This document shows positions 1 to 64,000 of a stretch of DNA of 64,000 nucleotides, in pieces (within the stretch, counting starts at the first letter, position 1; the number at the start of each line of letters is the position of its first letter). Source of the stretch: Paulownia fortunei (taxonomy: Eukaryota; Streptophyta; Magnoliopsida; Lamiales; Paulowniaceae); the NCBI GenBank assembly GCA_019321725.1, contig CM033110.1:14873278-14937277 (forward strand), in the 5' to 3' direction. Made by a program: the position numbers and the translations under genes. The notes beneath the pieces were generated by a model. It did no database searches. It worked only from the letters and a program-made list of their open reading frames with translations, and was not told the origin of the DNA.

Positions 1-1778
1 ATATGATTTGTTGTCTTATCTTGAAAATCCATCAATATTTTTTTTTCCCTTATCAAATAAAATCTAGCATATTTTCTATTTCAGCACATTTTTCTTCATT
101 GTGATTTCTCAAATTATTTTTTCTAAAAGTTTCTAATATCTTTTTGAATTATGGAAACTTGCACAGATTAAATTTATTAATTTAAGCAATTAATTATTAA
201 AATCCAGTAACATCGACACCACTTGCAACACTTTTTCATAATATCTAGAAATGTCAATTTTTGACATTAACATGATATATTAGATTGAATGTGATTCATT
301 GGCAAGGTCTATCAAATAAACGTGACCCACTTCTTGCAAGGTTTAATTCCATTATAAAGTTCAATTCTTCAATGGATCAAGGTATGCTATTTTATTTTAT
401 AGTTTAGTTTATAAAATAAGTTCAAGGTCCTATGATTATTTTTAACAATAATAACACTAATACTATATAGCAACTAATGAATACATAAGATTCATATATC
501 AAATATATTAAACATAAGTGATAAATATCATTTATATAAATTTCTCTATAATTAATATTTTATACGCATGAACCTAGAATTGTGGTTTACGTGCTTAAAA
601 TTTTGGAATTTCATACTTTTAACTAAATTAGAAATAAAATAGAATAAAATAAATGAAGCATTTGAAAGATTAGATGTTAATTTTTATAGTGACACTTGTA
701 CAGTAAGGACAAAAAAACCACTCTCTAAAGTAAAAAAACTAGAAAAGGGCATATAGTTGAATTTTTTGAATGGATTTAAAAGAAATTATTAATTCAATGA
801 AAAAACAAATAAGCAGAAAGAAAAGAGTGTCTTTTTTTGCCATATGAGCAATATATTTCTGTTAAAAACATTAAAATTGAATATCAACATATATAGGGAA
901 AAAATCAAATTCTTTGACGGAGATAATATAATTGATACTACTTAATAACATTATATGATTGCAAGGTATGGTTTGTTCTTAGAATCGAAATATTGCAAGT
1001 AATGAGCCCATAAAATCCTTCATATTGATTGAAAAGAAGTCCAAGTTAATTATGGGCAACAACTTCCTTCCAACAAAAGACTTAAATTGATACATTTTGT
1101 TGCACTTCGAATATTTTATTTTAATTTGATACGTTATTTTATATTGTACTTCATAAATACACATAAAATATATATGATTTTTTAAAAAAATATTTTATAT
1201 ATTTGGTACATATTTGTGACATATAATTATAAAATGCAATGTCAAATTAAAATAGAAGATATATATATATATATATATTTTTGCCAATCCACTTATGTTT
1301 TTCTTCTACCTCAAATCAAAGAGGATCGAGCCACAAAGAACTAGTAAGTCACCAGAGCATGTATTTTTGTTTAACTTTTTTTTTTATTGATTTATTTAAA
1401 AATATGTTTGAATGAAAATATTGGCTCCCCAACTCTTTTCAAGTGACAATCTATAACTAATTAATTTATAGATGTAAGTTGTTTATCAATATACTATCTT
1501 ATTTTGTCACTACAAGATAAATAAAATAACTGACTTTTATATAAAGCAAAAATAACTTCTCACTTGTGTTGGCGCTCCACAAATAATTAAAAGAACAGGA
1601 GTAGTTTAATTATTTTTTTAAAATACAAATACACCGTTAACCAAATCAAAGCAAAATAAACATTTATCTAATTTAATCGAATAGACCACCTACTAAACTA
1701 CAAGGGTTTGTTGCTTTGATTATTTTCTTATATAGTACGCACTAGTGGATAAAAATGTAAATTACTTTAGTCGACTAC
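1..1778. other. AT-rich intergenic DNA, no gene seen
   Basis: No reading frame here resembles a known protein, and stops are dense in all frames. A short (TA)n tract lies near 1258-1280. The right edge is the left boundary of the first Athila-like retrotransposon. The last five bases before it (1774-1778, ACTAC) nearly match the five bases after that element's right end (10232-10236, ACCAC), so this stretch is read as the pre-insertion flank. Confidence 0.6.
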
Positions 1779-3554
1779 TCATAAATTCATATTTTGATAT
1801 ATTTTTTTATTAATTTTTTATTTTTTTTTTATTCTTGTTAATATTATAATTTTATTAATTTTTTATATTAGAAAATCAATGAACAAAAATTGATCAAAAT
1901 GAGCCAAAATGAAATCAAAGAAGACAACACGTTTCGTGAATAAATTGGGAGATAATATTTCATTGGATCAAAAAAGCATCACAATTAAAAAAAAAATGGC
2001 TAGTTTTGCCTAAATCCATCATGTGTAGATTAAAATATATGCAAGAAATCTCTTGAATTTTGCAAGTGATTATTGTACTTACATTAAATTCAAAATAAAT
2101 ATATTTTCAGACTTATCCAATCATATTTTGGCATAACTCTATATTCAAAAAACTTTATGGACCTGAATCTTACTTCATTTGAAATTTAAGAGATAGAACT
2201 ACAATTTTGTTGTTCGAAACTTAGCCCAATTCAACTTTGATTATAATATAAAATTCGTCCATATGTGTACATTAGAAAGAATGTATCTATACTGAAACAT
2301 TTCTTTAAATCAAGCATTAATTTTCTCCCTAGTAGTTGGAATTAGGTGTTCAAGATGAAAAATGAAGATAACTAACGAATCTTTAACTTTCATGTTGATC
2401 ACTTTTCTAAAATCAGCTGATTTCGTAGAGAAAAATATGTGACAAAAATCAGATTTGGAAAAGACATGTGAATTCAAAGCATATTTGAAGTTAATTTGGA
2501 GTGCATTTGAAGTAAATTTGAAAATACCAATTTATGCACTCTTCTACTATAAATAGGAGTTCTTGGAAGACATTCAAAACATAAAAAAAAAACCCTTATG
2601 GGGGAGGGGGAAATAAAGTTTTATTGTTGTATTTTTTTAGACTAAGTTTTCTAATAGTAATAAAAATGTATTCTCTAGTTTCTCTTCTATTTTTAGTCTT
2701 TTCTACTTTCATTATATCTTTCTAAATTTCATTTAGTTGAGGAGAAATGGTGAACCTCTTGATAGAGGAAGATAAATGGTTATAAAATGCATATGTTCAG
2801 ATGTGTTGTATTATTGTTTTAATTTTTGATTGAAACCCTTCTTATTTTGTGGTGATTCTTGATTTATGTATCACCAATGACACAACAAATATTTAGATTT
2901 ATTTAACTTATTGTACGGTTCTACTCCACCAACTGCTAATGTAAAACCTTAATCTATTGTAGGTGTGCATAAAACTTAATCTCATAAATAAGTGTTGGCG
3001 TTAAAACCCTTCTTGTTTAGTGGCGATTTTTTATTTTTGTATCACTAATGATACAATAAATATTTGAGTTCATTTAACTTATTGTATGGTTCTACTCCAC
3101 TCACTGCTAATGTAAAACAATGATTTGTGGTAAATAAATATGTGCATAAATACTTGATCCCATAAGTAAGTATTGGTATTAAGAGATAATTTGCAAACAG
3201 TAAGATAATATCATGATTACCTTAATGAATAACCTATTTAATAGCATCTTTCCATTGGAACCTTTATTGTGTATGAATTTCAATAGTGGTATTTAAAAGA
3301 GGTAAAAATAATAAATAATTATTCGTCTATCCAAAACTTAAGAACGGATCTCTAATCCTCAATACTTTTATTACTTTGATTTCTTAGTTATAATATAATT
3401 TTTTCTTTATAATCTAAACTATATTCAACCCATCTTTTAATAAATATAAACTAAAAAACTTTAAACAACTTCCATATTGATCGATCTTGAACTCCTGATA
3501 AATTTATTACTTAACACAACTTGTACTTAGATTTGCAATCTTAAAGTTGTAGCA
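1779..3554 (+). repeat. 5' LTR of Athila-like copy 1
   Basis: This is homologous over its length to the sequences at 8484-10231 and 31512-33221, and in reverse to 26797-28553. The family consensus starts TGATAAGTGCATATTTTG and ends AAAGTTGTAGCA; here the start has decayed to TCATAAATTCAT. A good TATA box sits inside, about 1 kb before the LTR end. The length of about 1.77 kb fits Athila-type LTRs. Confidence 0.85.
2548..2556 (+). promoter_or_regulatory. TATA box of the LTR promoter
   Basis: TATAAATAG follows CTTCTAC here. The same motif recurs at the equivalent place in the other family LTRs (9229-9237; 27779-27787 on the minus strand; 32380-32388). Conservation in four LTRs supports it as the retroelement core promoter, and transcription (the start of R) would begin about 30 bp downstream. 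Confidence 0.7.
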
Positions 3555-3560
3555 AGTTTT

Positions 3561-3578
3561 TGGCATTGTTAGTAGAGA
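3561..3578 (+). other. Degraded tRNA-Asp-type primer binding site
   Basis: Six bases after the LTR end, the sequence begins TGGCATTGTTAGTAG. The intact plant Athila-type PBS, complementary to the tRNA-Asp 3' end, begins TGGCGCCGTTGCCGGGG. Copy 2 has an equally decayed version at 12263-12280, beginning TGGCGTCATTACC. The position directly after an LTR ending in CA supports the call; the exact primer tRNA is inferred. Confidence 0.6.
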
Positions 3579-3605
3579 ATACAAGGTAAATATTCAACTT
3601 TGTAA

Positions 3606-5330
3606 ATGTTTTTCCTTTGTAAATATTGTGTGTCTAAAATTCTTTATGATTATATGCTCATATGGTATCGTAGTCATAATTTTCGACGTTTAGCTAGAAA
3701 CAATTCTGAAATTTTGTTTGAAAATTTATTTGAGTCACCTCCACACACATCTGACATAGCTGAAAATGAAAGTGTTCAGGATGAAATGAGAATTAACAGG
3801 TCTGTATCATACATTATTACTTGCAATCTTTTCGAAATTAATTTTATTTTTGTTTCATTTTTCCTCTTAATGCAAATAACTTTTGATTCAAGCCATGTAT
3901 GATCCCTATACTTCCTAATTTCCATGGTTTAGACTCTGAAAGTCCTTACTTGCATTTGAAAAAATTTGATGAAGTATATGCCACTTTTGAAAATCAAACT
4001 TGTACAAATAAAATCGTTAACCTCAAATTTTATTTTTTTTTAAAAGATAAAGTAAAAATTTGGCTTAACTCTTTAAAACTTAGGTCAATTGGTACTTGGC
4101 AAGAAATGCAAGTTGAATTTTTGAAAAAGTTCTTTCCAACTCATAAAACTAAAGTTTTGAAAAGACAAAGTTAAAATATTTCTCAAAATTCTGATGAATT
4201 TTTCTTTCAATATTGGAAAAGATTTAAAAATTTATTGAATTATAATTAATGCCCACGCAACGGGGTGAGTTTGGGATGGGTTTGGCCAAACTCGAGACCC
4301 GGCCCGCCTCGAACATAAAACCCGATGGGTCCAATCCGTTTGGACCCACTAACCCATTTTCAAATTTCTTAAATTATTTTTTAATCTCAATTACTACACT
4401 TTTGAAATTCACCTTATGATATATTTTGAAAAAAAGAGATGATATAAAAAATATGAGAAGATAAATATAAGTCACCAACATCTATTTACAATTCCTAAAA
4501 TCAAATAAAAAAAATTTCCAATACGATTTTTCCACTTTATTAACATTACAAACCCTAACAACACATATTAATTAAAATACGGGGCGGGTCCAATAGGACC
4601 CGTTACCCTCCCGGACCCAATCGGGTTTAAAAAATCAAAACTCATTGCCCTTCCTAAACTCGTTTAGTCGGGTTTGAACCCGCCCCTAATAGGGCGGATT
4701 TGTTATGGGATCGATTTTAAACCTGACCCATTGTCATTCCTATTAAAAAATGGTGCTTAATTAGTTTCTTTTATGGAGGTTTAACTTCTCAAACAAAATA
4801 ATTTATTAAAATAATATGTAATGATGAGTTTCTTGATAAAAAACTTGATGAAACCCTAGAATATTTAGATTATTTGGCATAAAATTCTCAATCATGGCAG
4901 AGCGTTAATTTTTCCGAAGGTTATATTAGATCTAATCTTACTAATAGTAATAAAGAAAAATATTACCTTAGTCAGAAAGATGATCTAAATGCTAGAATTG
5001 CTAGTTGAACAAGAAAAGTTGAGGCCATGGAATTTAAAAAAGTAAAGAAAATTAGATTTGTGCAAGATAAAGAAATTTGTAGCATTTGTGAACTTGTGAG
5101 ATACTCTACCAATAAATGTCCAAATATTCCAACACAAGCAAATGTCATGAACTCATTCAAAAAATCTTTTTATTATATTCTGAAACTTACAATCCACAAT
5201 GGAGAAATCATCCCCATTTTAGTTGGTGAGATAAGAATCGTGCCCAATCGCTATATTCACAAAAGCCACCAAACTTTTCTTCTTATCCAGCTCCACATAC
5301 AAAATCCCTTGAGGACACAGCTCCAATAGG
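3606..5330 (+). pseudogene. Athila-like gag remnant, interrupted
   Basis: An N-terminal piece (3606-3899) leads into a recognisable Retrotrans_gag segment (3899-4174) with the family's FHGLDSESPYLHLKKF and WLNSLKLRSIGTWQEM motifs, ending in a stop at 4172. Gag text resumes after an inserted repeat (about 4250-4740) as SFFYGGLTS, then a YLDYLAEN-like stretch and the NARIAS/RKVEAMEFKK segment, with a Cys-rich piece (CSICELVRYSTNKCP) near 5080-5125. Several stops and frame changes are present. Near 5320 the gag C-terminus runs straight into the end of protease, so the gag-protease linker and the protease catalytic Asp have been deleted. Gag would form the particle that packages element RNA; this copy cannot do so. 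Confidence 0.8.
4250..4738. mobile_element. Probable small non-autonomous DNA element (hAT-like MITE) inside gag
   Basis: Gag homology stops near 4240 and resumes near 4741. The insert's ends are roughly inverted: the left end has GGGGTGAGTTTGGGATGGGT, and the right end, reverse-complemented, begins TAGGAATGACAATGGGTCAG. GC-rich motifs of the GGGCGGGTCC/GGACCCGCCC type recur inside in both orientations. Such ends are common in plant hAT-type MITEs. I could not see a clean 8-bp target duplication. A related end (TTAACTCATTATCATCCCTA) occurs near 62234-62253. Confidence 0.5.
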
Positions 5331-5339
5331 GGTTGTGGA

Positions 5340-6000
5340 GATGTTCTTATGTAGGTGAATGAATTAGTTTTTCATGCTGATTTTTATGTTCTTGAGATGG
5401 AAGATGACACATGCCATAATCCTACACGTATTTTTTTGGGAAGATCATTCATGAAGACAACCCTAGCTAAGATTGATGTTCATGATGGCACTCTTACTAT
5501 GGAGTTTAATAGCGAGGTTATAAAATATAATATTTTTGAAGTTATGAGATATCCTACAGACATGAATGTTGTTTCTGCAGTTGATATTATTGATCACAAG
5601 TCAAAACAAATGCTTGAGTTCACTAGCAAGGATGGAGTGGAGGTTACTTTACAAAAAAATCTCCTTGTGGATGATTTGAAGAAAAGAAGTTGGATATACA
5701 AATGTTGGGGGAAGTGGAAAATAATGTAGCAGGGCTGGATTTGTTGCCAAAAAAATTAAGGTATGATGTTTTTTTATGTTGAATTGCCAATATCTAACGA
5801 GAGGCTTCTACCTTCTGCGGTGCAGACACCTACAATGGAGTTTAAACCAATCTCAGACCATCTTAAATATGTCTACTTAGGTGAGAAAGAAATACCAGTA
5901 GTCAGTATTACTAAAGACCTCAGTTAAGTACAAACGGACAAACTTATTTGGATGCTTCGAAATTATAAAATGGTGATTGGATAGACGATGGTTTTGGCAA
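5340..6000 (+). pseudogene. Protease C-terminus and RT N-terminus remnant of copy 1
   Basis: The frame at 5355-5729 (124 aa) has the retropepsin C-terminal text FYVLEMEDD, FLGRSFMKT, KIDVHDGTLTMEF and NIFEVMRYP, common in Athila-type elements. The catalytic Asp segment that should precede it is absent. After a frame change, 5783-5925 encodes the start of the RT region (LPISNERLLPS, then a KPISDHLKYVYLGE-type motif). A segment near 5940-5990 resembles the conserved IGWT motif before the RT core. The RT core, RNase H and integrase are gone: the sequence passes directly to the post-pol segment ending in GGGAGGCAACCCAAT near 6074. Confidence 0.75.
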
Positions 6001-6540
6001 CATATGTTGATGAGTGATGAAAGAGGCAATGTCGGGTTGAGGACATTAAACCAAGTGCTTGATGGGAGGCAACCCAATAGATAGAAAAGAAAACTATAAG
6101 AGCCGATAATCACATATTTGCTTTCTTTAACACTCATTCTTTTTTCTTTTGATCCATTTATTTTTTTTATTTTGTCCAAATCGAAAATGCGTGTTGATAA
6201 TTTGTTAGGCAGTATTTTATAATTTTTTCATGCAAGAGCACATGGTAGTCACTTTTCGATAAAGAAAACCACTATAAAGATCTTGTAGTGTGGATTTTAT
6301 TGACCTATTATTTTCAAAGACACTTCCACTTTCTGCAAAAGTTATAAAAATTATCAAAAATTATGATCCTTCCTGGTTAAGTGGTGAATAATGGTACTCC
6401 ATGGCTATTGAAGTCGAACTTATCAGTTTTCCAAACAACTGGAAAAAAAACAAAACAAAAACAAAATAAAAAAATGCAAGTTCCTTAGGAATGATTTCTA
6501 AAAATTGAGAAGATAAAATTCAATTCATTATGGATGGACT
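6001..6540 (+). other. Post-pol untranslated segment of copy 1
   Basis: The segment contains GGGAGGCAACCCAAT (about 6062-6076), a motif seen after pol in Athila-type elements. It then holds a stretch (6370-6440) shared with copy 2 (12840-12905), with the phrase GTACTCCATGGCTATTGAAG. No reading frame of interest is present. The shared stretch shows that both copies have the same element sequence leading into the cargo. Confidence 0.6.
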
Positions 6541-6552
6541 AAGTAAGCTTTA

Positions 6553-6815
6553 GATGACATTGTATTGACTTTTGAGATGCATTCATGTGAATTAGTACCA
6601 TGTGCAATTCTTGATTTTTGGAATTACTTACGAGATGAATATGAACGTTATAGTTTTGGGAATCTGACATTAAAAGACTCTGTTTGTCAGTTTATAAGAA
6701 AACTGGATGGAAAGCATATTCTCGACCCATAAAGAGCGTTTGATCCATTACTAAACATAAAACCAGAAGAAGATGTGAGCCACAATCACAACTTGTGTAC
6801 ATTCACGTGTAAGTA
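6553..6815 (+). pseudogene. Unidentified coding-like segment upstream of LOG, copy 1
   Basis: One frame stays open for about 57 codons, then has a single stop (in CCCATAAAGAGC near 6728), then stays open for about 29 more. The text includes ILDFWNYLRDEYERYSFG and CQFIRKLDGKHILDP. The same text occurs in copy 2, with the stop at the same place. I do not recognise the family. The open frame in AT-rich DNA, together with conservation between two elements, suggests a protein fragment rather than chance. It might be a second captured host exon or a remnant of an element-encoded ORF. A splice-like GTAAGTAG follows near 6809. Confidence 0.45.
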
Positions 6816-6900
6816 GCTAATTTTCAAATTTTATATCTTTATTTTCAACCTTTTTGACAAAAAAAAGATATGCAATAAATGCATTCCATGTTCACACATT

Positions 6901-6909
6901 AATAAATAG
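6901..6909 (+). promoter_or_regulatory. TATA-like motif before the LOG fragment
   Basis: AATAAATAG lies 58 bp before the LOG ATG at 6967. The same motif is 55 bp before the matching ATG in copy 2 (16000-16008), and the block around it is conserved. It could be the promoter of the captured gene; function is inferred only. Confidence 0.35.
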
Positions 6910-6966
6910 CACCGTACTTACCCCATTTTAGCATAACTCATTTTCTACTCTCTAAAAAAAAGAGAA

Positions 6967-7309
6967 ATGAAAGTCTCTTCCACTCGCAAGCTCAACTGTA
7001 TTTGTGTCTTTTGTAGAACCAATCAAGAAAAAAATGGTGAGTTTATAGAGGCGGTCAATAACCTTAGTAGAACTTTAGTAGAAAGAAAAATTTATATAGT
7101 GTATGGGGGAGGCAGACTGGGGTTAATGGAAAGTATTGCTACTTCTGCTCATGTGGGAAGAGTCAAAGTTTTAGGGGTTATCACAAAATCTTTAACAGTA
7201 CAGAATATCACAAATATGACCATTGGAGATTAATTAAAAATGTCACATATTTAGGACAGAATTCCTAACATATTAAACAATGCGGATGTATTCATCACTC
7301 TACTTGGTG
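6967..7309 (+). pseudogene. LOG-type cytokinin phosphoribohydrolase, truncated (copy 1)
   Basis: LOG enzymes release free cytokinin bases from cytokinin riboside 5'-monophosphates in one step. The frame from ATG 6967 reads ICVFC, VYGGGRLGLM and VLGVITKSLTVQNITNMTIG, the N-terminal half of the LOG Rossmann fold. A stop follows at codon 89 and another soon after. Homology then continues in the same frame as DRIPNILNNADVFIT and LLGGFG, where functional LOGs have LPGGYGTLEE. It ends abruptly at 7309, joined to sequence that in copy 2 lies about 780 bp further on, so the C-terminal half is deleted. No intron interrupts it, whereas plant LOG genes normally have several. It is a clear pseudogene within the retrotransposon. 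Confidence 0.85.
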
Positions 7310-8483
7310 GTTTTGGACTTTATTGTTATTTTTTGGTTAATATATTTAGTGTTAATTATACTCAAATCTTTTTGCACAAATAGTTACGTTATTCGATGTG
7401 GAGACAAGCATGTCAAAATAGATAGTTTGTATACCCTCTCTTTAACCATCATTTGGATTTTCGATATGTAGGGATTGAATGATAGAACTTTTTCTTTTGG
7501 TCTGTCGAGACAAATGACTGATTGAGCGCCACTTAAAAAATAATTAGGCCATTAAGCTTTCTAGCACTATAGTCAAATCAGTTTGTCCCCCATGTAATGT
7601 TCCAAGAGAACATCCCCCATAGTGGACCACTTTGAGTCTTTTAATAAATAAGTCTTTTTCTGTGATAATCATATCTTCTTACCTAACCTAAATATACTAT
7701 TATCCTACCCTTATTCTAAAAATGATTTGAAATTTAAGAGACACTCTATTGACAAGGTGACTTGCAAAAGAAATTTGAGTTGGAATAGAAAATAAATATG
7801 GGGGAGTTTCTCTTCAAAAAAAATAAAAACAAAAATAAAAATAAAAAAGTCACAAAATATTAAAAATATTATGAATTGCAACTAAATATGGGATGTTGCA
7901 AAATCAATAAGAATGATGAAGATGGGTCCAATTTAATAGCAATAGGCCTCCGTATTGAAATTTATGGAGTATAAGAATTCTTCATTGATAAACTCTATGT
8001 CTCTAATCTCATGAAGTTTTTAAAACCTTTGTTACATCTTATCTTTTTATTTTTTAGCCACATCACTACCATTTGGTCATATTACAATATTTGTTGAACA
8101 CTTTTTGATTTCGTATGGTGTTTTCGGTGTAGTGGAGATTTGTACCAAATGAGAGTCTATAATGTTTAACTCTTCCACTAGAGATTGGATGATGGTTTTG
8201 GTGAGGCTTTATAGGAATTTACTTGTTTGAAGTATGCATTATGTCATCACTGTTAACATTAAATATTCACACACATACACTTGAGTATGTTTATTGTGGA
8301 AATATATTGACTTTTGAATGACTAAGGGTTAGATTCAACACTTGTTTGATTTCATTTCTATATTACTTTGTTGTTTCATGAGAATAATGATTGAAAGTTA
8401 CTTAATAGGTGATTGTGGGTATCACCGCTGGAAACCCTCACAAGACTATAACTCGTCCTCTATGGGCCACCTAGGGGTTTAAA
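7310..8483 (+). other. Sequence between the LOG fragment and the 3' LTR, copy 1
   Basis: Bases 7310-7962 are homologous to 17192-17820 in copy 2 (shared text such as ACTCAAATCTTTTTGCACAA and GGGATGTTGCAAAATCAATA). They belong to the shared element or the captured gene's 3' flank. Bases 7963-8483 have no counterpart in copy 2 and no recognisable gene. The small open frame at 7280-7471 is out of frame with LOG and is not credible. A purine-rich AGGGGTTTAAAGG just before the LTR could be the polypurine tract. Confidence 0.55.
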
Positions 8484-10231
8484 GGTTTATTGCATATTAA
8501 ATTCTTTATACGTTCCTTACTTTATTCTTGTTCATATTATAATTTTATTAACATTTTGTATTCGGGATTCAATGAACAAAAAAAGATCAAAAAGAGTTAA
8601 AATATAACCAAAGAAAACAATACATTTTGTGAGCAAATTGGGAGATAATATTTTATTAGATCAAAAAAGCATCACAATTAGAAGAAAATGGTCATTTTTG
8701 CCTATGTTCACCATGTGTAGATCAAAATATATGCAAAAAATCACTTCGACTTTGTAAGTGATTGTTGGGCTTGAATTAAATTCAAAATAAACATCTTTCC
8801 AGACTTATGCAGTTTTGGTTTTTTAGGTATAACTCCATACTCAAAAGTCCTATGGACCGAAATCTTACTTTATTTGAAAGCTTTGTTGTTGGAAGTGCAG
8901 CCCAATTTTATCTTGATTATAATAGAAAATTCAAAATATGTGCATTAAAAAAAATCTATCTATGCTAACACATTTTATTAAATCAAGCATAACTTTCTCC
9001 CTAGTATTAGAATTAGGTGATTCAAGTTGCAAATTAAAGCTAACACACAAATCTATAGATTTTATTTTGATAACACTTTCAAAATTAGCTAATTTTATGG
9101 AGAAAAATATATAACAAAAATCACATCTGAAAAAATATGTGAATTTAGAGCACATTTGAAGTTAATTTGAAATGTATTTGGAGTGAATTTGGAGATGCCA
9201 ATTTAGACACTCTTCTACTATAAATAGGGGCTCTGAATGGCATTCAAGATACACGAAAAAAAAATTATTAGAGAGGAAAAGAAAGTTTTATTATTGTCTT
9301 TCTTTAGACTAAGTTTTCTGGTGGTAATGTAAGTTTTCTAATAGTAATAGAAATGTATTCTCTAGTTTCTCTTTTATTTTTAGTCTAGTCTACTTTTATT
9401 ATATCTTTCTAAATTTTATTTAACTGATGAGAAAGGATGAACCTCTTGATGGAAGAAGATGAACGGTTATAAAGTGTATAATGTTCAAGTGTGTTGTATT
9501 ATTATTTTAATTTTTAATTGAAACCCTCCTTGTTTTGTGGTAATTCTTGATTTATGTATCACAAATGACACAACAAATATTTGAGTTCATATAGTTTATT
9601 GTACGGTTTTACTCCATCAACTACTTACCTGAAACATTGATTTATTGTAAACAAAGATGTGTATAAATAAGTATTGATGTTAAAACCTTTTTTATTTAGT
9701 GATGATTATTAATTTTTGTATCACCAATAACACAACAAATAATTGGATTCATTTAGCTTATTATACAATTCTACTGCACCAACTGCTAACGTGAAACCTT
9801 AATTTGTTGTAAATAAATGTGTGCATAAATACTTGATCCATTAAACAAGTATTGATGATAAGATATAATTTGCAAATAGTAAGATAATATAATGATTACC
9901 TTAACGCATAATCTATTTGATAACATATTCCCATTAGAACACTCATTATTTATAGATTCTAATTGTGACATTTAAAAGAGATAAAAATAATAAATAATCA
10001 TTCATCTATTCAAAACTCAAGAGCGGATTTCTAATCCCCAATACTTTTATTACTTTGATTTCTAGTTATAGCATAATTTTTTTTTATAATATAAACCACA
10101 TTCAATCCATCTTTTAAAAAATATAAACTTGAAAACTTCAAACAACTTTTCTATGGATCGACCTCGGACTCCCAATAAATTTATTATTTGACACAACCTA
10201 CACTTGGGTTTGCAACCTTAAAGTTGTAGCA
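8484..10231 (+). repeat. 3' LTR of Athila-like copy 1
   Basis: This is homologous to 1779-3554 along nearly its whole length. It lacks about 20 bp near its start (the TTGATATATTTTTGTATC part). It ends AAAGTTGTAGCA at 10231, followed by ACCAC, a near match to the ACTAC before the 5' LTR. Its TATA box is at 9229-9237. Many substitutions and indels separate the two LTRs, so the insertion is old. Confidence 0.85.
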
Positions 10232-10236
10232 ACCAC

Positions 10237-11494
10237 TAAATGGATTATTAAATATATTAATTTAAAATTTTAGAATAGAATATATAGGCATCACAATTCG
10301 ATTTGTTTGAATTTTAAATCGCCATCAAACCATAAAAAATGATGTGATTTTAATTTAACTTTTTAAATTAAAATTTATATAACAAATCAATCAAAATAAT
10401 TTGATACAAGTTTAGTAAGTCAAATATGGGGACGGATCATATACAAATTTGTAGATGTAGGGGTAAAATACAAATATCAAAATAATTGTTCGGAGGAAAA
10501 ATGCAAATCATTTTGACATTATTTTTATATGTATTGTATTTGTACTAATTTTATATTGTGCAAAATTTTATTATATGTATTTTTATATTATTTAATTTAT
10601 AATTATGACACTTCTTAGATATAATTATTTAACAATAATTAGTATTTTTATAAATTATTAGAATTTTTATTGTTTATTTATATGATATTCAATTAATATA
10701 TTTGATAACTTTTATATAAATTTTTAATTTTAATTAAATATTATATTTGTTTAAATGGAGTATTATTTCATCAAGTATTATACGAAATAAATATAATATG
10801 TATATTAAATGGTTTATCCCAAAAGTATGAATATTATTCGATAAGTTTAGAATGTGTATGGCAAACGGAATTATTTTTTAATTATTTATACATATGTACT
10901 ATACATGTATCATACAAATTTTAACTAACAATGATCATACAAACAAATTAATTAGTTCGTATAGTTTTTCAAATTTTATGACCAATCTAATTAACCTGAA
11001 AAATATATTGTTAAACACAATGTTTTTGAAAACCATATCAAACAGACTAGTTTGATTGGTCCAACAACAAATAGGTGATTGGTCTATTTGAGTGCAAAAA
11101 ATCAAAAATTTGCTCGAACTAGTTGAACCGATCAATTTTATTTATTTATTTATTAATATTTTTTAGAAAGCTTAAACTTGATAATTGGTTATATGTATGT
11201 ATTGGATTTTGAGTTCTGTTAAATATATTGTTTAGTTGATTATTTATCTTTTTTACATTGTATATAATATCTTTTTAGTTGATTATAACATCTTTTTTAC
11301 ATTGTATTACCATAAATAATATAATAAAAATATAATTAATTTTTATTAGATGATCGAACCGATAATTAAAATTGGTGATCAAATTATTCGATCAATGATC
11401 CAATTATGAAAATATTGGTTAAACTTAAACATAACTTTTCCGTTTAGGTTAGTGTGTACAAGTCTACACTCATTGGAATTATTATTTGGTCATT
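10237..11494. other. AT-rich spacer between the two Athila-like copies
   Basis: No gene is seen. It does not resemble the left flank of copy 1 (1-1778), which indicates that the two retrotransposon copies sit at unrelated target sites rather than in one duplicated block. Confidence 0.5.
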
Positions 11495-11600
11495 GATGGA
11501 TATGAAAATTGTATTTATTTTATTTATTTATTTATTTAATTTTACTTAATTTTATTCATTCCTAGGCCAATAGATAATTAACTCAGATCTAGGGGCAAGT
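11495..11600 (+). repeat. Left member of a roughly 105-bp direct repeat flanking copy 2
   Basis: The segment beginning GGATATGAAAATTGTATTTA and ending at CAAGT directly before the copy 2 LTR recurs at 19163-19263 (GGGTATGAAAATTGTATTTA to GTAAGT). The match covers the whole stretch, with a few substitutions and a small length change in the ATTT run. It is far longer than a retroviral target duplication. Confidence 0.75.
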
Positions 11601-12254
11601 TGATAAGTGCATATTTGATATATTTTTGTATCAAATAATTTATATTTTCCTTACTTTATTCTTATTCTTATTATACTTTTATTAATGTTTTGTGTTAGAG
11701 AATCAATTAACAAAAAGATATCAAAAAGATCTAAAATAAAATCAAAAAAGATAACATATTTCGTGAGCAAGTTGGGAAATAATATTTTATTGGATTCTAC
11801 CCCACCGACTCTTAATGTGAAATATTGATTTGTTGTAAACAAAGGTATGCATAAATACTTGATCCCATAAACAAATATTGGTGTTAAGATATAATTTGCA
11901 AATAGTAAGACAATATCATGATTACCTTAATTCATGAGCTATTTGATAACATCTTCCCATTGGAATTTTCATTATATATGGATTCTAGTTGTAGCATTTA
12001 AAAGAGGGAAAATATATATATATAATCATTCTTCTATTTAAGACTTAAAAGCGGATCCCTAATTCTCATACTTTTATTACTTTGATTTCTTAGTTATAGC
12101 ATTTTTTTATATTCTAAATCACATCCAGCTCATATTTTAAGAAATATAAACTTGAAAATTTCAAACAACTTTTCTGTGGATCGACCTCGGACTCTCGAAA
12201 AATTTATTACTTGACACAGCCTACACTTAGATTTGCAACCTTAAAGTTTCAGCA
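11601..12254 (+). repeat. 5' LTR of copy 2, internally deleted
   Basis: It starts with the intact family end TGATAAGTGCATATTTGA and ends AAAGTTTCAGCA. Compared with the other LTRs, about 1.1 kb is missing from the middle; the join is near 11796, where TTGGATT meets CTACCCCACC. The TATA box region is in the deleted part, so this LTR has probably lost its promoter. Confidence 0.85.
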
Positions 12255-12262
12255 AGTTTTTT

Positions 12263-12280
12263 TGGCGTCATTACCAAGGA
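12263..12280 (+). other. Decayed primer binding site of copy 2
   Basis: TGGCGTCATTACCAAGGA follows the LTR by 8 bases. It resembles the tRNA-Asp-complementary PBS of Athila-type elements more closely than the copy 1 version does. Confidence 0.6.
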
Positions 12281-12284
12281 AAAT

Positions 12285-12750
12285 CTTGTCATTAGGCATG
12301 TCTCCTTATAGGATAGTTTATGAAAAATCTTATCATTTACCTCTTGAACTTGAATATAAAACTTATTGGGCAATTAAAATGTTTAACTTCAACTATGATC
12401 AAGCTTCAAAATTGTGAAAATTGCAAATTAATAAACTTCAAGAATTGAGAAATGATGCATATGAGAATTCTAAAATTCATAAAGCAAGAATCAAAGAATT
12501 TCATGATAATAAAATTTCAAGAAAAACATTTGATGTTGGTCAAAAGATTTTGCTTTATAATTTTCGATTGCATTTATTTCCTAAAAAATTGAGATTAAGG
12601 TAGAATGGTCCTTTTATTATAAAAGAGGTATATCCTTATGAGGCGATTGACATTGAAAATCTTAAAAATAGTAACATATTCAAAGTAAATGGATAAAGAC
12701 TTAAACCATTTCTAGAGAATCGCTTTTCACAAGAGAACCTTTGTTATGAT
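12285..12750 (+). pseudogene. Integrase C-terminal remnant of copy 2
   Basis: The open stretches 12211-12417 and 12421-12603, in the same frame and split by one TGA, contain MSPYRIVYEKSYHLPLELEY, KTYWAIKMFNFNYDQASKL and ARIKEFHDNKISRKTFDVGQ. This is the post-catalytic end of a Ty3/gypsy integrase, including the GPF-like motif (NGPFIIKEVYP near 12605-12637) and VNGQRLKPFLE-type final text. The catalytic DDE core, RNase H, RT and gag are absent: the remnant begins only about 30 bp after the PBS. Integrase would join element DNA to the genome; this fragment cannot. Confidence 0.8.
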
Positions 12751-13344
12751 TAGTATGTGTACATATATACATATTTTCTCTAACTTTGTTTAGTTTGTAG
12801 GATTTTTTCTTTTATTTTTTTTTTTTTTCTTTTCTTTTTCTGGTTAAGTGACGGATAATGGTACTCTGTGGCTATTGAAGTTGGATTTATCAGTTTCCTA
12901 AATAACTGAAATGAAATCTATGTACAAAGTTTCACTCTTTTTCTTATTCTCTTTTCTTGTTCTTTTAAAAATGGATAACATTCTTCTAACTCTCAAGAAA
13001 CGATTTCATTCTCTTCCTAAAAATGGAATTTTAAAAATTTATAAAACCATGATTAAAAGATTAATGATGCTTATACACAAGGACATCTTAGGGGACATAC
13101 GATGGATTATCGAAGCAAAGGTAAGGGTAGCAGGCGAGTTTTCACATGAGTTTTCAAACTTGTGTACTATATACATACCTGATTTTGGTAAAAATACATA
13201 TTCAAAAAAACGAAGGGCAAAAAAATGCAAGTTTGTCACAAATGTGCTCAATGGACTTGCAACACAAAGTGTCATTTCTTAGGAATGGTTTCTAAAAATT
13301 GAGAAGATAAAATTTAATTCATTATTGATGGATTGAGTAAGGAG
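12751..13344 (+). other. Post-pol segment of copy 2
   Basis: The stretch contains a T-rich run (12800-12840) and GGTACTCTGTGGCTATTGAA (12857-12876), shared with copy 1 at 6392-6411. A 123-codon frame at 12911-13282 is not supported as a gene: copy 1 has no equivalent and the text resembles nothing I know. From about 13275 the sequence again matches copy 1 (6487 onward). Confidence 0.5.
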
Positions 13345-13479
13345 TCTTTAGATGACACTATAATGACTCTTGAGACGCATTCTTGTGGGTTAGTACAACA
13401 TACAATTCTTGATTTATGGAATTACTTTTGGGATGAATATGAGCGTTATAGTCTTGGGAATCTGACATTAGAAAACCTT
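13345..13479 (+). pseudogene. Unidentified coding-like segment, copy 2, left part
   Basis: The open frame contains ILDLWNYFWDEYERYSLG, matching copy 1. It is cut after LENL by the solo LTR at 13480 and resumes at 15778 with CQFIRKLDGKHIIDP. The stop after DP (near 15825) is at the same place as in copy 1, so it was already present in their common ancestor. The family is unrecognised. Confidence 0.45.
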
Positions 13480-15772
13480 TGTAACACCCCTTAACCTAAC
13501 TGTAGAGCCTAAACAAGGTGATACAGTTAAGTCAAGAAATGTTAATTTTTCATCAATACTAAAGTTATGGTTTTAATAAAAGTTCCCATTTTTAGCTGTA
13601 GGAGAGAGTTTGAATCATTTTAAATACACTATATACATATATCAAAACTGAATACATCTGTTTACAAAACCATAACAAGCAGCTTATTTAAAAACAAAAT
13701 AGAGTTTTCAAAATATGATACAAAATAGCTCGAAGCATGACATATGACAAAATCTCTGTCCGGCCACTCTAGAGACTCAGTTAATCTCTAAATCTGTACA
13801 TTTCCACCTACATCACATGAATCTAATGAGCTAAAGACTTAGTAAGGTGAAACTGATGCAATAACAAATAGCGTACATACGAATCACATAAATGATTAAA
13901 TGCAATATTTAATTTAATAACTTTCTTTCATAAATCATTCTTTAGGCCTCTTAAAGTGTGGTACCTAATTAATAGCGATAGATCATGATTTTTGGAATCT
14001 GTTCATAATGATTGGCCAATAAGAGAAATAATATGGGGTTTTCATAATTGGTCTTTCAACCTCAAGTATTAGTCGTATTCTATCTCATTCATTGTGGCTT
14101 TCCTATACCAATTTTTCAACCTCAAGTATTTTCCACCATTTGTTGTGTCCATCGGTCCCTCCCGCATCCTTTGTCTACCCAACCATCAATCAAGTACCAT
14201 ACTTCCTTTTCAAGAAAACTTCATTATATCCTTAATAGTATCATGCTTCATAAACTATAAAGGCATTAAACATTACATCATTGACAAATAATAACAATCA
14301 CATTAAAATATAAATAATATTATATGATTCTTGTGATGAAGCAAATGAAAGTTTCAACTTACCTCAAGTCCACTTTGTGGCAAGTGAAAAGACTAATCTA
14401 TTTGGAAGATAGGATGTGTTAAATACCTAATATAATAAAATCATGTACCATTTAATATTCTTTTTATAAATTATTTAGTCTATTCTAGTTAAAGTTTATA
14501 TACAATTTTCAATCTTTTGTAAAGAATTCCATATCAATTACATAACCTTAAAAACAATGCATATTCCATATTTTACTACTAATTCAAGACATTAAACATT
14601 AGGTCAACCATTAAATAACTAATAATTCAAACATAATTATTAGAGCAGCCCCTAAAACATGCACACAATCCAAATTAACATGATGTAAATTCGGTTCTAA
14701 CTTAAATTGATTGTACCCTTCAATTAAGCAAACTAATTGCTATTGTTTTCAATCATTCAAAAAAACTTCCAAACACAACATAAGTATTATAAAATCGATA
14801 GAAACAAGTAAATTAAACAATTTCACAAGACTATCAATTTTGCTAAAAATTAACTTAACTAGCTTGGTTTTGGCTTCAAGTGTAACTTACTTAAGTTTTC
14901 AATCATACAAAAATATACTAAAACATGTAACCATCCAAGATACTACAAATTCATCTTAAGAAACATTGAAAAAGAATATACCTTGATTAAATTGCAATTA
15001 TGCTTCAAAATCAACAGTTTTCAAGCTTAAAAAAGGTGGAACTTGTTCTAGTTTGTGTTCTATAAATTTCTATGCATTGAATTCAATTTTTTGAGTATTA
15101 GAGTGTAGAAATTTGGGAGAAACTTAGGAGAATAAGGGCTGGTCGTTTTTGAGAAGCTTCTACAAGAAATATAGATGAAAATGATTTCTTTGATCTTTCA
15201 AAGAGAGGTAAGTGGAGGGTGATGGTTGGTTGTATTATGCTTGGTGTCTTCTCATGCCAAAACCCACGTTCATGGTCTAAGGAGATGACAAAAATTGATA
15301 CTTTGGTGTTATAATCAAGTGCAATGCGTTTTAAAATGGTTTTATGCAACCTAGCCAATCAATCAATCAAATTGCACCATTTTTCATACCTTTAGTTCTT
15401 AGCCAAATGTAACATATTTCAAGTAAATATTTAGGCAATTAGTCACTTTAGCACATAACTAGTGTGGAGCAATACAAATAATTCATTTCATGGTCATTCA
15501 ACACATCAATCTTCCTTAACCGAGATATCAAGTTTTTCACTGCAAAAAGGCACTTAAGGAATATGTTAAATCAAGAAATGAAAGTTTGATCTCATATTTC
15601 ATGTATTAATGCATGTTAAAGCATAATTGAAGCATATAATAACAATTATTCATGTTCATGCAATCATACTATTTGTATGCCATAATTCGATAATGTACAT
15701 TGATTAGATGCATATTCATGCAAGATACTTATTATTGGTTATGTATGAAAGAATTGAGAATTGGGCATTACA
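13480..15772. mobile_element. Solo LTR of a second retrotransposon family, nested in the cargo
   Basis: The insert starts TGTAACACCCC and ends GGGCATTACA (imperfect inverted ends), flanked on both sides by ACCTT (13475-13479 and 15773-15777), a perfect 5-bp target duplication. Removing it restores the same order as in copy 1. It has no protein-like frame and no internal LTR pair, so a solo LTR from LTR-LTR recombination is the simplest reading. The perfect duplication suggests it is younger than copy 2. The family is not assigned. Confidence 0.88.
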
Positions 15773-15777
15773 ACCTT

Positions 15778-15910
15778 GTTTGCCAATTTATAAGAAAACT
15801 AGATGGAAAACATATCATCGACCCATAGAGGGTGTTTAAGTTGTTACTGGACATAAAATCAGAGGAAGATATGAGTCACAGTCACAACTACATGTACATC
15901 CACATGTAAG
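15778..15910 (+). pseudogene. Unidentified coding-like segment, copy 2, right part
   Basis: This continues the segment at 13345-13479 beyond the solo LTR. The text CQFIRKLDGKHIIDP, a stop, then SEEDMSHSHN matches copy 1 (6685-6815). A GTAAGTAG follows at the same relative place as in copy 1. Confidence 0.45.
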
Positions 15911-15999
15911 TAGCAAATTTTCAAATTTTATGTCCTTATTTTCAATCTTTCTGAAAAAATAAAAAGACATGTAATAAATGCATTCCCTATTCACACCTC

Positions 16000-16008
16000 A
16001 ATAAATAG
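16000..16008 (+). promoter_or_regulatory. TATA-like motif before LOG copy 2
   Basis: AATAAATAG is 55 bp before the ATG at 16063 and is conserved with copy 1 (6901-6909). The surrounding 100 bp is also conserved. It may be the captured gene's own core promoter; this is inference. Confidence 0.35.
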
Positions 16009-16062
16009 CACTGTACTAACTCTATTTTTGCACAAATAATTTTCAAAGAAAAAAAGAAAAAA

Positions 16063-16717
16063 ATGAAAGGGTCTTTCACTTGCAAGTTCAATTGTATTTG
16101 TGTCTTTTGTGCAACTAATTCAGGAAAAACATTGTGAGTTTATTGGGGCAGCCAATAACCTTGGTAGAAGCTTAGCAGAAAGAAATATTCATTTAGTGTA
16201 TGGGGGAGGCAGTCTGAGGTTAATGGAGAGTGTTACTATTTCTGCTCATGTAGGAAAAGTCAAAGTTTTAGAAGTTATCTCAAAAATTTTAACAGTACAA
16301 AATATCACAGGTATGACCATTGGAGATAAGCTAAAAGTGTCACTGATTCAGTACAGGATGCCTAGCATACTAAATAATGCATATGCATTCATCACTCTAC
16401 CTGGCGATTTTGGTACACTGGAGGAATTACTTCAAGTTGTTTCTTGGGTACAACTCAACATTCACCAGAAACCTGTATATATTCTTAATGTTAATAATTT
16501 CTTTGATGGTTTGCTATCTTTTGTAGATCATGCTGTAGAAAAAGATTTTATTTCATCGTCTGCGAGACGAATTCTCATTTCTGCTCCAATACCTGACCAA
16601 TTGATTGATCAACTTCTAACATATGTGTTAGAACCTGATCCAGCATTGGCTCATGTGGATTGGTCCAACAAGGACAATGGTCAAAAACATAAAATGAATT
16701 TAACTCTCAGTTTGTGA
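16063..16717 (+). pseudogene. Intronless LOG-type cytokinin phosphoribohydrolase (copy 2), frameshifted near the start
   Basis: The expected ATG is at 16063 (CICVFCATNSG follows), but one extra base near 16120 relative to copy 1 shifts the frame and gives a stop at 16135-16137. The main frame is then open from about 16100 to the TGA at 16715-16717, about 200 codons, close to the full LOG length of 210-220 aa. Seen in order: VYGGGSLRLM; the ITGMTIGD segment; QYRMPS with the Arg at the conserved substrate position; LPGDFGTLEELLQVVSW, the LOG signature with PGG changed to PGD; VYILNVNNFFDGLLSFVDHA; and FISSSARRILISAP. The catalytic Glu of the signature is kept. Plant LOG genes usually have several introns and this has none. 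Without a suitable in-frame ATG upstream it is probably not translated, but the long open frame suggests recent decay. The gene symbol is left blank because the LOG subgroup is unknown. Confidence 0.82.
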
Positions 16718-17820
16718 AATGTATCCTTAATGGTTTCAATTAATAGTATATATATTATGTTGTTTCATCTTTATTTTTCAATAAGTCATATTTCAAGTAA
16801 TATCTTCTAAATTTTAATTTTCTATCTATTTTCGATATTGGGTACAATGTCTCGATTAGGTTGGAGAATAAGATAGTTGATATCATGTCTTATGTGTTCA
16901 ATGTGTGTTTTTTTTCTAATTTGTTTTTTAAAAATAAAAAATTTCAAGCATGTTTGTTTTTGGGTCCGTTGAAACCATGAAAAGGGGTGGCGTACTAAAG
17001 GGTAATTGTAAAACTCTTGAGACGCACCCCTATATATATATATATTTTTTGTATAATATGTCAAGTTTGTGAAGTTTTTAATAAAAATTTGTGAAATGTT
17101 ATTTTTTTTTAGTCGTAAATATTCTTCCAACTTCAATAATTAAAATTAAGCATAGATAATGTAGTTTGATTGATGATAGGTGTTGCTTTGGACTTTAATA
17201 TTGTTCTTTGGTTAATATATTTTTATAATAATTATACTCAAATCTTTTTGCACAAATAGTTAGGTTATGCGGTGCATGTCAAAATAGGTAGTTTTTATGT
17301 ACTCGCTTTAATCATCACTTGGATTTTTAACATGAAGGGATTGAGTGTTAGAACTTTTCATTTTGTCTGTCGAGGCGAACGACTAATTAAGCACCACTTG
17401 AAAAATGATTAAGGTATTAGGCTTTCTAGCACCATGGCCAAATTAGTTTATTCCCCATGTGATGATCCAAGAGAACACCCCCTCCCCCCTCATAGTGAAC
17501 CACTTTGAGCCTTTCAATAAACAAATATTTTTTTTTGTAACCATATTTTCTTACTTAACCTAAATAAACTATTATCCTACCCTTGTTCTAAAAATAATTT
17601 GGAGTTTAAGAGATATTCCATTAACAAGGTGAGCTTGCAAAAAGAAATTTATATTGGAATAAAAGATAAGTGTGTGGGAGTTTTTCTTCTAAAAAATAAT
17701 AAATAAAAAATTGCAAAGTGTTAAAAATATTACGATTTGCAACTAAAAATGGGATGTTGCAAAATCAATAAAAATGATGAAGAATGGTCCAATTCAATAA
17801 TAATAGGCCTCGGTATTGAA
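16718..17820 (+). other. LOG 3' flank and shared downstream block of copy 2
   Basis: Bases 16718-17190 are absent from copy 1, where they fall in its deletion. Bases 17192-17820 match copy 1 at 7310-7962. No second gene is seen. A (TA)n run lies at about 17031-17044. The block passes directly into the LTR start at 17821, without the extra 520 bp present in copy 1. Confidence 0.5.
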
Positions 17821-18184
17821 AGATAAGTGCATGTTGTGATATATTTTTGTATCAAATCTTTTATATTTTTCTTGTTTTATTCTTTTTAATATTATAATTT
17901 TAATAATATTTTGTATTAGGAAATCAATTAACAAAAAAATATCAAAAAGAGCCAAAATAAAATTAAAGAAGACAACACGTTTTGTGAGCAAGTTGAAAAA
18001 TAATATTTTATTTGATCAAAGAAGCATCACAATTAGAAGAAAATGACTACTTTTATCTAACTTCATCATATCTAAATCAAAATATATGCAACAAATTATT
18101 TGGACTTTGCAAGTGATTGTTGGACTCAAAATCAGCATATTTCCAGATTTGAGTAATTTTGATATTTTGGGAATAACTCCATGT
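17821..18184 (+). repeat. 3' LTR of copy 2, truncated after 364 bp
   Basis: It begins AGATAAGTGCATG (family TGATAAGTGCATA) and follows the family LTR up to GGGAATAACTCCATGT. Sequence rich in GGCCGAGGC then replaces the rest, including the TATA box and R region. Confidence 0.8.
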
Positions 18185-19162
18185 GGCCGAGGCAAAGGAG
18201 AACCATAGTAGCTGAGTCACACAAATCCTAGTCAAGGCACACTAGCACGGCCGAGGCAAAAGTCGGCCTAGGCAAGCAAGCCCAACAGAGGCGCGCAAAC
18301 CTCGGTTAGATAGAAAGTCGGCCAAGGCATCAATGCCTCGGCTGGAAGAATGAAGTCTGCTAAGGCAAGCCTCAGTCGGGATAAGAAAGTCGGCCAAGGT
18401 ATTAAGCATCAGCTTGTAAAAGAAAGCCGATCGAGATGCCTCGGCTAGAAGCAAGAAAGCCGATTGAGACACCATCATCTTGGCCAGAAGGAGAAATCTG
18501 GCCGAGGCATTCGTACCACGATTGGGAGCATGAAGACCGTCGAGGCTCAATCGAAGAAGCGAAGCCAACTAATGCATTAATACCTCAGTTTGGAGAAGAT
18601 AAGCTAGACAAGGGAGCTATCCTCATTCGGGTAGAAATCCACTCGTGCAACACTGTTAACAACTCTCTCGTTTAGACAGTCATTCTCCACCCATGAGACC
18701 CTCGCTGACGAATTCACAAAAAAAATAAAATTGGGAAAAACGACATGAAGATAGATGATTGAAATTACAACTCCAACAACATGAACACAATCGCTCATCC
18801 CTATTGAGACATGAGAGTTTCACTACCATTACTCCATGATAGGACGGACAAGTTTCGCCCTGACACTAACGTGCAGCTTATCAAGCAAAGCGACATATCT
18901 CTTCATCGCCCACTCAAGTGCCTCGCCTCTGCTGTTGAGATACAACCACACAAATAAAAAATAAGCATGTTCTATCCTTGTTGTTGACGCACAGTTGCAC
19001 GGATAAAGCATAAGCATGATCTACCCTAACTGTTGATGCCCAGTTGCGCAGACAAACTGACTTATCTCTCTTATGCTCACTTGAGTTCCTCACTTTTCAA
19101 TACAGACTATTAACTCTTAGCCAACTTCAAAGTCGTCAGTGCATCTGGGAGTTGGGAGGCTG
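18185..19162. repeat. GC-richer repetitive block with GCCGAGGC motifs
   Basis: From 18185 to about 18600, variants of a 50-60 bp unit recur, built around GGCCGAGGCA, AAGTCGGCC and ATGCCTCGGCT. A second pair of imperfect units (about 18962-19009 and 19010-19058) shares ATAAGCATG, CTA(T/C)CC and CAGTTGC. The composition contrasts with the AT-rich surroundings. The frames here are by-products of the repeat. It is probably part of another retrotransposon LTR, but I see no ends. Confidence 0.5.
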
Positions 19163-19263
19163 TAGGATGGGTATGAAAATTGTATTTATTTTATTTTATT
19201 TATTTTTACTTAATTTTATTCATTCGTAGCCCAATAGATAATCAACTCGGATCTAGAGGTAAG
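19163..19263 (+). repeat. Right member of the roughly 105-bp direct repeat
   Basis: This matches 11495-11600 and likewise ends in AAGT. The next bases here are TGACAACTCAAG, whereas at the left copy TGATAAGTGC (the LTR) follows. Confidence 0.75.
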
Positions 19264-19269
19264 TTGACA

Positions 19270-19912
19270 ACTCAAGTCATTTAAGAGACTCAAGTTGCCC
19301 AAAATACAAAACACTTGTGTGATAAGACAACTAGGCCCATGAACTTTACATTATATCAAATGTTCATAAGGCTCATATCCCAAAATAAACGGGTAAAAAT
19401 AATCACTATTTCCACATTTACAAGATACACAATATTAATTCATATTTTGATTTAATAATTATTCTCTCGAATATTTACTAATTTAGATATCGAAGAGACT
19501 TTCATGAAACAATTTCAACACCTTCCTCCACACACAAAAAAACCATCTTAAGAAATTAAGAGTTTTATGGAGAGGTGTTGAGAATTCATTTATACAGCTC
19601 TAGCATCCAAAAAACTAACAGCATCAGTCATTTATATGTCCATTTAAGATTTAACAAAAACAAAAACAGAAAGAAAAAAAAAATGGCCCAAAAGAAAAAG
19701 GGTACGACGTCGTGTCTTAGGGTTCATCCCTGCAGCCCGAACAAAAACCCCAGTAGAACACAAAAACCCTGTGATCAGATAATTGAACCCTAGCATTTCG
19801 ATGGAGTTCTGAATAACAGATCCCAAGACTTTTTCCAGGTTTCCAACCCTCCACATACACAGGGTGATATATAAATACATACATATATACACAAGCCTAA
19901 TACATTCAGAAA
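19270..19912 (+). promoter_or_regulatory. Upstream region and probable 5' UTR of uL15
   Basis: No gene is seen. Near the start codon, composition becomes gene-like. AGGGTT/AACCCT elements occur (CTTAGGGTTCATCC near 19717-19730, AAAAACCCTG near 19762, TTGAACCCTAGC near 19784), resembling the telo-box common in plant translation-apparatus promoters. ATATATAAATAC near 19868 could be a TATA box. The transcription start is not determined. Confidence 0.4.
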
Positions 19913-22900
19913 ATGCTGAGAAGAAGGTTAGCTTCACTTATACCTACCTCCATCCGCATTGCTAAGAATCACTACCAAAAACCCACGTCAAAATTGCCCC
20001 CTCTCGCTCCCCTGCAGTTTGTTTCGCTGCAATTCCCGCAATGCCCCGGTGATAACTCGAAGCCCAGCTATCATTTTGGGAGTGTGAGGGCTTACAGCAG
20101 CCTATTGGCGTTGAACGATCTGAGGGACAATCCAGGGGCGCGGAAGCAAAAAACCCGGAAGGGGCGGGGTATCGGGTCGGGCAAGGGAAAGACTGCAGGC
20201 CGGGGGCATAAGGGTCAAAAAGCCCGTGGTACTATGAAGTTTGGATTTGAAGGTGGGCAGACGCCGCTCCGGCGACGCCTCCCCAAACGAGGTTTTAAAA
20301 ATCAATTCAGTCTCACATTTCAGGTATTATTAGAGCTCGTAACAAGTAGTCATTTTAATTCCCTTTGATATGTGCTTCATTGTCACATTATTTTCAGAAA
20401 TTTTATGGGAAAGCGGTTGAAAATTATGAGTTCAATTATTTAATTTGTTCCCAGAAATTAGCGTCTTTGCAGTGTGCTTATTTGTTGTTGCTTAACCAGG
20501 GGTCCTTTATTGTGATGGAAATACTGCCTGTGACTAGCTAGTAAATTTATAAATTTTATTTATGTAGATGGCTGATGATATTAAATTTTAAATTTATGGA
20601 CAGATTACATTAGGTGTCTGAATCCACCTCTGCCCTTGAATTATTTTTGGACTTTGTCCTGGTACTAGACAGTGAGTGTTTTTGTTGATTAATTTGCAAC
20701 CAGTTGTAAGTTCTTGATTGCATATTTACACAGTTTTGTTTCTTTATGTAACCTCTGCATATTTACTGCCCATGTTTACATGTTTTTGAAGTATATTCTT
20801 TCCGAAAAGCTACCAGTGTGGGTTTTAGTATGCTCTCACGAGATGTTGTGGGGGGTGGGGTGTTTGTGGATGTTGAGAAATGCAAGTACATATACACACA
20901 TGAATACAGTTCTCGATTATTATAGTTGTGTTACTAGTATGTTAAGCTTTGTGAATTTGGTGAGTCATGATTGGTTTTGAAAGAATAGGACTTGAAATTT
21001 TGACCTTGTATCTATTTATAACTCAAACAGGAAAGTGAATGAAGTGGCTGGGGATGATTTTAATGAATTGTTGTTCGGTTGGTTCAATTGTTAAAATATC
21101 TGTATTACATGAGTTCTGGATTATGTACTTAAGATACTGAAGTTTACGTCTGACGGTTAATTTTCGTGCAAATTAAAACATATAGTGTTCAGGAGGTTGA
21201 ATGCCAGTCATATGAGATGTTTGAGCAGAGTGGATAGGTATGACCATTCACATGCACACATATATGCTCATCTACCCATCTGCATTCTCATGATGTATAT
21301 AAGATATGCAAAATGAATATTATCATCCTCTGCAAGAGCTTTAATGTAGATACGAATATCGCAGGTGTTAAGTTGCAGCTAAAACCATAAATAAATGAAC
21401 AAAAACTTAACTCAGTCTTTTATCTGTGTGTGTATTGTTGATTAGGTTACTCTGAGTTGTACTAAAGTAACTGGAGTTAGGGCGATTGTTGACTCAGTAG
21501 CTTGGTTAATCTCAATAGCTCTTTACCCTGTTCCATTACACCTGTTTGAATGTGCTGGTTGCTTTGCCAGCGAAGGGGCTCTTTAGTGGCTCGGTTTGTG
21601 TTCTCTAGTTACTGGTGGTGCCTTTTGAGCTTCTTAAGATTGATGAAGCTGTTTCTTTTTCCTTTCTTTCATTCATCTATTTTTTGGCATAAAACAGAAG
21701 TGTTACACAATCTTTGGGCACTGAGAATATAAAGTTCATGTTGATGATTTAATTTCCTTACAAAAGATGGATGAACAAGGAGATTATTGGATAGTATTGA
21801 AAGTTGAATTGCAAAACATGGCTAGCTTTGTTTTTAGCATGATTTTCAGTCAAGCCCATATTTTGTCATACCTGTGTATGAAGTTACTGTAAAGAGCAAG
21901 GCTGATTAAGAACCAGTCTTTTCCTGAGGAAGGACAAACATGATCTGTAGATATCTTTCACGGTGACCACGCTACTTCTAGTAATTCTTTTGAGACTTAG
22001 TGGTGCGAGTGATAGATTCTTCTTTATCATGTCATGCAAAGTTGTAATACGAAGCAGTTCTGTACGAGGATGACAATTATTTTCCACTCCTCTGGTATTG
22101 GTTTCCAGTGTATGCTTCATCCTTTACCAAATTATTACATGATAATGTCACATTACTTATTGTTGAAGGTCAAGTGAAAATTTTCACATTATCTGGAAGG
22201 TCATTGAAATAAACCAACAAAAGAAAAATGTAGAAATCTATATTTTACAGGCTTATTCGTGTGAACTGCTTTCTGATGAATTTTGATTGCCTTGTGTTTG
22301 CTCAGACTCTCCCACTACAAAACTTACACGCCATCCACCCCTTATTATATCAACCTCTGGATATCGGTAGTGGGGTTTGAAAGTAGAATAATCGTATGGG
22401 ACATGGCAACTGCATATAGTACTTTAGACAAGTAAAACTTATAGAGCATGAGCATCTTTACAAATGTTGTTAGGCCTTTGTTTAAATAATTTCAGCATAT
22501 TATTCAGCAAGCCACTGGTAGAAACTTTGCCCATGTATTATGATGTTAGCCTCTTCTCTGCTCCAAGTTGCCTAAAGTTTTCAAAATTTCAGCTCAGATT
22601 TCTAATGTCAAGAATTGCACCTACATATTATTGCCCTTTCTTATTAATCAATAATTGAATTCAGTAGTGGAATTGGGTCCTGCTACATGTCAAATTGGGT
22701 AGTCACTAAATAAATTGAAAAGCAAGCGTTCTTGTTTATGATCTTTTCTCTTTGATGAAATCAAATTGAACCTGTGAAAACATCATATACAGTATGCTGT
22801 GGGTGCATATTCCTTACAAATCCAACAAAAGACATTGATTACATACTTTTCTGTAAAAAGGCAATTCATTCCAGAATGTGGAATAACATTTCCTGTTAAT

Positions 22901-24854
22901 GCTGCCACATGTGATTTCAGTAATTCTTTCTTTACCATAGCAAATATCCCCCCAGTCATGGATTACTTTACATTAGCAAATATCCCCCCAATCACGGATT
23001 ACTTTACATTAGCAAATATCCCCCCAGTCACGAATTACTTTATATTACAAATACCCCTCCACTCACAAATTAATTTGCAGTAGCAAATATCCCTCCTCTC
23101 ACATATGTGTGTATGCTTTTTCGTTTTTGGAATAAGAAGTGCAAAATTGACATGACATGCCCACTTTTTGTGTAGCATATATTTGAAATTTAATGATGTC
23201 ATACCTTAAAAGTTCCAGCCGATCTTCATTTTTTGTGAATGTTAACTAAAATTCTCGTTTATGTGGCTTCTCCCTTCCCTACACTCTTTTTGTGTATTAG
23301 CATGTGGATTTGATGTTACATGAGTGCATCTTAACCCATGATTTTTCATTTCACTAATGAGTGACAAGTCTATAGTTGTGCACTTTCTCTAGTTTTGGAT
23401 TTGTTGATTGATGATGCTTTTTCCAATTCCAGAACATGGGCACACCTCCATATGATTAAATAATTGGATACACAAGCCCTACCGTAAAAATAAGCCATGT
23501 AATGTTTTGCCAAAAACAAAAGGCAAGTATAGGCTTAATGCTGTTCATTCCCTTTATTTTTTGGTTTTGCGTAAGCTTGAGTGCAAATCTCCCCTTCCTG
23601 CTGCTTAATGGGTGCTGAAAAAGAGCCGACAAGGATTCATGAATGAAGAATATGCAAACTGACAGTTTCATCCATGCCACTGAAATTAGAGAATCAAAGG
23701 AGATCTAGTTATGGTCGAGACACTCATTGTTTTTACATGATTGCATTGTAAATTAAACCACTCCTCATTCATATCTCTTGGGATTTTCAACGAGGCATGA
23801 GCACAACAGCCAGGAGCAAATTAGAGAATCGAAGGAGATCTAGTTATGGTCGAGACACTCAATTTTTTTTACATGATTGCATTGTAAATTAAACCACTCC
23901 TCATTCATCTCTCTTGGGATTTTCAACGAGGCATGAGCACAACAGCCAGGAGCAACAAGTTCTTTCTTCCCTCTCTTTTGTTTGCTTGACAAGTTTTCAT
24001 CTGTTAAATGTGTGGTCAGCCTGAGAACAATAACCTCTGTCTCATTTTGCATACAGAATTAATTTTTAGGATGTTTGTGATTCTAGCTTTTTGGTGATTG
24101 TTCTTACTGTATCATCATTGGCAGCCAGTTGGCTTAGGAAAAATTGCAAAGCTGATAAATGCGGGGAATATAGATTCTTCAGAATTGATCACAATGAAAA
24201 CTCTCAAGGTATGTATATAGTTTCTTATGCATCTTCTCACCTTCATTGTTCACTTCCTGCTTTTTCTGATTCTTGCTCTCTGTTTTCCTGACAAAAGGAT
24301 TCGGGAGCAATAGGGAAGCAAATTGAAGATGGAGTTAGATTGATGGGACGTGGGGCTGAACACATCAAGTGGCCCATCCATCTCGAGGTAGTTTTCATTG
24401 TTAACTTACTTTATGGTACTTATTTTCCCTACTTTCATTTTCCTGTTAACTTAATTCTGTTTTTGCATCCACATTCTTGCCATTATTTCTTGTTTCCTAT
24501 ACAGGAAAAAAAGAGTATCTTACAATTAATTTCAGAACCAACACCAATAATTATCACAGAACCTTGAACTCTTGTATAATGTTTGCACAGGTTTCGAGGG
24601 TGACTGTAAGGGCAAAAGCAGCAGTTGAAGCTGCTGGTGGGTCCGTGAGGAGAGTGTATTACAACAAATTGGGCTTCCGGGCACTGCTCAAACCCGAGTG
24701 GTTTGAGAAGAAGGGCAGGTTACTTCCAAGAGCAGCAAGGCCTCCACCGAAACAGAGAGATAAAGTAGATAGCATCGGCCGTCTGCCTGCCCCAACGAAG
24801 CCAATACCTTTTACAACTGAAGAAAAAGAGGCAATGCCTGCTCCAACTGCATGA
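19913..24854 (+). CDS. Ribosomal protein uL15 (L15), mitochondrial type; 4 exons
   Basis: Exons 19913-20323, 24125-24208, 24298-24387 and 24591-24854 join in phase 0 at every junction, all with GT-AG introns, giving 282 aa. Residues 1-60 are Arg/Ser-rich and begin [20 protein letters not shown], a typical mitochondrial presequence. Residues 68-130 carry the uL15 N-terminal signature ([56 protein letters not shown]). Exon 2 has [14 protein letters not shown]; exon 4 has the C-terminal signature [16 protein letters not shown] and a plant-type Pro-rich tail. The protein binds 23S-type rRNA in the large mitoribosomal subunit. Length and domain order fit plant mitochondrial L15. ATG 19913 is chosen because it opens the presequence. 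Intron 1 is unusually long (3.8 kb). The gene looks intact. Confidence 0.93.
22939..23105. repeat. 36-bp tandem array in uL15 intron 1
   Basis: The unit begins AGCAAATATCCCCCCAGTCA and ends TTTACATT. Starts at 22939, 22975 and 23011 are exactly 36 bp apart; two more degenerate units follow (about 23046 and 23082). The 3-divisible period leaves a 94-codon frame open by chance. Confidence 0.9.
23685..23955. repeat. 135-bp tandem duplication in uL15 intron 1
   Basis: Units 23685-23819 and 23820-23955 both run from ATTAGAGAATC to GCCAGGAGCAA and differ at only a few bases, so the duplication is recent. It lies 170 bp upstream of the exon 2 acceptor. Confidence 0.92.
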
Positions 24855-24952
24855 TGAGTAATCAGATGTTGTGAAGCATGACAAAATGCTACATAAGAGA
24901 ATGTGTTTTGATTTGCTGCTAGCTGCCATGTCTCCTGATTATGCTTGCTCGA

Positions 24953-24968
24953 AAAATAAAAAATAAAA
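24953..24968 (+). terminator. Probable polyadenylation signal region of uL15
   Basis: Overlapping AATAAA-like motifs (AAAAATAAAAAATAAA) lie about 100 bp after the stop, a usual distance for plant near-upstream elements. The cleavage site is not determined. Confidence 0.45.
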
Positions 24969-26727
24969 TTTTCTTATTCTCTTCAATTTGTGTAAGTCTG
25001 CATTTTTTTTAAGACGTCAAAGAATTACAGGAATTTTGGGTAGAATGATGTCGCATCTTGAAAGTTTAAACGATGTAGCTGTCGAATTTTTCTTATGACC
25101 TAAACACATATTAGTGCATTAGCTTCTCCATTCTCATCGCCGCAAAATTCTGGAATCTAGGCAGAATGATATTTACTTAGCCTTCACGTATGGTTGATGG
25201 ATTCATAATGTTACCAGGATATTGTTCATTGAAAAGCAGAAAAACTAAAATCTTTTTTTCAAAGATGTTTGTAAATTAAGGATTATTGTTATGGAAGCTT
25301 GTGAAGTAACTTGAATATCAGTATATGTTGGGATCAAATCTCCGTACAAAAATAGTTCAAAAAAACATTGTGGCAACTCAAAGTCTGATAGAACAGAAGA
25401 AATAACATTATCATCAAAGCATGAGCAGTGGAATTCTATTGGCTCCTGATATGTTGGCCGCTTGCTTAGATAAGGCTTAGACAGCCTTCGCAACCTCAAC
25501 TGGGCATCATAACATTCCGACTGGAATGTCATTTTGGAATATTTGCACAGCTGAACGCTGATAGCCAGTCAGTCTGCAATTATGAGTACTTCTTTGGTGG
25601 ACAGACTTTGAGTACAACAGTCATCCCAACTTTTAAGGGTGATTGTTTCTCTTGGATCGATCATTAGTAGCAATAATTATGGTATGGTTTCACAATTTTT
25701 TTATTAATTTTAAATCAAATTGACATATAAAGTTTCACTAAATATTAATTTTAAATTATAGTTTTGCTAAATCAAATCAGATATGTGATTTAAGATAGTT
25801 TCAGGTTTGACGGTTTTAATTAGTAAATAAATAAAAAGATCATGTGATGTAAAAAAATATTTTTCAAGATATTAGCACAAATTTAAATTAACTTGAAAAG
25901 ATATTCGAAACATAGAAGTATAAGAACTAAAGATATGATTGTTTGTCCTTATATTTTTAAGATATGTCATTTCACAGACAATAGTTAGAAAAAGTACTTT
26001 GGGAGTAAAAAAAAAGAAAGAAAGAGTTTTAAGAATATGTTTGAATGTGAGATCAGAGTGTAATTATTATAATTAATGTTATATGTCTTTTTTTAGATGT
26101 ATTAGGATTTGAAATATTTTTTTTGAATTCTTTTTATAGAAGATGTTTAAATGTGGATAAAATTTTTGAAAGTGGAAAAATATATTTTGATTTTTTTTGT
26201 TTTTTTTGCAAAAACTCTCAACCAAACAAAGTCTTGAAAAAAAATTATAGATGAAAATCTACCAATTTTTTCCACAAGCAATCTCAACAATGACAAAATA
26301 TATAATTTTCTTTTCTTGCAAACAAAATTAAAATTTACCTTTTTTTTAGAGAGGAGAAGAAGTGCACTGCAAGAAATGAAAAATCTGTGAAGACTTGAGA
26401 TACGAAGGAAAAAGTAAGTGATGGCGAGGGAAAAGTGGAAGGAGAAGAATATATTGTGGGAGGCTAATGAGAGAATAAGAGGAAGAGACAAGCATTTAAC
26501 ACTTGAATTGGTCAATGGTCACGATAAAAGGGACCTAATTATTTCATTAAGGACAACTAATTAACATATAAGGATAACAGAAAAACAGAAAAATAATCAT
26601 ATAAGGATAAAAGAAATCAACTTGAGTATGAAACTGTCCATTGAACCCATCCCAGCCTCACAGTTTGCTCATTTCAGCGGCCACGAGCCACCACCGTTGA
26701 TCTATTAGGTTGCGCAGTCCTAGGAAA
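24969..26727. other. Intergenic DNA downstream of uL15
   Basis: No confident gene is present. Bases 25060-25660 are less AT-rich than the surroundings and hold a 95-codon minus-strand frame (25245-25532) that I do not recognise. It might be a decayed gene end. From 25680 to 26640 the DNA is AT-rich. Bases 26641-26727 are GC-richer (GCGGCCACGAGCCACCACC) and look like a fragment of something else, cut by the LTR starting at 26728. Confidence 0.45.
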
Positions 26728-26796
26728 TGTTAACGCAACAGAAATTTAAGATTTTCATAAACATGAAATAAAAACCATATCATATATAAATCAAGA

Positions 26797-28553
26797 TGCT
26801 ACAACTGTAAACCCAAATATATGTTGTGTTAACTAATAAAATTCACGGGAGTTCAAGGTCAATCCATAGAGAAGTTGTTTAAAGTTTTCAGATTTATATT
26901 TCATAAAAGATTGGCTGAATATGATTTAGATTATAAAAAAAATTATGTTATAACTAAAAAATCAAAGTAATGAAAGTATTGAAAATTAGGAATCTACTCT
27001 TGTGTTTTGGATAGAGGAACAATTATTTATTCTTTTTACCTCTTTTAAATATCACTATTGGAATCCATACATAATAAAAGTTCCAATAGAAAAATATTAT
27101 CAAATAACTCATGTATTAAAGTAATCAAGAATTTATCTTATTGTTTACCAATTATCTCTTAACAACAATACTTGTTTATGGATCAAATATTTATGCACAC
27201 CTTTGTCTACAACAAATTGAGGTTCACATTAGCAGTCGGTGGAGTAGAATTGTATAATAAGTTAAATGAACCCAAATATTTGTTGTGTCATTGCTAATAC
27301 AAAAATCAAGAATCACCACTAAACAAGAAGGGTTTTAACGCCAACACTTATTTATGATATTAAATATTTATGAATACATTTTTCTACAACAAATCAAGGT
27401 TTCACGTTAGCAGTCAATGGAGTAGAACCGTACAATAAATGAACCCAAGTATTTGTTGTGTCATTGATAATACATAAATCAAGAATCACCACAAAACAAG
27501 CAGAGTTTCAATCAAAAATTAAAATAATAATACAACACACCTGAACATTATGCACCTTTATAACCATTCATCTTCCTCTATCAAGAGGTTCACCCTTTTT
27601 CCTCAGGTAAATGAAATTTAGAAAGACATAATGAAAGTAGAAAACACTAAATATAAAAGAAAAACTAAAGAATACATTTCTATTACTACTAAAAAACTTA
27701 GCATAAAAAAAGACAACAATAAAACTTTATTTTCCCTTCTGAGGATTTTTGTGTGTCCTCAATAACATCCAAGAGCCTCTATTTATAGTAGAAGAGTACC
27801 TTGACATATCCAAATTCACTCCAAATGCGCTCCAAATTTACTTCAAATATGCTCTAAATTCACACGTTCTTTTCATATCCGAATTTTGTCACACATTTTT
27901 TCCATAAAATCAGCTAATTTTGGGAACTTATCAATATGAAAGCTTGTATTTTTTGCTAGCTTCATTTTCCAACTTGAATCACCTAATTCAGACTGCTAGG
28001 GAGAAAGTTATGCTTGATTTAAAAAAATATATCAGCATTGATAGATTTTGTTCAATACACACATTTGGACAAACTTTCTGCTTTAATTAAGGCTGAATTA
28101 GGTTGAGCTTTCAACATAAAAGTTGTAGTTCTATCTCTTGAATTTTAAATGAAGTAAGATTCAGGTTCATAAGGGTTTTGACATAGAGTTATGCCCAAAA
28201 TACGAAAACTACACAAGTTTGGAAAAATATTTATTTTGAAATTAATGCAAGCCCAACAATCACTTGCAAAGTCCAAGTGATTTCTTGCATATATTTTGAT
28301 CAACACATGATGGACTTAGGTAAAAATGACCTTTTTATTCTAATTGTTGTGCCCTTTTATCTAATGAAATATTATCTCCCAACTTGCTCACGAAACGTGT
28401 TGCTTTTTTTTGTTTTATTTTGACTCTTTTTGATATCCTTTGTTTATTGATTCCCTAATACAAAACATTAATAAAATTATAATATTAATAAGAAAAAAGT
28501 AAGAAAATTATAAAGAATTTAATATCAAAATATATCAAAATATATACTTATCA
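26797..28553 (-). mobile_element. Solo LTR of the Athila-like family, minus orientation
   Basis: In reverse complement it matches the family LTR from end to end: TGCTACAACTGTAAACCC at 26797 is the LTR's 3' end and CTTATCA at 28553 its 5' end. The flanks CAAGA (26792-26796) and CAAGG (28554-28558) match at 4 of 5 bases, fitting an old target duplication. The TATA box is at 27779-27787 on the minus strand. No internal element sequence accompanies it. Confidence 0.9.
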
Positions 28554-29382
28554 CAAGGCGAATCCCAAAACTCATTCGTGATTACTCAATTGTGTGTTTC
28601 ATAATACCTAGTGAGGAAGGTTTCAAAATCCTTTACCTTAACTACACTCCAACTGAAGAAGATCCAAATTGTTATCTCTATAAGAACATCTTCCCAAGTC
28701 CTAAATCCATCCATGAACTCCTGTGTGAATTTTAAGTCCATCTATAAACTCTTTTGTGAATCTTAAATTCATACCCCTTATTTTGAAAAGGACTCACTTA
28801 GAGTTCCAAGTGTTATTTCTCTAGGCATATCCACATTTTGGATTTCCACACCAATTAGATCTATGGTAGTAGACCCAAAAAGCTTATTCTACTCTTGTAG
28901 ACCGTAAAAGCTTATTCAATTCTTAATTCAACTTATAAATAGAAGAATTGAACTTGTGATCAAGAGATGGAATATTACGATGGAGGAAAGGAATTAAAAT
29001 AAGAAGAAAAAGGGGCAGATATTCTGCATAGTGCTGGCCCATTTTTAGCTTGTCTCCAAGAGTTTATGTCAATCTTTTTTGGCTAAGAGGGGGAGTCCTT
29101 ATATAAGACTCCTCCAATCTTGGTCCCATTAGTTTTCTACTTGTTTCATTCCGTCTCAATTTCCATCAAAGTTTAAAACAAGTTTAATTCTTGTGATTAA
29201 ACTTTCTAGTAGGCCTCTCATTAATTTGGACTTGGACTTTAATTAAGTCCAATTATTTGATCCACATCAATTAAATAAGCTCAACTTAATTAATTAATTA
29301 AATTAATTATTTAATTGATTCCATTTAGGCTTTCTAATTATTTAGGACTTATCAAATAATTTTATATTTATTATACTCATCT

Positions 29383-29768
29383 TAATTAATTGATTCCATC
29401 AATTAAATAACTTGATTACATGTAGGGCTCCTAATCATAGTAGGTCCAATTAAATAACCACATATTTAATTAGATAAATCAATTTAACTCCTTAAATTAA
29501 TTTATAACTTAGTTAATTGATTGATCCCATCAATTAAATAATTTGATTACATATAGGGATCCTAATCATATTAGGTCCAATTAAATAACCACATTATTTA
29601 ATTAGATAAATCAATTTAACTCTTTAAATTAATTTATAACTTAATTAATTGGTCATATCAATTAATTAATTGGCTCCACATGGGCTCCCTAATCTTATTA
29701 GGTTTAACTAAATAATTATATTATTTAATTAAATAAATTAGTTTAACTCTGTAAATTAATTTGAATTC
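29383..29768. repeat. About 130-bp tandem repeats within the unclassified LTR
   Basis: Three units start near 29383, 29510 and 29640 at CTTA(A/G)TTAATTG. Each contains a GGG(C/A)(T/C)CC...TAAT segment, an ATTAGGT-type segment and a long run of TTAATTAA-rich sequence. The first two units are about 90% alike and the third is more diverged. A decayed unit may precede them (29280-29382). Confidence 0.8.
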
Positions 29769-30901
29769 TAAATTAATTAATTTCTATTAATTAATTTAAT
29801 TCAACCCATGTATATATTCTAGTTAGAAGTATACTCTTTTCAACTTAGTGTGTAATCTCTTAGGTTCACTCCAAACTAGTAGTGGGCTAACAACTTTTGT
29901 GACTTAGTTGAATAAATTAATTATTTTGATTAATTAATTCAACTAATTAATCCTTTTGGAATTAATTCATTAATTCCAAAAACCCACGAGTCATGGAAAA
30001 CACTCAGTAGTGTATCATGACTCATAGTTTTAAGTAAATTGGCAAACCTATTCCAATTACATATGCTATGCAAGTATGGTACTTTCATCAACTAATCTCT
30101 CTACTGAACTTGCAGCATAGATTACTAGTCGAAACTCTAGTAGTTTATAAAAAATATATACATATAAATATAAAAAAAAATTAATAGCTTAACTCGATGA
30201 TGAAAAATTAGAAAAATTTCATCTAATTTTCATCCAACCTTGGCTAAGGATTTCAGAGTCAAGTACAGTGGGATGCATAGGAGTTTTACTTATTCATCTA
30301 GATAGGTGACAAATCCTTTGTTGGCATTCATTAACCTTCATACATGAAGATGTTACGCCTAACATAAACCCCTTGTGATTATCATGCAATTGAAAAATAT
30401 ATCAATGGTCAACATGTGATACACAAAGTTATATTGGTACCTCAAGTCCAAGGGCTGATTCTTGCACTACCGTAATTAGAAATTTCTATTCAACAGTAAT
30501 AATTTCTAATTGGAGATTTCTAGATGAGGTAGTTCAGTTTACTTATTTCCAAACAAGCACTCGCATACATGCACTAATATTTCTATACCATGAAATGAGG
30601 TAACCTCCTTACTGGCCTACAACATATGCGCAAGTTTCAACGAAATCATTCATGTTCCATCTCAATAATACTTGACTTGTAATATTTTAAGACCACTACC
30701 TTAAAGGCATACTCGATGATTATCAAGCTATGCACAACCATGTCCAATAGCTATTTATGATTTAGGGACTTTATATCATTCTTATAATGGTGAATTTAAG
30801 ATGAAGATTGTCATTTTATGATATTAATATGAATACAAAATTTCTAAAGGAGTACACAATAGCCAAAATAATTGGCTCGCTGGGAACTACTCTAACACGA
30901 C

Positions 30902-33534
30902 TGTAGACAAATTAAATTTATGACCAATTAAATAATGTACGTGTAAAGTAATATATTAAATATTAATTTTCTATTTTCTATTTATATTTTGGGAATTTAA
31001 TCAAAATTTAATTCCTAAAGTAAATATTAAATCAATTGATATTTTAATATATATTTTTGTTCAATCAAAATGTCTCAAAGTGTCAAATCTCAATTCTTGA
31101 TAATCAAAATTGTATCTAGCAAATTATGGAAGTAGATACCAAGGTTTTAGTAATTCAAATTACATCTTGTGATTAAGGTAGTAAATATCCATCAAATCGT
31201 GAAGAACCAATTAAATTGTATCACTTTTTCAAATAATTATGGCAAGATCTCCTTCCTATCCTACAAGTATAAATAGGGGTCATCTCCAAGAAATTAAACA
31301 TAAGTTGTAAAGAACAAATCCAAGCAAGAAAAGTGTTAGAGAAAATTCTCTCAACTTAAGGAGATTAAGTTCAAAGAGATCCACGGTGTTCAAGACGAAA
31401 GTCAAGGCGTTCATCATGAAGTCTACTCAAATAATAATATTTAATTTAAAATTAAATTGTTAAACCTTCGAATTAACGTTATTGAAAATCCAATCCACCT
31501 TAGAGGAGATCTGATAAGTGCATATTTTGGCATATTTTTGTATCAAATCCTTAATGCTATCTTTTTTTATTCTTGTTAATATTATTATTTTATTAATATT
31601 TTATATTAGAGTATCAATAAAAAAAGATCAAAAGGAGTCAAAATAATATCGAAGAAGATAACACGTGTCATGAGCAAGTTGAGAGATAATATTTCATTGG
31701 ATCAAAAGAAACATATTTTCAGATTTGTGCAGTTTTTGTATTTTGGGCATAACTCTATGTTCAAAAGCCCTATAGACCTGAATCTTGATTTATTTAAAAG
31801 CTAAGAGATAGAACTACAACTTTCTTATTGAAGTGTATCCCAATTCAGTTTTGATTATAGTAGAAAAGTCAACCAAGTTGTTGTAAAAATGGATCACCAA
31901 AAATTCAGATCAGAGTTTAGCCCAGTCCTGACTTATTTTACCAATTGGGTCATATCTTTTAAGTAAAAATTTATTTTGGGCTAAAATTTGGATATATTAT
32001 ACAAAAGAGATAAATAAGCAAGTTTGTTGAAGATAAAATAGTGATAAAATATATCAACATGGTAAAAACATATACTGCAATATGTTGTTGGTGTTGAAGA
32101 ATGGCTCGTGCACATGATTCGGTAATTTAACTATATCTCCATCAACCGGCAGCCAAATTTAATAAATGATATATTAAAATATATTAGCACCAAATGATCT
32201 ACAACTTTAGTTCTTTAATCATCATCAAAATCTGGTTGTATCCAACCTAAAAATGCAATTCAATCAAGTAGGTGAGAATTTAAAGGATTTGGTGTAACAA
32301 TTTACCAACTCTTAGCAACTAGTATACCACTTGATTAACTCCGTCATTATATGCTTGGCCTCTAGCATACTCCAAGTACTATAAATAGGCCGTGTATTAA
32401 GCTTGTAAGAGGTGGGGTAGAGAGTTTCTTTATGCTAAGTTTTCTAGCAGTAATTTATGTTTCCTAGTAATGTAAGTTTTCTAGTAGTAATAGAAATGTA
32501 TTATCTAGTTTCTCTTCTATTTTTAGTCTTTCATACTTTTATTATATCTTTTTAAATTTTATTTTGCTGAGGAAAAAGGGTGAACCTGTTGATGGGGGAA
32601 GATGAACGGTTATAAGGGTAGAAAATTTTTAAACATGTTGTATTATTGTTTCGAGTTTTGATCTAAACCCTACTTGTTTTGTGATACTTCTTGATTTATG
32701 TATCACTAGTGGCACAACAAATACTTGGGTTCATTTAGCTAGATATTTGGTTTTACTACACCAACTACTAATGTGAAACCTTGATTTGTTGTAGACAAAT
32801 ATGTGCATAAATACTTGATTTCATAAATAAGTGTTGGCGTTAAGAGATAATTTGCAAATAGTAAGATAGTATCATGATTACCTTATTGCATGAGTTATTT
32901 GATAATATCTTTCTATTAGAACTTTCATTGTGTATGAATTCTAATAGTTGCAATTAAGAGAGGTAAAAAGAATAAATAATCATTTTTCTATCCAAAATTC
33001 AAAAGTAGATCCCTAATCTTTAGTGTTTTTATTACTTTGATTTTTCTTTAGTCATAGTATATATTATTTTTTATATATTTTGAATCACATAAACCCTATT
33101 TTATTTTAAAAATATAATCTTGAATTTTTCAAACAACTTCATTATGGATCGACCTCGAACTTACGAAAAATTTATTACATAACATAACCTATATTTAGGT
33201 TTGCAACCTTAAAGTTAAGCAAGATCAAAGGGTTAATTCTATCCAAAAAGTTACCAAATCTACCAAGTCAATGTTCTTGAAGTTGTAACGTTTAATTCGA
33301 AATCAAGGTATCAAACTTTTGAACTAACGTTATTGAATGACGAAATCAAATTTAGAGAAGAACAAATCAGCGATTCTATCTCCAAAATTTAAAATTCAAA
33401 AGATATTATTCTTGAAGAGAAAAATCAGAGGAATTAATTAGAGATTGTAACCTTTTAATTCTTTTGATACTTTAAAATTCAATTTGTACTATTTTTCTTA
33501 TTTGTTATTTTGCAGATAATGAAATTTATGTACA
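30902..33534 (+). repeat. 5' LTR of the Tat-lineage element, with nested insertion
   Basis: This is collinear with 44180-44975 except for the insertion at 31512-33221 and its 5-bp duplication. The uninterrupted LTR would be about 920 bp. TATAAATAG at 31268-31276 is the probable promoter; the 3' LTR lacks it, having a roughly 100-bp shorter middle with AAGTATGAAAGCC instead. Confidence 0.85.
31512..33221 (+). mobile_element. Solo LTR of the Athila-like family nested in the Tat 5' LTR
   Basis: It starts TGATAAGTGCATATTTTG and ends AAAGTTAAGCA, flanked by perfect AGATC duplications (31507-31511 and 33222-33226). It interrupts Tat LTR sequence that is continuous at 44660. Its ends match the other family LTRs, but about 31870-32370 is unlike them, so it represents a sub-type with a replaced U3. 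The TATA box is at 32380-32388. Confidence 0.92.
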
Positions 33535-33608
33535 AATTTCTAGCATGTCCGATGGGACAATCTCTACCTCTCATCTCTTCTTTTCATCAAAAGTTTTGAA
33601 GTATCATA

Positions 33609-35050
33609 ATGGCTCCTCACAAGATTGCAGTAGTTACTTCAAATGCTATAAGTGGAAGTTTTAGTGTCATCACAAGAAATATGTCCAAAATATTGCAAGC
33701 ATCTTCTGAGATGATTTCTTAGCTCGAAATTGTTGAGAATAACTTACCACATCTTGTCAACACCAATGTAGATGATGTGGACCTGAAGGATGAATCTGCA
33801 TCATCCACTCCTCGCTCAACATCAAGTTAATCATTTACTTCGAAATGACGATCGTCATGGTGATAAATGCTACAACTTTGGAGGAATAAATTGCAAGTTT
33901 AAAAAAGTTTATTGAGGGACTCACGAAGCATGTTCAATAACAAGACTCTCAAATTTCAAAACTGATGACCAAAATGGACAATACTGATACTAGTCACACC
34001 ATGGGCAAACAAGTTGAACCTCATGATGAAGTTGAGACGTCCATTAAGCAATAGTTAAGTGAAAGAGAGAAGTCTTTTAAAGAGTTACAAGTTTCACCTG
34101 ATGGGTTAATTCATGCCAACCAGCTAAAGGAATTTATCATTGGGACTATCAAAGACAAGTTCAATGGATGTTTTAAATCATCTTTGACTTATGCCAAGCT
34201 ATACACTCAAAGGATTGCCAATTTAAGGATACCAGATGGCTACTAACCCCTAAAATTTCAATAATGTAACGACAAAGGCAACCCAAAGCAACACATGGCT
34301 CATTTCATTGAGACGTGCAATAATACTGGAACATATGGAGACTACCTAGTCAAGCAAATTATCCGATCATAGAAAGAAAACGTGTTTGATTGGTGCATTG
34401 ATTTGGAGGCGAACTCAATAGATAGCTGGGAGAAATTGGAATAAGAGTTTCTTAATCGATTATGTAGCACCCAACAAATAGTCAGTATGATTGAACTCAC
34501 AAATTCACGCCAATAGAAAAAGAGTCTATCATCGATTAAATTAATCATTAGAGAAATCTAAGCCTTAACTGTAAATATTAATTATATGAGGCTCTAACTA
34601 TTGAGACGTGTATTCAAAGAATGCACTGGAGCCTTTGATATATCCTTCAAGGAATCCAACCTAAAACGTTTGAAGAATTGGCTACTCAAGCCCATGATAT
34701 GGAGTTGAGTATGGCTGCAAGTTGAGTTGAGGAGCCACCTATCCAAGAACCTTACAAGTCCAAAGAAAAGCAAGAAGCTAAGAAATGGGGCAAGTATTTT
34801 TCCAAAACTCTAAACAAAGAATTCATGGCGGTCAATACAATATCTATTAAATTAATAGAAAATACAAATGACAAAAATAGTGAAAAGAAAGACATCTCTC
34901 AAGAAAGAGGGCAAATAAAGTTAACTTTAAAAGAGATGCAAGCGAAGCAATATCCCTTCTTCAATTCTAATGTCTCTAGAATATTTGATGACTTGCTTAA
35001 TGCGAACCTCATTAAATTACTTAAAATGAAGCGACCAGAAGAGGCTGGGT
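33609..35050 (+). pseudogene. Tat-lineage gag remnant
   Basis: The start MAPHKIAVVTS at 33609 is followed by stops within about 40 codons. The capsid-like part (34262-34560) reads CNDKGNPKQHMAHFIETCNN, then NVFDWCIDLEANSIDSWEKL, then SMIELTNSRQ, the standard text of plant Tat gags, with several in-frame stops. The tail up to 35050 (GRGAEHIKW is not part of it) includes a short open frame 34825-35052 with KLTLKEMQAKQYPFFNS. The product would be the structural particle protein. Confidence 0.8.
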
Positions 35051-35056
35051 AAATCG

Positions 35057-35820
35057 ATGATCCAAAATACTTCAAATACCATCGTTTGGTGGGGCATCCA
35101 ATTCATGATTGTTTCATATTCAGACAAAGTCATGCAGTTGATTCATCAAGGGAAGATCACACTTGAGGAAGATAATGTGGATGTCAATCTTATCACCATC
35201 GCATTTAGATCTTTTGATGTCATAACGGAGAATGTGCCTGGGTGGAATGGTGGTCGAAGACTTGATCATAGTGATGTGTTTTATGTAACATAACAAGTGA
35301 ACAAAATATTTCCTCTAGTACAGTCTGCTTGCCTGGGATAGGGGTTCATACACTCATTGATGATTATATCTCAACAATGACCTTCACTGATGAGGACTTG
35401 CTACTTGGTTCCAAACTCCATAATAGGTTGTTATTCGTAACTAGTTATACTCGCGAGCAAAAAGTAAATATGATTTTAATTGGTAGATGCTCTGCAGTTA
35501 ATATCTTGCCTTTACGTATAATAAAAGAGGTGAGAGTTTTTATGGATGAACTTGCAAATAGTCGCTTGATGATCCAAGGTTTCAACCAAGGGGACAAAGG
35601 GCTCTTAGCATCATAAGGTTGAAGTTGTTGATGGATGATATGGCCTCAATTATGCTATTTCTTGTTATAGATGCCAAAAAATCATATAACATGCTTCTTA
35701 TCGCCCTTAGCCAAACAAAAATGGAGAAGTTCCTTCTACTTGGCATTAGTGTTTCAAGTATTGTCGAGATGGTGTAGTGAAAAGAGTGTTTGGTGATAAT
35801 TAACCTTTCGCTGAGGCTGA
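35057..35820 (+). pseudogene. Tat-lineage protease remnant, catalytic Asp lost
   Basis: The frame 35329-35616 has FTDEDLLLGSKLHNRLLFVT, then ILIGRCSAVNILPLR, then SRLMIQGFNQGDKG. Intact relatives have VDGGSAVNILP at the second motif; here the Asp-Gly-Gly is replaced, so the aspartic protease active site is gone. Several stops follow 35616. Confidence 0.8.
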
Positions 35821-37039
35821 ATCATATTTCACTGATGCTAAGTACTATTTTAAAGATACAAATTCGACAAATGCCAAAGAAAGCCCATTTCATGAGCAAT
35901 CAACCCAAAAAGATGATCAAGTTAATAAAGGTAAAAGAAAAGATACCTTGCTAGTTCACTATAATGGAGATCACTCAAAAGATGAACCGTCTCTCACTAA
36001 AATTAAGTTATTGAAAGAGTTAGTATTAGTATTGACCAAACTTGATGTAGGGAAGCCATCTCCTCCACCACTTAAAGGGTTTGTTCGCCCAGTTCAAGGA
36101 CCTGAGAAAGAGTATAGAGAATGTTTAGAACTCCAAGTTGTAAAATGCTTTGATCTGATATCCTACAACTTATTATTAAAGTTGGATACAACCTACAAGA
36201 ATATTTTACTATGGGAAAACTCTCTCTTGAGACTACTGGCGAACAAGTGCATGGGCTTAACGCTACCCAAAAGATGTTGAAAGAAATATGATATATTGTT
36301 CAAAGTACTCAAACAGGCCTTGGGTTTGTCCCACAAAATCTTATTCGTATTGCTATAAAAGAGCCAGCAGCAATCACATGACTAAGAAAGAATTTTTGTC
36401 AACAAATGATTCCTTTGATGAAAAAAAATAAAATGTGCAACGAATATATGTCTTTAATTGACTCGGCCCCCCTAGAAAGTTGAGGCATAAATGAACCAAG
36501 AATCGTAGATTAGGTGTCTCCAAGATGTCAAGGCATTTGAAGAAGATTGATAGGCCACGAGCCACTCAAGAACTTCAAAGTTTGATCCCATCCCGTATAA
36601 GACGGTGCACTACTTTGATCATATCGTACAATAAAGTCTTAAAGGTTAAATTGCAAATTGTTGTTTTCATACTAACCCAAGACAATGAAGAATATGATAG
36701 AGAAAGTGTGGCTTCCTCTTATCACATTAGTAGTGGCATCAACCATGCAATTCCTCAAAATGTTAAGGATCGTCTGCATAAGAAAATCCTCTAATTGATC
36801 AGTGGCAGCTATATTAGAAAAATGGATGACGTCATGAAAATAGTTTGTATAAGATAAAAGAATAGCCAAATAAGGACATGTGTTGATTTCAAAGAGATTG
36901 AACATGACGAATGTGATATGTCAACGAATCATATCAATTTAAGTGAAAAAGTTCCAGTCAAAGAAAATAATGTTGAGGTTGCTCCTCTTGAGCCTGAAGA
37001 AGGTGGTGAAGCCACTATAGATGAATAAAATGAGATTAA

Positions 37040-38915
37040 TTTAGGTGGTGTTGATAATCCTCGACCAATCTATATCAATGCTTTGTTGACCAATGATGAA
37101 GAGAAAGCATACATCGAACTACTACATGAGTTCAAAAATATAGTTGCATGGTCATACAAAGAAATGCCTGGATTAAATCCAAAAGTGACAGTCTATCATT
37201 TATCTGTTAAGAAGGGAGCTCGTCTAATCAAACAAGCTGAACGTCGATTTCAGCCTAAGTTGGTCCCGCTAATTGAAATTAAAGTGAATAAACTTATTGA
37301 AGTTGGGTTCATTCAAGAAATCAAGTATCCCATACGGATCTCTAACTTTGTCTTGTGAGAAAGAAGAATGGCCAGATTCGAGTCTATGTTGATTTCAGAG
37401 ATCTGAATAGTACATGTCCTAAAAATGACTTTCTGTTGTCTATTACCGAACTCATAGTGAATACTACTACGGGACATGAAGCATTATCCTTTATGGATAG
37501 ATCATCTGGATTTAACCAAATACGCATAGCACCAAAAAATGAAAAACTAATAGCATTTCATACCCCCAAAGGTATATATTGCTACAAAGTGATACCATTT
37601 GGATTGAAGAATACTGGTGCTATATATCAAAGGGCTATGCAGAAGATCTTTGATGATATATTTCATAAAAATATCGAGTGTTATGTTGAAGATGTGGTTG
37701 TAAAGTCCAAAAGACGAGAAGATCATCTTCGTGATCTAAGGAAAGTCTTTGAACGCTTGATAAGATATCAACTCAAGATCAATACACTGAAATATTCATT
37801 TTGTGTCAAGTCTGAAAAATTCATTAGGTTCATTGTTCGTCATCATGGGATAGAAATCGAGCAAGCAAAAATTGATGCAATTTTAAAGATATCTGAACCT
37901 CAAGACATTCACGAACTTAAAAGTTTGCAAGAAAAATTAGCATATCTTCAATGGTTTATTTCAAATATGGCCAGTCGATGTTAACTATTCAGTCATCTCA
38001 TGAACAAATGTGTTCCGTTTGAGTGGAATGAGTCTTGTTGGAACACTTTCAAAAGTATAAAGGCCTATCCGATGAAGCCTCTTATGTTGGTTGCACCAGT
38101 ACCTAAATGCCCATTGATACTCTATATTGTTGCTCAAGATCGTTCTGTTGGAGCTTTACTAGCATAAGAGAATAATGATATGAATAAGAGTGCCTTATAC
38201 TATTTGAGTAGAATGATGACGCCAAATGAGTTGAACCACTCACCAATCAAAAAGATATGCTTGGCTCTTATCTTTGCAATCCAGAAGTTGAAGTATTATT
38301 TTCAGGCTCATACTGTTCATCTTGTCTCAAAAGAAAATCCACTAAAGTATGTCATGACAAGACCGATTCTTTTTGATGGACTTGTAAGGTGATACCTTCA
38401 GTTACAACAATTTGAGATTGTGTACATTCCTCAAAAGGCTGTGAAAGGACAAGTTTTGGCAGATTTCTTAGTCGATCATCCTATTCCAACTGAGTGGGAG
38501 TTGTCTGATGACCTACCAAATAAAGATGTTCTTGTAATTGAAGTCATACCTCCATGGAAGATGTATTTTGATAGAGCTTCACATAGAAAAGAATTCGGTG
38601 CTAGAGTTATATTCATTATATCTAATGGAGAGATGTTGCCATACTCATTCACCTTAACCGAAAATTATTCCAACAATGTTGCTGAATATCAAGCTCTTAT
38701 CCTTGGATTGGAAATGATGGTTGACATAAAGCAATTGTATCTTCAGGTGTATGGAGATTATAAATTAGCAGTCAATCATTTGCTTGGATTTTATGAAGTC
38801 AAGAAACCTGAGCTATTTCCATATTTCATTTACGCTAAAAGGTTTATCGAATATCTTGGAGATGTTGTAATTGAACATGTGCCAAGAAAGGATATAAACA
38901 AGCCGACACTTTAGT
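37040..38915 (+). pseudogene. Tat-lineage reverse transcriptase and two RNase H domains, inactive
   Basis: The pieces 37083-37358, 37355-37984, 38180-38392 and 38420-38914 follow one another with frame changes. RT motifs: IRVYVDFRDLNSTCPKNDF, LSFMDRSSGFNQI (first catalytic Asp kept), VIPFGLKNTGAIYQ, and YVEDVVVKS where active enzymes have YVDD. The connection and gypsy RNase H are in 37985-38400. The second, archaeal-type RNase H has MYFDRASHRKEFGA, NNVAEYQALILGLEM and VYGDYKLAV (usual GDS changed to GDY). Two RNase H domains are diagnostic of the Tat lineage. The RT would copy element RNA to DNA; the active-site change and stops rule that out here. Confidence 0.88.
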
Positions 38916-38939
38916 AAATCTCGTTTCCACACTCGCTAT

Positions 38940-39950
38940 GCCTGAAGGTATTGCTCGGTTACCAATATGCAGAAGTTGGGTTATATCACCAATCTTCGAA
39001 GATGAGAGTTGTGAAGAAAAAAAAGAAAATCATGTTGTTAAAGTGTTTGAAATTGAGAAGGAAGATTGGCATTAACCACTTGTAGATTAATTAAAGTATG
39101 AGAAGCTACCCGATGACCCACGTCAAAGAGTTGATATTCGACGTTTGCGGCTTGCTTCATTTATTATAAGGGCACACTTTATAGATGCTCATTTGATGGA
39201 GTATTCTTAAGATGTTTAGGTAATGATGAAGCCATCTAAGCTATGGAAGAAACCCATTCAGGGATTTGTAGTGCTCATCAATCGGACCCAAAGTTACACT
39301 TTTGAATAAAAAGAATGGGTTACTATTGACTGATAATGGTAAAAGATTGCATGGATTACGTGCAAAGATGTCAAGCTTGTTAATTTTATGCAAATCTTAT
39401 TCACCAATCACTCGAGTCATTACACCCTACCGTTGCTTCATGATCATTCGATGCTTGGGGCTTAGATATGGTTGGACCTATGATAAAGTCTTCTGGTGGA
39501 CATTTGTACATCTTGGCTGACAGTCTTCTGGTGGACATTTGTACATCTTGGCTGCAATTGACTACTTTTCTCAGTGGGCTAAATAATACCTCTCAAAGAA
39601 GTGAAAAAGAAAAATGTTGTTGACTTTATCCGCATCAACATTATTTATCGCTATGGGATTCTGCGATATATAATCACGAATAATGGAAAGTCATTTTGCA
39701 ATAGTCTGATAGATAAGCTTTGTCAAAAATTTAATTTCAAGCAAATAAAATATTCTATGTACTATACCGCCGCTAATGGTCTCGCTGAAGCATTCAATAA
39801 GAGTTTGTGTAATCTATTAAAGAAAGTGATTGCTAAGTCGAAGTGAGACTAGCATGAAAGAATTGGAGAAGTTTTAATAAGTTGGTTGCTAAAGATGGCG
39901 TAAGAACTGGCCCAATAAATGGGAAGTTCTTAAATTGCTATTATGCTTGA
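38940..39950 (+). pseudogene. Tat-lineage integrase remnant
   Basis: Stops interrupt the zinc-binding N-terminal part (39060-39300). The catalytic core is recognisable around 39470-39600 (AAIDYFSQWAK after a 35-bp duplication) and 39601-39846 (RYGILRYIITNNGKSFCNS, where the second catalytic Asp of the usual TDNG is now Asn, and YTAANGLAEAFNKSLCNLLK with the Glu retained). After that most of the C-terminal domain is deleted, and the sequence resumes with GPINGKFLKCYYA near 39910-39948, the normal end of pol. Confidence 0.82.
39487..39554. repeat. 35-bp tandem duplication in the integrase remnant
   Basis: AGTCTTCTGGTGGACATTTG begins at 39487 and again at 39522. The copies are identical over 33 bp. 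It adds 35 bases and breaks the integrase frame. Confidence 0.9.
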
Positions 39951-40440
39951 AGTAAAAAAAAAAATCGAATGAGTATAAACTGTGAATGGTATCTACTAAA
40001 GATAGTGCACTTGGTTAAACTGCTAACTTAGCCCACCAAAAGATGAATAAACATGGTTAAAATTGTTAATTCACTCTACTAAAGGTTTTTAATGTGATTA
40101 AACTAGTCCAAGGTGGTAAAGCAATGAATACTCTTGGCCCGCATGAGTATAAATTATGTACGGCATCCCCGTAAAATAAATAGATAAATAAGTTTCTTTG
40201 AACTATATTATAACTTGATCCCTTTGTTGGGCTACGTAGGCAACTTAGATATTTTCTAAGTTCAGTCATGAGATAAATTATGTTTTTCCTTTCATGTGGG
40301 ATAGTAATTTGTTACACCAAAAAAAAAAAGAGAAAAAAAATACACTTCATGAGATTTGATGAAAGTAAATGCACTCGAAGGATTACAAAATAGAAAAAAG
40401 AAAAATCTCTATTATGTAATCCCAAGAATGGTGACGTTTG
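39951..40440 (+). other. Post-pol non-coding tail of the Tat element
   Basis: Repeated phrases of the GAGTATAAACTGTGAATGG type (39971 onward; a variant near 40145) are characteristic of the post-pol region of these elements. No gene is seen. Confidence 0.55.
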
Positions 40441-40449
40441 TTACATGAA

Positions 40450-43145
40450 GTAAAAAAAAATCCTAAGCAAAAGAATTTAAATTCTTCAACTCTTCTTTAG
40501 CGGCCTCTAGATATACCACTGAAGTCTTCAAATTTTCAACCATTTCATCACTTAATGGGAAAGTAATCTCGATAGCAATGACTTTTTCTTTAATCTCATA
40601 AACTTCGGCTTGAGCATTCTAAAGAATTTATTGTTATTGTTTCAATGATGCAGTCAATTTCTTCCTTCGTCCCTTTTAAGTTATCAAGCTCTTTCTTGAT
40701 GTGCTCCAATTCTTCCTTGGTAGATTAAATTTGGTTGACCTCTTTGCTTTGTTTAGTCTTGGCATTATGGAGACGACCTTTAGCTTCACTCAATTATCAT
40801 GCAAGAAGTTCTTTAGGTACCTTTTCGGAGGATGTTGACCTTGCCTCCTCATAAGCAGCATCCTTGGAAAAAAATATTTTCAATAATTCATCCAAATAAG
40901 AGATGTCAAAATTGTTGAAGCTCTTCATGGACTCAAGCACAAGCAACACATCATCTTTGATAGACGAAATAATTTTGCGAAGATCACTCTATAGTTTCTA
41001 AAGGTACTCATTTTGATGATTAAGTATAAACTTTTCACCTTAAAAAATTGAAAATACTAATCAATGAGGTATTTGTTTAGCTCTAGTCAAGTTGAAAGTC
41101 TTTTTTTGTATTTCCTTGTCAATTGGAGGAATTGTGGCCAACAAGTTAGACCCCATGATTGACCTTTGGCTATCTTGTGATCTCTCATCATCAATGTTAA
41201 TAAGTTCATCCTCTAACTAAAACATTCCATGTGTTAAGTTAGAAAAGAACTTATTTCTTATACTAAAAAAGAGGAAAAAAAGAAAATTAAATTGAGAAAT
41301 AACCTCTTCAACAAAGTTCTCCATTTGGCATAGGTTGTTTGTAACATCATGAAGGCCAATATTTCTTGGCTCCGAAGGTTCAAAGTTTTTTTTTGGGTCT
41401 TTTTCAATGACGGTCCATATTGCTACTACCATTTTCCTCAATGGGGTAAGAATGACTCTTTCTCTTGTTGGATTTGAGAGGCCCAATGGTTTGAGTGTTG
41501 CGTTCTTCGAGAATAGAAACGACATGCATATGTGGGGAATCATGAAGTGATCCATCTCCATTATCATGCTCCTTGCCTTTGGATGAGATCTTACTTGGCT
41601 TCAAATTGATCAAGCTCGCAATGTTTCCTTTAAAGAAAATTCCATGAACTTTGATCCACCACTTCTTGTAGTCTTCTGACAAGAACTTCTTTGCATTTGG
41701 GGACATACAAGGAAGATGCGCCTTAGACGTGATTTGGACAATGTGCATAAAAGCCAATAGTGGATGTCTCGTGTAAAACCTTCTAGCACCACTTGATAGA
41801 ATTCAAATTAGCGACTAAATCGATGGGACTATAAGGCTAAATGATGAAGTGTCCACTTTACCGCAAAGAAAGAAAGCTCAAACAAATGGAAATAAAGTAG
41901 TTTTGCTCAAATCCCTCTGCATTTCCATTGTCGACATATAAGAAATCCTTACTCTTGGTGATCATAGTGCAAGTCCAAACAAGGTCTCTCCTTTATGGAT
42001 TTGCTTGCAGGCATTTTTTAGATCATAGTATCTTGCATTTTTTTTCACCAGAGAAGATCGCTATTTTGGAGCCTCGTACTCCTTGCCAAATTTGGTGATG
42101 AGTCTTGAAGTAATACGCCAACCAACTGTAGACAAAGTGGATAGAGAATGTTTGTACTCACGCGATATGGTCTTAGAGAATTTGCAATCGTATTTAAGTC
42201 TTTATAGATGCTTGCTAAGATAAAGCCTATCATTCACCCACTTGTCATGATGCTCGCTATTTTGAACGTACTAGGGCATATCGAGTTGATGTCATCACTG
42301 AGAAGAACAAATATGTAAAGCCAACAAGTTAAGTATGCCGCCAAGTATGTTTCTTCTCTCGAGCTCTCTTTAACACCAAGCTTTGAAAATGAAGCCTTTT
42401 CCGTGGAACACCATTCTCCGTGTATGTCAAAGTCGCCAAGTGGATTGTGAGTTGATTTGGGATGGACAGTCTTCTTCTCTCTACATGGAGGAGATAAATG
42501 GTACCTAATAGCCTGCTTAGACCAAAATCTGATCCACTCGTCAATGGATACTTGAGAAGATTAACCTCCATTAGCTCTATTTTGAAGCAGATGATAAGCA
42601 TGAAGTAAGTAGCTGCAAGAGCGATCGACGAATCTACTTTCTGCCTCATCGACACCGATAAGCTACTTGGCATAGGGAACAACTTCATCGTAGAGGAACC
42701 CAGTCATAGAAAGGCCTGCAAGAGTGTGCAGATCCCATAGTGATATGGATAATTATCTAATGAAAGTCAACAAAGTATTGGTGAGTCAATACCTCGCCTT
42801 GCAAAACACCTTTACTATATTAGAGTTGTGATCATATGTGAACAACGAAGCATACATTGAGTCATATATTTGCACCTCAAAAAGCTTGTGCTCACACCAA
42901 CTGAGGATGCCTTTAGTCCATTCCCAATATCCCTTGATGTAGTGAAACTCGCCGATGAATTGGATCACATCCCCCTATTTGGCATTGCCTTCAATAATAT
43001 GGCAACCCAATATTGGCAATGGAGTTGGCTCGCTTAATTATTGATGATGAGTTGCTTGCAAAGCCCACACCTTGAGGTCTTGCTTAAAGGAATCATGGAA
43101 AGTAGTATCAACGTCGTGCTAAAGCATTCCCGTGAGCATAGGTTT
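40450..43145 (-). pseudogene. Plant mobile domain (PMD, aminotransferase-like) gene, antisense in the Tat element
   Basis: Reading the minus strand from 43140, pieces appear in order. They are FHDSFKQDLKVWAL; IQFIGEFHYIKGYWEWTKGI and YDSMYASLFTYD (42786-42968); LYDEVVPYAK, SRFVDRSCSYLLHAYHLLQ and the WIRFW segment (42490-42700); AAYLTCWLYIFVL; and ILASIYKDLNTIANSLRPYR (42045-42233). Next come KAHLPCMSPNAKKFLSEDYK and WWIKVHGIFF (41600-41757). A Lys/Glu-rich coiled-coil-like tail follows (KEELEHIKKELDNLKG, then LKTSVVYLEAAKEELKN, 40480-40760). This is the domain order of transposon-borne PMD proteins (PF10536 type). Stops and frameshifts break it. PMD genes are known as passengers of plant transposons; their role is unclear. 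The antisense position between pol and the 3' LTR resembles that of extra ORFs in Retand-like elements. Confidence 0.82.
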
Positions 43146-43796
43146 CTGCAATTGAAGTACTGATTGTCGGGTTTAAAGTTGCAAGAAAACTTGCCAAGTT
43201 TTGCATTCTTAGTTGGAAATTATTGACGATGATCTCGCAAAATTTGCTGCAAGAAAGGAGAAGAAAGAAAATTTATATACATTAGGAAGAAAAAAGCACT
43301 GCGTTGGCTTTAAATTGGAAGGAAATCTGGTGTTCCAAAGCCACCTACACCATAAGCTAATGGACCCAAGTGAATTACAAGAGAAAAAAAAGAGAGAGAG
43401 AAGAATGGACCGAAAGCTGCTTAACTGAATATTGCCAATTCAAATTTGGCAAAAGTGCATTCTCAATATCCAAAGCAATTTATTCTTTGTAGACACATGA
43501 GCTCCACTTATTTCTTTTAGCCCATGTGTGAAAGAGAAAACAAAGAAATAGAAGAAAATTGGAGTTGCCAAATTCTGAAGGATGTTTTATCAATTGGAAT
43601 TGATCGGCCAAATTAATGGTACATGTCACAAATGCATACAAAGCAAATGGGTTTAATTGATTCAAGGGAAAGAGAGGAAATTGGGCTAACAAATTACAAA
43701 TTTGAAGCAAAATGAGCCCTTTTAATTTTTATTTCTTGGTTCGTTTGCCTCATGAACTGTACACTTCTGCAAAGTGATTGTTGCATACCAAATTTC
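43146..43796. other. Non-coding tail of the Tat element
   Basis: This lies between the PMD gene start and the 177-bp duplication. The short frames at 43213-43428 (+) and 43480-43710 (-) have no recognisable content. It probably includes the promoter side of the antisense PMD gene. Confidence 0.4.
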
Positions 43797-44150
43797 GGCC
43801 ACAAGATTCCACTGTTAGTACAGTGATTGCTCCATACTGAAATTCAGCCGCAGGTTCCCACTAGAATTCGAACTCTCACTCTTCTGCTGGAAGCAAGTTA
43901 CATATTGATTGTTCCACCAGTTGAACTGTACCTCAATGTGCAATATTTGTGATTTATTCACTTTAAGACTTATGGTCACAAGGTTCCATTGTTAGTACAG
44001 TGATTGCTCCATACCGAAATTCAGTCGCAGGTTCCCACTAGAATTCGAACTCTCACTCTTCCGCTGGAAGCAAGTTACATATTGATTGTTCCACCAGTTG
44101 AACTGTACCCCAATGTGCAATATTTGTGATTTATTCACTTTAAGACTCAT
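43797..44150. repeat. 177-bp tandem duplication near the Tat 3' LTR
   Basis: Units 43797-43973 and 43974-44150 share nearly all positions, starting GGCCACAAG and GGTCACAAG. Each contains GGTTCCCACTAGAATTCGAA, whose reverse strand resembles a Pol III B-box (GTTCGAATTC). The duplication lies 30 bp before the 3' LTR. Confidence 0.9.
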
Positions 44151-44179
44151 GGTTCGTGAACAAGTCTCAAAAGAGCATT

Positions 44180-44975
44180 TGTAGATAAATTAAATTTATG
44201 ATCAATTAAATAATGACACATATAAAATAATATATTAAATATCAATTTTATATTTTCTATTTATGTTTTGAAAATTTAATCAAAATTAATTTCTAAAGTA
44301 AATAATAAATCAATTGATATTTTAGTATATATTTTCGGCGAATCAAATATTTCCAAGTGTCAAATCTCAATTATTGATAATTAAGATTGTATCTCACATC
44401 ACTTCTTCAAATAATCATGATAAGATCTATTTATCCTACAAGTATGAAAGCCAAACACAAGTTGTGAAGAATAAATCCAACCAAGAAATGTGTTAAAGTA
44501 AATTCTCTCAATTTAAGGAAATTAAGTTCAAGGAGATCTAATGAGTTCAAGGCGAAATTCAAAACGTTAATTGTGGAATCTGCTCAAATAATAACATTTA
44601 ATTCGAGATTAAGTTGTTAAACCCTCGAATTAACATTATTATAAATCCAATCCACCTTGGAGAGGTCAAATAGTCAATTTCATTAAAAAGTTACCAAATC
44701 CACTAAGTCAATGTTTTTTAAGTTGTAACATTTAATTCAAAATCAATGTATCAAACTTTTAAATTAACATTATTGAATGACAAAATGAAATTTAGAGGAG
44801 ATCAAATTATCAGTTCCACCTTCAAATTTTGAAATTCAAAAGATATTATTCTTAAATAGAAAAATTATAGAAATTAGTTAGAGATTGTAATACTTTAATT
44901 CTTTTAATATATTAAAATTCAATTTGTATTATTTTTTTTATTTGTTATTTTGTAAATAATGAAATTTGTGTTACA
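44180..44975 (+). repeat. 3' LTR of the Tat-lineage element
   Basis: It starts TGTAGATAAATTAAATTT and ends TTTGTGTTACA. It is collinear with the 5' LTR at 30902-33534 once the nested LTR is ignored, but some 100 bp shorter in the middle and clearly diverged. ACCAC follows directly. Confidence 0.88.
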
Positions 44976-44980
44976 ACCAC

Positions 44981-45340
44981 TAAACATGCTTATGAGCCAC
45001 CACCTCTGCCTAGGTCATAGTCGACCCCTAATCCCCATAGCGTAACCACCCCAATCTCCTTGAGGTAATTTTTCTTCGACCTCTTCTTTAATTTTGTATC
45101 GGTGTGTGTTCAATGGGGTAATGAAATTTACAAAATTTATAATGTGCATATGGAATACTTTAATTGAAATGTGAAATTTTAGGCCTTTCTAATTTTTTGA
45201 GCAAAAATTTGATTTAAAGTTAAAATAAAATTAATTTTCTATTGAACTGAACCGAATATACTACTTTGATGTTTACTAAAAAATTTATTTGGTTCAATTC
45301 GATTTTACCAATGGACAACCCTAGAGTGTCTACTCACAAT
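44981..45340. other. Flank between the Tat element and the eIF6 duplication
   Basis: A GC-richer stretch (44990-45070, with GAGCCACCACCTCTGCC) is followed by AT-rich DNA. No gene is seen. Confidence 0.4.
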
Positions 45341-46568
45341 ATTAGCATATCAAGCTTATATAATCATATATAAGGATTTTAAATCCGTAATTGTAAATGA
45401 ATTGTACATATTCGAATAAGTTTGAGTTACTATATATTTCAAATTATTTAGTATATATTTGGTTCGAATCTCACCAAAGTACAATATTTATCTATTTCTA
45501 CAATGTTGATTTTATAGTAGTTGATTGTTTATAGTTGGTATTTGTAAATTGCTCATTGATGATGGTTAATTGGAATCTTGATACAATAATGTATTTGATC
45601 GTTTCACTAAAATATATATATCTATATATATTTTGAGCTTCTGTATTTCAATAAAAAATTATTCAATTTAATCGTATTCACGTAAAAAATTTCCTTAGTT
45701 TTTATATGTTTTTTCGTTTGATTAATGTTAATAGTTTGTTCCTTCATTTTCATATATATAGTAACAAATTCGGGATTTGATAATAATTCATTAGCTCTTA
45801 AACTACGTAATTGAGGTATTATTAGGATAGTTTGAAAAATAATTTGACAAAATCTCATTTGCATATTAAAATTCATCATTAAAATGGTGACTAATTTAGA
45901 AATAAATCGATATAAAATGTTTAATTATTTTATAAAAATAATACAGTTATGTATGAAAATTGTCAATTGAACTTATATTATGTAGTAAATTTATATATAT
46001 ATATATACACGAAAAAAATAGAAAAACAAGTTAGTATAATGTAATCTTATTAAAATAAAAATAAAACTCATAGATAAATTATTGTATTAATGAAAAATTC
46101 GAGAGATTATCATATTATTATTTATGAAAGATTTATACAGGATCTTGCTATACAAATATCATATTTTATATAAACTATTTCCAAAATTATGAGAATTCTG
46201 ATACTATGTTTATATCTATTATAAAACACATTGAAGACAAGCTAATAAATCAAGCTGCTTGGTTAAAAGCTTGAGCTTGGAAAATTTTTATCGAGCTCAA
46301 ATATAAAATGGGTGGGTACTGACTGGGCTTGGATTGGATTAGAACTTCATGTGTTAAGTTGCTTAACCTAAAATTTTTTCTTAATATTTGGATCAGACCA
46401 ACTCTGGGGCAGAGTTAAAAATTTCATAATTGAGGGGACTCCAAAGAAAATAAGAGAACTTTTTGAAATAATCTACTGCCCTGAGTTTCTTGTCATATTT
46501 TCTTTATTAAATTATAAAATAGAGAGAAATAAAATATTCCCTTGTCCCAACTCAAAGCACTAACAATC

Positions 46569-46577
46569 AAACCCTAA
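46569..46577 (+). promoter_or_regulatory. Telo-box upstream of eIF6 copy A
   Basis: AAACCCTAA lies 106 bp before the ATG. Telo-boxes are established elements of plant promoters for ribosomal and translation-factor genes. Just upstream, the position of a second box present in copy B is here CAAAGCACTAAC, an apparently lost box. Confidence 0.6.
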
Positions 46578-46682
46578 ATCGTTCCCCTCTTTATTCCTTC
46601 ATAACCGCAGCTTTCTATTCAATTTTAGCTATTAATTTAAGTTCCGCAGATCGTTCCTGGTCAGGTGCCTTCTTCTTTCACC

Positions 46683-49600
46683 ATGGCAACAAGTACGTAC
46701 CCGCGGGCAGTCACTCATTTATATAATGTTATGTATGGATAGAGTATATAGTCTTTATCAATTCATAGATACAAAGATGCCACTGGGGTTTTACTTTTTT
46801 TGCACAGGATTGCAGTACGAGAATAATAGCGAGATTGGGGTTTTTTCCAAGCTCACCAATGCTTATTGTCTGGTTGCAATTGGGGGTTCTGAAAACTTCT
46901 ACAGGTATCATTTTATCACAGCTTTATAGTGGTCGTGTATCTGTAGTTTATTGTTTAAAACTTCATGTTTGGTGGCAGCACATTTGAGGCTGAGTTGGCT
47001 GATGTAATTCCTGTGGTTAAAACTTCCATTGCCGGCACTAGAATCATTGGACGGCTCTGTGCTGGTGAGAGTTCTGTTCTTTGATCGGTTTTGCTGCCTC
47101 GAATTCACTCATCCAAAATTGAAGGCTAATGATCTTTCCTCCACCCCACCTTTCCCCCAAAAATACTCCATTGGCAGGAAATAAAAATGGGTTGCTTTTG
47201 CCTCACAATACTACTGATCAAGGTGATCCCACAACTCGTATAATATGTTACATGCATATGTATTTTGTATATTTGAGCTTTATGCTTACTAAATGCTTAT
47301 GGAGTTATGCATATTTTCGAGCCAGTAAATTTAGATGATTGATTTATTGGGTTTAAGAAGATCTGTCCCCATCAAGATTATGTGTGTAATTCTGTATTCT
47401 AACTTTGAGTTCCAGGGGAAGTATAATTTGCTAACAGAGAAGACTTGTTGGAAGTTTTTAGATTATGATAGCATAAATTGCTTTAAAATATTGCACTGCA
47501 TCTATCTCTCCAGAAAATGAGTGTAAGAGCTGAGAAGATGAGCATGTTAGTTCCTTATTAAGGTTTATATAAAATTGCTCTGATCCATCTCATAGATCAA
47601 ATATAATATTGGTCATCTGCCCTGCTTTTTGGATAGATTGTCAATGGATTGCCATATGTCCAAATATAATGAAATCCGTAAATGATTTCTCTGTGATTAT
47701 AAGCCAGAGTTTGCATTGCTGTGAGTTGTTTGTCTAATAAGAATAATACTTATTGTGGCTAGTCAAGATTGTGAACTTATAGATGAGACTGGCCAGCATA
47801 TTGAGTTTGATACGACTGTTTGGAATTGGAATTACAATGTCTGTTTATGATGGCCATTGCAATTGGGTTGCTATACTCTTGTAGATTCTTTATGTCTAGC
47901 ACTCTAACTCGTCACTTAGGCAGTTAAAACACCCTGATAAATTCGATTTTCCTTTGTTGTTGGTCATGTTTTGTTCATTTGACTGCGGACACTGACTATT
48001 TCCATATAATTATGGTCTTTGCTTTAGAACGAGAATATTACATTTTGTTGGTTTTCTGGTTTTCTAGATCTGATGTTGATATCTCTATGCTGCTATCATA
48101 GAGCTTCAGCACTTGAGGAACAGTCTACCAGATTCAGTTGTTGTTCAGCGTATTGATGAAAGATTATCTGCTCTAGGGAACTGCATTGCGTGCAATGATC
48201 ATGTTGCTCTTACACATCCTGATCTTGACAGGGTAAGCATTTGCATATATATGAACTACCTACTTTGTCTAGAAGTTCATATTTGAGTTTTGGTGAGTGT
48301 GAAGTGTTTTTTTTTCTGTTGGATGATCCAAATGCTTGTTTTTAATCCACCTATTATATTCTGGTACGCATAGCTTCTTGTATCTTCTGTTACTCTGGGG
48401 GTTTTGTGGAAAGCTCACCTAATTGCCAGACTCTGTAGTATTATTGGATTTAACACCATAACTTGTGATATGGAGAAAAGTATATCGTTTCTTCTATTCT
48501 CATTTAAAGTTTAGTTATTTCATTTTCTAGCCTTGAGTTGATCATATTATCTTATTGTTCCTTGTTTATTGTCTGTTTGGTATTAGAACTTCATAATTGC
48601 CACATTTTGGCGTGATTCTGAAATATCATTTACTTCAGCCTGTGTTATGAACTTCTGTAAGCCTCAATTTATATTCTTTAATTTTTATCTTTTGTCTTTA
48701 CCAAATTTTAGTTTGTCTGCATCCTCTTTCCAGTACTCGATGCTTTGTTAATTTATTTCTCCTTTCATTTAAAAGTAGTCTTCCCCTTCCCTTCTGTACT
48801 CAAGGACTATTACATCTGTATATTTTACCTGAGATCCCCTCTTTTTCATATGTGCATCGTTGGCTAATAATATTCTTTGACCTATTCAATTGTAGTCATC
48901 TTTAGTGGTTGATTTCCTTTGGTTAACAAAATTTGTTCTCCTTTTATATGCATGATAAATGCTTGCTATCACTTAACAGTATCACTTAGAAGGTAATTTT
49001 CTGCGACAAGCTGTGCGCTTTCTCCACAAGAAAAATTATTTATCGTTTATGCTGGTCTTTATTCTGTTTGTCTACGCCTATGCCTTTTGGAGACTTTTGT
49101 TCCAGATTTTTTACCAACCACATCATCCTGTCATGATTGCAGTACATATTTTTGTATTCCCAGTTGTGTAAGTGTTTCCAAATTGTGATGGAGAGAAGAA
49201 ATGGCGAATAAGTAGGAAATGTTGTATAGTATTGCCTAATCTTTGTGAAATTAGTTATCTTTGGCAGTTCCTCAGATGTGGAGCTGGACAGTTAGTACCT
49301 GAGTATCTTTAAGCGATGCCTTTATTCAGTTAAATGCTTGTATAGGTCCCTGATTTCTTGTGAATGTTTTGTAGAATATGAACAGGTTCCTGTAATTTCC
49401 CTAACCTGAAAACATACAATTCTGCTGCCTCCATAAAAGGTCCAAAACAATGTTGATTAGGTTGAAAATGTACATCAGTACTTTGTAAAATGCTTATTAT
49501 TTTGTTTTCACGACATTTTTCCCTCTTTTTGAAGCAAGTTCTCTAGGTCTGTGTTCAACTTGCTTGTGGAAACTCCAACTTAAAAATGAAGAGCAGGAAA

Positions 49601-51106
49601 ACCAAATTGATAGGGGAATTACTTGAAAACTAGAGAAAAATCTCAATTATTTTTTCTGGCATAAATGTTGAAACAAATTTTTTTTGCTGGACAAATTTAA
49701 AAGGGCATAAGTAAATATTTCTAAAGTATCGGCCCGTTAAATGCACCATTTGGTGATCATATCACAAGGTTAACAACTTTATTATAGATTTGTATGTACC
49801 AAACCCCTATGGTTTTGTTGCTCATAGAAGTTAAAATTGAAAAGAAGCATAAAACAAGAGACTATCTCGAAAGCACCTTAATGCCAAACTATTTGAATTA
49901 AGTTCTGACTGGTCATGGCATCATTGATTGGTGAATCTCAGTTGTGAGACTATCTGGTTTCTTGTGTGCTGAAACTAGAAATCCTGTTGGTCACTATCGT
50001 CGAATAAAGAGAGATAAAATCTTCGAAATTGCTGACTGACGGTTGGTGGAAGATTTCATACATCTATCTTTGAGGGGCGTCAGTTTAATTTCTTCCTCTT
50101 TTGCTTTGATATTCCCTGATCAATTGATTGATACTTGTTAATAATTTACCAAAGAATATTACTTGAAGAAGGTGAAATAGGCTTTTGTAGTTCCACAATG
50201 GTTTTGTTTCAAGTATTCCTTAATGGTCTATGAGGGGATTTATCTCTCCTACAAACTTTTTGTAGTTAATTCACAGGTTTAATGGAACCAAAACTCACTT
50301 TAGGAATTTTTTTTCCTATGAAAATGTATTTCTTGGATTTTTGGATACAACAATTTTCTTAGAAGGTTTTTTTAGCATCTTTCCATAGTGCCCTTAAAAA
50401 ATGTGCTTTAATTTTAGTTTTGCTACATTGTGTTTGTTAGTTACTTTCTTCTTGTTAGAGATGCTGGGATGAAAAAGTGCACTGATGTCAAGTTTAGTTG
50501 TTGCTTGGTTGTCTTTCATGTATGATGCCAATGTTTATTTACAGCAATAGTTTGGTTTTGAAATATGTTTAATTAGAAACGTGGAAGTTACTAATGTTCA
50601 ATATTTTGTCAGGAAACTGAGGACATGATTGCTGATGTTCTCGGAGTGGAAGTTTTCCGGCAGACTATTGCCGGTAATATACTTGTGGGAAGTTATTGTG
50701 CACTTTCCAACAGAGGTGGCTTGGTAAGATCTTAATTCTTCGCTGAAGTAAGCTTTTTTTAATAGAAAGTTGACATCCCAGTTTGAAACAGAGGGTACTT
50801 GATCTTTATACTCACTCCATCCTCAACACAAATTGGTTTGTGGAGCAGGTCCATCCTCATACATCCATAGAAGATCTAGATGAACTCTCAACCCTCCTTC
50901 AAGTCCCTTTGGTTGCTGGGACTGTGAATCGTGGTAGCGAAGTGATAGCTGCTGGCTTGACAGTCAATGACTGGACGGCATTCTGTGGATCAGATACAAC
51001 TGCTACTGAGTTGTCTGTTCTTGAGAGTGTTTTCAAGTTGAGAGAAGCTCAACCTAGTGCTCTTGTCGATGAGATGAGAAAATCATTGATCGACAGCTAC
51101 GTTTGA
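46683..51106 (+). CDS. eIF6: Eukaryotic translation initiation factor 6, copy A; 7 exons
   Basis: Exons 46683-46692, 46808-46904, 46979-47064, 47178-47222, 48102-48232, 50613-50723 and 50849-51106 give 738 nt, 245 aa, the exact eIF6 length. All introns are GT-AG. The first exon is only 10 nt (ATG GCA ACA A). The protein has the pseudo-fivefold eIF6 repeats: [134 protein letters not shown]. eIF6 binds the 60S subunit at uL14, acts in 60S biogenesis and prevents premature joining to 40S; it works in nucleolus and cytoplasm. The start is fixed by the paralog and by the conserved MATR N-terminus. No defect is visible; Ile-Ala-Gly replaces the paralog's Ile-Gly-Gly near residue 55. Confidence 0.95.
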
Positions 51107-51312
51107 GTTTTAGAAACTTTGGGATAACTTTGTGTGTGTAGATGAGGCTACAAGTCTCTTGGGGCGAGCTTTTGCTCTGTTTTTACAATAGTTTCAGTTT
51201 TATGAAGAACATTTTGTCATTGTTATGTTATTGAATATGTAAGCCCTAATGTTGGGCCACACATTTCATCTCACTTTGCTGTTAGCTTCAGTCTCTTCAG
51301 TGTTGTGTTTAT

Positions 51313-51322
51313 TGACAATAAA
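51313..51322 (+). terminator. Possible polyadenylation signal of eIF6 copy A
   Basis: GACAATAAAT lies about 210 bp after the stop codon. The same position in copy B reads GGAAATGAAT, so the AATAAA is not conserved. Plant signals are loose, so the call is weak. Confidence 0.35.
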
Positions 51323-53077
51323 TTGCGACTTGGATTTGGGGTAGCACAACTTTGGTTGTAATGACGCATTCATATCATATTTTATCTTCACTCTTTAAGA
51401 TCTCTTATCTCTGTATTAATCCCAAATATATATACACACATATATAAGTATATATGTATATGAACGAGTTGAATGCGGTTTCATTTCAGTCCACTGGTAG
51501 ATTTTCGGTCAGAATAGGAGCACGAAATGGGATTTTTTTTGTTGGCCTCCATACCCTATCCTAGTGGTAGTTGGATATAGAGTATGTAAGTAACAAATCT
51601 CAATCACTTACTATTGGACTCAAAAAATTAGGACTTTGGACTCCATGTTAAATGAGTTGGAATTCACTTGGACTTTAATAGAAAAGTATGACTCGATTTT
51701 GATATTTGAACATGGCCCAAACTTAAAGATATTACGAGTTGTACCTAAATTTTAGGGTGAATATTACTTGGCACTCCTCAGCTATATGCAAGCAGCATCT
51801 TTGTCCCTTTAAGCTATAAATTATATACCCTTTGTCCCCTCCAACTAAATATATATATATATAATGTGTGTGTGTGTTTTTCAATTTATCATTGAAAATA
51901 TTAAAATTCTAAAATTTTATTTGAACTTAATATATAAAATAATTAATCTAAACAAGACCAACTACAAAATGATATATTTGAATTTTATACTAAAATAATA
52001 ATTTTATGTAATAAAGTAACTTTATATTTTACTAGATTAATTAATACTTTCAGTGAAAGTTTAAAAGATATTTAAGCAAAATGGTAAATTTACCTTAAAT
52101 CGATGGAGATGGGTAGATAATTAGGAGTTGGGATGCCAAACAACTCTCCGTAGATAGCTCTACAAGGTAATCTTATAATTTTGGGAGAAAAAGGGGTCGA
52201 TGTGGCCAAATCGATGCGTCTATTTATCAAAACACAAATCTTTTACATTAAGTCATAAAATCATGTATGGAAGCTAATACCTATGGAATGTCTGAAGGTT
52301 AAAGAAGTTAATGACTTTTCCTATATTCTCATTTTCATAATATAAAACAATGTTTGGTTCTACTTCTCGAATAATAAAGTTATTTATGGGGGATGAATTT
52401 TAACATGGAATTTTCAAGATGTGCTTATGGATATTATCTAGTGCTTGGTAAAAATACATTTTAATAACCATTCAATAAAAGTACAAAAAAAGAAATTCAA
52501 ATGCTGTAAATATGCAATTCTGCGAAATATAATTTTTAGATGCAACTTATTCCAAAAGTTCCTTTAAAATTAAGCACATATCACTTTCACAAATGAAATT
52601 CCATAACTAAAGGTACATTTCGGATGGGTCTCCAAACACCTTGTATTATTTTGGTGCCATTTGAGTGGTTTTACTCACACCGGCCTTGTGACTATTAGTT
52701 ACATAATGACTAGTTATGATAATCAAATTAATTAAAAATACTTTAAAATATTAATTTAAGTATAAAATTTAACTATCACAATTTTAGTTGGTCTAATTTA
52801 AATAACTTACTTTATATTATTAAATCCATATAGCAGTTCTAAATTCAATATTTTTCCAATACAATTTGCTGAGAGAAACATATTAAAATATAAATTGTAT
52901 TTTTTTACTTGAAAGAGGCAAGACATTACATGCATATAGTTGGACGGCAAAAACTGAAATTCACCATGAATTTTATAGTGTCTTTCAAGTCAAGCTTCAG
53001 ACCCATATTCTGATTTATTAGGAAAACAAGTCTCAAGCCTTCACTCCCTTCTTTGGGTAAAAATATCATGTGTGTCT

Positions 53078-53078
<1 letters not shown>
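51323..53078. other. 3' flank of eIF6 copy A
   Basis: This is AT-rich DNA with no gene seen. A TA/TG dinucleotide tract lies at about 51849-51880. Much of 51880-52900 has no clear counterpart in unit B. Confidence 0.5.
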
Positions 53079-53133
<55 letters not shown>

Positions 53134-53138
53134 GTATA
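53079..53138. repeat. Compound (CA)n(TA)n microsatellite
   Basis: About 17 CA units run from 53079, followed by about 13 TA units. In unit B the same place (about 62310-62330) has only GGGCTATATATTTG, so the array expanded in unit A after the duplication, or contracted in B. Confidence 0.95.
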
Positions 53139-54265
53139 TAATACTATCAATATGATTGAAAATAAAAAGGAAGTTTTTATACATAGATGAAGCCAGAAAC
53201 AACTATTTAGTGAAAATATTGAATTTTTTAAAAAAATAACATATTGGATGGAATTATGATAAAATTTAAGTAAAAAGAACGACCCGTTCTAGATTTATTT
53301 AAAACTAAATTTGAGGACATAAATTAGTTTGAAAATAAGAAGGTCAAAGTTGTATGATTATAAAGTTCTACATAAACACTAATATTTCTTTTGATATAGG
53401 TTTGCATTTATTGTTTTTGAAGAACTTCAATGGATTGAGCATAAATTGGTTTTCATAATTGCAAGCCCTAATTTTGACCAAATTTGTTCTAAGAAAAATG
53501 CTTCACACTTGGGCAGCCCTATTTACATTCAATATCATTTCTTATTTTATTTTATTATTATTATTTTTTATTTTTTTATTTTTATCTATGGATTTCTGCC
53601 GTCGTTTAGAATAATATCAACAAATTACATAAACTACAAAAATTATTAAAAACTAAATGCCCTTCATAACAATTAATTAATTGGATTGTTATTTTTGTTG
53701 TTGTTATTGTTATGCTATTTTATTTTAAACTTTTTGTGCCGCTTCTTAAAACTAAGCTATGATTTAATAATGAGTAATATGCATGCATTTTAATTTTGCA
53801 AAATTTTGAAAAGGGAAAATATAAAGTATCTAAACGAGATACAACATTAAAAAATATAAATCTCATACATCTAAAGATTTTGTTTAACAAAAAAAAAAAA
53901 TACAAAAAGTTAGAAATACTGATAAACAAACTAACTTGAACCAATTGAAATAGAAAAACACCAAGGTATTTATTGAACTCTTCCAAAATTTTCTCTCACA
54001 ATAAAAATGAGACAGAGGTTATAAGACTAATTTTCAATCACAATGAAATTGAATAGAGCGTTGCCAAATTTAATAATAATTATATATCATTAATAAATAA
54101 TAAACATAGGCACTTATTAACTGAAAAAAATAAGATATTAATGAATTATTAAAAGACATGTTTTCAAATAAAATATTTAAGGCATTCAATAAAGTCGTAT
54201 AGGAGTCATTTATGGTCTCATCCTAATCAGAAGTTCCAGATTACAGTGAATAGAAATTTCTTTGC

Positions 54266-55677
54266 ATGTAGTGTAAAAAAATTTAGTGACCAAATCCAAG
54301 TATATGTAATGTATATTTTAGTAATATATTCTAAATTATCATTTAATAGGTGTATGGGATATTTAATTTTAATATATACTTAAAACAATATATATCATTT
54401 TAAATTATCTTTATATTTGACTTTCTAAAAACATGACTTTGAATTTAATCATCTTGAAATTTAATTTAGTAAATTTTATTATAAAGAAATAATATTCCTG
54501 CCTTGATAAGAACTAGATATATTCTTATATAGTTTTTATAATTATTAAAAATTTGAATGGATATAATTATCTACCTTAATCCAAAAGAATGTAACATTAT
54601 TCAGAGAATGTATATAACTTAATTAAAAATTCAAATAACTATATAAAAATCTTTCATTTATTTCTTCGTATTTATCAAAGTCATCAAGTATTTTCGTCAC
54701 TTATATTTAGAATTTATGTAAATATTATATTTCATTTACCAAATATGTTAAATATTTGTATTTCCCACCTTTTTCTTTTTAAATAATTAGAGGATCATAC
54801 AATTAACAAATAGAGGCATAAAAAATTTATATGCTTTATTACATAAACAAAAATAGGTTAAGTAATTAAATAGTTTTATTTTAACAGTTTCAATGATTGA
54901 GCTTAACCTCACATCTTTTGCAGTCTCCACCATCTCCATCTTATCAACGCAAACCTGAAGCCGCCACACACAGACGCTGCACCGCTTAGCACCGCCATCT
55001 CCTCCACCCGCAGCCGCGCCTGCGCACCACCTCCGCCATCTATAGGTCGTTGATTTGAAGTTCATTATGTTTCCGCGATATAGTGAAACTGAAGCACTTA
55101 TTTTTTTGTTATTACGATTCGATATATGTTTTTATTTACCGATTTGATATGTGAATCTGTTTCCGTCTGTGTAGTTCTCTCTGGTAAATTTGGTTTTGAG
55201 AATCGGGTATCTAGATAGTCGAGTAGGGGTTTACAAAAGTAAAAACTTTATATTTGACTGACTACCATATGTAATTTATTATATTTTTTAGCATCCGAAC
55301 GTTACATGTTTGATTGAGTTTCAACATCAAAATCTAGACTCTGCTCTTCCTTTTTAAGTTCCGACAATCTTAGAACAGCAAGAAATCTCTTTTTCTTTTT
55401 TACCTCCATCGACTTAGAGACCCTTTGTTACATGGGCTTTTTGTTATCTGATTTTTACTGTTTCTTAATTATTTTTCGATTATTTTCAGTCACATCCTCT
55501 CTTTCTGATCCGCCTTTGGCCTTTGTTAATCCTTTTTGTTGATAGTCAGTTTACTATGTTCTATGGTTAGCAAAATATGAGGCTCAAAGCTGTTCGATCC
55601 AGTGTTTAATGCTCACAACATGTATTTCAAGCATTTGCAGTTGAGTTTGTATTCTTTGGCTATCTTCTTCCCTTGGC
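54266..55677. other. Spacer between the two eIF6 duplication units, with a GC-rich island
   Basis: AT-rich flanks surround 54920-55045, which is rich in C and CG (AGCCGCCACACACAGACGCT, CCACCCGCAGCCGCGCCTGC). It is followed by TTTCCGCGATATAGTG and a T-rich, intron-like stretch. This looks like the 5' UTR and first intron of a plant gene, but no exon follows before unit B. A 92-codon minus frame (54787-55065) is low-complexity and unconvincing. Confidence 0.45.
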
Positions 55678-56508
55678 ATTAGCATATTAAGCTTATGTAA
55701 TCATATTGAGGATTTTAAATTCATAATAGCAAATGGATTATACTTATTCGAATAAGTTTGACTTACTACCTATTTTAAATCATTTGTTATCTACTTTTAT
55801 AGTAGTTGCATATTGATTTTTGTAAATTATTTATTAATGATTGCTAATTAATTGTTAATTGATATCTCGATACAATTGATTGGTAATCTTTGTTGATTGA
55901 TATATTGATACAGTGATGTATTTGTTCGCTTCACTAAAAAAAAGTACATATATTGAGCTTTTTATTCCAATAAATATTGTACTCCAAATAAGGTTCAAGT
56001 AAAAAATTTCCTTATTTTTAATTTTTTTTATTAACTTGAATAGTTTGTTCCTTTATATTCGTATCCATAGTCATAGATTCGGGAATAAGTCGTGCTTTTA
56101 AAATTTTTAGTTTGTATCGCGATTTTTTAAATGTTTTTTTGTTTAATTAATGTGAATAGTTTGTTCGTTTCTATTCGTATGATTGTATCGACTATAAAAC
56201 ACATTTAAGACAAGCTAATAATTCAAGCTGCTCAATTAAAAACTTGAGCTTGAACTATTTGAATCAAGCTCAAGTCTAAAATGGATGGATACTAGTTGGG
56301 CTTGGATTGAATTAGAACTCAATGTCTGCAATTCGAGTTTGAACCTAAGCCCAAATTTTTTCTTAATAGTCCAAAGAAAAGAAGAGAACTTGAAAAGGAG
56401 ATAACTTAGTTTCAATGACAAGATGCATTCCTTGTTAATCTAGTGCCCATATTTTCCCTTATTAAATTGAAAAATAGAGAGAAAAAAAAATCCTCTTGTC
56501 CCAACTCA

Positions 56509-56531
56509 AAACCCTAACCATAAAACCCTAA
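56509..56531 (+). promoter_or_regulatory. Two telo-boxes upstream of eIF6 copy B
   Basis: AAACCCTAA occurs at 56509-56517 and again at 56523-56531, about 125-147 bp before the ATG. Copy A keeps only the second one. Such boxes cooperate with other elements in meristem-active promoters of translation genes. Confidence 0.6.
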
Positions 56532-56655
56532 TTTAATTCCCTTTTATTCCATTTGTACCCCCAATTTTCTCTTCATCTTCCCCATTCAATTTTATCTATT
56601 AATTTTTTAAGCTCTGCAGATCTCGTTGTGTCTGTTCCGACCTTCTCTTTTCACC

Positions 56656-59600
56656 ATGGCAACAAGTAAGTACCCTCATGTATATACTATTACTTATGGT
56701 TAAATTGTAGTCTTTGTAATTTCATAGATACAAAGGTGTCATCGGGTTTTATTTTTTGCACAGGATTGCAGTACGAGAATAATAGTGATATTGGAGTTTT
56801 CTCCAAGCTCAGCAATGCATATTGTCTGGTTGCAATTGGGGGTTCTGAAAACTTCTACAGGTATCATTTTTATCACAGCTTTTATAGCGGTCATGTATCT
56901 GTAGTTTATTGTCTAAGACTTGATGTTTGCTGGCAGCACATTTGAAGCTGAGTTGGCTGATGTAATTCCGGTGGTTAAAACCTCCATTGGTGGCACTAGA
57001 ATCATCGGACGCCTCTGTGCTGGTGAGAGTTCTGTTTTTTGATCGGCTGTGATGGTTGTATTTTATGTGCTGCTGCCTTGAATTCACTCATCTAGGCTCA
57101 TGATCTTTCCTCCCCCACCTTCCCCCAAAAATACTCCATTGGCAGGAAATAAAAAAGGGTTGCTTTTGCCTCACACGACTACTGATCAAGGTGATCCCAC
57201 AACTTATATAATGTTCTACATACATGTACGTTGTATATATCTCAGCTTTATGCCTACTAAATGCTTGTGGAGTTAGGCCAATGCATACTTTTGAACCTGT
57301 AAATTGGGACAACTGATTTATCAAGAAGATCAGACCCCATCAAGATTATGTGCTATAATTCTTCATTCTCACTTTGAATTCCAGGGGACGTGTAATTTGC
57401 TAAACAGAGAAGACTTGTTGGAACTTATGAGATTATGATAGCTTAGATTGCTTTAAAATATTTCACTGCATCTATCTCTTCGGCGTACGAGTGTAAGAGC
57501 TGAGAAGATGAGCATGTTGCTAACCTTATTTTGGTTAATAAATAAGATTGCTCTGATCTATCTCATAAATAAATATAATCGGTCATGTATTTTGCTTTTT
57601 GGTTAGATTGTCATTGTGTGGCCATATGTCCAAAAATAATGATATCTTTGAACTGTTTCTCAGTGATTATAAGCCAGAGTTTTTATTACTGTGAGTTATT
57701 TGTCTATCAAGATTATACTTAGCTTGGCTAGTCAAGATTGTGAACTTATAGATGAGACTGGCCAGCATATTGAGTTTGATATGACTATTTGGAATTGCAA
57801 TGTCTGTTTATGACCGCCACTGCAATTGGGTTGCTAATTGCTATACTCTTGTAGATTCTTTATGCCTAGCACTCTAACTCGTCACTTAGGTAGTTAGAAC
57901 ACAATGATAAATTTGATTTTCCTTTGTTGGTCAAATTTACCCCGAGACGCGCTTGACTATTTCGATATAATTATGGTCTCTGTCTTAGGAACAAGAATAT
58001 TACATTTTGTTGGTTTTCTGGTTTTCTTAGACTTGATGTTGATATCTGTATTCTGCTACCGTAGAGCTTCAACATTTGAGGAACAGCCTACCAGATTCAG
58101 TTGTTGTTCAGCGTATTGAGGAGAGATTATCTGCTCTAGGGAACTGCATTGCGTGCAATGATCATGTTGCTCTTACACATCCTGATCTTGATAAGGTAAA
58201 CATTTGCATATATTTGAACTGCCGACTGTGTCTTGAATTTTATATGTTCTGTTGAACTTTTGTATGTGTATGTGTGTGTTTTTTGTTGGGTGATCCCAAT
58301 GCTTGTTTTCAATCAACGTGTTCTATTCTGGTAGACATAGCTTCTTTTTTCTTCTCTTACCTTGGGGTTTTTGTGGAGAGCTTACCTAATTTCCGCTCTG
58401 TAGTCTTCTTGGATTTAACACCATGCAAACAGACTAAGTTACACCTGTCAACTTGTGATATGGAGAAATATATATTTCTTGTGTAGTCTTCTTGGATTTA
58501 ACACCTTGCAAACAGACTAAGTTACACCTGTCAATTTGTGATATGGAGAAATGTATATTTTTTCTGTTTTCTCAGTTAAAGTTTAGTTATTTCATTTTCT
58601 TGCCTTGAGTTGATCATATTATCTTATTGTTTCTTGTTTATTGTCTGTTTGGTATTAGAACTTTATCATTGCCACAGAGCTGCATGTTTACTTCACCTCT
58701 TGTTATGAACTTCTGGAAGCCTTGATGCATATATTTTTTTTTTTTTTATCTTTTGTCTTTACCAAATGCATGTTCTGTCTGCATCATCTTTCCTGTATTC
58801 GATTGTCATTCACATGCTGTGTTCATTTCATTTCTCCTTTCATTTAAAAAGTAGTCTTCCCTTCCATACTAAAGGGCTATTATATCTGTATATTTTACTT
58901 CAGCAAGTACACCCCGTCTTATCAAATGTGCATCATTGGCTAGTATTATTGTTGCACCTATACAATTATGGCCACCTTTACTGGTTGACTTCCTTTGGTT
59001 AGCAAAATATTCTTCTTTTATGTGAATGATAGATGCTTGCTGTCACTAGTTGTATTACTTAGAAAGTATTTTTCACCAAAAAGCTTTGCTATTTCCACTC
59101 TGTTTATCCACTCATATGCCTAGTAGAGACTTCTGTTCCAATTTTTGTACCAACCACATTATACTATCATCATTGCAGAACATATTTCTACTCCCAAAAG
59201 TGTGCTTCCAAATTGTATAGTATCGCTTAATCTTTGTGAAATTAGTTATCATTGACAGTTCCTTAGAGGTGGCACTGGAGCTGGACAATTAGCACCTGAG
59301 TATCTTTAAGCAATGCCTTTATTCAGTTATATGCTTGCCCTAACAAATGTATAGGTCCCTGATTTCTTGTGAATGTTTTGGACAATATGAACAGGTTCCT
59401 ATAATTTCCCTATCCAGAAAACATACGATTCTGCTGTCTCCGTAAAAGGTCCAAAAACAATGTTGAAAGTACTTCTGTTTACTAATTTGTAAAATTCATA
59501 TTATTTTGTTGTTAGGACTTTTTGCCCCCTCTTTGAAGCAAGTCCTTTGGATCTTTGTTCAACTTGCTTGTGAAAACCTCCAACTTAAAAGAAAAGAGTT

Positions 59601-60969
59601 GAAAAACTACTTGAAAAGTAGAGAAAAATCCCAATTATTTTTCCTGCACAAATGTTGAAACAAATTCTTTTGTGCTGGATAAATTCAAATGGGCATAATT
59701 AAATTTCTACCCAAACTAGTTGAATCTAGTTCTTACTGGTCATGGCATCGTTGATCAGTGATTCGGTTGTGAGACTATCTGGTTTCTTGCATGTTGAAAC
59801 TAGAAATCCTATTGCTTGCTATTGTTGAATAAAAAGAGAAATATTTCAAAATTGCTGACTGATGGTTGATGGAAGATTTCATACATCTGTCTTGAGGGGC
59901 ATCAATTTTATTTCTTGCACTTTTGCTTTGATATTCCCTGATCCTGCTTCAAGTGATTGACACTCGATAACATTTTACCAAAATAATATAACGGGCCGAA
60001 GGTGAAATAGGTTTTTGTAGTTCCACAATGGTTTTGTTTTGTACAGTTCTTAATGGTCCATGAGGGAGTTTATTTCTCTTATAAACTGTTTGTAGTTATT
60101 TCACAGGTTTAATGGAACCAGATCACTTTAGGATTTTCTTTTTTCCTGTGAAAAAGTATTTCTTGGATTTTCAGTTACAACAATTTTCTTCGAAGGTCTT
60201 TTTCGCACATATGATTACAATGATTACAATAATTTGCTGTAATTTTTATTTCTACTTGTGTTTGTTAGTTACTTTCTTCTTGTTTGAGATGTTGGGACGA
60301 AGAAGTGCATAAATTTTGGTTTTCTCTCTTACATTTGTATATTGGTTTATCATAAGTGTCCAATTTAGTTGTTGCATAGTTGTGTTTCATGTGATGCCAA
60401 TGTTTATTTACAGCAATATTTTGGTCTTGAAATACGTTTAGTTAGAAATATGGAAGTAACTAATGTTCAATATTTTGTCAGGAAACTGAGGAGATGATTG
60501 CTGATGTTCTTGGGGTGGAAGTTTTCAGGCAGACTATTGCTGGTAATATACTTGTGGGAAGTTATTGTGCGTTTTCCAACAGAGGTGGCTTGGTAAGATT
60601 TTAATTCTTCGCTGAAGTTTTAATAGAAAGTTGACATCTCAGTTTGAAAGGGAGGGAAATCTTGATTTTTATGCTCACTCCATCCTCAACACAAATTGAT
60701 TTGTGGAGCAGGTCCATCCTCATACATCCATAGAGGATCTAGACGAACTCTCAACCCTCCTTCAAGTCCCTTTGGTTGCTGGGACTGTGAATCGTGGTAG
60801 TGAAGTGATAGCTGCTGGCCTGACAGTCAATGACTGGACGGCTTTCTGTGGATCAGATACGACTGCTACCGAGTTGTCTGTTGTTGAGAGTGTTTTCAAG
60901 TTGAGAGAAGCTCAACCTAGTGCTCTTGTTGATGAGATGAGAAAATCATTGATCGACACCTACGTTTGA
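56656..60969 (+). CDS. eIF6: Eukaryotic translation initiation factor 6, copy B; 7 exons
   Basis: Exons 56656-56665, 56764-56860, 56937-57022, 57146-57190, 58065-58195, 60482-60592 and 60712-60969 have the same seven lengths (10, 97, 86, 45, 131, 111, 258 nt) and phases as copy A. They give 245 aa with GT-AG introns throughout. The protein differs from copy A at few positions, e.g. NNSDIG for NNSEIG, KLSNAY for KLTNAY, SIGGTR for SIAGTR, NKKGLLL for NKNGLLL, HTTTDQ for HNTTDQ, CAFSNR for CALSNR, and a DTYV end for DSYV. SIGGTR and DTYV are nearer to other plant eIF6 proteins, while NKKG is unusual. Role as for copy A: 60S biogenesis and anti-association factor. Nothing suggests a pseudogene. 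Confidence 0.95.
58400..58565. repeat. 83-bp tandem duplication in intron 5 of eIF6 copy B
   Basis: Units start GTAGTCTTCTTGGATTTAAC at 58400 and 58483 and are almost identical. Copy A has one shorter version (about 48436-48490) lacking the CAAACAGACTAAGTTACACC part. Confidence 0.9.
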
Positions 60970-61091
60970 GATTTTAATCATTGGTATAACTTTTTATGTG
61001 TAGATCTTGGAGCGAGCTTTTGCTCTGGTTTTACAACAGTTTCAGTTTCATGGAGAACGTTTTGTCCTTGTTATGTAATTCAATATGTAAG

Positions 61092-61185
61092 CCTTAATGT
61101 TGGACCATACGTATCATCTCACTCTTACTCTTCATTTACCTTAATGTTGGACCATACGTATCATCTCACTCTTACTCTTCATTTA
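61092..61185. repeat. 47-bp tandem duplication in the eIF6 copy B 3' region
   Basis: CCTTAATGTTGGACCATACG starts at 61092 and 61139. The two units are identical, so the duplication is recent. Copy A has a single diverged unit near 51244. Confidence 0.92.
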
Positions 61186-63065
61186 TCTTTAGTGTGGTGT
61201 TTATTGGAAATGAATTGCGACTAGGATTTGGGTTAGCATAGCTGTAGTTGTAACGAGGCATTCTTACAATATTTTGTCATCACTTCTAAAATCTCTTCTT
61301 TTTCTATTAATCCCAAATAGATATATAATATGTGTGTGTGTATATATATTTCCGAGTCAAATGCAGTTTAATTTCAGTCCAGTGGTTAGAATAGGGGCAT
61401 AAAGATTCGAATTTGATATTTGAATATGGCCAAAATTTAAAATATCACAAGTTATGGGCTAAGTTTTTGGATGAGTGTTACTTTGCCCCCTCAGTATTGG
61501 GACTTTGGAGGCATGTGAATTGAGTTGGAATTCACTTGAACTTTTTTTTTTTTTAAAAAAAATAGAAAAACACAAACAAAAGTGAATTGGATTTTGATTT
61601 TTGAATGTGGTCCAAACTTAAAACATCACAAGTTGTATTTTGGCTAAATTTTAGGATGACTTTTACTTTCCCTCCTCGGGTGTTTGCATATAGCACTTTA
61701 TCAAATATTTTAAATACTATAAGTAAAATATAACAACTTTAAAATTTTATTTGAAACTTAGTGACATAAAATAATTACTTTCAGCTAGATCAACAACAAA
61801 AATGATATAATTGAATTTCCTTCATTTGGTCTTCTGATTTCCACCATCTCACCATGCCATCTCTTTTTTTGTCTTCTTTCCTTTCATTTATCTTCTAATT
61901 TTAATAATCTCCGTATCAACTCCCCCGATCTAACTGCTGGTCACCTCAACCACCCCCTTCAACCTAACCAACCTGTAATTTTTTGCCTTCTCCAATTTCC
62001 TAGATTCACGCCTCTCCGATCAACTTTTAATAGACAGAAAATGAAATTCTAAAATTTGTCATAATTTTCAGCATTATAAGCGGATTGATGGGTCTAGAAG
62101 AGTCGGATCTGCTGAGTTTTGGGTCTGGAGTTGGGTGGGGCAGGTTCATTTCCTTAACAGCGCGGGAGGGGTCTCGAGTTTAATTTTTTTTTGACGGAGT
62201 GAGTTTTGAATTTAATCAAACTCATTTTAAACTTAACTCATTATCATCCCTACTCAAACCCATATTTTGTTTTATTAAGAAAACAGATCCCAAGCCTTCA
62301 CTACCTTTTTTGGGCTATATATTTGTAATACTATCAATATGATTAAAAAAAAAGAGAGAAAAAAAATTGTATATACATGCATGAAGCCAGCAACAACTAT
62401 TTAGTGAAAATATTAAAATTTTGAAAAAACAACCTATAAATGGACTCATGCTTTTGATTTTCATTCTAGTTACACTTTACATATTTACGTTCAATGTCTT
62501 CTTCTTTTTTTTTTTTTTCTCAATGGATATCTGTCATTACTTAGAAATTATATAAACAAATTACATAAACTACAAAAAATCATTAAAAACTAAATGCCCT
62601 TGATAACAATCAATTACTTGAATTTAATGTTGTTGTTGTATTATTTTACTTCAAACTCTTTGCCCCACTTCTTGCTACTACATTAAAAATACTATAAACA
62701 AACTCAAACTCGAAGCAATTGATATAGAAAAACATGCAAGTTATTTATTGAACTCTTCCAAAATTTCGTCTCTCAATGAGAGTAATAATGAGATAGAGCT
62801 TATTACGAATAATAATTTGTTGAAATTTGAGAGTATTGCTTAAATGATATTTTAAGATCAGTTTTCAATCTCAACGAAATTGAATAGAGCCTTGTCAAAT
62901 TCAGTAAAAAAGTAAATATGAATATTTATTTTGATAGGAAAAAAAATTAATAAAAAATATATTTCCAACAAAATATTTAATAGCATCCAACGTAGTCGTT
63001 CGGAACAAATCATAAAATCTCATCCCAATCAGAAGTCCAAGATTAGAGTGGATATAAACGTACAT
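61186..63065. other. 3' flank of eIF6 copy B
   Basis: No gene is seen. A TG/TA run lies at about 61322-61350. Bases 62060-62255 are GC-richer, with GGGTGGGGCAGG and an end resembling the MITE in the gag remnant (ACTCATTATCATCCC), possibly a related MITE fragment. The rest is AT-rich and matches unit A in parts. Confidence 0.45.
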
Positions 63066-63730
63066 GTGTTTGAGCATATGTACACATTTACTTCTATAAT
63101 GTACAACGTGTATACAAAAAATTATTCCTAAGTTGATTTGATCAAATTTAGATATGATTCGACATAAAATTTTACTAATATAAAGGGCAGAAGTAATAGC
63201 ATGCATATAAAAGACAATAAAATAAACTAACAAAATATATGAACTGTTGTATTTGTATTGAATATATTAGGTATGAAAAATCTATATAGGATAGGCATAC
63301 CTTTTTAAAAATATTTTTTTTTAAGTTATTAATTTCTCTCACTATGGTGTAAAATAGTTCTCAATGATACAAAACCTATGATTTACTAAAATTCTAAGTT
63401 TATACTATTTAGAATTTTATGGAGCAAAAATCACAAATTTAATAAAGATAAAATATTCAGAAAGAAAGATGAAAGTTCTATGTTGTAGGGAAAGTTCGTA
63501 TTTATGTATCACTATATTTTATTAACTTCATTTTTTATTGTAAATTAGAAGTTATTTACAAACTTTCAAAGATTGCCTTCAAAGATTGCAATCTTTCCTA
63601 AGAGACACCTTTTGGTGAAAAGACATATTTTCATTTCAATATTCCAATTGTTTTAATTATGAACCTGGACAGATTCAAAAATCCGGTGCCTCTTTCCCCT
63701 ATTGTTTGTTTTATTTATTTATTTGTTTCT

Positions 63731-63761
<31 letters not shown>

Positions 63762-64000
63762 ACTAGAAGCTTTTCTTGATTTTTCCTCATAGAAGAGAAC
63801 TCTAAGATAACTTAGTAAAACTTACCAAACTTAATACATATTTATACATCAAGAATAGCTCCACGACTCTAGCTAACAATTAATGTGAGATAAATGCATA
63901 TGAATGAGAATACATACGCATTGCAATGTTGGACAATTATATTATATGTAAATACATTATTTTATACAACAATCCCCCCTTATTTACATATAATATAAAA
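63066..64000. other. AT-rich DNA at the window end
   Basis: No gene is seen. A (TA)n microsatellite lies at about 63734-63757. The overlapping small frames at 62901-63233 on opposite strands have no recognisable content. Confidence 0.5.

Follow-up and report, generated by a model that had tools for sequence, protein, structure and literature searches.

The 64,000-nucleotide stretch of Paulownia fortunei DNA analysed here (the window) most probably holds relics of a Ty3/gypsy (Athila-type) retrotransposon family carrying a LOG-like gene and a gene resembling nucleic-acid-binding proteins (NABP), the LOG having been acquired in one old capture of a plant mRNA and since changed in function. Both elements in the window are decayed relics. 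Their features, and two solo LTRs, are as follows.

1779-3554, + strand: element 1 5' LTR; target-duplication copy ACTAC at 1774-1778
3887-4174, + strand: element 1 gag remnant (PF03732, E 3.9e-07)
5355-5729, + strand: element 1 protease-like remnant, with no Pfam family above its cut-off
6481-6732, + strand: element 1 carlavirus-NABP-like ORF remnant; open piece 6547-6729 (E 3.5e-29), stop TAA 6730-6732
6967-7316, + strand: element 1 LOG-like gene, 5' half, intronless; two stops, 3' half deleted
7312-7960, + strand: element 1 shared stretch downstream of LOG, from sequence comparison with element 2
8494-10231, + strand: element 1 3' LTR; target-duplication copy ACCAC at 10232-10236
11601-12254, + strand: element 2 5' LTR, missing a large internal part at about 11795
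12298-12750, + strand: element 2 putative integrase C-terminal remnant; a 37-residue stretch is 68% identical to Rhamnella P0245
13067-13479, + strand: element 2 NABP-like ORF, first part (pieces with E 2.8e-12, 4e-11 and 5.8e-24)
13480-15772, no strand assigned: LTR-like insert of another element, TGTAACACC...GGGCATTACA, 2.3 kb, with target duplication ACCTT on both sides; splits the element 2 NABP-like ORF
15773-15828, + strand: element 2 NABP-like ORF, end; stop TAG 15826-15828
16064-16717, + strand: element 2 LOG-like gene, intronless; open frame 16067-16717 (PF03641, E 9.5e-29)
17187-17821, + strand: element 2 shared stretch downstream of LOG, from sequence comparison with element 1
17822-18184, + strand: element 2 3' LTR, truncated, cut off by another sequence
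26797-28553, - strand: solo LTR of the same family; target duplication CCTTG/TCTTG (4/5)
31512-33221, + strand: solo LTR of the same family; perfect target duplication AGATC, related empty site near 44662

The initial annotation had recognized two elements of one LTR family at separate sites, and the two LTR pairs bear this out. Two LTRs, a 5-bp target duplication and remnants of gag and integrase identify an LTR retrotransposon of the Ty3/gypsy type. The target duplication of element 1 (ACTAC/ACCAC) agrees at four of five bases and is compatible with a single old insertion; the K2P distance between its LTRs is 0.215. The remnant at 5355-5729 is a presumptive protease; its reading found weak matches (28-32% identity) in 9 of 20 sampled genome loci. 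The integrase label is likewise presumptive, resting in part on the match to P0245, and the PBS-like TGGCGTCATTACC at 12263 and the integrase wording would resemble those of Athila/Tat.

A common block of a coding-like segment, LOG and a downstream stretch had also been proposed. Its order is indeed shared, at 80-85% identity over 6481-6678/13275-13476, 6656-7316/15754-16413 and 7312-7960/17187-17821; its completeness is not, element 1 having only the 5' half of LOG and the upstream ORF of element 2 being split. Neither LOG copy is an intact gene: that of element 2 covers the gene from end to end, yet has an N-terminal frameshift and PGD in place of PGG. The two copies differ 21, 17 and 20 times at codon positions 1, 2 and 3, and these near-equal counts indicate that the relics decay neutrally. 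When 2031 stop-to-stop pieces of the window were searched with a LOG profile, matches at E 0.01 or better came from elements 1 and 2 only (best E 5.7e-89); together with the PF03641 matches, this rules out chance or misreading. A profile of the upstream ORF also matched only these elements, its best E of 3.5e-29 being flattered by construction of the profile from relatives found with element 1's reading. A splice donor, GTAAGT, considered after the NABP stop in both window copies, was rejected, since it follows the motif at only 1 of 22 genome places.

A first look at the whole genome gave 2486 LOG-domain candidates. All 150 places scored among them passed the family cut-off; they lie on many small contigs as well as on C1-C20, so that the window copies are not the only two. 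Twenty loci were hand-picked from the 150 best rows, in steps of about 6 to 9 rows and with one out of turn, a choice that favours intact copies; 18 had the integrase end, 19 the NABP-like ORF and 18 a same-sense family LTR downstream, beginning 1.6-1.8 kb past LOG. All three occurred in 16, in the order integrase end, NABP-like ORF, LOG, LTR, which places the extra ORFs in the Athila-like spare room between pol and the 3' LTR. At the first eight loci the NABP-like ORF lay directly 5' of LOG in every case. Six of seven tested insertions had perfect 5-bp target duplications, all different (GAGGT, AGATG, ATAAT, AGAGT, ATGGA and TTTAC), and LTR-pair K2P was 0.011-0.054 in the five copies for which it was determined, in one of them from a partial length, versus 0.215 in window element 1. 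Unbroken LOG frames were found in 28 genome copies. These dispersed copies with differing duplications substantiate the initial annotation's view of an intronless LOG lying inside an Athila-type LTR element and moved by it. They also exclude two LOGs within one duplicated block, and the regular position of the LTR speaks against junctions made independently of LOG.

Canonical 218-residue and 68-residue queries each listed 150 genome rows, with identities of 42-54% throughout, as for the element copies, and host LOG genes were therefore sought by a codon pattern. This pattern requires Lys99, which host loci thus carry by construction, but it does not impose Glu124; its 17 places represent fewer distinct genes, several of the matched strings being identical and on small contigs. 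All 12 host loci examined are split into exons, as had been assumed for ordinary plant LOG genes.

The product of the NABP-like ORF is small, basic and cysteine-rich. We hold with moderate confidence, from sequence features, that this previously unnamed segment resembles carlavirus-type nucleic-acid-binding proteins (PF01623 and PF05515), with which it would share a basic stretch and a cysteine cluster. Five of eight relatives scored above the Pfam cut-off for PF01623 and three of eight for PF05515; the single window piece scanned matched neither, and a fold prediction with pLDDT 42.5 was set aside. Unlike the carlavirus proteins, the ORF sits after integrase in a plant element, and its C-terminal part is conserved among its relatives. 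A scan of virus contigs found no NABP-like relatives. One Rhamnella gene model fuses the integrase end to the NABP-like part; the putative linkage beyond Paulownia rests on this model and on the available part of PMC9289625.

The predicted model of the LOG-like protein is closest to AtLOG3 (E 6e-22). Among 120 relatives listed of 424 matches (row set A1 being 29 of the 120), catalytic Arg98 is kept in 111, Glu121 in 117 and the PGGxGTxxE motif in 105, and Thr118 and the PGGxGT loop in most; the catalytic Arg and Glu are present in 28/28 unbroken Paulownia copies. These residues, the AtLOG3-like predicted fold and the somewhat constrained frames (see below) would suit a protein that is still an ordinary cytokinin-activating enzyme, with the element gaining from, or merely causing, local cytokinin release. 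We consider this unlikely. Lys99 and Glu124 occur in none of the 120 listed rows, whereas all 120 AtLOG3-like plant rows and all 80 bacterial LOGs compared have them; in all 28 unbroken Paulownia copies they are Met and Gln. In the Corynebacterium LOG CgLOGII, both positions lie in the proposed prenyl pocket, the Lys-Glu pair helps dimerisation, and Lys to Ala at the position matching Lys99 causes complete loss of activity, these data coming from a distant, type-II LOG (P0001 vs 5wq3, E 4.1e-08). Because the pair is absent throughout the listed clade and the CgLOGII substitution abolishes activity, an ordinary cytokinin-activating role appears doubtful; the loss of Lys99 in itself indicates only a changed canonical site. 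The idea that a working hormone-activating gene is being spread finds no support, since neither window copy is intact and the listed clade lacks both residues. The preferred reading predicts a protein with the LOG fold, phosphate loop and catalytic Arg/Glu retained and the Lys-Glu pair at the adenine/prenyl pocket replaced, which would be a changed nucleotide-monophosphate hydrolase or binder.

Over the 28 unbroken copies, which were chosen or kept for open frames (11 of the 28 loci L110-L137 and 17 of the 20 hand-picked loci L144-L163; L135, with a fused frame, was left out of codon counts), dN/dS was 0.40 and N:S was 53:38, where an assumed transition weight would predict about 2.25:1. A shared-vs-rare selection test on the 28 copies was not significant (p 0.65 and 0.20), and the same test on 10 copies of the NABP-like ORF showed no difference (7:4 vs 9:5). 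With 11 copies, the LOG test had looked skewed (2N:6S vs 23N:9S). The non-significant LOG test and the evenly spread codon differences of the window copies fit a LOG that is a passive hitch-hiker without a role, its frames open only through the youth of many copies. That seems rather improbable given the dN/dS and N:S values, and frames of 217 residues bearing the same motifs survive in lamiids and rosids alike, which is hard to expect without selection. The preferred reading has the element retaining LOG, presumably for its own use. A more specific version, in which the two-gene cassette was kept for about a hundred million years as a counter-defence set, the virus-type NABP acting on host RNA and the rebuilt-pocket LOG on a non-cytokinin nucleotide signal, is a long shot.

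In a quick tree of 120 TE, 120 canonical and 80 bacterial rows, all 120 listed relatives formed one clade apart from canonical LOGs (support 0.993); support for the canonical clade was only 0.68, and that for the rosid side was moderate (0.813). The canonical rows were the best 120 of 7733 AtLOG3 matches and not a broad plant sample. A first tree, of 37 of the 120 TE rows with the window, 23 of the 120 canonical rows plus LOG8 and 26 of the 80 bacterial rows, also gave one TE clade (100/98). The 57 named rows divide without exception between lamiids and rosids. The single clade and this sorting point to one old capture, and we infer that LOG was captured once, before the lamiid-rosid split; with a clade spanning both groups, the capture appears neither local nor recent. 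A LOG tree had been expected to reveal the donor gene, but no canonical row is more than 52% identical to a TE row in the alignment, and the donor is not identifiable. A scan of virus contigs yielded 29 LOG loci, all distant; the one ranked first shares 32% identity over residues 9-152.

A bacterial rather than plant-mRNA origin of LOG would account for the missing introns, and the element proteins share NVNxF(Y/F) with 24/26 bacterial and 0/24 canonical plant rows and reach 50% identity to bacterial LOGs. Two Caldilineaceae rows have AGETIG, one letter off the "plant" TGxTxG, and the first tree is unrooted among the TE, canonical and bacterial groups. We nevertheless regard this origin as very unlikely: the element proteins are slightly closer to plant LOGs (mean 45.4% versus 42.2% for bacterial), and TGxTxG and SAxT as defined occur in 0/26 bacterial rows, in 30 and 18 of 37 TE rows and in 22 and 21 of 24 canonical rows. 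That similar LOG cDNAs were captured several times independently in different plant lineages is least probable, for although plant LTR elements are repeatedly described as capturing genes (PMC7264820, in the part available) and rosid-side support is moderate, both trees give a single clade, with two common replacements absent from all canonical and bacterial rows compared.

The preferred reading is thus of a Ty3/gypsy (Athila-type) family that carries NABP-like and intronless LOG-like genes between integrase and the 3' LTR and has copied both to many sites, with 5-bp target duplications. The capture of a spliced plant LOG mRNA would have been a single event that preceded the divergence of lamiids and rosids, and the gene would have been inherited along with the element ever since.

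Two Athila-like elements with similarity to LOGL4 were reportedly described by Steinbauerova et al. in 2011 (Genetica 139:1543). The initial annotation knew of no LOG-carrying LTR element; a LOG-type YgdH domain in Ty3/gypsy LTR elements of Citrus and Populus is, however, already in print in the accessible part of PMC9289625. Named Populus proteins fall, by protein sequence, within the Paulownia TE-LOG clade; the named rows include no Citrus. LOG in LTR elements is therefore not new in kind. Compared with the Citrus and Populus elements as that part presents them, Paulownia adds a new host, first-look candidates in the thousands, and demonstrated target duplications and gene order; the single old clade, the loss of Lys99/Glu124 and the NABP-like neighbour are further additions, and neither of the latter two was found in the same part. 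With AtLOG3 and type-I LOG (2a33), the element LOG shares the fold, the PGGxGT loop and the catalytic Arg and Glu; it differs from AtLOG3 in being about 50% identical, intronless, within a retrotransposon and replaced at Lys99/Glu124. The m6A RNA demethylase domain of orchid Ty3/gypsy elements is likewise a host-type enzyme domain in a plant gypsy element; it is a different enzyme, acquired recently according to the portion seen of PMC9289625, whereas the LOG capture appears old and host-congruent.

Four named Paulownia clade rows are annotated as hypothetical proteins, and Populus P0068 and P0114 as probable LOGL10 although they lack Lys99/Glu124. LOG family counts may accordingly be inflated in plants with such elements, a caution for genome annotators. 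The resemblance of the neighbouring gene to a viral one suggests that plant RNA viruses and retrotransposons have exchanged sequence. If our reading is true, a selfish element would have kept a host enzyme gene through major plant lineages and modified its active site, and the benefit that a retrotransposon draws from such a theft could be put to the test.

Self-comparison of the sequence located the family LTRs of the window, which belong to two decayed LTR retrotransposons (elements 1 and 2), each with a LOG (cytokinin-activating enzyme) remnant, and to two further copies; element 2 also holds a foreign insert.

1779-3554 and 8494-10231: LTRs of element 1
11601-12254 and 17822-18184: LTRs of element 2
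13480-15772: LTR-like insert of another element inside element 2 (2.3 kb, ends TGTAACACC...GGGCATTACA, perfect target duplication ACCTT)
26797-28553, minus strand: LTR copy of the same family
31512-33221: solo LTR of the same family, perfect target duplication AGATC

As the initial annotation had described, the two elements hold matching material, with three common blocks in identical order by self-comparison. Neither is intact. In element 1 the 3′ half of LOG is missing, the flanks (ACTAC/ACCAC) match at 4/5 positions, and the LTRs have diverged by K2P 0.215, which at plant rates corresponds to about 8-15 million years. In element 2, the 5′ LTR carries a deletion and is followed almost at once by an integrase-like remnant, and the LOG frame has an N-terminal frameshift and a PGG to PGD change. 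We read 31512-33221 as a solo LTR because its AGATC duplication is perfect and a stretch near 44662 that is related to it resembles its empty site. The family presumably belongs to the Athila lineage, judging by how the integrase reads, by a PBS-like site and by where the extra ORFs lie. To the left of element 2, 112 bases (11495-11606) recur at 19166-19270, past its cut-off right LTR, and are probably part of another repeat family. Elsewhere in the window, two 177-base units lie in tandem at 43797-44153 (~95% identical), and long blocks at 45341-51498 and 55678-61386, in the same orientation and ~71-81% identical, are perhaps a duplicated gene. We take the open frame at 19901-20368 to resemble ribosomal protein L15, and 34726-38914, from its reverse-transcriptase and RNase H-like wording, to be remnants of another gypsy-type element.

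The open frame at 16067-16717 matched Pfam PF03641 (E 9.5e-29), with At2g37210/AtLOG3 as its top PDB match (E 2.5e-42). A protein search with this LOG piece returned 424 relatives, with single clusters representing up to 244 sequences (P0116, Orobanche hederae). Among the best 120 of the 424, the nearest are 74-79% identical to the window LOG, and named relatives come from Paulownia fortunei, Rehmannia, Reevesia, Orobanche, Diplodiscus and Populus. Of the bacterial relatives retrieved, LOGs of Caldilineaceae (L030-L040; 45-48% identity) ranked highest.

A whole-genome search, which the initial annotation had called for, revealed dispersed LTR-LOG copies. In the 509 Mb assembly (window at C6:14873278-14937277), PF03641, the family LTR and the query from the neighbouring nucleic-acid-binding-protein (NABP)-like ORF gave 2486, 6854 and 5204 first-look hits, which are candidates and not confirmed copies; 150, 40 and 150 were scored. 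All 150 scored LOG places exceeded the cut-off; they are spread over contigs C1 to C20 and numerous small contigs. The NABP-like ORF lay directly 5′ of LOG in the first 8/8 loci. Twenty further loci of 10 kb each were hand-picked at roughly even steps among the 150 best; 18 had the integrase end, 19 had the NABP-like ORF and 18 had a same-sense downstream family LTR, with all three in order in 16/20. The exceptions were L121 (without integrase and NABP), L125 (without integrase), and L127 and L128 (without LTR). Perfect 5-bp target duplications, all different (GAGGT, AGATG, ATAAT, AGAGT, ATGGA, TTTAC), flanked six of seven copies checked; in the seventh, L124, the 5′ LTR start failed to align. 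LTR pairs of five copies differed by K2P 0.011-0.054, and no two sequences beyond 14 right LTRs were alike. Gene order across copies, the different target duplications and the different right flanks establish that the LOG-bearing unit was moved by retrotransposition, as originally proposed.

The neighbouring segment, initially annotated as unknown but coding-like, retrieved 14 proteins. Of the relatives scanned, 5/8 passed the cut-off for carlavirus NABP PF01623 and 3/8 that for PF05515; the one window piece scanned had no Pfam match. In one Rhamnella gene model, an integrase end (68% identical to that of the window over 37 residues) continues into the NABP-like part. The frame is conserved beyond its own stop (TAA 6730-6732 and TAG 15826-15828 in the window): the stop is followed by a stretch like RAFKPLLDVKPEEDVSHNHN in 18/22 genome places, and relatives P0242 and P0244 carry a residue at the stop position. 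Stop readthrough is possible. At L135 (~5183-5941), the NABP-like and LOG frames are joined directly in a single 239-residue open frame, as a deletion would produce.

The initial annotation knew of no described LOG-carrying LTR element; plant gypsy elements with LOG-type domains have, however, already been published. Passages of PMC9289625 place YgdH, a LOG-type domain, in Citrus and Populus LTR consensus sequences and call this 'in line with' Steinbauerova et al. 2011. In the accessible portions of two further papers (PMC7264820, PMC11963269), no mention of LOG was found under the terms used. PMC3136472 describes, in the part available, cucumber sequence that resembles a betaflexivirus replicase and lies close to retrotransposon-like sequence; the phrase 'nucleic acid binding' is absent from its text. 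Titles and abstract starts of the literature searched yielded no earlier report of the NABP-LOG pair or of the lost Lys-Glu pair described below, an absence that is not proof.

Host LOG loci were sought by the codon pattern for MH(Q/E)RKAEM, which occurred at 17 genome places (control, 0), some of which probably repeat the same gene. The 12 host loci fetched are all split into exons; the breaks, where visible, fall near residues 41, 73, 84, 117, 141 and 188 in the Buddleja protein. Element copies pass these points in one frame, unbroken in 28 copies, in keeping with the intronless gene first noted. Because these copies are continuous where 12/12 host loci are split, a spliced mRNA would be the natural source. 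A LOG tree had been suggested for finding the donor gene, but the donor cannot be named, since canonical plant rows in the alignment reach at most 52% identity to any element-borne (TE-LOG) row.

Among the best 120 of 424 relatives, TE-LOG proteins retain Arg98 (111/120), Thr118 (118/120) and Glu121 (117/120; P0001 numbering). Lys99 and Glu124 occur in 0/120, replaced mainly by Met/Ile/Leu and Gln/His, respectively; all 28 unbroken Paulownia copies have Met and Gln. Both positions are intact in 120/120 plant rows nearest AtLOG3 and 80/80 bacterial rows, and the Glu following LL in GT(L/M)EELLE is kept in 12/12 fetched host loci. Residues were mapped from CgLOGII by the common PGGxGTxxE offset (170 versus 113). 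According to sections of PMC5379747 and PMC4979012, the Lys beside the catalytic Arg, together with the Glu, forms part of the proposed prenyl site, and the two pair at the CgLOGII dimer interface; Lys156Ala, Arg155Ala, Thr175Ala and Glu178Ala each abolished CgLOGII activity (PMC5379747). The TE-LOG fold model (pLDDT 80.5) matched AtLOG3 first (E 6e-22). By sequence and model, the protein thus is a LOG-fold relative that keeps the catalytic Arg and Glu but has a rebuilt pocket; with Lys99 and Glu124 lost, it cannot be taken to activate cytokinin in the ordinary way.

The 28 unbroken copies have a mean dN/dS of 0.40 and a replacement:silent ratio of 53:38, versus an expectation of ~2.25:1 that assumes a transition weight; shared versus rare differences among them did not differ significantly (p 0.65, 0.20). 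The window relics differ about equally at codon positions 1, 2 and 3 (21, 17, 20). Constraint on the active TE-LOG lineage is suggested, not proved.

In a maximum-likelihood tree built from 37 TE rows and the window, 24 canonical rows from plants and 26 bacterial rows, a single branch sets each group apart (support 100/98 for TE-LOG, 100/100 for canonical and 97/72 for bacterial rows). A larger tree (120, 120 and 80 rows) likewise gave one clade each (0.993, 0.68, 0.949). The root of the three-group tree is not sure. A bacterial source of TE-LOG is unlikely, though some features would fit it: NVNxF(Y/F) is common to TE-LOG and 24/26 bacterial rows and occurs in no canonical row, and two printed Caldilineaceae rows have AGETIG, a near-miss of TGxTxG. 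Against it, TGxTxG and SAxT occur in 0/26 bacterial rows but in 30/37 and 18/37 TE rows and 22/24 and 21/24 canonical rows. Within TE-LOG, a lamiid side (26 rows, 9 unnamed; 0.969), the host group of P. fortunei, separates from a rosid side (94 rows, 54 unnamed; 0.813), that of Reevesia, and all 57 named rows lie on the side of their own host. The lamiid-rosid split dates to more than 100 million years ago, and the simplest reading of these trees is that a single capture predated it and was followed by vertical descent.
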